Positions 1-64,000 of a stretch of DNA of 64,000 bases are shown piece after piece. This DNA comes from Edaphochlamys debaryana (taxonomy: Eukaryota; Chlorophyta; Chlorophyceae; Chlamydomonadales). Under the pieces are notes generated by a model that did no database searches, was not told where the DNA came from, and saw nothing but the letters and a program-made list of their open reading frames with translations. Numbering within the stretch: the stretch's first letter is position 1; every line of letters starts with the position of its first letter. The position numbers and the translations under genes are program-made. The stretch spans positions 310,001-374,000 of the forward strand of contig JAEHOE010000063.1 of assembly GCA_016858145.1 (NCBI GenBank), written 5' to 3'.

Positions 1-1710
1 GGGTCCCTCAATGCACTGCTCGAGGTGGGGGGGGGGGGGGGGAGAGGGGGAGGGGCAGGGAGCCGCTCGAGTTGGATCTGAAGCCCTGGTCGTTGAGGAC
101 GGACGGAGGAACAGGTCTCCCCCTGCCGACCCCCACCCACGGTCTCCGCCTCACGCGGCACCCAACGACCCGCCCTCTGCCCGCCTGACCCTCTCCACAC
201 CCCACCCCCACACCCCACCCCCCACACCCCCTCGCAACAGGACCCCGCTGTGGCCAAAGTGGTGCACTGCAGCCGGGAGGTGGGCCCTGGGCGAGAGGGA
301 GGGGAAGGAGAGGGGAGGGCAGATGCCCGGGCGAGAGGAAGCCGCGAGGCGAGAGGGAGCGTTGGAGCGGAGGGGCTGCTGCCGGAGTGTCCGGACTCAA
401 CCGTGAGGCGCTGGCGGTCGGACACGCCCCTGCAGCGCTGCGCACCTCAGCCACCACCTGCTCGCCCCTTTCCTCCGCCTTCCGCGCTCACGCCCTCCTC
501 ACACACCCTCTTCCCCCTACCCGCACGCACCCTGCCAGACCGTGCCCCTGCTCGCCCGCTCGCTCCCCCCCGGCGCCCGCATCGCCTCCCTCCACGACAT
601 CTCGGTGCTCCACGCCCTGCTGGCCGCCGTGGGGGCGGCGGGCGCGGGCGTGCCGGCGGGCGCGGCGGCGGCGCTGCCGGCGGGGGCGCCGTCGCTGGGG
701 CCGCTGCTGACGGCGCAGGGGGTGCTGCCGCAGGGGGCGGCGGCGGCGCTGGCGGCGGCGCCGCAGCACAGCAGGTGGGGCGGCGGCTGTGGGGCGTGCT
801 CGGATCGAATGAGAAAGAATGCCATCACTGCATCGCTTCTCATATCCCCTCCTGCTTTTGCCCATCCTCTTTCCTGACCACCTCTCCTCTCCCTTCTTTC
901 CCTTCCCCGCCGCCTTGCCGCCCCTCCCACCCCTTTCCCCCCCCCCCGCAGCTGCTGGTCCTCCCGGCCGCTCCCCCCCGCGCTGCAGCACCAGGCGGCC
1001 CTGGAGGTGGCGCACCTGCCCTCGGCCTGGGCGGGGCTCATGGGGGCACTGGCGGCGGCGCCGCAGCTGCTCAGCCAGGCGGCGGGTGAGGGGGAGGGGA
1101 GGGGTGGAAGAGGGAGGGGAGGCGACAGAGGAACAGGGGGGTGGGGTGTAGGACCTAGACGAGAGCCCGACGAGGGGTCGGGTCCGACGCCTTGTGCTAT
1201 GCAATGCTCTGAGAGGACTGTTTGTGTGTGCCCCCCACGCCCCACCTCGGCCCATGCGCAGCCGACACCCTGATCCGAGGAGGCCCTCAAGCCCAGGCCC
1301 AGGCCCACTCGCACCAGGCCCACCCGTACCAGGCCCAGGCCCAGGCCCCGCACGCGGCGCCCCACCCGACCGCGGTGCCCCTCCCCACCGCCACCGCCCT
1401 GCCCAGCGCCCACGCGCACCCCCATCCCCAGGCCCAGGCCCATCCCCAGGCCCAGGCCCATCCCCAGGCCCAGGCCCATCCTCAGGCGCAGGCCCAGGCC
1501 CAGCCGGTCCAGCAGCACCCCTCCCACTCCCACCTGGCCCACATGGCCCTCCTGCCTCTCCCCCACGTGCCGCTGCCAACCGCCGTGCCTCTGCCCGCCT
1601 TCCGACCAACCGCCCACGCCCAGCCGCCCCAGCCGTACGGCGCAGCACCGCACGCCGGCCCCGCGCCGCACGCGGGGGCGCCCCGGACTTCGCCGTACGG
1701 CAAGCGCTGA
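1..1710 (+). CDS. 3' part of a degenerate Mut-7/EXD-like 3'-5' exonuclease-fold protein (5' end outside window)
   Basis: Five exons keep one frame: 1-24, 241-279, 539-774, 952-1085 and 1262-1710 (TGA at 1708), giving 293 visible residues. The order matches the DEDD exonuclease fold: LNALLE + DPAVAKVVHCSRE (helix and strand before motif II), TVPLLARSL...SLHDISVLHALL, then RPLPPALQHQAALEVAHL, which lines up with the RNase D/Mut-7 motif III consensus RPL..Q..YAALD. Where the family has catalytic Asp/Tyr/Asp I see Thr/Gln/Glu, so an active nuclease is unlikely. The last exon is low-complexity (QAQAHP repeats) and ends in SPYGKR. Motif I lies upstream of the window. The exon at 952-1085 is almost identical to one at 11992-12125 in the next gene, so the two genes are tandem paralogues. 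Family assignment is by eye; the splice model is strong because every phase fits. Confidence 0.72.
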
Positions 1711-3792
1711 GCGAGCGCCTGCCATTGCGTGCTGCGGGGCGGCGGCGAGCGCTGCGGCGCCTCACGGGTCAGGCCTGGGAGGCGCTAGTCGGCAGCTAGT
1801 AGTAGGTGGCGATCTCGCTCAACCCCTTCCCTTCTGGAGGCGGTTCCTGCTGCAGCCATCGCATCTAGTCTGCCTGTCGGCCGTGCGGCGCTGGCGACGC
1901 TTGGACTGGCGGCGGCCAGCCGTGCCGCATTGCCGATCTGGGGGAGCTGCTACTGGGGGCTTCCGTGGGGCGGCCTGAGAGGCGGATCGAACATCCACTG
2001 CGCCCAGCACACAGCGGTTTGTTTCAAGGCTGAAGTCAAGGCCGTGGGCGCGGGTGTGTGGAGCAAGGGCGAAGGCGGGCTTTGGACTCGCCAAGGGGAC
2101 AGACAGCGAGCCAGGGCAATGGGGCAGGGGTGGGTCCGTGGGCGTGGGTTTGTGGAGCGGGCGAAAGCGAATGCGATGTGTGGTTGTGGGTCTCGAAGCA
2201 CGCAGGGTTGAGGGGCCGGGCTAGTTAGGAGAGGGGCTTGTTCGATTTCCGAGCCCCGGAGGGCGCCGTCACGTAGCGTGCAGTAATAAGTGCATGCGTG
2301 CGTGCTTGCGGGTCGCGATCGCTTCATGCAGTTCTTTTGCAGGCAGTATGAATTCGCCCTAGTTTGCACAACAGCTCTGCTCGGGGGGCTCGTTCAGTGT
2401 GCATGACACGGGGTTGTGGAGCCAGTGCTTTTGGCCGTACCCACGGCAGGAACGGTGGTATAGAGGGACTTTCCTCGTAGCGTGGTTCGGGTGTGCAGCT
2501 TTGGTCCATCTCGGTAGAATGGTCCTCGCGCTCGGTGCTCGGCGGCTGTGGTGTGCGTTTGCGTCATGTGTCATGTCGCATGTGCCCTGTGCTCCTCCGC
2601 GAATTGAGGGCGGGTGGGGTTACGAAGACATCGAAGAGGCGAGGGTCGTATGTAGGTGGCATAGGGCGTGGGGCGGGTCTAATGGGGATGCACTCATTTC
2701 AAGAAGAAGGGCTGAGGCGGGGCTATTGTGATGGCGCTCAGCTTAGGAAGCAGGCCAATTGCTAGCTGGGTTTAGGGGCAAGACAGGATTGGTCCCGGCG
2801 ACAGCACCAGTGGTGCTGGTGCCGGCCAGCGTGTGCATCCGCTCCAGCGCCAGGGCCTCGGCAAGAGACGGCGGAATAGGCTAGGTGGGTCGTCAATTGC
2901 AAGTAAGGGCATGGAAAGGGACGTACGGCGCTTTGGATCAGGCTAGGTGGGTCGTTGAGCAAGTCAAGGGCGGGTGCATGCCTGCTCTGCGCGACGCAGG
3001 CTGCAAGGGAGGAGTTGTGGGGAAGGCACGCGTGTGGCGAGAGGCCAAGCGTCAGACCTACGGCTGGTACCATGAACCGCCGTGTGGCCGTCCTCTGGTC
3101 TCAGCCCTGGGTTGCGCGTGGGCTGTGGGACTGAGGTCTGGGTCCGTGGGTCGGGCCGGTCGAGACAGCGTGTAAGCCACGGGGCGTGAACATTGAGACG
3201 ACTTCATTCAGGAAACCGCGAGTGCGGTCCCACCTCCGGTGACGCGTCACACTGCACCCGCAAGCGTATAGCGGCCCCGCGTGCGGGGAATCTTCAGGGG
3301 CCGGTCCCTTCCTGAAGATCCAAGTAGCCGTAGCCGTAGCCGTAGTAGTTGGGTTGGGGGGAGGGGGGGGGGGGGGGGACGGGCAGTGACGGGCACAGGG
3401 GGCGGGCAGGGGGTCCGCAGGAGGGGAGGGGGACGAAGGGGCACCGCAGTTGCCCCCCGTGCCGGTGCCCTCCCCGAAAAAAGGGCGCTCACGTTGACAT
3501 GATGTGCTTGGCCACCGACAGAGGCGGCATGCGGAGGAGGTGAAGACGAAGCGGCCAGCGCAGTAACCGCCATTGCGCCATTCCGCCTGCGAGGACGAAC
3601 GGAATTTGAACAGGACATGGGTGCTGCCCATAGCTCATTACTCTAGCCGGTCACGTCGGCACTACCAACTGTCTAGCCAGAGCTACATTTCCCAACTCCT
3701 CAAAGGTCCCGAGCTTGTGCGTGCGTGAATCGGGGACTTGTCCCCTCCGATCTCCGGCCCCTCTGCGTAGCCCAGGCTGCGCTGTAGGGGCC
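1711..3792. other. intergenic / 3' UTR region between the two exonuclease-like paralogues
   Basis: No exon with supportable coding character was seen. A TGTAA motif at 3171-3175 is the first good algal polyadenylation signal after the stop at 1710, so a long 3' UTR (about 1.46 kb) is possible. There is a short run of GTAGCC units near 3325-3345 and a G-rich homopolymer tract near 3357-3380. The promoter of the following gene should lie within the last few hundred bases; I see no clear TATA box. Confidence 0.5.
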
Positions 3793-6700
3793 ATGGCACT
3801 CTCCAATGACTTCGAAGTGTACGCGGACTTGGTATGGCAAGCCGGCGACCTCGCGACGCACATCAAGCGCACTGCAGCGCTGCTCCTGCTCGCCGAGCCT
3901 CAGCACCGCCTGCCTCTCGGCGAGCTGACAACGACGCTCACAGGCAGTGTCACAGCGGACGCGGCTCCGGTGCTGGAGGCTCTGTCTGGCGACCCGACCT
4001 TCTGCTACAGGTATGCCGCCATTCCTTGCCGCCCTCCAGAGCGGTTTGCAAGGGTTCGCATGTTGGGAGAGTCTTACGGGGCACACGCAGGCGCAGAGTT
4101 ACTGCCGCAGAAGACGAAAGTTCATCCCCGCTTCGAGCTCAACTCCCACTGGCCCGGCTCGGCACCCCACCCTCACGATATGACCCTCTCTCCTATCCCC
4201 TCCCCCCCTCCCCCCTTAGTGAGTCTACCGGCCACGTGCTCCTGGACCCCGCCAAGCTCCTGGCCGCTGCCCAGCCCCGCCTCCAGGGGCTGCTGACGCG
4301 GGAGTGGGACCCCGCGGCGTCGCCGGTCGCATGGGGCCGTCTCGGGCTGGTGAGCGGCGAGCGTGGGCCGATATAGACCAGTGGTATGCCACAGGCATGT
4401 CGATGTTGGCTGTCCCGCCGCAACAGCCTAATGGCGCTCTAAGTTGAGGCTCGAAGCTCTGGGCCTGGGAAGCTCCTGCCGCACAAGGCGTGCGTCTCAA
4501 TGCGTGCGTGCCAGGGTTCTCCATGGGTTTCCTCAAACGCCCTGTCAGCCCAGCAGCCAGGAAGCTGGCCCGTGCCTAGCCCGCTGCCTGTCCTGGCCGA
4601 CAGGAGGTCGGCCCTGCCCCTCTTCTGCTCTTCGAATCTTTCTTAGTTGAGGCTTGGAGCTCGGGTCTTGACAACGCCGTGCACCCTCACCCCCCCAGGC
4701 CCGCTACATCCTGTCCCGCCAGACCACGGAGGCGGCCCAGGAGGAGGCGGGTGGGTGGCGGGCGGCGCAGGCCAGAGGGGGGATCGCGACTCTGTCACGG
4801 GAAGTCTGGAAGCCGCTGTGCGGGAACGAGGAGGGAACGGCTAGCGAGAGCGGTGTGTAGGCGGGCCGGGGAGTTGTCTAGCTTTCACTGCCGCCCTCGG
4901 CCTTGTTTGGATTTGGGTTGAGGGGTGTAGGTTAAAAAGAGGGCGAGGGCAAGGGGCCTGCATGGGGGTGTCAACGGCGTTTCTGCAGTGCCCACGTCCC
5001 CAAGCCTGCCCCCACCTGACATCACCCCATGCTTCCCTCCTCCCCCTTCCTCAGCGGACGCCATCGCCGCCGCCTGGAGACACCGGACGGTGCACCGGGG
5101 CCTGCCCGCCTCGCCCCCGCCCTGGGGCTCCCTGGAGCAACTGGTGCAGGTGGGGGGACGCGGGGAAAGGGAGGGCGGGGTGGGGTTGTAACGAGCCTTG
5201 GAACGACGGGGCTGCACAGTTTCCAGCATAAGATGTGTCAGACGCTTGTGCTGTCTCGTCGTCACACTTCCGAACGCTTCAAACGTTCTTTCTTGTCTCC
5301 CTTGGTTGCCTACAGGGCCCAACCCTGCTCAAGCTGGTGCGGGAGAGGGGCACCGTGAAGTTGGACTTGCAGTCACTCCGCATCAAGACTTCCTCCCAAG
5401 CATCTTCACACACTTGGACAATCTGTCACGGCAAATCACGGGAGCCGCCTGACGGCGGCGCCGCGTCAAGTTCCCAACATTGTTCGTCCTACGCCGAGTC
5501 GCTGAAGCCGCCTGACGGCGCCGCCGCGTCAAGTTCCCAACGTCGTTCGCCCTACGCCGAGTCGCTGAAGCCGCCTGACGGCGCCGCCGCGTCAAGTTCC
5601 CAACGTCGTTCGTCCTACGCCGAGTCGCTGAAGCCGCCTGACGGCGCCGCCGCGTCAAGTTCCCAACGTCGTTCGCCCTACGCCGAGTCGCTGAAGCCGC
5701 CTGACGGCGCCGCCGCGTCAAGTTCCCAACGTCGTTCGCCCTACGCCGAGTCGCTGAAGCCGCCTGACGGCGCCGCCGCGTCAAGTTCCCAACGTCGTTC
5801 GCCCTACGCCGAGTCGCTGAAGCCGCCTGACGGCGCCGCCGCGTCAAGTTCCCAACGTCGTTCGCCCTACGCCGAGTCGCTGAAGCCGCCTGACGGCGCC
5901 GCCGCGTCAAGTTCCCAACGTCGTTCGCCCTACGCCGAGTCGCTGAAGCCGCCTGACGGCGCCGCCGCGTCAAGTTCCCAACGTCGTTCGCCCTACGCCG
6001 AGTCGCTGAAGCCGCCTGACGGCGCCGCCGCGTCAAGTTCCCAACATTGTTCGTCCTACGCCGAGTCGCTGAAGCCGCCTGACGGCGGCGCCGCGTCAAG
6101 TTCCCAACGTCTTTCGTCCTACGCCGAGTCGCTGAAGCCGCCTGACGGCGGCGCCGCGTCAAGTTCCCAACGTCGTTCGCCCTACGCCAAGTATCTGAAG
6201 CCGCCTGACGGCGGCGCCGCGTCAAGTTCCCAACGTCGTTCGCCCTACGCCGAGTCGCTGAAGCCGCCTGACGGCGCCGCCGCGTCAAGTTCCCAACGTC
6301 GTTCGCCCTACGCCGAGTCGCTGAAGCCGCCTGACGGCGGCGCCGCGTCAAGTTCCCAACGTCGTTCGTCCTACGCCGAGTCGCTGAAGCCGCCTGACGG
6401 CGGCGCCGCGTCAAGTTCCCAACGTCGTTCGCCCTACGCCAAGTCGCTGAAGCCGCCTGACGGCGGCGCCGCGTCAAGTTCCCAACGTCGTTCGCCCTAC
6501 GCCGAGTCGCTGAAGCCGCCTGACGGCGCCGCCGCGTCAAGTTCCCAACGTCGTTCGCCCTACGCCGAGTCGCTGAAGCCGCCTGACGGCGCCGCCGCGT
6601 CAAGTTCCCAACGTCGTTCGCCCTACGCCGAGTCGCTGAAGCCGCCTGACGGCGGCGCCCCGTCAAGTTCCCAACGTCTTTCGTCCTACGCCGAGTCGCT

Positions 6701-9700
6701 GAAGCCGCCTGACGGCGGCGCCGCGTCAAGTTCCCAACGTCTTTCGTCCTACGCCGAGTCGCTGAAGCCGCCTGACGGCGGCGCCGCGTCAAGTTCCCAA
6801 CGTCGTTCGCCCTACGCCGAGTCGCTGAAGCCGCCTGACGGCGGCGCCGCGTCAAGTTCCCAACGTCTTTCGTCCTACGCCGAGTCGCTGAAGCCGCCTG
6901 ACGGCGGCGCCGCGTCATATTCCCAACGTCGTTCGTCCTACGCCGAGTCGCTGAAGCCGCCTGACGGCGGCGCCGGGCCAAATCTCAAATTTTCTCCGGC
7001 CTCCGTCGAGTCACCCGAGCTGCCAGATGGCGAAACCGGGTCAAAATTGAAATGTTCTCCGGCCTCCGTCAAGTCATCCGAGCTGCCAGATGGCGACACC
7101 GGGCCAAAATTAAAATGTTCTCCGGCCTCCGTCGAGTCACCCGAGCTGCCAGATGGCGAAACCGGGTCAACCTCCCTAAATCCTTCAATCCTCTTCGAAT
7201 CAACGGAGCCGCTTGTTGGCGACACCAATCTATCTGACGTGCCTGGGTCGCGCCTTGCGCTGCATGGCTTGGAGGCCATGTTCCCTGGCGACGACCCCGC
7301 TGCGGTGCTGCGGAGGGCGGCGGCACGGCACCTGCTTCAGGCGGGGCTGCGGGCGGGCCCCAACGCAAGGGACAACCCCTTCCGCCTGCCCCTGTCGCGC
7401 CTTGCGGCGGTCAGCAGTGCAGGCGCGTACGCTGGCAGCGGCACGTCAGGGCTGGGCGCGCTGGTTGCGGCGCTCTTTGGACCGTCCGGTCGGGGCGTGT
7501 TTCGGATCGTGGCGGCGGGGGAGGAGGGGCACAGCGGAGCAGGGGAGGAGGAGGAGGCGGCGCTGAACGTTACAGCGCTGCCGGAGCCGCTGGGCGAGGT
7601 GCTGACGGTAAGAGAGAGTAGGGGGATGTGGGTGGAAGGGGGGAGCACGGAGGGAAACGCAGGGAACAGCTGGTGTGGGTGGGAGGGATGTGGAGGCGCT
7701 GGCGGGGCAGCTGGGGGGTCCAGGGTGTGCGGCTGCCCCACAGAGTCGCCGTGGCCTGTGACCCTCAATCCTAAAACCCGTGTCCCTTTCCCTTCACCCA
7801 GGCCCTCACGGACGGTGCGTCTGCAGAGGCCTCGGCGGGGCCGGGGCCGGTCGCGCGGTCGATGGGCCTGGCGGACACCCCTGTCTCCACCCCCGCGCCC
7901 CCCACCCCCGGCCTGGCCCAGGGCCCTGAGAAGCCCCCCGGAGCCCTCAGCAGGTGAGCAGCACATCGTCTGCATGCTGCGGGGTCATGGTCTGCATGCT
8001 GTGGGGTCGTGGTCTGCATGCTGTGGGGTCATGGTCTGCATGCTGCGGGGTCATGGTCTGCATGCTGCGGGGTCATGGTCTGCATGCTGCGGGGTCATGG
8101 TCTGCATGCTGTGGGGTCATGGTCTGCATGCTGCGGGGTCATGGTCTGCATGCTGCGGGGTCATGGTCTGCATGCTGCGGGGTCATGGTCTGCATGCTGC
8201 GGGGTCATGGTCTGCATGCTGCGGGGTCATGGTCTGCATGCTGCGGGGTCATGGTCTTGTGTTCGCGGTCCGGCCCTTGGGTCTCTGCTGCAACACCTCT
8301 CCGCTCTCCCCACGCAGCTGTGGTGACGGGGACCCCGCCGGCTCCGCCCTCGACGCCGCCCACCACGACACCGCCCCCCATCTCCAGCCCCACCTCGCCG
8401 TCCCCCTCCCCCCCGGTCTGGAGGTCCGGTGGGTGGCCACCGCCTGCGCCCCCGACCACCTGGCCATGCTGCAGCACTGCTACGGAGCCGGGCAGGTGGG
8501 TGGGGGGCATGAGTAAGGGGGTAGTGTCTTACGTAAGAGGGCAAGGGAGGGGGAGGGCCCCCGACCACCTGGCCATGCTGCAGCACTGCTACGGGGCCGG
8601 GCAGGTGGGTGGGGGGCATGAGTAAGGGGGTAGTGTCTTACGTAAGAGGGCAAGGGAGGGGGAGGGCCCCGGACCACCTGGCCATGCTGCAGCTCTGCTA
8701 CGGGGCCGGGCAGGTGGGTGGGGGGGATGGCAGGGGGAAATAAGGGTGCGAAAGCACGAGGCGGGCCCCGCTGCTGAGCTGACACACCTGGGCCAAGGCC
8801 CCTTGTGACTGCTACATGTGCGCTACTGACCGCCGGTGCGCCCTCCCACCGTCAGGTCGCCATGTCCGCCAAATGTCGTCCGGAGGACCCCGCCCGCCCG
8901 GTGCTGCTACAGATTTTCGCTCCCGCCGTGCGGGAGGGCGGTAGCGGGGACTCCGCAGCAGGCACAGCATCCGGCGGGGCGGAGGGCGCAGGGTCGGAGC
9001 CGGGGGCGGTGAGGTACCCCGCGACCGTATACCTGGTGGACACCCTTGGAGCGGGAGCGGCAGGCGGCGGGGGCGGCGGCGGAGGGGCGGTGGGTGGCGG
9101 AGGTCAGCTGCTGCTCAGGGCGCTGAGTGCGATGATGGAGGTGAGGCCGGTCCGTACGCGTATCTATCAGCAGCCCTCACAGCAACTGCGGTCGGGCTTT
9201 TCCGGTGTTGGCATGTCCTCGGAGTGAGGCCGATGGTTGCCCTGTTCATGCCTGCTGACCCTATGTGGTTGCAAGTTTAGCGAACCCTCTGTGTGTATTC
9301 CCACAGGACTCCACTGTCGCCAAGATCGTCTATAGCAGCAAGCAGGTGCGGCGGCTGGGCTGGACGGTGTGTGCAAGCGGTGTGCGGGGCCGAGGCTACA
9401 TCGCCAATCAAGCCGCTCCGATGGCAGCTACTGGAACAGATCATACCTTCTCCTTTAGCCGCTGCGCCCCCCGCACTCTACAGACGATGCCCCTGCTCAA
9501 GCGCTTCCTTACGCCCGGAGCCCGCCCAGCCTCGATCAGCGACGTGTCCATGCTTCTGGCAACGGTGGTGGCTCTTCGGCAGTCGGCGGGCGCCAAGGTG
9601 GACGCGGGCCTGGTGGCGGGGCTGCAGGCCGGGGCCCTCCCGCCCGGCCAACTGCTGGCCATTCTGGGCCTTATCTCACGAGGGGAGGCGGCGGCCTTCG

Positions 9701-12700
9701 GTATCGTACCGCCAGGTCACAGGTGCGGAACGCGCAAGGGGGTGGGGCGAGTTGGTGGAATACGTTTTGCGCTTTGTGCCAGCGGTTGCGGAGCACTTCT
9801 GCTCAGGGATGGGTCTCTAGTTGAGGGCATGGGAAGTTTGTGGGATACCTACACACATACGGCAACATACGGCAGTCCTATACCCCTTACATTCAGCCCC
9901 AATGGCTTTCGCTCAGCAACAAGCACCCCATGAACCCCCCGCCCCCTCTTTCTCCCCCCCCTCCGCAGCTCGTGGTGCCTCCGTCCGCTCCCCCCCTCAC
10001 TTCAGCAGCAGGCAGCGCTGGAGGTGGCGCACCTGCTCTCGGCCTGGGAGGGGCTCAGAGGGGCACTGGAGGCGGCGCCGCAGCTGCTCAGCCAGGCGGC
10101 GGGTGAGGGGGAGGGGAGGGGTCCGGAGGTGGCACGCCACGGGTCTTCCCACAGCGCGGTTGAGCAACGGCCGTCTCGCCAACGGCACTCGCGAGAGCAA
10201 CCAATATCGCGCTCGGGTGCCGCTGGGAGAGCAGGCTGGGATCCGTGTCGGGCCTCCGTGTCTCTATGCCCGCTCAACCTGGTGCTTACACCCCTCCGTG
10301 TCCACTTTTCCCCCACCACTCCCGTTCCTGGCACCGCGTCGGCCCGCGGTGCAGCGAGCGCCATCTTCCGTACACGTCAGCCCCCGAGCCTCGCGGCCCC
10401 GGCTTCAACGGGCTCTGCTCCGCCGCCCGTGCCTCCGCTCCCCGCGGGGGGCTACGCCGCCTCCCTCCCCCCCGGCTTGGAGGTGCGGTGGGTGGCCGCC
10501 CCCTTCGGGCCCGACCACCTCGACATGCTGCAGCACTGCTACGGAGCCGGGCAGGTGGGTGGGGGGCATTATTAAGGGGGTAGTGTCTTACGTAAGAGGG
10601 CGAAGGGAGGGGGAGGGGTAGGAGGGCGGGGGAGGGCCCCCGACCACCTGGCCATGCTGCGGCACTGCTACAACGCGCGGGAGGTGGGTGGGGAGACGTA
10701 CTTTGGGGGGGCAGCGTCGAGAGGGCTGAAGGGGCGAGGGGGAAGGCTAGGTAGTGCAGGGCGGATGGGCGCGGGGAGGGCCCCGCTGCTGCATTAAAAC
10801 AAAGCCTATATCGTTTCTGCGCTCCGTTGGCCCCCGGTGCGCCCTCCCCCCGGCAGGTCGCCATGTCCGCCAAATGTCGTCCGGAGGACCCCGCCCGCCC
10901 GGTGCTGCTACAGATTTTCGCTCCCGCCGTGCGGGAGGGCGGTAGCGGGGACTCCGCAGCAGGCACAGCATCCGGCGGGGCGGAGGGCGCAGGGTCGGAG
11001 CCGGGGGCGGTGAGGTACCCCGCGACCGTATACCTGGTGGACACCCTTGGAGCGGGAGCGGCAGGCGGCGGGGGCGGCGGCGGAGGGGCGGTGGGTGGCG
11101 GAGGTCAGCTGCTGCTCAGGGCGCTGAGTGCGATGATGGAGGTGAGGCCGGTCCGTACGCGTATCTATCAGCAGCCCTCACAGCAACTGCGGTCGGGCTT
11201 TTCCGGTGTTGGCATGTCCTCGGAGTGAGGCCGATGGTTGCCCTGTTCATGCCTGCTGACCCTATGTGGTTGCAAGTTTAGCGAACCCTCTGTGTGTGTA
11301 TTCCCACAGGACTCCACTGTCGCCAAGTTCGTCTACAGCAGCAAGCAGGTGCGGCGGCAGGAGGAGGGGAAATCAGCGGCTGGGCTGGACGGTGTGTGCA
11401 AGCGGTGTGCGGGGCCGAGGCAACAACGCCAAGCCGCTCCGATGGCAGCTTGAAGAGCCCATGAGGCCCTCATCCCCCGTGGTACCTTGCCTTCAACATG
11501 CTTTCTCCCTGGCACCTTCTCCCCGGTACCTTCCCTCCCTGCAGGCCTTGGCACTTCTCGCCCTCGTTCTGCCTTCCGGCACCCAGCCCGCTTCAGTCCA
11601 CGACGTGTCCGTGCTTCTGGCAACGGTGGTGGCGCTTCAGCAGTCGGCGGGCGCCAAGGTGGACGCGGGCCTGGTGGCGGGGCTGCAGGCCGGCGCTCGC
11701 CCGCTCGGTGACGTCCTGGCCGATGCGGGCCTCATCCCACGAGGGGTGGCGGCGGCCTTCAAGTGCGCTCCGCCAAACCACAGGTGCGGGGCATGGGCGG
11801 GGCACGCGCAGTGCAACCGGAATCCTCCCTAACGTGGACTGTGATCAATGCCCGTGGCGCACCGAGGTTGTGTGCCCCCCATGCGCTCCGCGTTGACCCC
11901 CTCGCCCATGGTGTCTTCCCCCCTTCGGCCCTCCCTTCCCCCTCTTCCTTGCTCAGCAACAAACACCCCCTCTCCCCCCCCCCCCCCGCAGCTGCTGGTC
12001 CTCCCGGCCGCTCCCCCCCGCGCTTCAGCACCAGGCGGCCCTGGAGGTGGCGCACCTGCCCTCGGCCTGGGCGGGGCTCATGGGGGCACTGGCGGCGGCG
12101 CCGCAGCGGCTCAGCCAGGCGGCGGGTGAGGAGGGACCGGGGCGCGAGGGAAGGACCGGCGACGGTAGGGGCATACTTGGTAGCGAACGGCAACAAGGGG
12201 ACCTGGCATGAATAGCGGGGCGCGCACCCTCTTTCGTGTTGTCCACACTGACCCGGCCCTCTGTTCCCCTCTTGTCATGCAGCGAGCGCAAGCACCCAAG
12301 CACCCCGCAGCCCCGAGCCTCAGGCTCAGGCGCAGGGGCAGGCGCGCGAGGCAGTACACGCCTTCAGCCCCGTCGGCGGGGCAACTCTCCACACCAGCCC
12401 CTCTGGCGGCCTCCCGCCTGCTCTGCTCCGCACCGGCGCCCTGTACAGCCCGGCTGTCCAGGGCCCTGGGCCGTACGGCTTGCTGGCTCCTCGGGGCGGT
12501 CCGGCGCTGTACAACGGGCCGCCTCTGTTCAGGGGGGTGATACCCGGTGGCCCAATCCGTAATGCGGGCCCCATGCCGCACGGCTGGCCCATGCCCTTGA
12601 GCGGACAGGTTCTCTTTGCCGGCTGCTCTCCACTCACGGGGCCTGCCTCTTCGGGTGGCACGGCACAGCATAACCTCCTGGCGTGGTGCCGATGGCTAGC

Positions 12701-15700
12701 AACCGTCGGCGGCCACACTGAGTACGGCAGCTCCATGCGGCAAAGCCGCCCAGCACCGTACACTGCTCGAGCGCCAGGCGGCCCCATGCCGTACGCTGGG
12801 CCCCAGCCGCACGGCCCGGCTGCTCCTCCAGTCGGCCCCCCGCCGTACGGCCCGGCTGCTCCCGGCGGCCCCATGCAACACAGCGGCCCCCCGCCGTACG
12901 GCCCGGCTGCTCCCGGCGGCCCCATGCAACACAGCGGCTCCCCGCCGTACGGCCCGGCTGCTCCCGGCGGCCCCATGCAACGCAGCGGCTCCCCGCCGTA
13001 CGGCCCGGCTGCTCCCGGCGGCCCCATGCAACACAGCGGCTCCCCGCCGTACGGCCCGGCTGCTCCCGGCGGCCCCATGCAACACAGCGGCCCCTCGCTG
13101 TACGGTACGGCTGCTCCCGGCGACCCCCCGCCACAAGGCTGCTCCCCGCCATACGGTACGGCTGCTCCCGGCGGCCCCATGCAACACAGCGGCTCCCCGC
13201 CGTACGGCCCGGCTGCTCCCGGCGGCCCCATGCAACACAGCGGCCCCCCGCCGTACGGCCCGGCTGCTCCCGGCGGCCCCATGCAACACAGCGGCTCGCC
13301 GCCGTACGGCCCGGCTGCTCCCGGCAGCCCCCCGCCACAAGGCGGCTCCCCGCCGTACGGCCCAGCTGCTCCCGGCGGCCCCATGCAACACAGCGGCCCC
13401 TCGCTGTACGGTACGGCTGTTCCCGGCGGCCCCATGCAACACAGCGGCTCCCCGCCGTACGGCCCGGCTGCTCCCGGCAGCCCCATGCAACACAGCGGCT
13501 CCCCGCCGTACGGCCCGGCTGCTCCCGGCGGCCCCATGCAACACAGCGGCCCCCCGCCGTACGGCCCGGCTGCTCCCGGCGGCCCCATGCAACACAGCGG
13601 CCCCTCGCCGTACGGCCCGGCTGCTCCCGGCAGCCCCATGCAACACAGCGGCCCCCCGCCGTACGGCCCGGCTGCTCCCGGCGGCCCCATACAACACAGC
13701 GGCTCGCCGCCATACGGTACGGCTGCTCCCGGCAGCCCCCCGCCACAAGGCGGCTCCCCGCCGGACGGCCCAGCTGCTCCCGGCGGCCCCATGCAACACA
13801 GCGGCCCCTCGCTGTACGGTACGGCTGCTCCCGGCGACCCCCCGCCACAAGGCTGCTCCCCGCCATACGGTACGGCTGCTCCCGGCAGCCCCATGCAACA
13901 CAGCGGCTCCCCGCCGTACGGCCCGGCTGCTCCCGGCGGCCCCATGCAACACAGCGGCCCCTCGCTGTACGGTACGGCTGCTCCCGGCGGCCCCATGCAA
14001 CACAGCGGCTCGCCGCCGTACGGCCCGGCTGCTCCCGGCAGCCCCATGCAACACAGCGGCTCCCCGCCGTACGGCCCGGCTGCTCCCGGCGGCCCCATGC
14101 AACACAGCGGCCCCCCGCCGTACGGCCCGGCTGCTCCCGGCGGCCCCATGCAACACAGCGGCCCCTCGCCGTACGGCCCGGCTGCTCCCGGCAGCCCCAT
14201 GCAACACAGCGGCCCCCCGCCGTACGGCCCGGCTGCTCCCGGCGGCCCCATGCAACACAGCGGCCCCCCGCCGTACGGCCCGGCTGCTCCCGGCGGCCCC
14301 ATGCAACACAGCGGCCCCTCGCCGTACGGCCCGGCTGCTCCCGGCAGCCCCATGCAACACAGCGGCCCCCCGCCGTACGGCCCGGCTGCTCCCGGCGGCC
14401 CCATACAACACAGCGGCTCTCCGCCATACGGTACGGCTGCTCCCGGCAGCCCCCCGCCACAAGGCGGCTCCCCGCCGTACGGCCCAGCTGCTCCCGGCGG
14501 CCCCATGCAACACAGCGGCCCCTCGCTGTACGGTACGGCTGCTCCCGGCGACCCCCCGCCACAAGGCTGCTCCCCGCCATACGGTACGGCTGCTCCCGGC
14601 AGCCCCATGCAACACAGCGGCCCCCCGCCGTACGGCCCGGCTGCTCCCGGCGGCCCCATGCAACACAGCGGCTCTCCGCCGTACGGCCCGGCTGCTCCCG
14701 GCAGCCCCCCGCCACAAGGCGGCTCCCCGCCGTACGGCCCAGCTGCTCCCGGCGGCCCCATGCAACACAGCGGCCCCTCGCTGTACGGTACGGCTGCTCC
14801 CGGCGGCCCCATGCAACACAGCGGCTCCCCGCCGTACGGCCCGGCTGCTCCCGGCAGCCCCATGCAACACAGCGGCCCCTCGCTGTACGGTACGGCTGCT
14901 CCCGGCGGCCCCATGCAACACAGCGGCTCCCCGCCGTACGGCCCGGCTGCTCCCGGCGGCCCCATGCAACACAGCGGCCCCCCGCCGTACGGCCCGGCTG
15001 CTCCCGGCGGCCCCATGCAACACAGCGGCCCCTCGCCGTACGGCCCGGCTGCTCCCGGCAGCCCCATGCAACACAGCGGCCCCCCGCCGTACGGCCCGGC
15101 TGCTCCCGGCGGCCCCATACAACACAGCGGCTCGCCGCCATACGGTACGGCTGCTCCCGGCAGCCCCCCGCCACAAGGCGGCTCCCCGCCGGACGGCCCA
15201 GCTGCTCCCGGCGGCCCCATGCAACACAGCGGCCCCTCGCTGTACGGTACGGCTGCTCCCGGCGACCCCCCGCCACAAGGCTGCTCCCCGCCACACGGTA
15301 CGGCTGCTCCCGGCAGCCCCATGCAACACAGCGGCTCCCCGCCGTACGGCCCGGCTGCTCCCGGCGGCCCCATGCAACACAGCGGCCCCTCGCTGTACGG
15401 TACGGCTGCTCCCGGCGGCCCCATGCAACACAGCGGCTCGCCGCCGTACGGCCCGGCTGCTCCCGGCAGCCCCATGCAACACAGCGGCTCCCCGCCGTAC
15501 GGCCCGGCTGCTCCCGGCGGCCCCATGCAACACAGCGGCCCCCCGCCGTACGGCCCGGCTGCTCCCGGCGGCCCCATGCAACACAGCGGCCCCTCGCCGT
15601 ACGGCCCGGCTGCTCCCGGCAGCCCCATGCAACACAGCGGCCCCCCGCCGTACGGCCCGGCTGCTCCCGGCGGCCCCATGCAACACAGCGGCCCCTCGCC

Positions 15701-16481
15701 GTACGGCCCGGCTGCTCCCGGCAGCCCCATGCAACACAGCGGCCCCTCGCCGTACGGCCCGGCTGCTCCCGGCAGCCCCATGCAACACAGCGGCCCCCCG
15801 CCGTACGGCCCGGCTGCTCCCGGCGGCCCCATACAACACAGCGGCTCGCCGCCATACGGTACGGCTGCTCCCGGCAGCCCCCCGCCACAAGGCGGCTCCC
15901 CGCCGTACGGCCCAGCTGCTCCCGGCGGCCCCATGCAACACAGCGGCCCCTCGCTGTACGGTACGGCTGCTCCCGGCGACCCCCCGCCACAAGGCTGCTC
16001 CCCGCCATACGGTACGGCTGCTCCCGGCAGCCCCATGCAACACAGCGGCTCCCCGCCGTACGGCCCGGCTGCTCCCGGCGGCCCCATGCAACACAGCGGC
16101 CCCCCGCCGTATGGCCCGGCTGCTCCCGGCGGCCCCATGCAACACAGCGGCCCCCCGCCGTACGGCCCGGCTGCTCCCGGCAGCCCCATGCAACACAGCG
16201 GCCCCCCGCCGTACGGCCCGGCTGCTCCCGGCAGCCCCATGCAACACAGCGGCTCTCCGCCGTACGGCCCGGCTGCTCCTGGCAGGCTTGCGATGTTCCT
16301 TGGGCTGGCCGTCCAAGGGGAGCCCGCGCCGTACAGGCCGGCCCTCCAAGGCGGTCCTTCGCCGTACGGATCGACCCTCCATGGCAGCCTTGCGCCGCTA
16401 AGTCCCCAAGGCGGCCCCGTGGTAGCGGCCCACGCTCCGGACAGCGCCCAGGGTTCGGACGGTGGCACGGTGCCACGGTAA
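3793..16481 (+). CDS. giant repeat protein with two degenerate 3'-5' exonuclease-fold domains (about 2969 aa, 17 exons)
   Basis: Exons: 3793-4010, 4220-4349, 4699-4750, 5055-5149, 5316-7607, 7802-7953, 8318-8495, 8856-9140, 9307-9345, 9484-9722, 9969-10102, 10355-10554, 10857-11141, 11310-11348, 11545-11783, 11992-12125, 12283-16481. Every phase matches; 8910 nt give 2969 aa. Layout: N-terminal unknown region (1-165), 21-aa repeats (about 208-716, degenerate copies to about 804), linker, exonuclease fold 1 (about 1020-1271), exonuclease fold 2 (about 1310-1571), 17-aa PYGPAAPGGPMQHS-type repeats (about 1756-2903). Motif I reads VAMSAKCRPED..RPVLLQIFAP..YLVDTL; the family has D-x-E where S-x-K stands. 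Motif II D is T or absent, and motif III Y..D is Q..E. A nucleic-acid-binding or scaffold role is possible but inferred. Start chosen as the first in-frame ATG of a clean open exon. TGTAA at 16678 follows. Confidence 0.75.
5442..6969 (+). repeat. in-frame 63-bp tandem repeat, 24 units (21 aa each)
   Basis: The core CCGCCTGACGGCG recurs every 63 bp from 5445 to 6957, which is exactly 24 intervals. Each unit encodes ESLKPPDGxAASSSQRRSxY-like residues. Units differ at a few third positions and at S/P, G/A and R/L sites. Being a multiple of three and free of stops in several frames, the array creates a long false ORF on the minus strand (5383-6981). Three or four older, divergent 21-aa copies (LPDGETGSKLKCSPASVES type) follow at about 6975-7230, so the array appears to have expanded from its 5' side. 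Confidence 0.95.
7973..8258. repeat. 22-bp intronic minisatellite, 13 units
   Basis: The unit CATGCTGCGGGGTCATGGTC plus TG recurs every 22 bp from 7973 to 8237, with scattered C/T changes. It lies inside the intron 7954-8317 of the exonuclease-like gene. Because 22 is not a multiple of three, all three + frames read through it with the same peptide shifted, which produces spurious ORFs. Confidence 0.93.
8448..8723 (+). repeat. 109-bp tandem triplication of an exon end with its 5' splice site
   Basis: The sequence coding APDHLAMLQHCYGAGQ followed by GTGGGTGGGG starts at 8448, 8557 and 8666, i.e. every 109 bp. Only the first copy belongs to the phase-consistent exon 8318-8495. The other two keep the coding stretch and the GT donor but have no acceptor immediately in front. 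A related single extra copy (PDHLAMLRHCYNARE, then gtgggt) occurs at about 10636-10690 behind the equivalent exon of the second domain module. Confidence 0.88.
8840..9306 (+). repeat. near-identical block shared with 10841-11309
   Basis: The 285-bp exon 8856-9140 reads the same as 10857-11141, and the following intron (9141-9306 versus 11142-11309) differs only by a GT dinucleotide in a TG run. The neighbouring exons of the two modules (9484-9722 versus 11545-11783) are clearly more divergent, so this identity is patchy and points to recent gene conversion or a nested duplication. Confidence 0.85.
12838..16280 (+). repeat. in-frame 51-bp tandem repeat, about 67 units, with a 1428-bp higher-order period
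   Basis: Units encode 17 residues of the type SGPPPYGPAAPGGPMQH. Variants (SLYGTAAPGDPPPQGC, SPPDGPAAPGG) recur in the same order at a fixed distance: the CCGGACGGCC variant at 13761 and 15189 is 1428 bp apart, which is 28 units. No stops occur in the three minus-strand frames, so very long antisense ORFs (up to about 1440 codons) appear; they mirror the repeat and are not counted as genes. Confidence 0.95.
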
Positions 16482-16677
16482 GCGGAGCAATGGCCGCCTT
16501 GAAACGGGAAAGGGGACGAGGCGGTCGAGACAGGACAGACAAGTCGTGAAAGTGATGATACCAGAGTGCACTGGGGGGTCAGACGATGTTGGAACCATGG
16601 GGCGTTCGAGGATGTCTGCTGTGTACGTGGTAGCCCTCCAATGGTTGGGCCCTTCAATTTGTGTCAGGTCTTCACAA

Positions 16678-16682
16678 TGTAA
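16678..16682 (+). terminator. TGTAA polyadenylation signal
   Basis: TGTAA lies about 200 bp after the TAA stop at 16479-16481. TGTAA is the usual poly(A) motif in chlamydomonadalean algae; assignment to this gene is by position. Confidence 0.55.
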
Positions 16683-17131
16683 TCCTGAACAATTTCTCGT
16701 CAAGGTCCGTGGCCCTTCCACCTCTTACCCGCGCAAAGTAACCACTGAAGCCACTAGCAGACCCCAGGGTGCAGAGGAGCGGGGGAGACCGTTACCATAC
16801 CGTATATGGACTGGAGGGCGCAACAGGCCGGAAGGCAAGGGACCAGTACGGAGCTGCGGACACGGCTGCGGTAGCAAGCAATGGCGGGTGCGGCAGGGGC
16901 GTGCCGCGTGCGTTGACCGTGTCCGCGTGAAGGCAAGGCAGGGTGGAGCCACGGGCATAGGGCAAGATGAGCGACAGGTAGCGGCGGGGCCCTCGCCACA
17001 GGCCGACGGCCTTCATCCGACTATCCACGAACAGGACGAATGCATCCCCAGGTAGTGAGCCTCAGTGTTGCTATCAAAGTGACAGAGTGACGAAGCCGGT
17101 GGTAAAATCCAAGAACAGGGGGGGGGGGGGG
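16683..17131. other. intergenic, no supportable gene
   Basis: No phase-consistent exons or repeats were recognised. It ends in a homopolymer run of G near 17119-17132, which marks the border of a dispersed repeat fragment. Confidence 0.4.
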
Positions 17132-17325
17132 GTACAAACAAAGTTCCCCGATATCATGCCCCAAAGTTCCCCGACCCCCCGGGACCAACGACCAACCGAT
17201 CCGTATAGTGTACGACACTGTCGTACATGGCCTGCACGCACTCCCTTTGATGTCATTCGTGTTACGCTGGACTGCTGGCCACGTGCACTATCCATGGCCG
17301 CGCACAGCATTCCCGGTGGCCCACG
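17132..17325 (+). mobile_element. fragment of an unclassified dispersed repeat (copy 1)
   Basis: Starting at GTACAAACAAAGTTCCCCGA this about 190-bp stretch matches, with mismatches and small gaps, the reverse complement of 21488-21693. Both contain the shared words GATATCATGCCCC and GCTGGACTGCTGGCC. The homology breaks near the G run on the left and near CCCGGTG(G)CCC on the right. No coding capacity or target-site duplication was identified, so the class is unknown. Confidence 0.65.
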
Positions 17326-17695
17326 TTGGTCGGGTACCATCGACCATGCCATGGACCCCAACCCGTCAATTGGCCAACGGCTCGGCACCGAGAGGCGATA
17401 TGAGGGCTGTACATTGCAGGTATTGTGCGGTGTAGTGCGCGGGAGTGGAAGGCAGGCTTCTGGGAACACCTGGGAGACACCGTTGGGTGGCCGCGTGTGT
17501 GCCCAGGGCCCGGCATGCCGACAGGTCCCACGGTCCCGACCCCCTAATACCGCTGGAAGGGTACGAGTGACTTGCCAGCATAAGGTATTGACCTAATTAA
17601 TGCTCAGGGCGTGTGGGATGATGCTGGGTGCTGCTCTACGCCGCGGTGACAAAGTCCCGCCACACAGCATCGTGTGCATCCGAATGTAAAAATAC

Positions 17696-17765
17696 AAAAA
17701 CGGCCTCCCAAAGTTGCCCGACCCCCCCCCGACCGACGACCGACCGAGAATGTTGGGGCCCCATA
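17696..17765 (+). mobile_element. short divergent relative of the dispersed repeat
   Basis: CCTCCCAAAGTTGCCCGACC followed by CCGACCGACGACCGACCGAG resembles the 5' part of the fragments at 17132 and 21693 (CCAAAGTTCCCCGACCCCCC...GACCAACGACCAACCGA). Only about 60 bp match. Confidence 0.4.
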
Positions 17766-17789
17766 ACTTTGCAATAAAATCGTCAATTA

Positions 17790-18092
17790 GAAGAAAGTGC
17801 AGAAACGCCTTCACTTTCTACTGCTGTGAAAGTGCTGTCCGCGCCTTCACTTTTTCGCCCCGTCGGAGTGTCAGTTGGGGGGAGGCGGGGAGGTCCGGAA
17901 CCCGGAAAGGCCCGGCAGGGCTGTGCCAGTAAGGGAGAGGCCGGGAGGTTCGGAAGGTTGGGTTAGTGTCCTGCACGGCGGGCGCGCCAGCACTTTTAGG
18001 GCTGCCGGAGGCTGCAAAGTGCTGCCCGCTTTCGCACTTTTGCCACTGGCCAGGGCCTTAAAGTGCCGGCCCTCAGCACTTCTGCCAACGGA
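17790..18092. repeat. cluster of AAAGTG(C)/(G)CACTTT words
   Basis: About nine copies of AAAGTGC or GCACTTT-like words occur in both orientations within 300 bp (for example GTGAAAGTGCTGTCC, AGCACTTTTAGGG, CAAAGTGCTGCCC, GCACTTTTGCC, TTAAAGTGCCGG). They allow several alternative hairpins. No protein-coding exon was recognised here. Confidence 0.5.
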
Positions 18093-18822
18093 AGATAGCA
18101 TCGCTGGTGAGCCTACAAGAGGGCGAGTTCGGGCGATTGACACGAGTTTCCACAATGTTGGGCCGTTGAGCCACGGGGCTCGATTGGCGGGGCCTGGGCG
18201 CAGGGGCGTAGGGAAGGTGGGTCTTGACTCTTGAGCAGTCCTCGATGAGGACGGAAGGGGGGGAGCTTGCACGGGGTGCAAATGGCTCATCACGCCCACA
18301 TCGTCATGCCGCGGGAGAAAATGGGGAAAGGGGAGGGAGGTGTATCTGTGTGTGATGGACAGGGGGAGGGGTGGGGGGGTGGGGTGGGGGGCGGCGGGGA
18401 GCGGGGGGTTATTATAGACAACGGGGCGTAGTGCCGAGGAGTCGTGGCATCGCATTTCGGAGCGGGGGGTGCACTTCAGCGGGGGGCCTGCGCATGCCCG
18501 AAACCGACGGTTGGGCCGAGTACTCAAGTGTTACATCGACCGCGCCTGGATGCTCGTCTAACGTGCAGCACGATTTACACGATTTACACTGCGCATCGCG
18601 CAAGCCTCTGCGAGGCACCCGCGCGGGGCCGATCGCATTGTCGATAATAATTCCACCTTGCAAAGGCAGACGCTTCGTCACGTATTGCACCTTGCAGACA
18701 ATAGAAGTGGACCATGCACGCGCAATGCGCCGAGTGCCGACTGTGCAAGCTTGCAGCTCGCGGCAGAGCGGTGCTATACAGCATGCAGCCCTTGACGTGG
18801 TGGAGCGCGAGCCGGAACGGAC
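18093..18822. other. region upstream of the ankyrin-kinase gene
   Basis: No gene was supported. The promoter and 5' UTR of the gene starting at 18823 should lie here. A doubled CACGATTTACA word occurs near 18569-18590. No convincing TATA box was seen. Confidence 0.35.
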
Positions 18823-20941
18823 ATGAGGGAGCGGGAGGAGGACGTCGAAGCCGTGGGCGATCGCTCGCCCCCGCACCGGGACCGCCAACGCCAACGCAAC
18901 GCACGGGACCAAAGAGTTCTGACGCCCCTGCACCACGCCGCGTTGAGAGGCGCAACTGGTAAGCAACAGGGGGGGTTCGGGGTTCAGGGGGAGCCAGCTG
19001 GACTGGCAGCCTAGGCGGCGGCCCCCAGTAGATAAGAGGCAGGCATTGACGGCCCCGAGGCTGCTGGTGTGGTGGAGGGTTCAGGGTGAGAGCCTGGACA
19101 CGTACGGCAAGTGGACCGGCGGCATGGGCGGCGGCCCCCAGTTTCGGAAGATAGGGGATCGGACAACGGAAGCCGCTCACGGCGAGCGAGGTGGTTACCC
19201 GATGTGAGTGCTTGGGCGGTTGGCTGCTTTCTCCAGCCGTACCGTCATCGCCCTGCTCCACCGTTCCGCCCTTCAGGCATCGCACGTGATCTTTTGAAGT
19301 CTGGGGCGGATCGGCACGCCTTGGATGACGATGGCATGCAAGCGCAACACCTTGGCTAGGGTCAGCGAAGGCATGCGCTCTGCATGGGGCTGGGCGCCCA
19401 CCTGCCCCGTGGCCCACCCCCTAAGCCTACCCGCCCTCCCCCTGTCCCCCAACCTACGAACCCCGTACCGCCAGGACGCCTCTGCACCTGGCTGCCGCTG
19501 CTGGGTCCGCCCCCATGGTGTCCCTCCTGCTGCTGGAGGGGGACAGAAGGGGCGCCCCCAGCAGCACTGGGCCCGCGCCCTTGCTGTCGAACTCAGGCTG
19601 GGCCCCGGAGCAACTGGCGGCGTGCGCCAACCGCCCCGCCGCCCTCAGGGCCCTCCACCAGGCCCGCCCCAGCGGTATCGACACCCCTGCGGGCCCGGAG
19701 GCGGGGCCCTTCGCGGGCTGGACGCCCCTGGCCTGCGCGGTGGCGTGCGGGGCGGCGGAGGCGGTCCGCGTGCTGCTGGGCGAGCTGGGGGCGGGGCTGG
19801 GCAGCCTCAAGGACCCATACAGCCCCATTTGCCTGGTGAAAAGCCGGGACGCCTGGCTAGCGGCCTGCTGGGAGCTTCGGGGGGGGCTCCCGCGCTTCCT
19901 CACCGCCGCCGAAGCCGGCGGCGTGCTCGACCCTCTTCGGGACCTGGATGGAGCGCTGGAGAGCTTCCAAAGGGTCCGTGAGGCGTTTCAGGAAACGCTG
20001 GAGCCCCTAGGGATCAAGGCTGTTGCCAGCGGGGAGGCATGTGTGGGGCCCTCCGCGTGGGACTACGTGGTTGACGGGGGGGAGCTGGAGCTGCATGAGC
20101 AGCTCGTGGCCGGCGAAGGGGCGTTTGGGGACGTACGGAGGGCGGAATGCATGGAGGTGCGTGGGGTTAGTTGCGAGTGGGGGTGACGCATACGTATTGT
20201 GGTTCCTAGCTACGGTTGTACGCTGGACGTATGTACGAAACAACTACCGCCGGGCTTGCGCCCTGGCGTGGTTAAGGACGGAGAACAGGTTGGTTAGACC
20301 CGCCACCATGGAGGGGCACGTGTTCACAGTCCTGGGCATCAACACGCGCGCTGCACGCGCGCTCGCATCTGCTAATGTACGGCTGCTTTGTGCGTGCAGG
20401 TCGTGGGCAGGGCCATCGACCCTCAGACGGAACACATGTGCATCGTCATGCCCTGGTGCGTGCGGTTGAAAGGCGTAGGCTTGGCTAACAAACAAAGCGC
20501 AGGCCTGCTATGAACGAACTGATCTCTGGATCTTCAAGTAATGACGAAGAAATTGGCCTTTCCACGCACCATGCAGGTACCCCTTGGACCTTCGCCGGCA
20601 GGAAGAGGGCCTGCCGTGGGGGCAGCCGCCGCGCCTGACCCCCCGCAAGCGCCTGGAGATCGCCCTGCACGTGGCGGAGGTGGGGGTGGGGGGGTGGGCG
20701 GGGGTGCGTGGGAAGGGGGCTTGCTTGGGGCCCTGCGCCCTACTGAATCGAGCGCCGAAGCCCTAGGATTCGGAAGCATGCGTGTCAGTCCCCAACCCTC
20801 ACATGCTGTTCCCACTCTGCTGGATCGGCAAGCTACTTTCCTTTTCCCCCGTCCCTGCCTCTGCCACCGTCCGCCCCCAGGGCCTGGCGCTGCTGCACGC
20901 CCACAGGCCAGAGCCAATCGTGCACCGAGACGTAAAACCAG
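18823..20941 (+). pseudogene. ankyrin-repeat protein kinase, truncated after the HRDVKP motif
   Basis: Exons 18823-18958, 19277-19337, 19475-20156, 20400-20455, 20577-20679 and 20881-20941 keep phase. Two ankyrin repeats read TPLHHAALRG... and DDDGMTPLHLAAAAG; the second needs a GC-AG intron (donor GCAAGC at 19338). A later TPLACAVACGAAEAVRVLL adds a third. The kinase part has a glycine loop (VAGEGAFGDVRRA), a hinge-like CIVMPW and IVHRDVKPG. The beta-3 lysine and helix C are missing between the loop and CIVMPW: no exon with VAVK was found in the 243-bp intron. After HRDVKPG and a GT donor at 20942 no exon with DFG or the C-lobe is visible, and a dispersed repeat begins at 21488. I read it as a truncated, inactive kinase gene. 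The start codon is the first ATG of the exon and is uncertain. Confidence 0.65.
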
Positions 20942-21487
20942 GTGGGGTGGGATGGGTGGGTTACAGGGCCAGTGCTTGGACGGGGCTTGCGTACACGGCG
21001 GGGCCCCCTGGTTGAGGCGGTTGGGAGCTGGATGGGCCGTCATCAAGGGCTGCAGAGGCTGGGCTTCCACCCGCTCGAGTGTGGTGCGAAAGAGGGCGGG
21101 GTGGTGGTTAGGGTGCCGTCGGTTGGGCTGTGGGGCACCTCATGAGGCTGTGCTCGCTGCTACTGTCTGCAATCATGCCTTGTCTCTGTCCATCCCGTAC
21201 ATGCCGCCAACATGTCGGAGGTGTGGGCAGGACGCCAGCCCATGTCGTGTGGCTCCGTCCGCATGCAAGGGGTCCCATGCTGTCAGAGTTCAGTGTTGTA
21301 GCAGAAGCACACAGTCGACACCTCTGAACAGCTCCATGCAGCCTCGGACAGCCTGTCACAACCTGCACCCGAACGGTCGGCGCCTGTCGAGCCAACAGCC
21401 GCGCAGCTGCGCCGCAGAGGGCTGTCAGGCCAACTAACAGACCCTGTCAGGAACCCTGTTCAGGGCTGTCCCAACCCCAATCAGTTC
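20942..21487. other. non-coding remainder after the broken kinase gene
   Basis: Begins with a normal GT donor but has no matching kinase exon. Several CCTGTCAGG/CTGTCAGGCC words occur near 21424-21475 just before the repeat fragment. Nothing else was recognised. Confidence 0.4.
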
Positions 21488-21693
21488 GTAGGGCACCGGG
21501 AGTGGTGTGCGCGCCCATGGATAATGCACGCGGCCAGCAGTCCAGCGAAGCGGGTATGACACCAAATGGAGTACGTACGTGCAGGCCTTGTACAACACTG
21601 TACGGGTTGGTCGGTCGTCGGTCCCGCCGGGGGGCCGGGGAACTTTGGGGCGTTTGGGGCATGATATCGGGGAACTTTGTTTGTACCCTCCCC
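21488..21693 (-). mobile_element. fragment of the same dispersed repeat (copy 2, inverted)
   Basis: The reverse complement begins GTACAAACAAAGTTCCCCGA and follows the copy at 17132-17325 for about 200 bp with many substitutions and short indels. The two inverted copies bracket the truncated kinase gene. Confidence 0.65.
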
Positions 21694-22603
21694 CCCTGGA
21701 CACGCACACCGACTCAACTGGTGTTCAAAACACGGGGCGGAGTTCACCGCCAAACCGCAACAGGCTCCCAATACTCCGAAGGCCTTCCTAGGCATCCTAG
21801 GATGCGAAATGATTGAGGGGTTGAGATCGAGCGGGAGATAGCCGTCACCTCAAGCCGAGTGTGCGCATTCCCTACCTGCCCATACCAAAGCTCCAAGCTC
21901 CCCTCAATGGCAAGCCCGATGCCCAGCAGCGCCCCTGGCAAGCACACACCCCGGCCGCAGGGCGGGCTGGCGGGAAGGCGAAAGGCAGACCAGACTGCTG
22001 CGGCCGAGCCGCTACTAGGAAACGTGCACCCATAAGTGTGCCGAGCACAAGTGGCTAAAGGCATCTTCAGAAAGCAAGCAACACACAGTGACCGCGCCCG
22101 ACCGGCACACCACCCCGACACGCCATACACACCCCTGGCCCCCGGTTATCCCCTCCGCGTGCCCCGAAACGCATTTTGGAGGTGCTTCAAAGTTTAACGC
22201 TGGACACTGCCGCCGCTGCCACGCGAATGGTTGGGGGTCTCTAGACAGTTTAGCCGCGGAGCTTTGATGCGCCATCCATCGGGGCATCTTGGGTCCCAAT
22301 GTGCCGGTAGCTAAGTCGAACGACCCTGCTTTCCCCGTCCCCTCCCTCTTCACCCATCTGAACCCGCCGGTCCCAGGAGGCCCTCCTAGCCTCTCTGTTG
22401 GCACATACAGTCATCGGCGGGTCCATCCCCCTTCGACACGAGTTTCACACTTTGTCGGCTTATATCCCAAACTGTCCCAAACTGCCTTCTTCTTGCGCTC
22501 TAGAGCCTTCTTGTCATGAAGTAGTCTGGGGTGCAACCCCGCGCGGCGGTCACAAGTGCGGCGGGCCATGCATCGACCTCCCAAAGCTTTGTCCTCTTCG
22601 CAC
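21694..22603. other. no supportable gene
   Basis: Short ORFs on both strands lack domain character and phase-consistent splice partners. If the signal-peptide exon at 22604-22679 is real, its downstream exons should be here on the minus strand, but I could not find them. Confidence 0.35.
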
Positions 22604-22679
22604 CTTGTGCCATTACGGAGCTCGCATCCACGAGGAGCACCGTGAAGAGGGCAAACACTGCCGCGTGCCACTTGGCCAT
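22604..22679 (-). CDS. orphan first exon encoding a signal peptide
   Basis: Minus-strand ATG at 22679 opens MAKWHAAVFALFTVLLVDAS followed by SVMAQ, then ACAAG|GTGCGA, a good donor, after 76 nt. The peptide has a basic start, a hydrophobic core and a small-residue cleavage region (SVMAQ), i.e. a classical secretory signal. No second exon was found downstream, so this may be a real gene start with unrecognised exons or a leftover of a deleted or duplicated secreted-protein gene. Confidence 0.35.
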
Positions 22680-23740
22680 CGCGAATCCTCGCACGCACGA
22701 GGTACCTCGCTCCTTGCGGCCTCGGTTCTAGCAACAAGAAGCTCTGGTTCTAACTTGCATGAACAATGAGCTTGCAGTGAACGAGTTGTACTTGGGTGCA
22801 ATTGTGAACTGTGGCTTGAGTCTCCTGCTGCTGCTACGCCGAGGTAGCACGAGGTAGGGCTTGTTGTTGTGTTTACTGTTATTGTAGCTGGTTCGGTGCA
22901 AACTCGTTGGTCGGTCACTCACGGTTTCGGAGGAGGGCATGCGGCACCAACTGCAATCGGAGGGTACCCCGGCTACCCCGGCGCAGCACACGCACGCCCT
23001 CACACGCCCGTCGCTTCCTCGGCCCACCTCGTGACCATCGGTCGGCGCCTGAGCATACCGTATCAGCCCCCCGTTTGGGCCCCTTTGGTGCAGCACGTGC
23101 CACCGGCCAGCCCTGCCCGCGCGTGAGCAGTGCCGTGGTGATGACTCCTCATCTCTGCACAGCCGGTTAGGGACTGGAACGTAACTCTGGATGCCCTCAA
23201 GTCTCGGGCTTGGCAGTTCTGCCGGGGCCTCAAAACCTAGCAGCTGTACTTTAATAAGTCGCCTTCGGCGCGCGGGCACCCCGGCGCAGCATCATAAGAG
23301 GGTAGGTGCCGCAAGGCGCCCCGCAGCAGTACACACACGCTTTCCTTTCCCTTTTCCTCTTCGGTTGGCCTGGTATCTGGTGCCTGGGCTGTGCATGCTT
23401 GACGGTGGCTGAACTTCGATCTTGCTACACGCCGTGTAGTACACGGGCCCCTGTTGTCAGGGTTCCCCGCGCCTCTGCACCTACCCCCTTGCAACGTTGT
23501 GTCGTCCGAATGCAATCAAAAATGCCCCACCCCAACAGCAAGCAATAAAGAAAACGGGCACTGTCCGCATGAATGCAGAGCGGGATGAGTGTACGGTAGT
23601 GAGAAGGATAGATGTGCCAAATGGAAACAAGATCCCAGCTCTGGACCGCGCAAGACAGATCAAACGCACCTGAGCCCCCAAAACAGGTCTCCCTAGCTAG
23701 ATGTCTACTGGTTCCATTGACCTACATAACCCTCATCCAT
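22680..23740. other. no supportable gene; 3' flank of the metalloprotease gene
   Basis: ORFs here overlap on both strands without recognisable domains. The distal part should contain the 3' UTR of the minus-strand metalloprotease, whose apparent original stop is at 23741. I did not find a clear TGTAA on the minus strand close to that stop. Confidence 0.35.
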
Positions 23741-24414
23741 TCAAGCCTTGCAACCGCATGGCACCACCTGATGGTTCTTGTTCCTGTCAGCACAGTTGCT
23801 CGTGACACACGCCCCCGCACCACCTGTGTCACTGAATGCGACGCAGCCGACTTGGCCTCGGTAGGTGTTCTGGGCCCCGGTCGCATTATTCAGCAGCGTC
23901 ACACTGAACGTCGGCCGGCATTGTCAGCCGTCCAGATTCGACGCCTTCACTACGACGCCGTTCGGGCACTGCAGCCGCAATGGGTACTGAACGACCGGCG
24001 TGCTGACGGGCGGCGGAGGGGGCGACCGTGGGTTGCACGAGTCCGGGCAGTAGTCGTGGTTCAGTCCGTCCTTGGTCGCCTGGCCGGTCGCAAGAAGGCA
24101 CCAGCTCCCAGCCGGGTCATTGTTGGGGTTTGAGCACCCCAGGTACTGCCCGGGGATGCCCCTCACGTGCCAACTCTGCGGACTGCAGGTGAGCCCCGAC
24201 TTAGTTCGTGCTCCGGCGCCGCACCCAGCACCCGCGGTACTGGGGGGCGGGCTGGGCGGTGGCCTAGGCGGTGGGCTGGGCGGCGGGCTGGGGCGGCTGT
24301 TAGAGCCATGCAGAGGCAGGCTGCGTCCGACGGGCAGCGGTCCCACCAGCCGTTGCGCGCCTGCAGGCAGGCCCCCTGGCTCGTGTCCACTGAGCACCAG
24401 GTGCCCTTGCTTTC
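23741..24414 (-). pseudogene. last exon of the split M43-like metalloprotease gene (decayed)
   Basis: The acceptor AG at 24415-24416 is followed by ESKGTWCSVDTSQGACLQAR and NGWWDRC, in phase 0. This completes the cysteine domain whose first half (CKCLPSWVYRGNTYSGC...PGE) ends, also phase 0, at the donor at 47384. A second such domain follows (CSPQSWHVRGIPGQYLGC...SWCLL...DYC) after an SPPPSPPPRPPPSPPP linker, then VTLLNNATGAQNTYRGQVGC and a terminal CGCKA with TGA at 23741. Two lesions are visible: a one-base frameshift between WWDRCPSDAACL and the proline linker, and an in-frame TGA at 23924-23926. Upstream of the acceptor stands the terminus of the giant element at 24417, so exons are separated by about 23 kb. 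The gene is probably dead. Confidence 0.7.
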
Positions 24415-24416
24415 CT

Positions 24417-24437
24417 ACAAGGCTGGTAGCCAGGAGG
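24417..24437 (+). repeat. left terminal inverted repeat of the element, copy 1
   Basis: ACAAGGCTGGTAGCCAGGAG plus G. It contains a small inverted repeat, GGCT-GGT-AGCC. Identical termini are at 33906-33926 (inverted) and 52097-52117; a one-base-insertion variant is at 43771-43792. Confidence 0.8.
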
Positions 24438-24872
24438 ACCGTAGCTCGGCCCGTGGGTCCAGTGATGCACCACAGAGTTGTTACAAGGTGTGAGCGGCGG
24501 GGCATGGGCCGTGTCTTGTGGGAAGCACCGAACATGGCTCGCCAGTCCGAGTCAGTCGGGAAGGTATGGGATGCCAAGTTCGAAATGATTGTTGGGTATA
24601 ATAGAGTACAGCCATGCATGTGAACGTATTGCAGGGCATGGTTCGGAAAGTACTGTCCAGTTGTCTATGTTAACCAAGATGGCAGCCATGGGAGGTTAAT
24701 GCACATGTGGAATGAACGAGGAGCGCGTCGGTAACCCAGCCGATGAAAAAACGCAGCCGACCGACCATGACCGACCGACCGACCGACCGACCATGAATGA
24801 ATGCCCCGTCACCACCCCCACCCCCCTGCCAACCATGAGGATGGCCTGTGGGTCTGCAGTGATGCCCTCCTA
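24438..24872. other. terminal non-coding region of the element next to gene A1
   Basis: Minus-strand 3' UTR of A1, the same sequence as 33471-33905 and 52118-52548 with small differences. It holds a TGTAA (minus) near 24481-24485 about 65 bp from the end, and a GACC tetranucleotide microsatellite near 24769-24793 whose length differs among the three copies. Confidence 0.6.
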
Positions 24873-27231
24873 CTAGCTGTGCGTGGCGACGAGGAGGTTC
24901 TTCACAGCTTCCATGAAGTCCTGTAGCGACGCACCCTCCCTCATCCCGCGCCTCGCGACGGTGGTGGCAGCCTGTCGGTGCAGGAGTGGAGGCAGGTGAG
25001 TGTGCATTCGCCGGGGCGGGGGCGGGAGTGTGCTTAAGGTCGGGGGGAGGGGAGTACTGAACCAGCCAAGTACCCACCAGCTGTACGAGGGTCGACCAGG
25101 ACACGCGCGCTCCGAAGATCTGCAGGTCATCGATGGCGGCGTACATGGTGTATAGTTGCGCGAGGAGGAGGTTGGCGGCGTTGTTGTTCTCGGTCTCCAC
25201 CATCCACCACGACCAGTTCTCGTTGGACGGCCTCCGCGGAGCCCTTGCAAGGCTGAGTCCAACTCCTCGGAAGGGCAGGACCGCGGAGAGGGGCTTGGGG
25301 ACGTGTCCCTGCTGTCCGGCGGCACGAGGCGTCGCCCAGAGGTCGGGGTCGCCGAAGACGTCGTTGATGCAGTTGACCATGCGGACCAGCCGGTCTTGCA
25401 GGTTCTTGCCGCAGCCGATGACGATGGTGCGGAAGCGTGAGTCCATGATCTTGTGCGTGCCGACGTCCACGAAGTGGCTGATGACCGTCTCATTGGCGCA
25501 GTCGCGGATGAGGTTGCGGGCGTCGGCGTTCAGCGTCCTGACCTGTAGGCCCACGTTCGGCACAGTTGCAGTCACCATGCTTTGAGTCCCCGGCCCGCGG
25601 TGCCACACGAGGTCGTGGGGGATGCTGAAGGTGCCCTCCACCACGGCGGGAACGGCGAACGCGGAGGAGACCTCGATGTGCAGGCTCTTGAGCGTTATGA
25701 GCTGGTCGCTCGCGTTGCGGAGGGCACGCAGCGCGTCTTGCGTGGTGGGGTCGGGCCAGCGCAGGAACATTGCCTGCATCGTGACCTCCACCCCCGGCAC
25801 TGGCGGGCCCTGCGACGCCGATGCGCCGGCGCTGCTGTGCTCCGAACGGTACAGGTCCGACCATCGCAGGAGCTCGCACCGCGCGGCGATGGCGTAGAAG
25901 ACGGTCCGCATCTCTTCGAAGATCGCAGGCATGTTAGCGTACATGATGTCAACGGAGCGGATGTCCAGCAGCTCGCAGGTCTTGTCGCCGTGGGCGCTGG
26001 CCCGTGTGGTCTGTTCCGATGGGCCCGCTCCCCCTGCTGCAGCGTCGCCGCCGCCGTCGTCAGATGCTCCCAGCTCGCGGCGACCCGCGACCTCGGTCCC
26101 TTCCGTGAGCTCCTCCAGCAGCTGCAGTCTGTTGAGGAAGTCGTCGGACGGGTGCGGCCCCACGTAGTCCTCGTGCGTGATGGGGGTCAGCTCGAACAGT
26201 CGCAAGCTGAAGTCCAGGTTGGGGAGCATCGTCAGTCGCTCCAGCGACTTCGGGGCGCTGTTGAGGTGGCGTAGGAATCTCAGGCGGACGCTGTCCGTGC
26301 CGTCGTTGGAGAGGAGCGTGTCTGCCGTGTGCACGATCAGGCGCTTCAGGCCGGGCATCACGGGCAGCATCCACCAGGGATTTTGCTCCATGAGGTAGTG
26401 GAACTGTAGCTGCGCCTCCCAGCCCAGCGTGAAGGTCACTACGCCGGGCCGGGCGCGGGGTTGGTTGTTGCCGTCGAGGGTCGCAGCCCGCAGAACGCAG
26501 GCAATGTCGAAGTCAGCGACAGTCCAGGACGTGATGTGCTGTGCCGATCTGAAGATCGCCGCGAGGCTCCACGTGAAGAGGTCGGAGTCGCTTGGTCGCG
26601 CCTGTGTGACGGGAGCAAGGAGGTGTTGTTGGATGGCGAAGCGGCGACGTGGGAGGTCAGAGTTGCTGCGAGCAACACTCGCTCAAGCAGGCATGGGATC
26701 GTGCCCTTGATGTTGGGACACCGTCGGCGAGCGGTGGAACCCGGGTGCTTGCCCGTTGCGTTCCCCCTACTCACCAGGATGTGTAGCCCCCGGGCGTAAG
26801 GGAATGCGGCCACGAGTGTCCGTATCAGGTCGCAGGGGATGAGGTGCGCGTCGAGGCGCGTTGCAGACTGGAGCGAGACGTCGCGCACGTTCCGCCCGAG
26901 CCCTGGGCCCGTCATCCACGCCCATTCTTGCTGCGCCTTGAAGTATGCTGCCCCGGCATCCACGTAATTGTCAATGGGGGAGTTGGGGGGCTTGGCTGGG
27001 AACCAGGGCTCCGCTGGCGTTTTGTCGCCCAGGTGGTTGCGGATGATGCAGTCCATGAGGAGGAGCAGGCGCCGGTTGCACTCGTCGTTGTCAGCGGTCC
27101 GGACCATGACCTTCTGGACGTTCGCCGTGCGTTGCAGTAGGGCCCGCACCGAGTCCGTGATTTTATCCGGCATGAGGTCAATCCTCAGGCAAAGCTCGTC
27201 CGTCTCCGCGTCGAAGATGCTCCTGAAGCTC
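24873..27231 (-). pseudogene. gene A fragment (A1), F-box/LRR-like protein of the element, 5' truncated
   Basis: Exons 3 (24873-24971) and 2 (25078-26601) have the same lengths as in the full copies, 99 and 1524 nt. Exon 1 is present only from 27231 down to 26775 and lacks the start codon. At 27230-27232 homology to gene A stops at GAAGCTCT and homology to gene C begins, sharing the three bases TCT. Product similarity is described under A2. Confidence 0.75.
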
Positions 27232-28046
27232 TCAACACTGTGCCGCCGGGTGCGTGGTCCACATCCACATTGCAATGACGGTGCCACGTTTGCTATCACT
27301 TTGCCACGCAGCAGACTATCTACCTGGACGGGCGAGCGTACTTGCCCGGGTTGGTGCTTTCATACGACGAGGCTTTCACAACATCCTTCGGGGCGACCAT
27401 CCAGGCCATCCCGCTCGAGACGGTTGATCTCCTGGGCCTGGTGATGGTTGATCAAAGCAACCCTCTAGCGATCAGTGTCGGGGAGCTCACCGCCTGCGAG
27501 GTGTACCGTCTCGTGATGGTAGCTCGGGATGCGGGGGTCATGGCGGACCCTGACTGGGACAAGGACTCGCGCTGGATCGGTGGAGACCCTTCCATCATCC
27601 GCTCGGGGGAGGGTGGGGTGTTCCAAACCTTCTACGGTGTGAGGCGCCAGCTCATGGCTGGGCCCCCTCCGCCTGCCGGGGTTCCGCCGGTCGCGTCCGG
27701 AGGACCCGCGAGCCGCCCGCGGTCGGCCAACACCGCGCAGCCCGCGCCTGGTGCTGGAATGGACGCGATGGGGGCGTTGGGCGCCGTCGGGTCTGGACCC
27801 GGGCCGTCAGGAGCCGGAAAGGTGGGCGTCAGCCCAGCAGACGGTGCCGCGACCAAGCGTGCAGCCAACAGCGAGCTCGCGCCAGACGGAGGGCGGCGAG
27901 CGTCGCGGCAGAGGTGGACGATCGAGGAGTGCTTCGAGCAACACCGACTGCAGGTGGCGGCAACGGCAGCGGCAGCACGGGCGGGGGCCACTTACGATGA
28001 GGATGATGTCATTCACCTCACCCAATCCACGCAATCCACACAGTGA
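27232..28046 (+). pseudogene. gene C fragment (C1), last exon only
   Basis: Homology to gene C of copy 2 starts inside its second intron at 27232. The remaining exon, 27312-28046 (735 nt, TGA), opens QTIYLDGRAYLPGLVLSYDE and ends TQSTQSTQ, the same length as the copy-2 exon (57975-58709). Exons 1 and 2 are missing, so it cannot make the whole protein. See C2 for what is known of the protein. Confidence 0.75.
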
Positions 28047-28519
28047 TGGGTGGGGGATCGTGCCACCACCCCTGCAGCGCATGTAGGCGACACGTCTGGG
28101 GACGAGGAGTGGACCGTGAAGCAGAGACGTGAGAGGGCAGTGGCGAAGTGATTGTAGGCGTGTTGTTTGTGTGGGTTGCGACTCAGACTCATGCAGATTG
28201 GTTAGGCAAGGAAACCGCGACCGAGGCTGGGGCATTCATTTCGGTAGGGGACGGACTTGACGTCGAGGCAGGACCAGCGAGTCTTGACGCTGAGGCCTTT
28301 GGTAGCGATGCGGCCTCGAGGTCTGAGGCTGGCCGACTGTTGGGTCGTCGCTTCGAAACAACCGAAGCCGGGGGTTAGGCGTTCTACCTTCAGTGAACGC
28401 CCAGGCATCTGTAAGCTGCGGCCCTGGCACCGCTGCCCTCGTCCGGCACCACGCCAGTTGAGGTCGGTTGAAGTCGCCTGGGCCGTACCGCCAGCTGGGA
28501 CGAATCCCGGGCCGCTTCT
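28047..28519. other. spacer between genes C and B of the element
   Basis: No exon recognised. It matches 57467-57974 of copy 2 except for an approximately 27-bp segment present only in copy 2 (near 57617-57645) that contains the palindrome CAGCATGCTG. The B promoter should be here. Confidence 0.5.
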
Positions 28520-30502
28520 ATGAAGCAGGCCGCTGCGCAATTCTCACATACATCCACGCTCTACATACAACCGCGGTGGATAGCACACGGGCAGCGACCG
28601 GTGGCAAGGGCGAGCCTGCATTCCCTCGAAATGGCCGCCGCTAACTCTTACCTCGGGCGACACGACGTGCCGACATTTTCTGACGCTCTGGGCGTCGTGC
28701 TGAAACGGGGAATGCTATTCTCGAGCCTTAAAAAACTGAGGCTAGTAAGCAGCGAGGTTCGCGGATGCGTCGACCTCAACACCGAGTCGGTGTTCCTCAA
28801 GTCCCGCACTGGGCTCAACAATGCCCGGACCGACATAGCACCTGGAAAAGGCGGTGGACATCAAGTCGGCCGCCTGCTCGCCGCCCTGGAACGACTGAGG
28901 TGTATCACCCTGCACGCGGCCGACCCCGCGGACGACCCCACGCAACTCCGCGACCTCTTGCGGTACATCCGTGAGTCAACCACGAGAGGGGCGGAAGTCT
29001 CTCACGTACGGATTGTGGGCTCGTCAATGCACTACGACGCCCACCCCATCGCGCCGCAAGACCTCGCCGCGGTGGCCGAGACGTTCCCAAACGTGACCGC
29101 CTTCACGCTGGAGACCGACCTCCGGAAAGGGGTGGACGGACCGGACTACAGCGTCCTGCACGATGCCCTCGTGCTCTGGAGTGCGCGGCTGAACAGCCTG
29201 ACGCTTCCCAGCATGGACAGCCTGCAGGCCCTCACAGGCTGCAGCCTGCCCTGCGTGACCACGCTCGTCGTCGGCTCTCGAGACCGCAAGTGCTGTCCCA
29301 GGCTCGTGGAGAACCTCCATACCGCTCTCCCCTGCTTCCCGGCACTGCGAACTCTGGAGGTCAACGGCCGCGACACGTTCATCTACGCCCCCGACCCAGC
29401 GAGCGTCGCGGGTTTGGCGGCGAGCTTGTGTGTGCACGCGCTGGCTGCTGCCCCGCAGCTGACACGGCTTCAAATCGGCGACGACGTGGAGGTGGTCTGG
29501 AGCCTGCCTGACCAGACGCAGCTGGAAGGGCGACGCCTCACAAGCGTTCACACGATGCTGGTGCACCTGGACCACACCGACCAACACCTGTGGTGCGCCC
29601 TTGCGTCGCTGGTAGAGGCCTCCGCTCAAGCTCACCCGGCGTCACTAGCGCCCACGTTCCGCATCAGCCACGCGCACGTTAGCGGAACGGACATTCGGCA
29701 GGGGCTCGTCGATGTCGCAAGAGTCCTGAAGCTCTGCCGGTACGTGGGGACGCAGAACATCATGGTGCACCGACCTCGCCGCGACCACGTCGTCGACATG
29801 ATAGCCGTCCTGGGAGTGCCCACCACCCTCACATGGTTTCCGTACGCGGGGTACCACCGGTACCACCACGATCTGGAGGCGATGAAGTCATCGGCATGGG
29901 CCACACGTTCGCCTGCGGCCGCTGAGGCAGCATACGAGCGTGTGTGCCGCGCCGCCCGAGCGAGACTCAGGGACACCCGCCACGGGGCCTTCATGGTGGC
30001 GGACGCCCGCACCATCATCATAGTCAGCACGACCTCCTTCGCCCTCCATCTGCGCGACGCCATTTCCACGCTCGACCTCTACGGCATCAAGCACACCACC
30101 GTGGAGTGGGCGGCCAAGCTCTTTGCCCACGCGCTCGTCACCAACGCGCCGGCCGATGGGGACGGCCTGCGCGTGTATGTCGTGCAGTGTGGGACGCGCG
30201 TGGCGGCAGCTCTGCTGCTGCAGGAGTTTTACCACCAAGACGGTGACCGCAGTAGCGGGAACCGCTTCCTGGCAAGCGACCAGGAGTGGAACGTCATCGT
30301 GGAAGAGGTGGGGCCCTACGCATCAACCATGCTTGACGGGATCACTCGTTCCTCTAGGACTTGCAGGCCCCGACGCTACATAACGGCTACCGTGCGTTAC
30401 GTGCAGGCACTCAAGGAGGCAGGCCCCGGCTGCAGCGGGAACGACTTCCTCTTCATCATCGAGCGCACTCAGCGCATGTACAGCTTGCACCCCGACGTTT
30501 GA
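28520..30502 (+). CDS. gene B (B1): LRR-like protein of the giant element, 660 aa, intact ORF
   Basis: One uninterrupted ORF from ATG 28520 to TGA 30500-30502; a second ATG at 28631 (MAAANSYLGRHD) is an alternative start. The middle (about residues 130-360) has the irregular leucine-rich pattern of F-box/LRR proteins, for example FPNVTAFTLETDL, LNSLTLPSMDSLQALTG and LPCVTTLVVGS. The C-terminal part (about 400-660) is alpha/beta-like with TIIIVSTTSFALHLRDAIST and has no family I recognise. A TGTAA at 30850 is a possible poly(A) signal. The copy in element 2 (B2) is broken, so B1 is the better reference. Substrate-receptor function in ubiquitination is only an inference from the LRR resemblance. 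Confidence 0.7.
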   Translation: MKQAAAQFSHTSTLYIQPRWIAHGQRPVARASLHSLEMAAANSYLGRHDVPTFSDALGVVLKRGMLFSSLKKLRLVSSEVRGCVDLNTESVFLKSRTGLNNARTDIAPGKGGGHQVGRLLAALERLRCITLHAADPADDPTQLRDLLRYIRESTTRGAEVSHVRIVGSSMHYDAHPIAPQDLAAVAETFPNVTAFTLETDLRKGVDGPDYSVLHDALVLWSARLNSLTLPSMDSLQALTGCSLPCVTTLVVGSRDRKCCPRLVENLHTALPCFPALRTLEVNGRDTFIYAPDPASVAGLAASLCVHALAAAPQLTRLQIGDDVEVVWSLPDQTQLEGRRLTSVHTMLVHLDHTDQHLWCALASLVEASAQAHPASLAPTFRISHAHVSGTDIRQGLVDVARVLKLCRYVGTQNIMVHRPRRDHVVDMIAVLGVPTTLTWFPYAGYHRYHHDLEAMKSSAWATRSPAAAEAAYERVCRAARARLRDTRHGAFMVADARTIIIVSTTSFALHLRDAISTLDLYGIKHTTVEWAAKLFAHALVTNAPADGDGLRVYVVQCGTRVAAALLLQEFYHQDGDRSSGNRFLASDQEWNVIVEEVGPYASTMLDGITRSSRTCRPRRYITATVRYVQALKEAGPGCSGNDFLFIIERTQRMYSLHPDV

Positions 30503-30965
30503 TAGGGATGGGCGTGGGGCAGTGGGGGTCGAGGGCCGGAAAAACGGGGTCGGGGGGGCGACGTGTGAATGAGCTCTCGGCAGTAAGCCGTCGCCGCGAT
30601 GTAGCTGTTTTGATTGGAGAGGGGGGGGGATGCCCGACGCACACATGCAAATGGCCAGGGGTCGGCATATGATGGAGGCGCGAGCAACGCTGTGTTTTAG
30701 AGGCGCTGTGACGAAGGGGGCGCCGGGGGCGGGGGGAAAGAGCCGGGGGTAGAGGCCACGGGGGAGGCTCATCGCGCCCTCCCGCGACGCGCACGGCGCG
30801 ATTGGGCGACCACCACACCGTGGGAAGAAACTTCCACAATTCCACGAGATGTAACAGAACGGCTCGGACGCTGACTTCCGCTGCACAACATATTCAGAAC
30901 AACGCTTGAGGGTGAAATTGCCATTGACGCTACGGCCCGCTCCGCGCACTGATGTAGCAGCTGCA
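30503..30965. other. spacer between genes B and A of the element
   Basis: No exon recognised. Compared with 55054-55491 in copy 2 it carries an extra stretch of about 35 bp within the G-rich part near 30725-30765. TGTAA of B1 at 30850-30854 and the A promoter should be here. Confidence 0.5.
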
Positions 30966-33470
30966 ATGGAGCTCGCGGAAGCCATGGAGCCTTCCTTCCG
31001 TACGCCTGAAGAGTCAACCAAACTGCTGCAGACTATCTTGCGTTGGCAGCTGAAGAAGGGTGCGGCTCGCTTTGACCCATGCGACAAGCACGCGATCCGG
31101 CTGGCGTGCAAGAGCTTCAGGAGCATCTTCGACGCGGAGACGGACGAGCTTTGCCTGAGGATTGACCTCATGCCGGATAAAATCACGGACTCGGTGCGGG
31201 CCCTACTGCAACGCACGGCGAACGTCCAGAAGGTCATGGTCCGGACCGCTGACAACGACGAGTGCAACCGGCGCCTGCTCCTCCTCATGGACTGCATCAT
31301 CCGCAACCACCTGGGCGACAAAACGCCAGCGGAGCCCTGGTTCCCAGCCAAGCCCCCCAACTCCCCCATCGACAATTACGTGGATGCCAGGGCAGCATAC
31401 TTCAAGGCGCAGCAAGAATGGGCGTGGGCGACGGGCCCAGGGCTCGGGCGGAACGTGCGCGACGTCTCGCTCCAGTCGGCAACGCGCCTCGACGCGCACC
31501 TCATCCCCTGCGACCTGATACGGACACTCGTGGCCGCATTCCCTTACGCCCGGGGGCTACACATCCTGGTGAGTAGGGGGAACGCAACGGGCAAGCACCC
31601 GGGTTCCACCGCTCGCCGACGGTGTCCCAACATCAAGGGCACGATCCCATGCCTGCTTGAGCGAGTGTTGCTCGCAGCAACTCTGACCTCCCGCGTCGCC
31701 GCTTCGCCATCCAACAACACCTCCTTGCTCCCGTCACACAGGCGCGACCAAGCAACTCCGACCTCTTCACGTGGAGCCTCGCGGCGATCTTCAGATCGGC
31801 ACAGCACATCACGTCCTGGACCGTCGCTGACTTCGACATTGCCTGCGTTCTGCGGGCTGCGACCCTCGACGGCAACAACCAACCCCGCGCCCGGCCCGGC
31901 GTAGTGACCTTCACGCTGGGCTGGGAGGCGCAGCTACAGTTCCACTACCTCATGGAGCAAAATCCCTGGTGGATGCTGCCCGTGATGCCCGGCCTGAAGC
32001 GCCTGATCGTGCACACGGCAGACACGCTCCTCTCCAACGACGGCACGGACAGCGTCCGCCTGACATTCCTACGCCACCTCAACAGCGCCCCGAAGTCGCT
32101 GGAGCGACTGACGATGCTCCCCAACCTGGACTTCAGCTTGCCACTGTTCAAGCTGACCCCCATCACGCACGAGGACTACGTGGGGCCGCACCCGTCCGAC
32201 GACTTCCTCAACAGACTGCAGCTGCTGGAGGAGCTCACGGAAGGGACCGAGGTCGCGGGTCGCCGCGAGCCGGGAGCATCTGACGACGGCGGCGGCGACG
32301 CTGCAGCAGGGGGAGCGGGCCCATCGGAACAGACCACACGGGCCAGCGCCCACGGCGACAAGACCTGCGAGCTGCTGGACATCCGCTCCGTTGACATCAT
32401 GTACGCTAACATGCCTGCGATCTTCGAAGAGATGCGGACGGTCTTCTACGCCATCGCCGCGCGGTGCGAGCTCCTGCGATGGTCGGACCTGTACCGTTCG
32501 GAGCACAGCAGCGCCGGCGCATCGGCGTCGCAGGGCCCGCCAGTGCCGGGGGTGGAGGTCACGATGCAGGCAATGTTCCTGCGCTGGCCCGACCCCACCA
32601 CGCAAGACGCGCTGCGTGCCCTCCGCAACGCGAGCGACCAGCTCATAACGCTCAAGAGCCTGCACATCGAGGTCTCCTCCGCGTTCGCCGTTCCCGCCGT
32701 GGTGGAGGGCACCTTCAGCATCCCCCACGACCTCGTGTGGCACCGCGGGCCGGGGACTCAAAGCATGGTGACTGCAACTGTGCCGAACGTGGGCCTACAG
32801 GTCAGGACGCTGAACGCCGACGCCCGCAACCTCATCCGCGACTGCGCCAATGAGACGGTCATCAGCCACTTCGTGGACGTCGGCACGCACAAGATCATGG
32901 ACTCACGCTTCCGCACCATCGTCATCGGCTGCGGCAAGAACCTGCAAGACCGGCTGGTCCGCATGGTCAACTGCATCAACGACGTCTTCGGCGACCCCGA
33001 CCTCTGGGCGACGCCTCGTGCCGCCGGACAGCAGGGACACGTCCCCAAGCCCCTCTCCGCGGTCCTGCCCTTCCGAGGAGTTGGACTCAGCCTTGCAAGG
33101 GCTCCGCGGAGGCCGTCCAACGAGAACTGGTCGTGGTGGATGGTGGAGACCGAGAACAACAACGCCGCCAACCTCCTCCTCGCGCAACTATACACCATGT
33201 ACGCCGCCATCGATGACCTGCAGATCTTCGGAGCGCGCGTGTCCTGGTCGACCCTCGTACAGCTGGTGGGTACTTGGCTGGTTCAGTACTCCCCTCCCCC
33301 CGACCTTAAGCACACTCCCGCCCCCGCCCCGGCGAATGCACACTCACCTGCCTCCACTCCTGCACCGACAGGCTGCCACCACCGTCGCGAGGCGCGGGAT
33401 GAGGGAGGGTGCGTCGCTACAGGACTTCGTGGAAGCTGTGAAGAACCTCCTCGTCGCCACGCACAGCTAG
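30966..33470 (+). CDS. gene A (A2): F-box/LRR-like protein of the giant element, 741 aa
   Basis: Exons 30966-31568 (603 nt), 31742-33265 (1524 nt) and 33372-33470 (99 nt, TAG) join in phase 0. Residues 39-60 (CDKHAIRLACKSFRSIFDAE) resemble the end of an F-box; leucine-rich segments follow (LERLTMLPNLDFSLPLF, NVRDVSLQSATRLD, LITLKSLHIEVSS). An acidic, Ser/Gly-rich loop lies near residues 380-410. No enzyme motif was seen. The start ATG is followed by a clean ORF and matches the copy-2 gene A3 in position. TGTAA at 33858-33862 is about 64 bp from the element terminus, which fits transcription ending inside the element. Role in the element is unknown. Confidence 0.75.
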
Positions 33471-33905
33471 TAGGAGGGCATCACTGCAGACCCACAGGCC
33501 ATCCTCATGGTTGGCAGGGGGGTGGGGGTGGTGACGGGGCATTCATTCATGGTCGGTCAGTCGGTCGGTCGGTCATGGTCGGTCGGCTGCGTTTTTTCAT
33601 CGGCTGGGTTACCGACGCGCTCCTCGTTCATTCCACATGTGCATTAACCTCCCATGGCTGCCATCTTGGTTAACATAGACAACTGGACAGTACTTTCCGA
33701 ACCATGCCCTGCAATACATTCACATGCATGGCTGTACTCTATTATACCCAACAATCTTTTCGAACTTGGCATCCCATACCTTCCCGACTGACTCGGACTG
33801 GCGAGCCATGTTCGGTGCTTCCAACAAGACACGGCCCATGCCCCGCCGCTCACACCTTGTAACAACTCTGTGGTGCATCACTGGACCCACGGGCCGAGCT
33901 ACGGT
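33471..33905. other. 3' UTR and terminal region of the element after A2
   Basis: Contains the GACC-type microsatellite (here as GGTC, near 33553-33583) and TGTAA at 33858-33862, then the terminal repeat at 33906. Corresponds to 24438-24872 and 52118-52548. Confidence 0.6.
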
Positions 33906-33926
33906 CCTCCTGGCTACCAGCCTTGT
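33906..33926 (-). repeat. internal copy of the element terminus, fused to gene D1
   Basis: CCTCCTGGCTACCAGCCTTG plus T, the exact reverse complement of the left terminus. Its last T is the first base of the D1 stop codon on the minus strand (TCA at 33926-33928). In copy 2 gene D is instead followed by its own 3' UTR. Confidence 0.82.
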
Positions 33927-36900
33927 CAGTCCTCGTCCTCCTCCGTTCCCGTGCGCCACTCACTCGAATCCCCGCTAACTGATTCCGTCTCCTCCGCCTC
34001 CGAGCCGCTCATACTGCTCTCGTCCTCTCCTTCCTCCTCCGATATGAAGTCACTGTCGCCGCTGTCCTCATCGCCACTGGCACTCGGGCCGCTGCTGGAG
34101 GGCTCGCTTGTCAGCGCCTCGTCGTCGCACCACAAATCCAGAGCCTCTAACGCCGCTACAAGCGGCAGCGGCGCACTCGTCCAGGACGGCGGCGTCTTGT
34201 AGCCCATCGCGCTGAGGGTGAGCTGGGCGGCGAGGGGAAAGCCGTGGCGGTCCTGCTCCCCAAAGACGCTCCGGCCATTCACCACGCAACTCCCCAGCGT
34301 CTGCGCGATGCGCGGGGATTCTGCAAGCGCCAGCGCCACGCCGACCACCGCCGGGGTCCACCGGGGCTCGTCAGCGCCCCGCGCTCCGCCAATTATTCGG
34401 TAGGGCAGCAGCTTAGAGCACGCCAGCGCCGACGACGAGATCATCGCCCGGTGCGCCTCCGAACCCGCGACCGATTGCGCGCGGCTCAACACGCTGTCGC
34501 CACCCTCGCCTGCGCAAGGGCCGGCGTCCAGGCGCGGGTACAGCGTGAAGAGGTCGAACGAGTCGCGCGGCCCCCGGCCCACGACAGCGTGTCGCGCGCC
34601 GAAGGAATAGGCGGCGTGGATTCCGTCATCAGCGTCAATGGCATACAACGTCGCTGCTGCCTCACGGTCGGTGGCACATGCCGGGCACAGGCACGACACT
34701 ACCGTCGCTGGCCGCGATGATCTCTGACTCTGTCTGTACGTCGGGAGCCCGCCCACTACCGAAAACGCTAGCCCCGGGAATTGCTTGTGCGCTGCCACCA
34801 GCCCGCCCTCTATCAGGTGCGAGGCTGCGGACAGCATGCCCACCTCCGACCGGGCTTGCTCCGCGATGGCTCCACGCACGGCAACGCTACCCGGGCTGTC
34901 GTCGGCTAGCCATCGCGCCCCGCGCGAAAGGCGGATGAGGTGCTCCAGCTGCCGTCATGATGGGAACGGACCTGGGCTCCTGCTCCCAGATGCTCCCCCG
35001 CTCGGCGCTCACCGTCATGACCTTGCCATCAGGTGGGACCGAGAACGTTGCGGCCTCGCCGGAGCTGTTCATCGCGGCGCACAACGAGCCCGCTGTGGCG
35101 CTGTTCGCCACGACGGCAGCCACCCGCTGCAGGGCCAGCGCGGCCGCGAGCGTCGGCAGCTGGAGAGGCGCCAGTCCGTCCAGCGCGGCGGACCACGGCA
35201 GGACGGTCATGCTGCTCCCTCGCTTGTACGTCGAGGCCAACGTCGCCGCGCGCGGCGCGCTCGCGCTGGAGGTCAGACCACCCTCCTGGCTCTCGCCCTG
35301 CGTTTCATTGATTGCGAAGGCGTTCATCAGCAGCGAGAAAACAGCGCTGCTGTTAGGGGCCGAACCATAAGTAGAATCGCCGCCGTGTGATCCAGACCAG
35401 ACGTATGGCTCCCGCCTTGCGCACCTCGTCGTGGGCTGCGTCGGTTCTCGCCCCGCCCTTGGCGCGCGATGGCCTGCCTCCACCTGCCCGGGGAGTTGCG
35501 CCGCCGCCCTGCTTCCCAGCGTTCCGCCGCTCTCCGCCGTGGACCACGCCGCGACCCGCGCCCTTTCCGCCAGCTGACGGGCCGCCGTCCTGAGGGAAGG
35601 GATCCAATGTCGGAGAGGAGGCTCGTTAGCCGGACGCTCAAGTCCGCTCGACGAACAATGGCGCTGACTCTCCAACGACCATCGGTCGGCGAACCTACCT
35701 TCCCTGCGCTGTAGTCGCTGTCGTCGTCGTCCCCGCCGCCCTCCCCGCGGCGCCGCTTGTTAGATGCCGGCCTGCAGGGCTGCACAAGGCCATGCAGGGG
35801 CGAGCGACGGTTGGACAGAGCACGGCCGCGACCATAGTTTACGGGAAGCGTGCAAACGGCCAACTTCTCCGCGTTACTCCTCGCACCTTGGATGACGGCT
35901 TCCTCGTCCGCTCGCCGCTGCCGCCACCCTCGCCCGCACCGGACCCGATGTTCCGGCCTGCGCCAGCGGCCGGGCCCTCGGCTCCGCCCGCGGCGTAGGT
36001 GCGCCCCCCAGCCGCCCAGCCCCCAGTGTCGAGCGCGTCTCCGAGGTTGGAAGGCGGCCGGCCGACCTGCGGCCGGACTCGCCGCCATTTCGTCGCGAAC
36101 GCCTTGATGTTGTACACCGGCCCACCCTCTTGGACCAACCACGAGGACCGCATCACGTCGAATACCCACTTGCGCACCGGCCGGATCTTGAAGAGGCCGT
36201 CACCCAGGTCGGGAAGCTCACATTGCTGCTCGGCCAGAACTCGAACCGGACCTTGCGGACCGAGGACCGGGCGGCGCTGACGATGGCCACCGGCGTGTGG
36301 TAGACCGTCGCGTCGTCGGTGACCTTGACCAGTATCTGCGAACGTTCAACGGGGTGCGATAACCGCAGGGGCGTGAGAAGCGAGGACGGCGAGTAAGCAC
36401 AACGAGTCACGCTGCCTTCCTGAGAGATGTCGCGGGCTCGCGCTTGAGTACCCAGCCTTTTCCCCACGGCCCATTGTGTCAGGAAACACCCCTAGGCAAG
36501 GCCCAACTTTGCCAACACCCACCGGAACCGCCAGCGCCATCTCGGCCACCCCCGGGGCGGAGGGTGGCGGCATGCTGCAGGCGCTCTCTCCGCTTGCGGG
36601 CGCTTCCGATGCCGCAGACGGAGCGGGGACGCACCTCCAACTCTCCTCGCCGCCCGCGGTCTCTGGTTTGTTCGAGACCGGCATCAGCAGGTCCCGCAGG
36701 GCCGTCTCCCGCACCATGTGCACGCGTTCCAGGCTGCTGGCGTTCTTGAAATCGTCTGCCAGACAGATGATGCCCGAAAAGTCACACGCGAGGGTCCCGT
36801 CTCCACCGTCGAACACGGCACCGGGGTCGGTGAGGTCGGCAACCCTCAACGGCGCTGATTTCACGTCGTTGGGGTTGAGCGGCTGGGGCGCCACGTAGAC

Positions 36901-37325
36901 GAGTGACGTCACCATCGTCGTGCCCGCGTCTTTAAAGAAGTCCACGACCTGCAAAGAGGGCAGAATCTGTCGCGATTGTAGGCGTGGGACCTGTCACCCT
37001 CGGCTCCGCACTCTCACCGTTCCCAGTCGGAGTTCATTAATCTCGTTCTGGAGCTCGTATCTCCGGGCCCTTGGTGCAGCCTGGTTCGCTGTTGTGCAGT
37101 CATGCACGAGGCCTGCCAAGGGCGAGGCACGAAATTGCAGTGGATGGTTGCCGGGCGATCGGCAGCATTGTCAGACTCACGAGTGAAGTACCCCTGGGCC
37201 GCTGCGCTCCCGAGAGCAGCCGCGATTGGCGAGTCTTCCCCCGCGTCCTGCCGATCCTTTGCTGCTTTTCTGATCAAGTGCTTGACGGAATCTGAGCTTA
37301 TACTCAGCGGAGAGATGAGGCTCAT
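33926..37325 (-). pseudogene. gene D (D1), frameshifted copy
   Basis: Same layout as D2 (59762-63185), start ATG at 37325, stop at 33926-33928. Two disabling differences are visible: a 5-bp deletion (one of two tandem GCTGC) near 34951 and a 19-bp deletion near 36212, each shifting the frame. The D1 3' UTR, including the TGTAA seen for D2, is replaced by the element terminus at 33926. Treated as non-functional. Protein description under D2. Confidence 0.75.
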
Positions 37326-37614
37326 GGCTAGCTTTGTTGTGCTCGTGCCACCGCTGCATTCAAACGTCCGCAGCGGCGCTCGGCTACAGACCACGGTGGT
37401 TTTTGTAGCAGAGCAAGCACAATTCTGAGTGGTGTCGTTGTGATTGTCAGGGCCTCAGCGCGACGGCCTGCACGAGCGGTCATGTCGTACGACTCCGGGC
37501 CTTTTAGTCCGCGCCGACCAGCTTTCCAGACAATCGCAGCATTGTAAGCAACCACTACACAAGACGCGGGCCTCCGGCTTGACATTACCCACTAGCACCA
37601 AGCCGCTTCCCGAC
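37326..37614. promoter_or_regulatory. divergent intergenic region between genes D and F
   Basis: D starts on the minus strand at 37325 and F on the plus strand at 37615, leaving 289 bp. The same arrangement and sequence is at 63186-63474. A shared bidirectional promoter is the simplest reading. I see no clear TATA box or known motif. Confidence 0.5.
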
Positions 37615-39888
37615 ATGGCGAATTGGCTGCGGCGTGTATGCCAGGAGACCCTTCCCCGTAAGTCTCATTCGCGTCCCGTGCCATTCTCAAGTTGAGTGGT
37701 TTCGTCACTAGGGAGTTTCTTCCTCGCAGACGTGTTCCCTGCAGGGGGGTTTGCGCCCGCCTTTTCGACAGCCGACACTCCCGAAAGCCGCGCTCGCATC
37801 AACGACCTAGTGTTCTCCGAATTGCCGTTGGAAGGACCTCTATCCCCCAGTAAGTCAACCTGTTATGGTCAGGGCCGAGGTGGAGGTGGGGAGACCACGT
37901 TGCGAGCCAACCGTGCCATCGTGCTCTGCCGTCAAGGCTGCCATCAACAAGCGCGGTCCCCCTCTTCGTTGCCAGGCGGCTTTGAGATGAGTAACTACAC
38001 TGCCGCGTTGGAGGAAGGCGTCCTGCTGCCGGAAAGTTTGTGGGTTGCCATGAACGACGACGACCGCCGCAGGCTGGAAGAGGTACAGGAGTACCTCGCC
38101 AACGTGGCAGGAGCGTCGCGGAACCGTGACGAAGGTGCGAGTGCCACTGGGGTGTAGAGGGAGCATAGCTATCGACGGCAACGCAGACCGAACACTTTCC
38201 CTCCATTCGCAGGGTCGATGAAGGACTGGCGCGAGCGATATGAGGACGAGACCGAAACGATGTTCAGGAATCAGATGAGTTCCGTGTACGACGACGGTGA
38301 GAACGGCGTCGCCCCACTGTCGATCGTTCGAACAGATTCCCGCTCACCCACGATGCTTTCCTGCGGACCGTAGATGACTTCGTCGGCGAATACGCGCCCG
38401 CCTCCCTCGGCTACACCTGACGCGCACACCGCCTCATGTCGGCTGGACTTGACGGGGTCATGGGCCTGCTCAATGTCATCGAAAGAGCAGACGGTAAGAA
38501 GGTGACAATTCGCGACGACGGCACCTCACGGACACATGTTCGTTAGCTCAGACTCTGAATCATTTCCTTTCAGAGCCGTCGGTCATGGAGACCCTTTGGG
38601 ACTGCATGAGTCGGCCCTGCATTCTAGAAGGACCCCCGGAGCACGTGGTGACAGAAGAAAGCGTCCTCAAGATCAACGCCGCCCTCTGGTCGCCGAATGA
38701 GGAGCGCCTGGTCCTTAGAGCCCTGGACGCAGCCCTTCCCTGGTCGGGCAGGTTTGACCTCGGATGGCTGCAGCGTGTCAGCGCCGACCACGACGGCGAG
38801 GGTGTCTCGCGTTCACGCTTTCTGGCTCCGGGAGCGGGCGCGTCCTACATGCTGGAGAGGTACGAAACGTCGCTGCCGAGTGACTCTTTGGCACCCTCTC
38901 GACTATATCGTGTGATGAATGCTTCAGGTGCTTGCTGCACTGGTACGACCTGCGACGGACCCAGACCACCCTGCCAATGCCCCCCTCGACGCTGGTACGC
39001 GGCGTCAGCGCCCTCTCCGCGATACTGTTCGAGTCCACTCCTCGCGTCCGCGTGGCTGACCAGTCCACCGCGGCTCCCGATTACGTCGCCGCTGGTTCCT
39101 GGCTGCTGGAGAACATGGGAGAGGTCATGATGTGGGCAGACGCAACCAACGTGGAAGCGCTAGTGCACGGGTGGATCGCTAAAGACGTGAAGGGGCCCAA
39201 CGGACTGGTACTCGCTGGAGGGGCGGTCGCTAACTCCCTTCGGCCGCCTCACAGCCGCAAGCCCATCAATCGCTCCGACGCCGACTTCTTCGTTCTCGGA
39301 GCAGTCAATGCAGGTGCAGCAACAAAGATCGTTGAGTCCTTCCTACGTCGCCTCTACGACGGGTATGACATCTCACAAGTGGTGGTCACCGAGTGCGCGG
39401 TCACGGTGACTCTCAACACTCACGACCCCCAAGGTGGGCCTGCGAGAGCACCCAACAAAGACTTGGATTACACAACTGAGCGCCCCCAACCATCCGGCGC
39501 TCACAACTTGGTGCGACCATTCCTCACGCAAAACCACAGGAGGTCGCCGCACAGACACTGGGCTCAAGGTGCAAATCGTCCTGAGAACATACGCAAACGG
39601 CTCCCATCTCCTCCTCTCCTTCGATATGTGCGGGATTATGGTACTCTGCACACCGCACAAATCAAAGGCAAGTCACCCTTGGCCGTCTTCGGCTACGCCC
39701 CGCCCATCGCCAACACGCCCGACCGTTTCAATTCCTGCAGATACATCAAATGCCACGCTCGTGGCGGAATCCAAGTCCTGCTGAGCAGCGAGTTCAGGCA
39801 CATCCAGGGGTGCTTCTCAAGACTGCCGTACCGGATGACAAAGAAGCTCGTTGCTGTTCTCTACCGAACATACATGCATTACACTTGA
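37615..39888 (+). pseudogene. gene F (F1): nucleotidyltransferase-fold protein of the element, with nonsense codon
   Basis: Exons 37615-37657, 37730-37849, 37976-38134, 38213-38296, 38374-38493, 38574-38859, 38928-39433 and 39555 onward keep phase; the last exon ends at TGA 39886-39888. Exon 5 has an in-frame TGA at 38418 (GYT*RAHRLMSAGL), a likely CGA change. The C-terminal half shows the polymerase-beta-like nucleotidyltransferase pattern known from ankyrin-linked proteins of large DNA viruses and eukaryotes: GLVLAGGAVANSL, SDADFFVLG, VQIVLRTY...LSFDMCG, RYIKCHARGG. The GG and D-x-D pair are present. Joining the last two parts (39667 or so to 39741) gives a phase conflict, so either a non-standard intron or another lesion is there. 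What it modifies is unknown. Confidence 0.6.
39879..39883 (-). terminator. TGTAA polyadenylation signal of gene HE
   Basis: Minus-strand TGTAA about 105 bp after the HE stop at 39988. It lies inside the last codons of convergent gene F, so the two transcripts overlap at their 3' ends. Confidence 0.5.
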
Positions 39889-39987
39889 GACAACATACAT
39901 GCCAGCGATCTTCCTGCCGCCCTCTCCCTCACCGTTTCGGCCTGTCCCGTCCCGACCGGTCCCGGCTGCTTCCCGGTCAGACTTTCA

Positions 39988-42900
39988 TCAACGGCGAACC
40001 TTCTTCTGAGACTTCTTCGCCAACTGCTTCTGACGCTTGGGCTTTGCCCCGACGGCTTCCTCGGGGTCCTCCTCCACCTCCGCTTACCAGCCACCGTGAT
40101 GTCGGAAGGGAAGTCCTCCAACTCCCCGAGCCGAACCAGAGCAGACCGCAGTTCCGCGACGGCCATGCCGAAATCGTCCGAGCACTTGTACGGCAGTGGC
40201 AGAGCTCCGGCCGCCATCATGTACACCGCCACGGCCGGAGGCGGGCCCTTGTCCCCCAAGCGCTTCCACACCTTGGTGCGCTTTCCAAGCAGAGGTGCAA
40301 ACACTGGCCGTAGAGCGCAAGTCTCGATGCGGGCAGCCACGATCAGCTCCGTGGCGCGGAACCAAGCATAGCCGTCCTTATCGGGGAAGCCTATCTGGTC
40401 GTTGTAGTACACTGAGAGCTTCTCGCACGCCCGTCGGCCGGCCTGCTTTGACGCATCGGAATCGCCCCCGCGAGCGGACGGCTCGGGCACGTCGAGCTCT
40501 GCCACTTTGCGCTCCCACAAGCGTTGAGTCTCGTCAGCCTGCTGCGCCTCCTCTACGCTGGCTCCGGGGGCAGCATCAAAGGAGGGCGCGCCGGCACCCA
40601 CCAGAACAGGCCGAGGGAGGACGTCGATCGTCGCGGACCGAATGGGCGGCCGCGGGTCGCCGGCGGGCACCACCACCGGCATCGCAGCCTCGCCGTACCG
40701 ATCGCGCCACGCCGTGCGCATGTTGTCCAGGCGCAAAAAATGCAGGCACCACCGAACGCGTGGCTTGACGCGATTCTTGGGGTCGATCAGGTGCCGCTTG
40801 AAGAACCCACTCTCCAGCATGTTGTACATGATCATGTTCAGGGTGGGCTCCGCCACGCAGTTGTAGCACATGCAGACCGAGACGATCTGGACAGGGGTCG
40901 CATCCACAGAACTTGCCACAGCAGCCGGCGCCCTGGACGTGGAGGGGCCCGCTGCCGCGCGGGAAGCAGCAGCGACAGAGCCCCCCACTCCCGCTGCCGC
41001 CTTGACTCCCTCCACGGTCAACCGGCCCCCGATCACTGTCGCGATGCCCACCATGCCCTTCTTGGCGGAGTGGATGTGACCGTTGACGATGGCCTTTGCA
41101 GTGGGTATAATCGCCAGGTGACGCTGCAAACTCCAATACCGCTCGCCCTCCTTCTCGGCAATGGCGCCCGTGATCCCAGCGGGAGCCTCGGACATCACCG
41201 CTGCCGTCCGAGCGAACTGCATCATGTACATTGGCCAGATGCGCGCCTCGCAGAAGGTGGGGTCCTCCGGCCTTGGCGCCGTGTCCGCGAAGAGTCGTGG
41301 CACGAGGCTGGGGCTGGAGACGGCGAGCCAAGGGAGGTGCCAAGGGAGGTGCCCGCGAGCCAAGGGAGGTGCCCGCGAGGGAGGTGCCAAGGGAGGTGCC
41401 CGCGAGGGAGGTGCCCGCGAGGGAGGTGCCAAGGGAGGTGCCCGCGAGGGAGGTGCCCGCGAGGGAGGTGCCAAGGGAGGTGCCCGCGAGCCAAGGGAGG
41501 TGCCCGCGAGTTGGTGACCCGTGTAGAGGTCGTCGAGACGTGCGTCACGAAGGTCGCGGACGACACGAGCGTGGGAAGCGCAGATTGCGAGCAGCTCGTC
41601 GGTGGTTAGCTCTCCAATCGCGTCGTGCGTGCTCTGATCAGCGCCCTCGGGTCCCGTGTGGCTGAACGCCCCCGACCTTCTCGGCAGGACTTGCAAGTGA
41701 CGGGAATCGTTCATCAACCTCTTGGTGAGCGTCTTGGAGGGAGCGGTCAGCCAGACCGGTGGCAGAAACTCGCCGGTCGCGGAGTCGAATAGATTGGGTG
41801 GAAGACGCTTGGACCAGTTCATGCCAGGGCCGGCTCGATCGTTCCATGGAGGCAGAGGCCGGGGAACGTTGGCTGGGTCACGGGGTTGAACGACGCCGAC
41901 GCCCGGAGCGTCGTCGTCGTCGGTCTCGCCCTCCTCTGACGTGCTGGCCGACAGCTCCTCGCCGCTCTCGGACTCCTCGCCCGACTCTCCAACATCTGCC
42001 GCGAGAGCGGAAGGCGTCTGCGGAGAAAGCGAAGGCGTGAGGCGGTTGTGAAGCGCCGACTAACAGCCCGTGCTGGCCGCCAGCGACGTCGGCGCCGGTC
42101 GCACCTGTGCGGCACTGGCGCCACTCGGAGGAGCGCTGGACTGCACTTGGTACCCTTGAATCACGCCAGGAGCCGGGACCACAGCTGCCGGCACGCCTCC
42201 GATAGCGGGCAGCCGTGATTTCCGCACGCCCCGGAAGAACGCGAAGGAGCCGCACGACGCCGAGTCCGCCAGCGCGGCAGAGCGCTGACGTTGAAGGAAG
42301 GCGGTCACTTGCGCGGCCAGGCGAGTGAGGAGAAGAGCCGTCAGGGGTGAGAGGGACACGGGGATGTTGTTCTCCAGGGTTACCACCACGATTCCGTCCA
42401 GGTCTGCCAGCCGGAGTGGCAGGCAGAAGGGCACCACCGCACCCATGACGCCGTCCGAGAAGTGGAGCAGAGCGACCGCAAGGGTGCACCTCTCGTCCTC
42501 GAAATCGTAGTCCTTCGCCTTAAACTCCAGCTCGTCCTGCAATGTTATGCACATACATCCGCTAAAACCACTCCGCGAATGAGAAAGTTGGCTGCCAAGG
42601 GAAGGAACCAAGCACTGCGACCGCGACTAACCGTATCAAGTAGTCACCCTCCAAACGAACATCCCCGTTCACCCACCGGGAGAACGTAGACGGACCCGAC
42701 TGTGAGCTCAGCGTGGTCGGTGCCGTGTGCGACGAGAGCCTGAGCAGCCGCGTGAGCCACTACCCCGCCAAGGACGAGGACCTCGTTGAACTTTGCGGTC
42801 GACACGTCATCCTCCACTCCCTCCGGCGGTTGACGCAGACGGAAAGCAGCTGCCTTGAATCGGTCCTTGTTATCGGAGCCGTAGCCAAACCGCCACTCTC

Positions 42901-43392
42901 CGTCGAGCGACGCCAGCACGTCGCCAGAGGAGTAGGGGGATGCCGGGGTGGTGTTGCTGCCCTTATCGGAAGGTGTGTACACAGCGGGGAAGCACAGCCT
43001 CGCAGACTTCGCGACGAGCGCCCTGTCCACCTGTACGCAGGAAAGGGAGCTTCCTGTGTTTAGAGGGATGCGCTACATTTGCTCCTAGTCATCGGCAACC
43101 TAAATCACCGGGCTGGAAGCTACCAAGAGCTTACCGTTCCGAGCTGGGAGGTCCTAGGCACCCCTGTGCCACCCCCGGGGGGCTCCAGGCAGCCTGAAAA
43201 AGCGAAATGGGGAATCAATTGAGGAACCGCGGGACGTGACTTCACCACACGAGCTTAATGGCCTTATGCCTCACTTTTCAGCTTGCGGAGGGCTGCGAAT
43301 GAAGAAGGAGGGCCACCAGCCTCCACAAGCCCAGCCAGCTCGTGCCGCACTACATCAATATCGACGTCTTGCGAGCTCAAGAACACCGCCAT
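39988..43392 (-). CDS. gene HE: about 1000-aa protein of the giant element, unknown family
   Basis: Exons (minus): 43275-43392 with ATG, 43135-43193, 42677-43030, 42105-42536 and 42017 to 39988. Phases fit throughout (118+59+354+432 nt, then the long exon). It starts MAVFLSSQDVDIDVVRHELA; a short acidic stretch (ESGEESESGEELSASTSEEG) opens exon 5; a proline-rich minisatellite lies at residues of about 380-440; the middle has CMCYNC and a conserved-looking RVRWCLHFLRLDNMRTAWRD. The C-terminus in one frame is EEDPEEAVGAKPKRQKQLAK then KSQKKVRR-stop, a likely nuclear localisation signal, but the frame changes near 40080 (a GTAAGC is there), so a small lesion or an alternative last intron exists. 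No transposase signature (DDE, HUH, Tyr/Ser recombinase) was recognised. It is the only large gene beside the right TIR. Confidence 0.65.
41323..41514. repeat. coding minisatellite in gene HE
   Basis: Interleaved units CCAAGGGAGGTG and CCCGCGAGGGAGGTG recur about 14 times; on the minus strand they read RAPP/LAPPS. The ORF stays open through the array, so it may be translated, but it could also be an intron expansion, since a YTG|GTCACC-like donor and a CTCCAG acceptor flank it (phases do not match well). Confidence 0.85.
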
Positions 43393-43770
43393 GTTGAACC
43401 GCTACAGATATAACCGCATAGACGCCTTGGCGCAAGCCTCGCAAATCTATATTGCAATCGTTTGCGTGAGGCCCGCCTCGTATGTTGTGTCGCTATATGC
43501 GTTTAGATGGTAACCAAGCGGCGGGCGTGTGTGGGAATGTGTAGCGCGAAACATAATTTGGGACCGGACTGCTCGCCCCAGCCATCGCAAGGCCGATCCC
43601 CGGGCAACGCGACTGTCCGGCAAACGGCCACAACGAGTAAACCTTCGCGAGGAGGCGTATCTGTCCAACAAGAGAGTGACAGAGTAAGATCGCTGGGGAC
43701 AAGGGGGAGAGAGGTGATGTAGGACACGCTCAGTCGAGCGGTTATGTCAAGGGTGTTCCCATATCGCCTA
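43393..43770. other. 5' flank of gene HE, right end of the element
   Basis: No exon recognised. It should hold the HE promoter. The stretch runs into the right terminal repeat. Confidence 0.45.
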
Positions 43771-43792
43771 CCTCCTGGCTACCAGCCGTTGT
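43771..43792 (-). repeat. right terminal inverted repeat of the element, copy 1
   Basis: CCTCCTGGCTACCAGCCGTT plus GT. Reverse complement matches the left terminus at 24417 with one inserted C after ACAA; beyond 22 bp the two ends diverge. Confidence 0.75.
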
Positions 43793-44340
43793 GTCAGGCC
43801 AACGACCAAGGGCACCTCACGACGCCGTTATACTCTGACGCGCTCCAAAAAGGATCGAATGGGCTTACATCCCGGACGGCAGAGGCGTTTTGCACAGGGC
43901 CCTTACAGCTATTCAGCTTGACCGGACAGCCCCCCGCCACCTCTCGTGCCAGGAGCTCTAGTGCCCTCACCACTATACCAGGCACCCCTTGTGACAAAAC
44001 AGGTCGCCAAACACGCCCACACACCGAAGCACATACAGCTAAAACCGACAGCAGGGGCTGCCTGGTTGCCCTCCTCATCATGCCCTCCACGTGGCTCCCC
44101 TAGTCCGGCTCTACGGAACACCCCCCCCAGCCTTCCGCCATAGTTCTGCTGGCCTTCCTTCCGAATAACCTAGTCAGAAGTCCCTCTCACCCCTCTTGCC
44201 CTCCACAAGCATACCTCTACATCATCCACTTTGGGCATCAAACGACGCAGCGGCCTTCAGCAACGAGCCTGCAACCACCTCCGCGGCCCGATGTTAACCC
44301 TCCAATCGAGTCCAGTCCCGACTTTGCCTTCAAAGCTCCC
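43793..44340. other. 3' flank of gene G, outside the element
   Basis: Pyrimidine-rich, no exon recognised. TGTAA on the minus strand at 43903-43907 is a candidate poly(A) signal for gene G. If the element is removed, minus-strand GGTCGTTGGCCTGAC would sit directly before the AG|GAAAGC acceptor of the metalloprotease exon. Confidence 0.45.
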
Positions 44341-45927
44341 TCACTCGTCCAAAATGTCCTGCATGCTGGTCACGACGAGGCCACCCGCCGCCACCTCAAA
44401 CGTCAGCGTGCCGGTCAGGAGCGGCGGCAGGGAATCCAGCGACACCTTCAGCATCATGGTCTGCTTCTTGCGGACCAGTGACGCGAGGTTCTCCGGGAGC
44501 GCGAGGTGACCCGACAACAGGTCCGGTCGGTTCACCGCCGCCTGAACGATGCCCTCCGCGTGCTCAAACGCCACCGCCATCATGGGCACCTGCACACAAT
44601 AACGCGATGCGATTAGGTTCCTCCAACCCTTTGCGTCGCCCAACACCTCGGCAAACGGCCCTCACCGGGTTCGGCTCCAGCGCCGAGGACGGCGTCGACG
44701 CCGATCCGCTGCTGCCGGACGACATCGCGCTCCCTCCCGGCATGCCCGCGACCGCGCGGGGACCCGCGCCGTACGTCGTGAACGGCGACCACAAGTGGAA
44801 CTGCAGGACCACGGGCTGGCCGTCGCTGTACGGGTACACGTGTGGGGCCAGACGCTGGTGCCACTCCACACGGTACTCCGACACGGGCGGGCGAATGATG
44901 CAAAGCTTGGGCCGCGCGTAGGCCGTCAGGAGGCGGACCGCCGTCGAAGCCGGAGGGGCGCGGCACAGCAGGTTTCCCATCAGCCACAGCGCCGGAGACG
45001 AACCTGGCTCCACGAGAGCGCCCTTCTTCAGTACGCCGCCGAGCACGACCACCGGGCGACGCTCGTGCATCTGCTCCTCGACCGTGTTGTCAAAATCCTC
45101 GCAGAACGGGTCGTCGTTCTTCGCGGGAATCACCTTGCAGTGGGCGAAGCCCACGTTCTTAATCACGAGGGCACCCGACTCCGAGCGCAGCACGTCGCCC
45201 GTCCCGTCCCGCTTGGCGCCCAGAACCATGCCGTACCGGACACACTTGACGCGTGGGCCCGGGTCCACTTTGCGTCCGTCCAGGTACACCACCACCGCGC
45301 GGCGGCCTGAAGGAAGGTCTGTGTACTTCTCGTCGACCCCCTCGTCCATGAGGGACGACACAGGAATGCGCCGCACGCTATGGCGCTCGCTCTCCACCTT
45401 CAGCCCGGGCACAATCGGGAGGCGCCACTCGCCCAGGAAGTGAATCCGCGAGTTGTTGGTGGTCTTGTACGTCGCGCTGGGGAGCGGCTGGCAGTCTCGC
45501 ATGACCTTGTCTGTGACACCGCTCTTGGGGAGCAGCACCACGTTCTCGAAGCGGATCTGCGAGGCATAAGCTGGCGTCACCAACAAAGAGACGCAACACA
45601 AAAGGCAAGGGTGCAAGTTTGACAATGAAACTCACCAGCCCGCCAAGCGATCCGTCCAGTCGCTCCACGACTTGCTTCATGAAGTGGTAGTCCAGCAGGA
45701 CCACCGCGACATGACTCGCGGGAGTGTCCTTAGCTGGCGGGTACTTGGATTCCGCGTACTGCCAGCCCTTCAGGCCATACGCCATGTCACCAGTCATCCC
45801 GAACTCCTCCGGCGACGGGGGGTTGGGGTTGCGCTGAATGAGCGCTTGCATGCACCAGGCAGGGTTGGACACGTAGTTGCCGACCGTGCTCTGCATGAAT
45901 GCGCCGACAGTGACGCCCGACGACCCC
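44341..45927 (-). CDS. gene G: protein of unknown family, 5' end unresolved
   Basis: Exons (minus) 45636-45927, 44666-45556 and 44341-44589 (TGA) join in phase and give 477 residues. The first visible exon follows an acceptor (TTGTTTGCAG) and is in phase 2, so an upstream exon may be missing; the first in-frame ATG is at 45896 (MQSTVGNYVSNPAWCMQA). The second exon has a VVVYLDGRKVDPG stretch that resembles TIYLDGRAYLPG in gene C of the element. The protein ends FEVAAGGLVVTSMQDILDE. No catalytic motif was recognised. It lies between the right TIR of the element and the metalloprotease exons, so it may be a remnant of a related element. Strand equals that of the protease gene. Confidence 0.6.
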
Positions 45928-47384
45928 CTGCAAACAATTAAGAACCGCGGTCAGGCACCCTCGTCACAACGACAACACGAGGGATTGCCTGCAATATCTA
46001 TTCCAGACGGTGAGCCTGGGTATGAAGTGACGGGGCTGACGAATTCAACACAACGGACCGACGTGCAAGTGAGCGCGAACCCTGGCAACGCAGCACGTCA
46101 AAACGACCTCGTGCACTCCAAATGCGGCCACCACCAACGTGCCTCAATCAAGCACGACTCCCACAAACCCCCCGCACCCATGTATGTGTGTCGCGCGGCG
46201 ATTGAAGGACACTCCCAAATCGCGTCGGTGCTAACAAACGTTCGCAGCCGCGAGGACGCCCTGTAAGGACTCATGTCGCCCATGTTGGACTCATTGTCCA
46301 TCGCATGACTGTGGGACTGGGTAAGAGGGGGAAGGGGACACAACTTCCGTCGGTCCCCCGGTCGGTCACTGGGCCGACCATTTCAACAAGTTGGTGCGCC
46401 CCAGCCACCGCCCCGATGCTTCTCAGGGACAGACTGTGGGACTGGGTAAGACGGGAAAGGAGACACAACTTTGGAGTGTCGGACCGATGTGCTATGAGGG
46501 CACGAACGCTGGGGACGCAAAATGACGAAACGGCCCCGTGCAATGCAAACGAGGCCACCACCGACGTGGATCCGCCCAACATGACTCCCAATGCCCCCCC
46601 CCAACGCATGACTGTAGGACTGGGTAAGAGGTGACAGGGCCGAAAATTTCAACAAGTCCGACCGTCGTGCATGTGGGCGACGAAAGCTGGAGCCGGTCGT
46701 CGTCGAAACGGCCCCATGCATTCCAAACGCGGCCCCCACCGACTTGCCTCAGCCAAGCACGCCTCCCACTGCCCCCTCCAACGCATGTATGTGCATCGCG
46801 CGGCGAAAGAAGCGACTCCCAAATCCCGGCGGCGGCCAGTATAAAGCGTCCCCCGCCGCGAAGACGCCTTCTTCGCTCTTAATCGTATTTTTCGCCCATA
46901 TAACTTTCGTTCCTGCCCACCCCTCGCAACTCGCGTACATTGAATGCCGACCGCCGAGTAAACGCGCAGACCCCACGGTCAAGTCTCGATTTTACAACGG
47001 CTATTCATGCACAATACATTGGGCTGCTCGGGAAAAATCGCGAAAGCAACTTTCGCCTGGGCGCGGACGGATGACGGTGGGTGCCGGGGGGTAATCTCCT
47101 CCGCTTTTCCTACACTACGTTCCGGAGAGCTACGGTCACACAGGCGCGGCAAAGCCGACGGGATTGCGAGTCAGGACAGATGCAGATGATGAGGCACAAG
47201 CAAGCACCGGTGCTGCCGTCTGCTGCAGCACAGCCCCAAGCACCGGTACCCGAGCCTGCACCAAAGCCGCTAGTAGTGGCCTCAGCTTGGGTCTTGGACC
47301 CCACCCAAAGGCGCCAATATTCCGTACGAACGAAGTGGTCACACAGCCTTCACATAGCCTGCCTCACATAGCACCCGTGCGCAC
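45928..47384. repeat. degenerate tandem repeat region upstream of gene G
   Basis: Words such as GACTGTGGGACTGGGTAAGA recur near 46307, 46431 and 46608, and a longer block with CATGTATGTG...CGCGCGGCGA...ACTCCCAAATC...CCGCGA.GACGCC appears near 46180-46262 and 46781-46870, about 600 bp apart. A plus-strand TATAAAG at 46840-46846 lies in the second block. The last about 70 bp (before 47384) should be the start of the metalloprotease intron. No convincing exon was found. Confidence 0.5.
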
Positions 47385-50300
47385 CTCGCCGGGGACCACC
47401 ACGCAGCCCGAGTACGTGTTCCCTCGGTACACCCAGGACGGCAGGCACTTGCAGCGCAGCTCCGTGAGGCACGAGCCCGGGGTGGGCGGAGGCGGCGATG
47501 CGCTAGATGCGCCGCTTGAGACCAGAGCGTTGGGCGTGGTGGCTGCCGCGGCAGGCGGCGGATGTAGTGCGTAGTACTGGGCCCACGTGTACAGAATGGG
47601 ATTGGTTTGGCTGAGGACTTGGTGCATCCACTTGATCTGGCCGTCGGTGAGGTGGCCCAGCGTGAGGTGGCAGATGTCGTACGAGTACTGCGCAGGGGCC
47701 AAGCAAGTACGAAGTTTGAGGGCCAGTTTCTAGAAGTTCCAAAGTCGCACATGAATACAGCTCCGCACAGGCCTATCTGGTGCTTATTAGACTATCAAGA
47801 TCAGTTAGATCAACGCACCGTTAGGTAGTTGCCCAGCTCATCTTTGCCTGACAGGCCGGTGCACGAGTCGAACGTGGTGCCTCCTTCCTCCGCCATCACA
47901 CCGATGCGGGTGAGAGTGGTGTGATATGCGACGTCAAAGCTCGCCTTCATTGTCCGCTCCCACGTTTGGAGGCACAGCCGGTAGGCCTGCTGCGCAAAGC
48001 TCTGCCTCCACACCGGTCCCTTGGTGCTTGGAGTGTCCAGGACCTGCGGGCAGTGGAGCATGCAGCATCCGTCAATACGTTCTGGCTTTTAGCAAAGTTA
48101 GCCGGGAAATAATAATAATAATAGCTACGCAACGGGCGAACCCGTGCGTGCCCCGCTTCGGGGTTGCTAGCCGGGAACCCTTGGTTGAGCTTACCCCGGG
48201 TGCATCTGCGTCAACGCAAGCATCCTCTGCAAACGTATGGCCGAGGCCCAAATGGTGCAAGGTCTCGTGCACCAGGGTTGCCGCGCCGGACTCAAAGTTC
48301 TTCTGGTTGTTGGCCCCGTCTGCACACATGAAGTGCCGAAAGTAAGGCTCGCTCGCTCTCAGCATCCGCATCCCCTACGGCTATAGCTAGCTAGCTCGTG
48401 CCCCCCTGCCTTCAGATCAGCGCCAAACCTGATTCTGGTTATAACCCCTCCCTCAATCCCATCCGGCTGCTGCATGCCGCATGCAACACACCACACCACG
48501 TACCCGTGTTTATGGAGTTCCACGTGAGGCCCATGTGACCGTAGAACGGATCGTCAGTTGCACCCGGCACCCAGGCATAGCCCGCGTAGTCGGTGGGTGG
48601 CTCCTCGCCGGCCACCCAGACATTGATTGTGCGAGGAAAATCGATCGCGCTAGCAGCAATGCTCCCGCCGCATATGTCTGTGGAGGGTAAAGCAGGGTGG
48701 ACCAAAGAACAGCAGGTGGAAGCCAGGTACGGGTCAAGTGCATCAGGTAGGGACCCTGGATGGATGGGAGCAGGACGAAGGGCGTAACCCCATGCATCTG
48801 CTACTCCCATTTTAGCTTAAACCAGAAGCCCCTAGCTAGACGGCTAGGCGTACAAGGGCGGGAGCCTGCCCCTTACGGCTAAATAGTAAAAAGCCTATAA
48901 GTATGTCGACCCTCGTCTTGCTGCATCGCATGCAGTGGCCCCGACCACCACCTCCCCTGCATCCACCCATCCGCCCCCTGCTCACTGTAGAAGTAGTCCC
49001 CTTTGGTGCACGCAAGGTAAGCGTCCCTCGAAGGCTGGACCAGGTACGCAATCCTTGAGGGTGTCAAGGGCCGGCACCGGTATGAGGGGGGAGCCGAAGG
49101 TGTGAGCAGAATGTCTGAGCTTTGCATGCAACTGCGGCAAAACCCCCCGGGGTTACCCCGTATCCGGCGTGCGTGCTTCCCAGCCTTCCCAGCCTTGACA
49201 CGAGTCAGGCCAGACTCAAAATCGTGTCGCAGTAGTCGCAGCGCTCAGCGCGCGTGCTCGTGGCTAGATAGGCACCCCCGCCCCACGCACCCGCCCTCCC
49301 CCCAGCAGGTTCCGCGCGTAGCCCCGCCTACCTGGGCACCGCACGGACCTCCGACACAAACAGGTTGACCCCGGCAGCCTCCAGTCGGGTGTTGGCGACC
49401 ATAACCATGCGCCGTATCATTTCAGCGGAGCGCTCGTACTTGGGCGGCCCAAACGTGCCGTCAGCGTTCCTGGCACAAGAGTAGTAGTGGGGAGGACGTA
49501 CGGCGGGGGTGATTTTTGGGTTTTCATATCATAGCTTGATCATAGCTTGATGATGCCTCACAGCCATCAACCGGCGCCAAGCAATGCCCAGCCTTGATGA
49601 GTTGACAGCTGACGGCACGCACCCCGCCCGCCAATCATGCATGCTGCCTCAATGGTCTCCGTCAGCAGCTCCCTGCTGCTACGTCATGCGCACGCCAAGC
49701 TCGTCCTTGGGGCACCACCTACTTGTAGAGGACCACATGAAAGGCTGCGGGAATGAGCAGCCGCGCCCGCTTGTCGGGCGTGGCGGGCGTGAAACCAGGA
49801 GGCAATATCGGCGGTGCGGGCATGTAGGGGTCGGCCTCCGGGCGAGTGTCCGGGGTGTCGTCATCGGGAACAGGGCTGACGTCCAGGAAGGCGCTTGGCT
49901 CGAGCAGGGCCTGATGGGCAGGGACAAGGTAAGTATGACGCATCACGATTTACACGATTACTGGCGCATTGTACCACGTTTTTCAAACTTGCCCATCGAT
50001 CCACGGCCCCGTCTCACGGTCAAATTTAGATCCTCCAGACCAATGATTGGCTGAAACGTCATGTTGGGTCGGATGGGGTTTGCATGGTACTTCTCCATTG
50101 CTCCCTGCAGCTCCGACATGTCAGTGCTGACGTGGGCCAGCGTGTAGTAAATGTTTACGATCTGTGGGCGGGGTGCGTACGGCGGGAAATGTGCACGTCA
50201 AAAAAAACCCGGCAGTTAGGTCTTCAGTAGTTCATCTCCCCCACAGTGCTCGAAGCTCACCGTGGTAAGCTCACCGTGGTATCTATCTAATCCAGCCGCA

Positions 50301-52091
50301 GCCCTTTTCCCATGGTGTGCTGCCGTAGCTGCCGCCACGCACCCCATCCAGCACGCCCCTTCCTGACCCTTCCGGCTCACCAGGTCGACGATTGTGGGGT
50401 CATCATTGTAAGCAAACTGCAGCTTCTTGACGGCCATGCGCAGCTTGCTTTTCGAAGTGGGTATCTTTGGGTCAGCTGGCTTCAGCGCCAACGCCAGCTA
50501 GCAAGGCAGCAGGGAGCGAGCGGTCAGGTTCGTAAACAGGAGTCGGCATGCTGGAGAAGGTTAAGCTGGGTCCCTTGCAACCATCTCTTTGAAACCACCC
50601 CCGCTGTCTAGCTACGCTGTCACCCGGTAGGTGGCAGAGCGCCATAGGTGCTCAAGTATCAAGTCACAAGTAAAGAAACAGCATGCTATAAACTGAGCGC
50701 CGCCTCACCAGCTGCTTTATCTGCTCTGGAGGCTGCGCTTCTGACAAGCGTGCCCAATACGACGCGGGTGGAGGTGCAGAGGGTGGCGCGCCACCGGCGG
50801 GTGGTGAGAAACCTAGGATTGAGCAATACGAGCGGCAGGCGTTAGGACGGACATGCTGAGCTCGGCAGCTTAGGCCCAGCTAGCAGAGCGCCCTTAGATG
50901 ATATGCCCGAGCCAGGCCCCCAGTGATCGCAATGGGACGTGTGCATGCTTGTTAGGGCAATCGTGTATCTCAAGCACTGCTTTATGTCTACGACTAATAG
51001 TGGGCCCACCTTGAGAAGAGGGCGAATTTGGCAAGCTGGTCAGCAAGACGTCCAATCCGTCGACCAGAGCCGTTGAGATCGTGTCGATATTCGGTAGAAA
51101 GTCCGGCGTCATCTGCGTTGGGCCCGGTTGGGCAGCTAGTCAAGCACCCCTCAACCTGTTCGATCTTGTGCACCCGTATGTACCTCGAGCGGCATATGGC
51201 GGGTCCTGACTGTACCCCTCATCCACGCACGGCACCTACCTGCAGCCTCTGTGCCACGCTGACCAGACGGGTGAGAGCGGCCTCGTCGTCACTGTAGCGC
51301 TTCAGCACTGCACGTGAACGGGCAATCAGCAAGATGGGCACATCGTGGCCGCCCGGATCGTGGCCGCCAGGCGCAGCACGCAAACTTACAAGCCCAGCCA
51401 TCTAGCCCATCCAGGTAACGCGCAGCAACTTCGCTGCTCGCTCGGTTGCTTGATTGCAGCACAGAAGGCGCGCTGATGAACAAGTACCGGGCCACCCCAG
51501 CCGGCCCCGCCAAGCCCCGCCCCCAACTGAGGGTCACACGCCCCATGTGGATGGAGAAGTCTCCTCTGTATGTCATGGCCCACGCCCACATCTACATTGT
51601 GCCAGCAGGACCCGAGGGCTGATGACGTTATCTGACCCCACCAGGGTCGACAGCAGGAGCGTCAAGGCGTGGGAGCCGGCGGCGAGGCTGCCGTACTGCT
51701 GCCGCGCCATGTCAGACTCTGTGCCATTGTCGTACGCGAGCTGGGCGAACGAAACCACGTCTTGTGGAACATCTGGGTTGTCCTGCAGACCGATAAACGC
51801 AAACATGAGGTCGGAGCGTAAGAGTCCCGAGGTTTGGCATCAAGCGATCTGTATTCTTCTCAGACAAGGTAAGGCGGACGCTGGCGGCGGGGAAGGCAAG
51901 CAGCAGTAGCAGCAGAAGCGGCCGGGTCGTGTCGGAACGTGTAATGATGCATCATGCTGAGAGGTTAAACTGATTGGATGCCTAGCTGATCAGCTTTGGA
52001 ACACTGGAGGCACGCGCCCATTGTGGGGGACGCTGCCCCATAGTTAAACCCATGCTACCCATGCTCACCTCAGTCACATCCGCTGGTGCAT
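47385..52091 (-). pseudogene. M43/pappalysin-like secreted metalloprotease, 5' and middle exons (split gene)
   Basis: Fifteen minus-strand exons keep phase: 52069-52091, 51637-51782, 51390-51565, 51240-51307, 51010-51112, 50709-50740, 50381-50497, 50018-50161, 49723-49910, 49332-49469, 48986-49053, 48504-48677, 48195-48319, 47819-48043, 47385-47687. Exon 48195-48319 encodes LVHETLHHLGLGHTF, the HExxHxxGxxH zinc site, followed by a CVDADAPG.LDTP stretch; RLLIPAAFHVVLYK and TINVWVAGEEP...GYAWVP upstream, and SYDICHLTLGHLTDGQIKWM downstream fit the M43 fold. A cysteine domain (CKCLPSWVYRGNTYSGC) begins the C-terminal part and finishes at 24414-23741. The N-terminus and signal peptide would be beyond 52091, separated by copy 2 of the element. 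These exons look intact; the gene as a whole is split and its last exon is damaged. Confidence 0.75.
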
Positions 52092-52096
52092 CTGGG

Positions 52097-52117
52097 ACAA
52101 GGCTGGTAGCCAGGAGG
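52097..52117 (+). repeat. left terminal repeat of the element, copy 2
   Basis: ACAAGGCTGGTAGCCAGGAG plus G, identical to 24417-24437. The flanking bases are CATCTGGG, different from the flank at 24417, which fixes the element boundary at ACAA. Confidence 0.8.
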
Positions 52118-52548
52118 ACCGTAGCTCGGCCCGTGGGTCCAGTGATGCACCACAGAGTTGTTACAAGGTGTGAGCGGCGGGGCATGGGCCGTGTCTTGTG
52201 GGAAGCACCGAACATGGCTCGCCAGTCCGAGTCAGTCGGGAAGGTATGGGATGCCAAGTTCGAAAAGATTGTTGGGTATAATAGAGTACAGCCATGCATG
52301 TGAACGTATTGCAGGGCATGGTTCGGAAAGTACTGTCCAGTTGTCTATGTTAACCAAGATGGCAGCCATGGGAGGTTAATGCACATGTGGAATGAACGAG
52401 GAGCGCGTCGGTAACCCAGCCGATGAAAAAACGCAGCCGACCGACCATGACCGACCGACCGACCGACCATGAACGAATGCCCCGTCACCACCCCCACCCC
52501 CCTGCCAACCATGAGGATGGCCTGTGGGTCTGCAGTGATGCCCTCCTA
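52118..52548. other. 3' UTR and terminal region of the element next to A3
   Basis: Same as 24438-24872. Minus-strand TGTAA near 52161-52165. The GACC microsatellite (near 52439-52469) is shorter than in copy 1. Confidence 0.6.
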
Positions 52549-55053
52549 CTAGCTGTGCGTGGCGACGAGGAGGTTCTTCACAGCTTCCACGAAGTCCTGT
52601 AGCGACGCACCCTCCCTCATCCCGCGCCTCGCGACGGTGGTGGCAGCCTGTCGGTGCAGGAGTGGAGGCAGGTGAGTGTGCATTCGCCGGGGCGGGGGCG
52701 GGAGTGTGCTTAAGGTCGGGGGGAGGGGAGTACTGAACCAGCCAAGTACCCACCAGCTGTACGAGGGTCGACCAGGACACGCGCGCTCCGAAGATCTGCA
52801 GGTCGTCGATGGCGGCGTACATGGTGTATAGTTGCGCGAGGAGGAGGTTGGCGGCGTTGTTGTTCTCGGTCTCCACCATCCACCACGACCAGTTCTCGTC
52901 GGACGGCCTCCGCGGAGCCCTTGCGAGGCTGAGTCCAACTCCTCGGAAGGGCAGGACCGCGGAGAGGGGCTTGGGGACGTGTCCCTGCTGTCCGGCGGCA
53001 CGAGGCGTCGCCCAGAGGTCGGGGTCGCCGAAGACGTCGTTGATGCAGTTGACCATGCGGACCAGCCGGTCTCGCAGGTTCTGGCCGCAGCCGATGACGA
53101 CGGTGCGGAAGCGTGAGTCCATGATCTTGTGCGTGCCGACGTCCACGAAGTGGCTGATGACCGTCTCATTGGCGCAGTCACGGATGAGGTTGCGGGCGTC
53201 GGCGTTCAGCGTCCTGACCTGTAGGCCCACGTTCGGCACAGTTGCAGTCACCATGCTTTGAGTCCCCGGCCCGCAGTGCCACACGAGGTCGTGGGGGATG
53301 CTGAAGGTGCCCTCCACCACGGCGGGAACGGCGAACGCGGAGGAGACCTCGATGTGCAGGCTCTTGAGCGTTATGAGCTGGTCGCTCGCGTTGCGGAGGG
53401 CACGCAGCGCGTCTTGCGTGGTGGGGTCGGGCCAGCGCAGGAACATCGCCTGCATCATGACCTCCACCCCCGGCACTGGCGGGCCCTGCGACGCTGATGC
53501 GCCGGCGCTGCTGTGCTCCGAACGGTACAGGTCCGACCATCGCAGGAGCTCGCACCGCGTGGCGATGGCGTAGAAGACTGTCCGCATCTCTTCGAAGATC
53601 GCAGGCATGTTAGCGTACATGATGTCAACGGAGCGGATGTCCAGCAGCTCGCAGGTCTTGTCGCCGTGGGCGCTGGCCCGTGTGGTCTGTTCCGATGGGC
53701 CCGCTCCCCCTGCTGCAGCGTCGCCGCCGCCGTCGTCAGATGCTCCCGGCTCGCGGCGACCCGCGACCTCGGTCCCTTCCGTGAGCTCCTCCAGCAGCTG
53801 CAGTCTGTTGAGGAAGTCGTCGGACGGGTGCGGCCCCACGTAGTCCTCGTGCGTGATGGGGGTCAGCTCGAACAGTCGCAAGCTGAAGTCCAGGTTGGGG
53901 AGCATCGTCAGTCGCTCCAGCGACTTCGGGGCGCTGTTGAGGTGGCGTAGGAATGTCAGGCGGACGCTGTCCGTGCCGTCGTTTGAGAGGAGCGTGTCTG
54001 CCGTGTGCACGATCAGGCGCTTCAGGCCGGGCATCACGGGCAGCATCCACCAGGGATTTTGCTCTGTGAGGTAGTGGAACTGTAGCTGCGCCTCCCAGCC
54101 CAGCGTGAAGGTCACTACGCCGGGCCGGGCGCGGGGTTGGTTGTTGCCGTCGAGGGTCGCAGCCCGCAGAACGCAGGCAATGTCGAAGTCAGCGACGGTC
54201 CAGGACGTGATGTGCTGTGCCGATCTGAAGATCGCCGCGAGGTTCCACGTGAAGAGGTCAGAGTCGCTTGGTCGCGCCTGTGTGTCGGGAGCAAGGAGGT
54301 GTTGTTGGATGGCGAAGCGGCGACGCGGGAGGTCAGAGTTGCTGCGAGCAACACTCGCTCAAGCAGGCATGGGATCGTGCCCTTGATGTTGGGACACCGT
54401 CGGCGAGCGGTGGAACCCGGGTGCTTGCCCGTTGCGTTCCCCCTACTCACCAGGATGTGTAGCCCCCGGGCGTAAGGGAATGCGGCCACAAGTGTCCGTA
54501 TCAGGTCGCAGGGGATGAGGTGCGCGTCGAGGCGCGTTGCCGACTGGAGCGAGACGTCGCGCACGTTCCGCCCGAGCCCTGGGCCCGTCGTCCACGCCCA
54601 TTCTTGCTGCGCCTTGAAGTATGCTGCCCCGGCATCCACGTAATTGTCGATGGGGGAGTTGGGGGGCTTGGCTGGGAACCAGGGCTCCGCTGGCGTTTTG
54701 TCGCCCAGGTGGTTGCGGATGATGCAGTCCATGAGGAGGAGCAGGCGCCGGTTGCACTCGTCGTTGTCAGCGGTCCGGACCATGACCTTCTGGACGTTCG
54801 CCGTGCGTTGCAGTAGGGCCCACACCGAGTCCGTGATTTTATCCGGCATGAGGTCAATCCTCAGGCAAAGCTCGTCCGTCTCCGCGTCGAAGATGCTCCT
54901 GAAGCTCTTGCACGCCAGCCGGATCGCGTGCTTGTCGCATGGGTCGAAGCGAGCCGCGCCCTTCTTCAGCTGCCAACGCAAGATAGTCTGCAGCAGTTTG
55001 GTTGACTCTTCAGGCGTACGGAAGGAAGGCTCCATGGCTTCCGCGAGCTCCAT
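52549..55053 (-). CDS. gene A (A3): F-box/LRR-like protein of the element, intact
   Basis: Exons 54451-55053, 52754-54277 and 52549-52647 have the same lengths (603, 1524, 99 nt) and phases as A2, with ATG at 55053 and TAG at 52549-52551. Differences from A2 are scattered substitutions (for example a Trp for Arg in SVWALLQRT), with no stop or frameshift seen in these exons. Two full-length open copies plus a fragment suggest the gene is under constraint or that duplication is recent. Confidence 0.75.
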
Positions 55054-55491
55054 TGCAGCTGCTACGTCAGTGCGCGGAGCGGGCCGTAGCGTCAATGGCA
55101 ATTTCACCCTCAAGCGTTGTTCTGAATATGTTGTGCAGCGGAAGTCAGCGTCCGAGCCGTTCTGTTACATCTCGTGGAATTGTGGAAGTTTCTTCCCACG
55201 GTGTGGTGGTCGCCCAATCGCGCCGTGCGCGTCGCGGGAGGGCGCGATGAGCCTCCCCCGGCGCCCCCTTCGTCACAGCGCCTCTAAAACACAGCGTTGC
55301 TTGCGCCTCCATCATATGCCGACCCCTGGCCATTTGCATGTGTGCGTCGGGCATCCCCCCCCCTCTCCAATCAAAACAGCTACATCGCGGCGACGGCTTA
55401 CTGCCGAGAGCTCATTCACACGTCGCCCCCCCGACCCCGTTTTTCCGGCCCTCGACCCCCACTGCCCCACGCCCATCCCTATCAAACGTCG
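55054..55491. other. spacer between genes A3 and B2
   Basis: No exon recognised; equivalent of 30503-30965 without the about 35-bp insertion. Minus-strand TGTAA of B2 lies near 55165-55170. Confidence 0.5.
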
Positions 55492-57466
55492 GGGTGCAAG
55501 CTGTACATGCGCTGAGTGCACTCGATGATGAAGAGGAAGTCGTTCCCGCTGCAGCCGGGGCCTGCCTCCTTGAGTGCCTGCACGTAACGCACGGTAGCCG
55601 TTATGTAGCGTCAGGGCCTGCAAGTCCTAGAGGAACGAGTGATCCAGTCGAGCATGGTTGATGCGTAGGGCCCCACCTCTTCCACGATGACGTTCCACTC
55701 CTGGTCGCTTGCCAGGAAGCGGTTCCCGCTACTGCGGTCACCGTCTTGGTGGTAAAACTCCTGCAGCAGCAGAGCTGCCGCCACACGCGTCCCACACTGC
55801 ACGACATACACGCGCAGGCCGTCCCCATCGGCCGGCGCGTTGGTGACGAGCGCGTGGGCAAAGAGCTCGGCCGCCCACTCCACGGTGGTGTGCTTGATGC
55901 CGTAGAGGTCGAGCGTGGAAATGGCGTCGCGCAGATGGAGGGCGAAGGAGGTCGTGCTGACTATGATGATGGTGCGGGCGTCCGCCACCGTGAAGGCCCC
56001 GTGGCGGGTGTCCCTGAGTCTCGCTCGGGCGGCGCGGCACACACGCTCGTATGCTGCCTCAGCGGCCGCAGGCGAACGTGTGGCCCATGCCGATGACTTC
56101 ATCGCCTCCAGATCGTGGTGGTACCGGTGGTACCCCGCGTACGGAAACCACGTGAGGGTGGTGGGCACTCCCAGGACGGCCATCATGTCGACGACGTGGT
56201 CGCGGCGAGGTCGGTGCACCATGATGTTCTGCGTCCCCACGTACCGGCAGAGCTTCAGGACTCTTGCGACATCGACGAGCCCCTGCCGAATGTCCGTTCC
56301 GCTAACGTGCGCGTGGCTGATGCGGAACGTGGGCGCTAGCGACGCCGGGTGAGCTTGAGCGGAGGCCTCCACCAGCGACGCAAGGGCGCACCACAGGTGT
56401 TGGTCAGTGTGGTCCAGGTGCACCAGCATCGTGTGAACGCTTGTGAGGCGTCGCCCTTCCAGCTGCGTCTGGTCAGGCAGGCTCCAGACCACCTCCACGT
56501 CGTCGCCGATTTGAAGCCGTGTCAGCTGCGGGGCAGCAGCCGGCGCGTGCACACACAAGCTCGCCGCCAAACCCGCGACGCTCGCTGGGTCGGGGGCGTA
56601 GATGAACGTGTCGCGGCCGTTGACCTCCAGAGCTCGCAGTGCCGGGAAGCAGGGGAGAGCGGTATGGAGGTTCTCCACGAGCCTGGGACAGCACTTGCGG
56701 TCTCGAGAGCCGACGACGAGCGTGGTCACGCAGGGCAGGCTGCAGCCTGTGAGGGCCTGCAGGCTGTCCATGCTGGGAAGCGTCAGGCTGTTCAGCCGCG
56801 CACTCCAGAGCACGAGGGCATCGTGCAGGACGCTGTAGTCCGGTCCGTCCACCCCTTTCCGGAGGTCGGTCTCCAGCGTGAAGGCGGTCACGTTTGGGAA
56901 CGTCTCGGCCACCGCGGCGAGGTCTTGCGGCGCGATGGGCGGTGGGCGTCGTAGTGCATTGACGAGCCCACAATCCGTACGTGCGAGACTTCCGCCCCTC
57001 TCGTGGTTGACTCACGGATGTACCGCAAGAGGTCGCGGAGTTGCGTGGGGTCGTCCGCGGGGTCGGCCGCGTGCAGGGTGATACACCTCAGTCGTTCCAG
57101 GGCGGCGAGCAGGCGGCCGACTTGATGTCCACCGCCTCTTCCAGGTGCTATGTCGGTCCGGGCATTGTTGAGCCCAGTGCGGGACTTGAGGAACACCGAC
57201 TCGGTGTTGAGGTCGACGCATCCGTGAACCTCGCTGCTTACTAGCCTCAGTTTTTTAAGGCTCAAGAATAGCATTCCCCGTTTCAGCACGACGCCCAGAG
57301 CGTCAGTAAATGTCGGCACGTCGTGTTGCCCGAGGTAAGAGTTAGCGGCGGCCATTTCGAGGGAATGCAGGCTCGCCCTTGCCACCGGTCGCTGCCCGTG
57401 TGCTATCCACCGCGGTTGTATGTAGAGCGTGGATGTATGTGAGAATTGCGCAGCGGCCTGCTTCAT
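55492..57466 (-). pseudogene. gene B (B2), frameshifted and with a nonsense codon
   Basis: Start ATG at 57466 and stop at 55492-55494 correspond to B1. Two lesions: about 2 extra bases near 56938-56944 (CCCACCGCCCATCG against CCCACCCCATCG in B1) and TGA at 55611-55613 where B1 has CGA (CPRRYITA context). It therefore yields at best two separate ORFs of 192 and 433 codons. Confidence 0.8.
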
Positions 57467-57974
57467 AGAAGCGGCCCGGGATTCGTGCCAGCTGGCGGTA
57501 CGGCCCAGGCGACTTCAACCGACCTCAACTGGCGTGGTGCCGGACGAGGGCAGCGGTGCCAGGGCCGCAGCTTACAGATGCCTGGGCGTTCACTGAAGGT
57601 AGAACGCCTAACCCAGCATGCTGGGCATGCGCGGCTCGTAGCCCCCGGCTTCGGTTGTTTCGAAGCGACGACCCAACAGTCGGCCAGCCTCAGACCTCGA
57701 GGCCGCATCGCTACCAAAGGCCTCAGCGTCAAGACTCGCTGGTCCTGCCTCGACGTCAAGTCCGTCCCCTACCGAAATGAATGCTGAGCCCCAGCCTCGG
57801 TCGCGGTTTCCTTGCCTAACCAATCTGCATGAGTCCGAGTCGCAACCCACACAAACAACACGCCTACGATCACTTCGCCACTGCCCTCTCACGTCTCTGC
57901 TTCACGGTCCACTCCTCGTCCCCAGACGTGTCGCCTACATGCGCTGCAGGGGTGGTGGCACGATCCCCCACCCA
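57467..57974. other. spacer between genes B2 and C2
   Basis: No exon recognised. Contains a segment of about 27 bp with palindrome CAGCATGCTG that is absent from copy 1. Confidence 0.5.
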
Positions 57975-59462
57975 TCACTGTGTGGATTGCGTGGATTGGG
58001 TGAGGTGAATGACATCATCCTCATCGTAAGTGGCCCCCGCCCGTGCTGCCGCTGCCGTTGCCGCCACCTGCAGTCGGTGTTGCTCGAAGCACTCCTCAAT
58101 CGTCCACCTCTGCCGCGACGCTCGCCGCCCTCCGTCTGGCGCGAGCTCGCTGTCGGCTGCACGCTTGGTTGTGGCACCGTCTGCTGGGCTGACGCCCACC
58201 TTTCCGGCTCCTGACGGCCCGGGTCCAGACCCGACGGCGCCCAACGCCCCCATCGCGTCCATTCCAGCACCAGGCGCGGGCTGCGCGGTGTTGGCCGACC
58301 GCGGGCGGCTCGCGGGTCCTCCAGACGCAACTGGCGGAACCCCGGCAGGCGGAGGGGGCCCAGCCATGAGCTGGCGCCTCACGCCGTAGAAGGTTTGGAA
58401 CACCCCACCCTCCCCCGAGCGGATGATGGAAGGGTCTCCACCGAACCAGCGCGAGTCCTTGTCCCAGTCAGGGTCCGCCATGACCCCCGCGTCCCGAGCT
58501 ACCATCGCGAGACGGTACAGCTCGCAGGTGGTGAGCTCCCCGACACTGATCGCTAGAGGGTTGCTTTGATCAACCATCACCAGGCCCAGGAGATCAACCG
58601 TCTCGAGCGGGATGGCCTGGACGGTCGCCCCGAAGGATGTCGTGAAAGCCTCGTCGTATGAAAGCACCAACCCGGGCAAGTACGCTCGCCCGTCCAGGTA
58701 GATAGTCTGCTGCGTGGCAAAGTGATAGCAAACGTGGCACCATCATTGCAATGTGGATGTGAACCACGCACCCGGCGGCACAGTGTTGAGAAGAATTAGT
58801 CTCACCGGCATGCAGTACAGAATCTCGGCGGAAGGCGGGTCCTTCCGCTTGGACAGGACAAGCGTGCACTCGGGGGTCATGTTGCGCATCTCCAGGGGCT
58901 TGCACTCCAGTGTGATCACACAGGCAGCGAGGCTGGTCGTGGCTCGTGTGTCACACACGACGTCCCCCACGGGCGGGTCCCCGGAGATGGGCATGAAGCC
59001 GCCCCTCTGGGTAGTGACAGTGAGGGCGTTTCCCACGATCACCTCCGGACGCGCCAGCAGTTTACTCGTGGACTTGAGCATGTTGTCCACCTAGTAGGGC
59101 ATTGCGTTGAACTCTGGGGCCCCTTATCGCCGCCGTCCGAAAGCTTCCTATTCTGAGAGCGTTTACCTGCTTGAAGGACCCACAGCGGCCAGCGTCCATG
59201 CTGTGGTGCAGCTTTCCGGTGTCCACAATCTCCACGGCTTCTGCGCGCGACAAGACTTGGCGCGTGAGCATTGGTACATGCAGTTCTGCAGGGCTGGAAA
59301 ATGCCAACTCCGCAGGGACTCACTGTAGATGCTCAGCTCAGCGAGCTGGTCTGCGGTGGGGTTTCCCCCGCTCAACATGTTTTTAAGCCCCCATTGAATG
59401 GCACGATGCACCTGTTGCAAGGCGCCTTGGATGTCGGGCCAGACGCGGATTTGCAGCACCAT
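57975..59462 (-). pseudogene. gene C (C2): unknown protein of about 438 aa, one-base frameshift
   Basis: Exons (minus) 59167-59462 with ATG, 58806-59090 and 57975-58709 (TGA). Exons 2 and 3 are clean and phase 0; exon 1 has 296 nt where 297 are needed, and the coding frame changes near 59300 (SESLRSWHF, then PAELHVPMLTRQVL), so a single-base loss is likely. Features: VLQIRVWPDIQGALQQVHRA at the start, QTIYLDGRAYLPGLVLSYDE at the start of exon 3, a Gly/Pro/Ala-rich linker and a C-terminal basic-acidic stretch ending STQSTQ. No known domain was recognised; VVVYLDGRKVDPG in gene G is the nearest resemblance in the window. The C1 copy in element 1 retains exon 3 only. Confidence 0.6.
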
Positions 59463-59761
59463 GCTGTCTGCTCGTGGCCTCAATGGTCGTGAGCTAACGA
59501 AATCGGTCGTCTGAACAGTCGGTAGAGGGGAGCAAATGAAGGAAGCACTGCAGTAGTCCTTTACAGGCTGAACAATGTTGTACGGACGGATCGCTTGGAG
59601 GGCCCTCCCTTAAGTCACGCAAGCCTTAGCCCATCCCATATCGACGCACTAGTCCCAAACTCTCCAGTTTCGCCGTCAACTTGCTACCCTGCGGCTCCAG
59701 TGTGTTCAGAACAACACCAACATACGCCCCCCTCTCTCGCGAGGCTCAGTCGCTCACGACA
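59463..59761. other. 3' UTR of gene D2 and 5' flank of gene C2
   Basis: Minus-strand TGTAA at 59561-59565, about 200 bp after the D2 stop, is a good poly(A) candidate. This piece has no counterpart in copy 1, where the element terminus is joined directly to the D1 stop codon. Confidence 0.55.
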
Positions 59762-62700
59762 TCAGTCCTCGTCCTCCTCCGTTCCCGTGCGCCACTCACT
59801 CAAATCCCCGCTAACTGATTCCGTCTCCTCCGCCTCCGAGCCGCTCATACTGCTCTCGTCCTCTCCTTCCTCCTCCGATATGAAGTCACTGTCGCCGCTG
59901 TCCTCATCGCCACTGGCACTCGGGCCGCTGCTGGAGGGCTCGCTTGTCAGCGCCTCGTCGTCGCACCACAAATCCAGAGCCTCTAACGCCGCTACAAGCG
60001 GCAGCGGCGCACTCGCCCAGGACGGCGGCGTCTTGTAGCCCATCGCGCTGAGGGTGAGCTGGGCGGCGAGGAGAAAGCCGTGGCGGTCCTGCTCCCCAAA
60101 GACACTCCGGCCATTCACCACGCAACTCCCCAGCGTCTGCGCGATGCGCGGGGATTCTGCAAGCGCCAGCGCCGCGCCGACCACCGCCGGGGTCCACCGG
60201 GGCTCGTCAGCACCCCGCGCTCCGCCAATTATTCGGCAGGGCAGCAGCTTAGAGCACGCCAGCGCCGACGACGAGATCATCGCCCGGTGCGCCTCCGAAC
60301 CCGCGACCGATTGCGCGCGGCTCAACACGCTGTCGCCACCCTCGCCTGCGCAAGGGCCGGCGTCCAGGCGCGGGTACAGCGTGAAGAGGTCGAACGAGTC
60401 GCGCGGCCCCCGGCCCACGACAGCGTGTCGCGCGCCGAAGGAATAGGCGGCGTGGATTCCGTCATCAGCGTCAATGGCATACAACGTCGCTGCTGCCTCA
60501 CGGTCGGTGGCACATGCCGGGCACAGGCACGACACTACCGTCGCTGGCGGCAATGATCTCTGACTCTGTCTGTACGTCGGGAGCCCGCCCACTACCGAAA
60601 ACGCTAGCCCCGGGAATTGCTCGTGCGCTGCCACCAGCCCGCCCTCTATCAGGTGCGAGGCTGCGGACAGCATGCCCACCTCCGACCGGGCTTGCTCCGC
60701 GATGGCTCCACGCACGGCAACGCTACCCGGGCTGTCGTCGGCTAGCCATCGCGCCCCGCGCGAAAGGCGGATGAGGTGCTCCAGCTGCGCTGCCGTCATG
60801 ACGGGAACGGACCTGGGCTCCCGCTCCCAGATGCTCCCCCGCTCGGCGCTCACCATCATGACCTTGCCATCAGGTGGGACCGAGAACGTTGCGGCCTCGC
60901 CGGAGCTGTTCATCGCGGCGCATGACGAGCCCGCTGTGGCGCTGTTCGCCACGACGGCAGCCACCCGCTGCAGGGCCAGCGCGGCCGCGAGCGTCGGCAG
61001 CTGGAGAGGCGCCGGTCCGTCCAGCGCGGCGGACCACGGCAGGACAGTCATGCTGCTCCCTCGCTTGTACGTCGAGGCCAACGTCGCCGCGCGCGGCGCG
61101 CTCGCGCTGGAGGTCAGACCACCCTCCTGGCTCTCGCCCTGCGTTTCATTGATTGCGAAGGCGTTCATCAGCAGCGAGAAAACAGCGCTGCTGTTAGGGG
61201 CCGAACCATAAGTAGAATCGCCGCCGTGTGATCCAGACCAGACGTATGGCTCCCGCCTTGCGCACCTCGTCGTGGGCTGCGTTGGTTCTCGCCCCGCCCT
61301 TGGCGCGCGATGGCCTGCCTCCACCTGCCCGGGGAGTTGCGCCGCCGCCCTGCTTCCCAGCGTTCCGCCGCTCTCCGCCGTGGACCACGCCGCGACCCGC
61401 GCCCTTTCCGCCAGCTGACGGGCCGCCGTCCTGAGGGAAGGGATCCAATGTCGGAGAGGAGGCTCGTTAGCCGGACGCTCAAGTCCGCTCGACGAACAAT
61501 GGCGCTGACTCTCCAACGACCATCGGTCGGCGAACCTACCTTCCCTGCGCTGTAGTCGCTGTCGTCGTTGTCCCCGCCGCCCTCCCCGCGGCGCCGCTTG
61601 TTAGATGCCGGCCTGCAGGGCTGCACAAGGCCATGCAGGGGCGAGCGACGGTTGGACAGAGCACGGCCGCGACCATAGTTTACGGGAAGCGTGCAAACGG
61701 CCAACTTCTCCGCGTTACTCCTCGCACCTTGGATGACGGCTTCCTCGTCCGCTCGCCGCTGCCGCCACCCTCGCCCGCACCGGACTCGATGTTCCGGCCT
61801 GCGCCAGCGGCCGGGCCCTCGGCTCCGCCCGCGGCGTAGGTGCGCCCCCCAGCCGCCCAGCCCCCAGTGTCGAGCGCGTCTCCGAGGTTGGAAGGCGGCC
61901 GGCCGACCTGCGGCCGGACTCGCCGCCATTTCGTGGCAAACGCCTTGATGTTGTACACCGGCCCACCCTCTTGGACCAACCACGAGGACCGCATCACGTC
62001 GAATACCCACTTGCGCACCGGCCGGATCTTGAAGAGGCCGTCACCCAGGTCCCAGAATTCCGCGAGTCCGAGGAAGCTCACATTGCTGCTCGGCCAGAAC
62101 TCGAACCGGACCTTGCGGACCGAGGACCGGACGGCGCTGACGATGGCCACCGGCGTGTGGTAGACCGTCGCGTCGTCGGTGACCTTGACCAGTATCTGCG
62201 AACGTTCAACGGGGTGCGATAACCGCAGGGGCGTGAGAAGCGAGGACGGCGAGTAAGCACAACGAGTCACGCTGCCTTCCTGAGAGATGTCGCGGGCTCG
62301 CGCTTGAGTACCCAGCCTTTTCCCCACGGCCCATTGTGTCAGGAAACACCCCTAGGCAAGGCCCAACTTTGCCAACACCCACCGGAACCGCCAGCGCCAT
62401 CTCGGCCACCCCCGGGGCGGAGGGTGGCGGCATGCTGCAGGCGCTCTCTCCGCTTGCGGGCGCTTCCGATGCCGCAGATGGAGCGGGGACGCACCTCCAA
62501 CTCTCCTCGCCGCCCGCGGTCTCTGGTTTGTTCGAGACCGGCATCAGCAGGTCCCGCAGGGCCGTCTCCCGCACCATGTGCACGCGTTCCAGGCTGCTGG
62601 CGTTCTTGAAATCGTCTGCCAGACAGATGATGCCCGAAAAGTCACACGCGAGGGTCCCGTCTCCACCGTCGAACACGGCACCGGGGTCGGTGAGGTCGGC

Positions 62701-63185
62701 AACCCTCAACGGCGCCGATGTCACGTCGTTGGGGTTGAGCGGCTGGGGCGCCACGTAGACGAGTGGTGTCACCATCATCGTGCCCGCGTCTTTAAAGAAG
62801 TCCACGACCTGCAAAGAGGGCAGAATCTGTCGCGATTGTAGGCGTGGGACCTGTCACCCTCGGCTCCGCACTCTCACCGTTCCCAGTCGGAGTTCATTAA
62901 TCTCGTTCTGGAGCTCGTATCTCCGGGCCCTTGGTGCAGCCTGGTTCGCTGTTGTGCAGTCATGCACGAGGCCTGCCAAGGGCGAGGCACGAAATTGCAG
63001 TGGATGGTTGCCGGGCGATCGGCAGCATTGTCAGACTCACGAGTGAAGTACCCCTGGGCCGCTGCGCTCCCGAGAGCAGCCGCGATTGGCGAGTCTTCCC
63101 CCGCGTCCTGCCGATCCTTTGCTACTTTTCTGATCAAGTGCTTGACGGAATCTGAGCTAATACTCAGCGGAGAGATGAGGCTCAT
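59762..63185 (-). CDS. gene D (D2): unknown protein with acidic C-terminus, the better copy
   Basis: ATG at 63185; exons recognised in phase: 63041-63185 (MSLISPLSISSDSVKHLIRK), 62878-62972 (RRYELQNEINELRLGT, coiled-coil-like), an exon starting VVDFFKDAG and ending near MALAVP, an exon starting ILVKVTDDATVYHTPVAIVS and ending TRKPSSK, a short basic exon (PCRPASNKRRRGEGGG, possible nuclear localisation signal), then a long final coding part from about 61195 to TGA at 59762. The exon junctions between about 61195 and 61555 could not be settled by phase. The final part includes CLCPACATDREAAATLYAID and a very acidic tail (GDEDSGDSDFISEEEGEDES). No known domain was recognised. D1 in copy 1 is frameshifted, so D2 is the reference. 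Confidence 0.6.
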
Positions 63186-63474
63186 GGCTAGCTTTGTTGT
63201 GCTCGTGCCACTGCTGCATTCAAACGTCCGCAGCGGCGCTCGGCTACAGACCACGGTGGTTTTTGTAGCAGAGCAAGCACAATTCCGAGTGGTGTCGTTG
63301 TGATTGTCAGGGCCTCAGCGCGACGGCCTGCACGAACGGTCATGTCGTACGACTCCGGGCCTTTTAGTCCGCGCCGACCAGCTTCCCAGACAATCGCAGC
63401 ATTGTAAGCAACCACTACACAAGACGCGGGCCTCCGGCTTGACATTACCCACTAGCACCAAGCCGCTTCCCGAC
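63186..63474. promoter_or_regulatory. divergent intergenic region between genes D2 and F2
   Basis: Equivalent of 37326-37614, same length, few substitutions. Probable shared promoter. Confidence 0.5.
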
Positions 63475-64000
63475 ATGGCGAATTGGCTGCGGCGTGTATG
63501 CCAGGAGACCCTTCCCCGTAAGTCTCATTCGCGTCCCGTGCCATTCTCAAGTTGAGTGGTTTCGTCATTAGGGAGTTTCTTCCTCGCAGACGTGTTCCCT
63601 GCAGGGGGGTTTGCGCCCGCCTTTTCGACAGCCGACACTCCCGAAAGCCGCGCTCGCGTCAACGACCTAGTGTTCTCCAAATTGCCGTTGGAAGGACCTC
63701 TATCCCCCAGTAAGTCAACCTGTTATGGTCAGGGCCGAGGTGGAGGTGGGGAGACCACGTTGCGAGCCAACCGTGCCATCGTGCTCTGCCGTCAAGGCTG
63801 CCATCAACAAGCGCGGTCCCCCTCTTCGTTGCCAGGCGGCTTTGAGATGAGTAACTACACTGCCGCGTTGGAGGAAGGCGTCCTGCTGCCGGGAAGTTTG
63901 TGGGTTGCCATGAACGACGACGACCGCCGCAGGCTGGAAGAGGTACAGGAGTACCTCGCCAACGTGGCAGGAGCGTCGCGGAACCGTGACGAAGGTGCGA
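63475..64000 (+). CDS. gene F (F2): N-terminal part of the nucleotidyltransferase-fold protein, cut by the window end
   Basis: Exons 63475-63517, 63590-63709 and 63836-63994 match F1 at a constant offset of 25860 bp, with a few substitutions (for example RVNDLVFSKL against RINDLVFSEL). The exon carrying the F1 nonsense codon and the nucleotidyltransferase motifs lie beyond the window. Confidence 0.65.

Follow-up and report, generated by a model that had tools for sequence, protein, structure and literature searches.

In Chlamydomonas reinhardtii, the non-autonomous Helitron2 elements CRe-1, CRe-2, and CRe-3 carry Fanzor1 genes, and the ends listed for Helitron2 in the same report comprise asymmetric repeats, a 3' hairpin, and a strong 5' hairpin (Bao and Jurka 2013, PMC3627910). 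Hairpins at both ends were reported for some Helitron2 elements in PMC5148889, and gene-capturing Helitrons of maize and fungi were described as reaching up to 39 kb in maize (PMC6431247). We analyzed a stretch of 64,000 nucleotides of the Edaphochlamys debaryana genome (contig JAEHOE010000063.1, positions 310,001 to 374,000; hereafter the window) and propose, on sequence grounds, that it very probably contains members of a family of non-autonomous, cargo-bearing Helitrons (rolling-circle transposons) with Helitron2-style asymmetric ends. This family resembles CRe-1 to CRe-3 in being non-autonomous and protein-coding, with asymmetric repeats and 5'-truncated copies, and in having no more in common with RepHel elements than a 5' stretch (~700 bp here, ~200 bp in CRe-1 to CRe-3) and a short 3' stretch (39 and ~50 bp, respectively); however, it bears several unrecognised ORFs instead of Fanzor1 and is 20.8-27.1 kb long (five copies with both ends located from the terminal base), its target is R-T-Y whereas CRe-1 to CRe-3 insert after TTTT, and the 7-19 bp duplications of the latter were not seen in it. 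Autonomous Helitron2 elements as presented there (e.g., Helitron-1_CRe, PMC3627910) likewise have asymmetric terminal inverted repeats, a 3' hairpin, a 5' T, and no target duplication, but the window element differs from Helitron-1_CRe in lacking both a detectable RepHel and a strong 5' hairpin. Sub-terminal inverted repeats, a 3' stem-loop, trans-mobilised partners, and insertion at T are also features of the DINE-1 system as described in 2014 (PMC4067079), although DINE-1 elements are non-coding and, unlike in that system, a Pfam search of the partner RepHel of this family revealed no endonuclease domain. Like the maize and fungal gene-capturing Helitrons, the window element is large and has extra genes, but those elements hold host-gene fragments (PMC6431247), whereas for ORF A of the window element a protein search of this genome turned up no host parent. 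The size and the unrecognised gene set are unusual relative to the Helitrons in the works cited here. Literature searches for E. debaryana transposable elements with "terminal inverted repeat" and for "giant Helitron" returned nothing, and Craig et al. 2021 was the only work pairing E. debaryana with Helitron.

An earlier note on this DNA had described a unit at 24417-43792 (consensus of about 17.5 kb), bounded by a 21-22 bp terminal repeat. All of the reported repeats were present: ACAAGGCTGGTAGCCAGGAGG was located at 24417, its inverted and nearly identical counterpart ends at 43792, and an end of the 24417 type recurs, differently flanked, at 52097; an additional inverted copy of this end was observed at 33926. 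The 43792-type pattern occurred 19 times in the genome (three being 24417-type ends that fit by accident) versus 0 times for a reversed control, and a chance repeat was thus ruled out. Position 43792 turned out to be internal to the element. In all seven copies compared, which were picked for holding both repeats, common sequence continued beyond it, and 3.3-4.7 kb past the 43792-type repeat it ended at one common boundary, GAGCTACGGTCA, located at 47138 in the window (all four copies for which sufficient flank was retrieved). Because the flank continues to this common boundary, the unit in the window is 22.7 kb (24417-47138); the 17.5 kb of the earlier note corresponds to the spacing between the internal repeat and the 3' end, which is 17,465 bp in copy C136. 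The structural features of the window are as follows.

24417-47138, minus strand: complete first element, 22,722 bp, 5' end at 47138 and 3' end at 24417, boundaries common to independent copies
47127-47138, minus strand: 5' end, T plus the 11-nt 5' asymmetric inverted repeat (GACCGTAGCTC), shared boundary of copies
46016-46868, minus strand: sub-terminal repeats close to the 5' end, diverged, with similar repeats in the RepHel-bearing element C22
43771-43792, plus strand: inverted copy of a 3' end lying inside the element (the right-hand terminal repeat of the earlier note); the enclosing 120 bp matched the genome 17 times
27230-33927, plus strand: second copy of the same family, 5'-truncated and inverted, 3' end at 33926, inside the first element
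24417-24447, minus strand: 3' end, the 11-nt repeat GAGCTACGGTC (24437-24447), then the hairpin GGCT-ACC-AGCC, then CCTTGT
52097-64000, minus strand: 3' portion of another full copy (C63:362097-389209, 27.1 kb), which extends past the window, 3' end at 52097

Beside the second copy, ~4.85 kb of the first (host) element was missing.

The two ends are asymmetric. On the 5' side, a single nucleotide separates the 11-bp inverted repeat from the terminus at 47138 (0-2 bp in Helitron2); on the 3' side, the repeat stands 20 nt away from the terminus at 24417 (20-30 bp in Helitron2), right before an energetically weak hairpin. Bao and Jurka describe the same end design for Helitron2. This 3' hairpin is short and showed no clear excess over shuffled sequences (29 of 200 folded equally well). 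No strong 5' hairpin using the 5' repeat was detected, the best complement to this repeat within 300 nt being 7 of 11, and the 60-nt 5' end folded no better than shuffles. Because this hairpin was not found, and hairpins at both ends are reported for some Helitron2 elements (PMC5148889), we named the family Helitron with Helitron2-style ends. Among the 40 scored of 55 genome candidates for the 5' terminal 100 bp, 32 began at the terminal base and 8 covered the inner half only, and all of the 40 scored of 42 candidates for the 3' end began at the base equivalent to 24417. The search for empty sites, which the earlier note had suggested, yielded one, for copy C123, whose ends are the same as those of the window element and which supports the boundaries 24417 and 47138. 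At C40:635480-635601, both C123 flanks are joined by one T with 99% identity, and C9:1123039 has the same junction across 84 bases; the paralogous C40 site shows that C123 is an insertion of 20,782 bp at a single T, and no target-site duplication was found at this one empty site (one of seven joined flank pairs). Among distinct flanks, a purine was observed on the 5' side in 22 of 22 cases and a pyrimidine on the 3' side in 21 of 27.

Ends of the same type accompany RepHel genes elsewhere in this genome. We merged 49 rows by hand into 20 RepHel loci, taken from 24 scored of 152 candidates, and a family-type end was located within 25 kb and in the same orientation at 18 of them, 14 matching from the terminal base; at the other four, the sole end located was a 5' match to the inner half. 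None was found near the remaining two, both more diverged. At six RepHel loci, the distance to the 3' end is 8.86-8.97 kb. For the Rep rows, two of 32 (second pieces of a locus) were left out before the count of 9 in 30, and four of these nine had the 5' inner half only. The C22 element (11,590 bp, RepHel cut short) has 39 of 39 nt at its 3' end in common with the family, and at its 5' end 707 nt with 87.5% identity. The candidate partner protein, an ORF of 1,997 aa at C104, matched DUF6570 and, weakly, Helitron_like_N (E 5.2e-5, 24.0 bits, below the cut-off of 28.9), and HLH, YxxxY, and Walker A motifs were found in it by simple pattern; its helicase part received no Pfam name, and other RepHel-family loci surpassed the Helitron_like_N cut-off. 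No significant RepHel match was obtained among 10 family copies tested, four of them complete. The earlier note was right in describing a mobile unit that is present in multiple copies and lacks a recognisable transposase, and its alternative of mobilisation in trans is probably right as well.

The earlier note took the unit for a previously unrecognised type of TIR element, and a first rival reading is a new DNA transposon that has the repeats at 24417 and 43792 as its borders and is moved by an unrecognised enzyme. In its favor, both repeats recurred inverted and ~17-22 kb apart in the seven compared copies; nevertheless, the right repeat is not terminal, the sequence outside it being common to all seven, and the empty site fits ends of the 47138/24417 type, which RepHel relatives also have, leaving this reading with practically no probability. 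The TIR classification was refuted by the shared right flank and by the empty site; the inverted repeats do not lie at both extreme ends, the real ends being asymmetric, and no DDE or other transposase was found in 18 ORFs (Pfam). DIRS elements have an inverted copy of one end located internally. The inverted copy at 43771-43792 would therefore suit a tyrosine-recombinase element (DIRS, Crypton) whose inverted repeats are split and whose complementary region lies internally; however, this copy matches only ~20 nt of one end, the ends are explained by the Helitron partner and are shared with RepHel elements, and no reverse transcriptase or recombinase domain was present in the 18 ORFs tested, by which a DIRS-like element was ruled out and the reading as a whole became highly improbable. 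Rather than a new transposon type, the window element represents an already known kind, the Helitron, in a large form that carries genes. We proposed that it is probably mobilised in trans with RepHel borrowed from relatives with the same ends: their RepHel would nick the 5' end (47138), rolling-circle replication would displace a strand as far as the terminator hairpin of the 3' end (24417), and the displaced copy would insert at a purine-T site, with the cargo genes carried along as passengers. An apparently new transposon type thereby becomes a defined Helitron family with a likely RepHel partner, and a terminator-like sequence inverted inside an element can mimic a terminal inverted repeat.

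With this cargo set, the question of why cargo is retained by rolling-circle elements can be addressed concretely. The ORFs considered individually are as follows.

24751-26682, minus strand: cargo ORF A, with further copies at 52379-54358 and, inverted, at 31661-33592
38498-39885, plus (opposite) strand: cargo ORF(s) HE, no family match
39882-42059, minus strand: cargo ORF F (F39882), holding a tandem array at 41331-41490
42063-42626, minus strand: cargo ORF of 188 aa toward the 5' side, stop-free in 14 of 15 near-full-length matches
59765-61600, minus strand: cargo ORF E, 612 aa, in the copy with its 3' end at 52097; 54 match rows, 36-100% identity

No Pfam domain exceeded its cut-off in 18 ORFs, a set that includes 23924-24619, which straddles the 3' end, and excludes ~24 ORFs of 100-235 aa in 36900-38500 and 43793-47138. 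PHROGs recognised nothing in 10 ORFs, searches of protein databases (8000 candidates each), viral contigs, and PDB sequences gave no useful relatives, and the structure model of ORF C had a mean pLDDT of 39. ORF A matched 23 loci (56 rows merged by hand), 20 of them adjoining a family 3' end, and was stop-free in 11 of 15 near-full-length matches; a host parent gene was not found by protein search of this genome. ORF A is thus at least nearly restricted to the family.

Two related proposals concern the role of this cargo. We consider it possible, though doubtful, that the cargo is an element-owned gene set kept by selection instead of captured host debris, which would make the element a 22-kb rolling-circle satellite with its own proteins, parasitising the RepHel of its relatives. 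Similarly tentative is a semi-autonomous element whose cargo proteins would themselves contribute to replication, insertion, or silencing avoidance, for which the near confinement of ORF A to the family would speak, but the cargo ORFs have no recognised domain. An initial dN/dS count was dropped, as inherited changes were counted repeatedly and opposite-strand controls were similar (0.31-2.11). Selection was instead assessed in 10 related copies by comparing unique changes with shuffled placement, with opposite-strand frames as the control. Stops arising from unique changes numbered 9 versus 25.0 expected, compared with 8 versus 11.5 in the control frames, although the stop counts are biased because the ORFs were picked as open in the window. 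The signal was absent in other ORFs (B, E62209), and F39882, one of the four ORFs that carry it, has a frame in the window copy that is shifted by small indels relative to the other copies. Amino-acid changes were clearly fewer than under shuffled placement in these four of 12 ORFs (1-16 of 500), whereas the 12 control frames included no such case (minimum, 54 of 500), which suggests modest signs of selection on the ORFs of the window element.

The genome (141.9 Mb, 502 contigs) was searched for copies and ends of the element. The terminal repeats reported in the earlier note at 24417, 43792 and 52097 were all present as described there, and a further inverted copy of the 24417-type end was found at 33926. 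When the first 84 bases of this 3' end were used as a query, all of the best 40 of 42 candidate matches began at base 24417; 21 of them were at least 46 bases long, and the other 19 ended at base 39. The outer flanks of the fetched ends were dissimilar except in a few related pairs, which makes 24417 a genuine end of the element. The repeat at 43792, which had been read as the right TIR, does not terminate the element, as the bases beyond it were identical in 7/7 compared copies. The common sequence continued for a further 3.3–4.7 kb to a single boundary, GAGCTACGGTCA, at window position 47138, defined from the four copies whose flanks were long enough (two of them in C63, the contig of the window, and one each in contigs C136 and C123). 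With the last 100 bases as the 5'-end query, 32 of the best 40 of 55 candidates matched from the terminal base and eight in the inner half only. In five copies both ends could be matched from the terminal base, giving lengths of 22.7, 27.1, 22.1, 20.8 and 23.1 kb; a copy in contig C90 measured 31.7 kb by coordinates alone, its 5' end sequence not being among those fetched. The window pieces are as follows.

24417-47138, minus strand, first element, boundaries common to copies
24417-27232, minus strand, 3' part of the first element
27230-33927, plus strand, inverted piece of a second copy, with its own 3' end at 33926
after 33927 to 47138, minus strand, 5' part of the first element, resuming beyond the inverted piece

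About 4.85 kb is absent from the first element in the window. The simplest history takes one of two forms, which the data fit alike: an inverted copy was inserted and a deletion then occurred, leaving the 3-bp overlap at 27230-27232, or the copy that inserted was 5'-truncated. The pre-insertion site is visible in the 52097 copy (ACGACA-TCAGTCC, the inserted 3' end being followed by CAGTCC), which itself runs on beyond the window to C63:389209. Elsewhere, two copies (C383:2358 and C36:938299) had a common 3' outer flank that is itself repeated in the genome, and two 5' ends 12.61 kb apart (C168:13622 and C168:26232) had identical outer flanks, a duplication taking in the flank. A 1.77-kb sequence at C89:176552-178325 has both the 39-nt 3' end and a 5' end, and judged by these it belongs to the same group as a short non-autonomous form.

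In minus-strand orientation, the large element starts with T-GACCGTAGCTC and finishes with GAGCTACGGTC-CTCCTGGCTACCAGCCTTGT. An identical stretch of 11 bases occurs at both ends, set in by 1 nt on the 5' side and by 20 nt on the 3' side, and on the latter it is followed by a short hairpin. A description of Helitron2 elements in Bao and Jurka (PMC3627910) places the 5' repeat 0–2 bp from the end and the 3' repeat about 20–30 bp from the end, immediately before a hairpin, with a preference for T at the 5' end and no duplication; the repeat spacing at both ends and the position of the 3' hairpin in our element agree with that description. The 5' hairpin using the 5' repeat, also among the features listed there, was not found at the element's 5' end. 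Helitron2 elements are reported by Craig et al. (2021, PMC8226300) from every species of that study. Seven joined flank pairs were searched against the genome as empty-site queries, and one, from the C123 copy, gave an empty site: C40:635480-635601 matches the C123 flanks at 99% with one T in between, where C123 has 20,782 bp, and the same flank-T-flank junction was found over about 84 bases in other copies of this flanking repeat. Distinct flanks of exact-motif ends at the fetched loci had a purine immediately before the 5' end in 22/22 and a pyrimidine immediately after the 3' end in 21/27. At C199:17612 and C303:23048, a 5' end on the RepHel (Rep plus helicase protein) side was bordered on its outer side by one and the same piece of the large element's interior, near the internal repeat, which points to a preferred site or to a single nested insertion that was itself copied.

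The inverted, terminator-like 22 bp at 43771-43792 was present in 7/7 compared copies, which had been selected for having it; a 120-bp query including it gave 17 matches in the genome. The 11-nt repeat is missing from it, and we infer that it probably remains from the end of another Helitron. The element looked like a TIR transposon because this internal repeat mimics a right end. What had been proposed as a previously unrecognised type is a large, gene-carrying, non-autonomous Helitron with Helitron2-style ends, a new member of a kind already known.

A Helitron_like_N profile search of the genome gave 32 rows. A 5' end in the same orientation lay within 20 kb of 9/30 Helitron_like_N loci, where about 0.003 per locus would be expected; five of these ends align from the terminal base and four over the inner half, and in seven the distance is 8.2–8.8 kb. 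The 11,590-bp element at C22:715047-726636 has the same 3' 39 bases as the large element and 87.5% identity to its 5' end over the first 707 bases; the remainder contains a Rep ORF, with the RepHel cut short, and another ORF that Pfam did not match. A RepHel version in C104 is 1,997 aa long, with DUF6570, an HLH motif, YxxxY, a Walker A motif and a Helitron_like_N match below the family cut-off. Searching the genome with this protein gave 49 rows from the best 24 of 152 candidates, merged by hand into 20 loci. Of these 20 RepHel loci, 18 had such a 3' or 5' end no more than 25 kb away in the same orientation (14 matched from the terminal base, four by the inner half of a 5' end only), with the 3' end 8.86–8.97 kb away in six; the two loci without such an end, C38 and C15:29939, were both more diverged. 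Among the matches listed, no RepHel row fell inside the large copies analysed, and both RepHel queries gave nothing significant against 10 large copies, four of them complete (best E 2.4). Given these results, mobilisation in trans, an option raised in the earlier note, is on sequence grounds the best explanation for how the large element would move.

Of the cargo ORFs, none of 18 matched a Pfam family at cut-off (ORF B had an F-box hint, E 0.14, below cut-off), PHROGs matched none of 10, and protein-database searches found no relatives. A plus-strand ORF at 38884-39885, in which Pfam found nothing, has a stretch GG...SDADFF that we take to resemble nucleotidyltransferase motifs. ORF A occurred at 23 loci: 20 adjoin a 3' end of the family, one begins at the edge of a contig, and two (C25:919667 and C32:993024) are not beside such an end. 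Its near-full-length matches were stop-free in 11/15, and those of the 188-aa ORF at 42063 in 14/15; the latter ORF also has a single distant match (38%) at C20:910071. ORF E59765 gave 54 rows, and nearly every contig concerned had also come up in the other searches. Unique changes between copies created nine stops versus 25.0 expected in 13 ORFs, some overlapping, and eight versus 11.5 in 12 opposite-strand control frames. Amino-acid changes were clearly fewer than under shuffled placement in 4/12 ORFs (D, E59765, E61683 and F39882; 1–16 of 500 shuffles as low) and not clearly so in the rest, the lowest of the 12 control frames reaching 54 of 500. These counts suggest, without proving it, that some cargo genes have been kept by selection. 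The F39882 reading frame was not alike in all copies. Single-base indels were numerous in two small contigs, C383 and C388, and may be assembly errors.

Other repeats in the window include two arrays: in one (12833-16283) a 51-bp unit recurs about 68 times, with several frames open for more than 1,200 aa, and in the other (5443-6975), within a 1,093-aa ORF, a 63-bp unit recurs about 24 times. We also observed a 98% identical direct duplication (8819-9355 and 10818-11358), another duplicated piece (937-1095 and 11977-12136), and an inverted repeat of about 200 bp (17122-17325 and 21487-21696; 78% identity, 4.2 kb apart), possibly the ends of another transposon.
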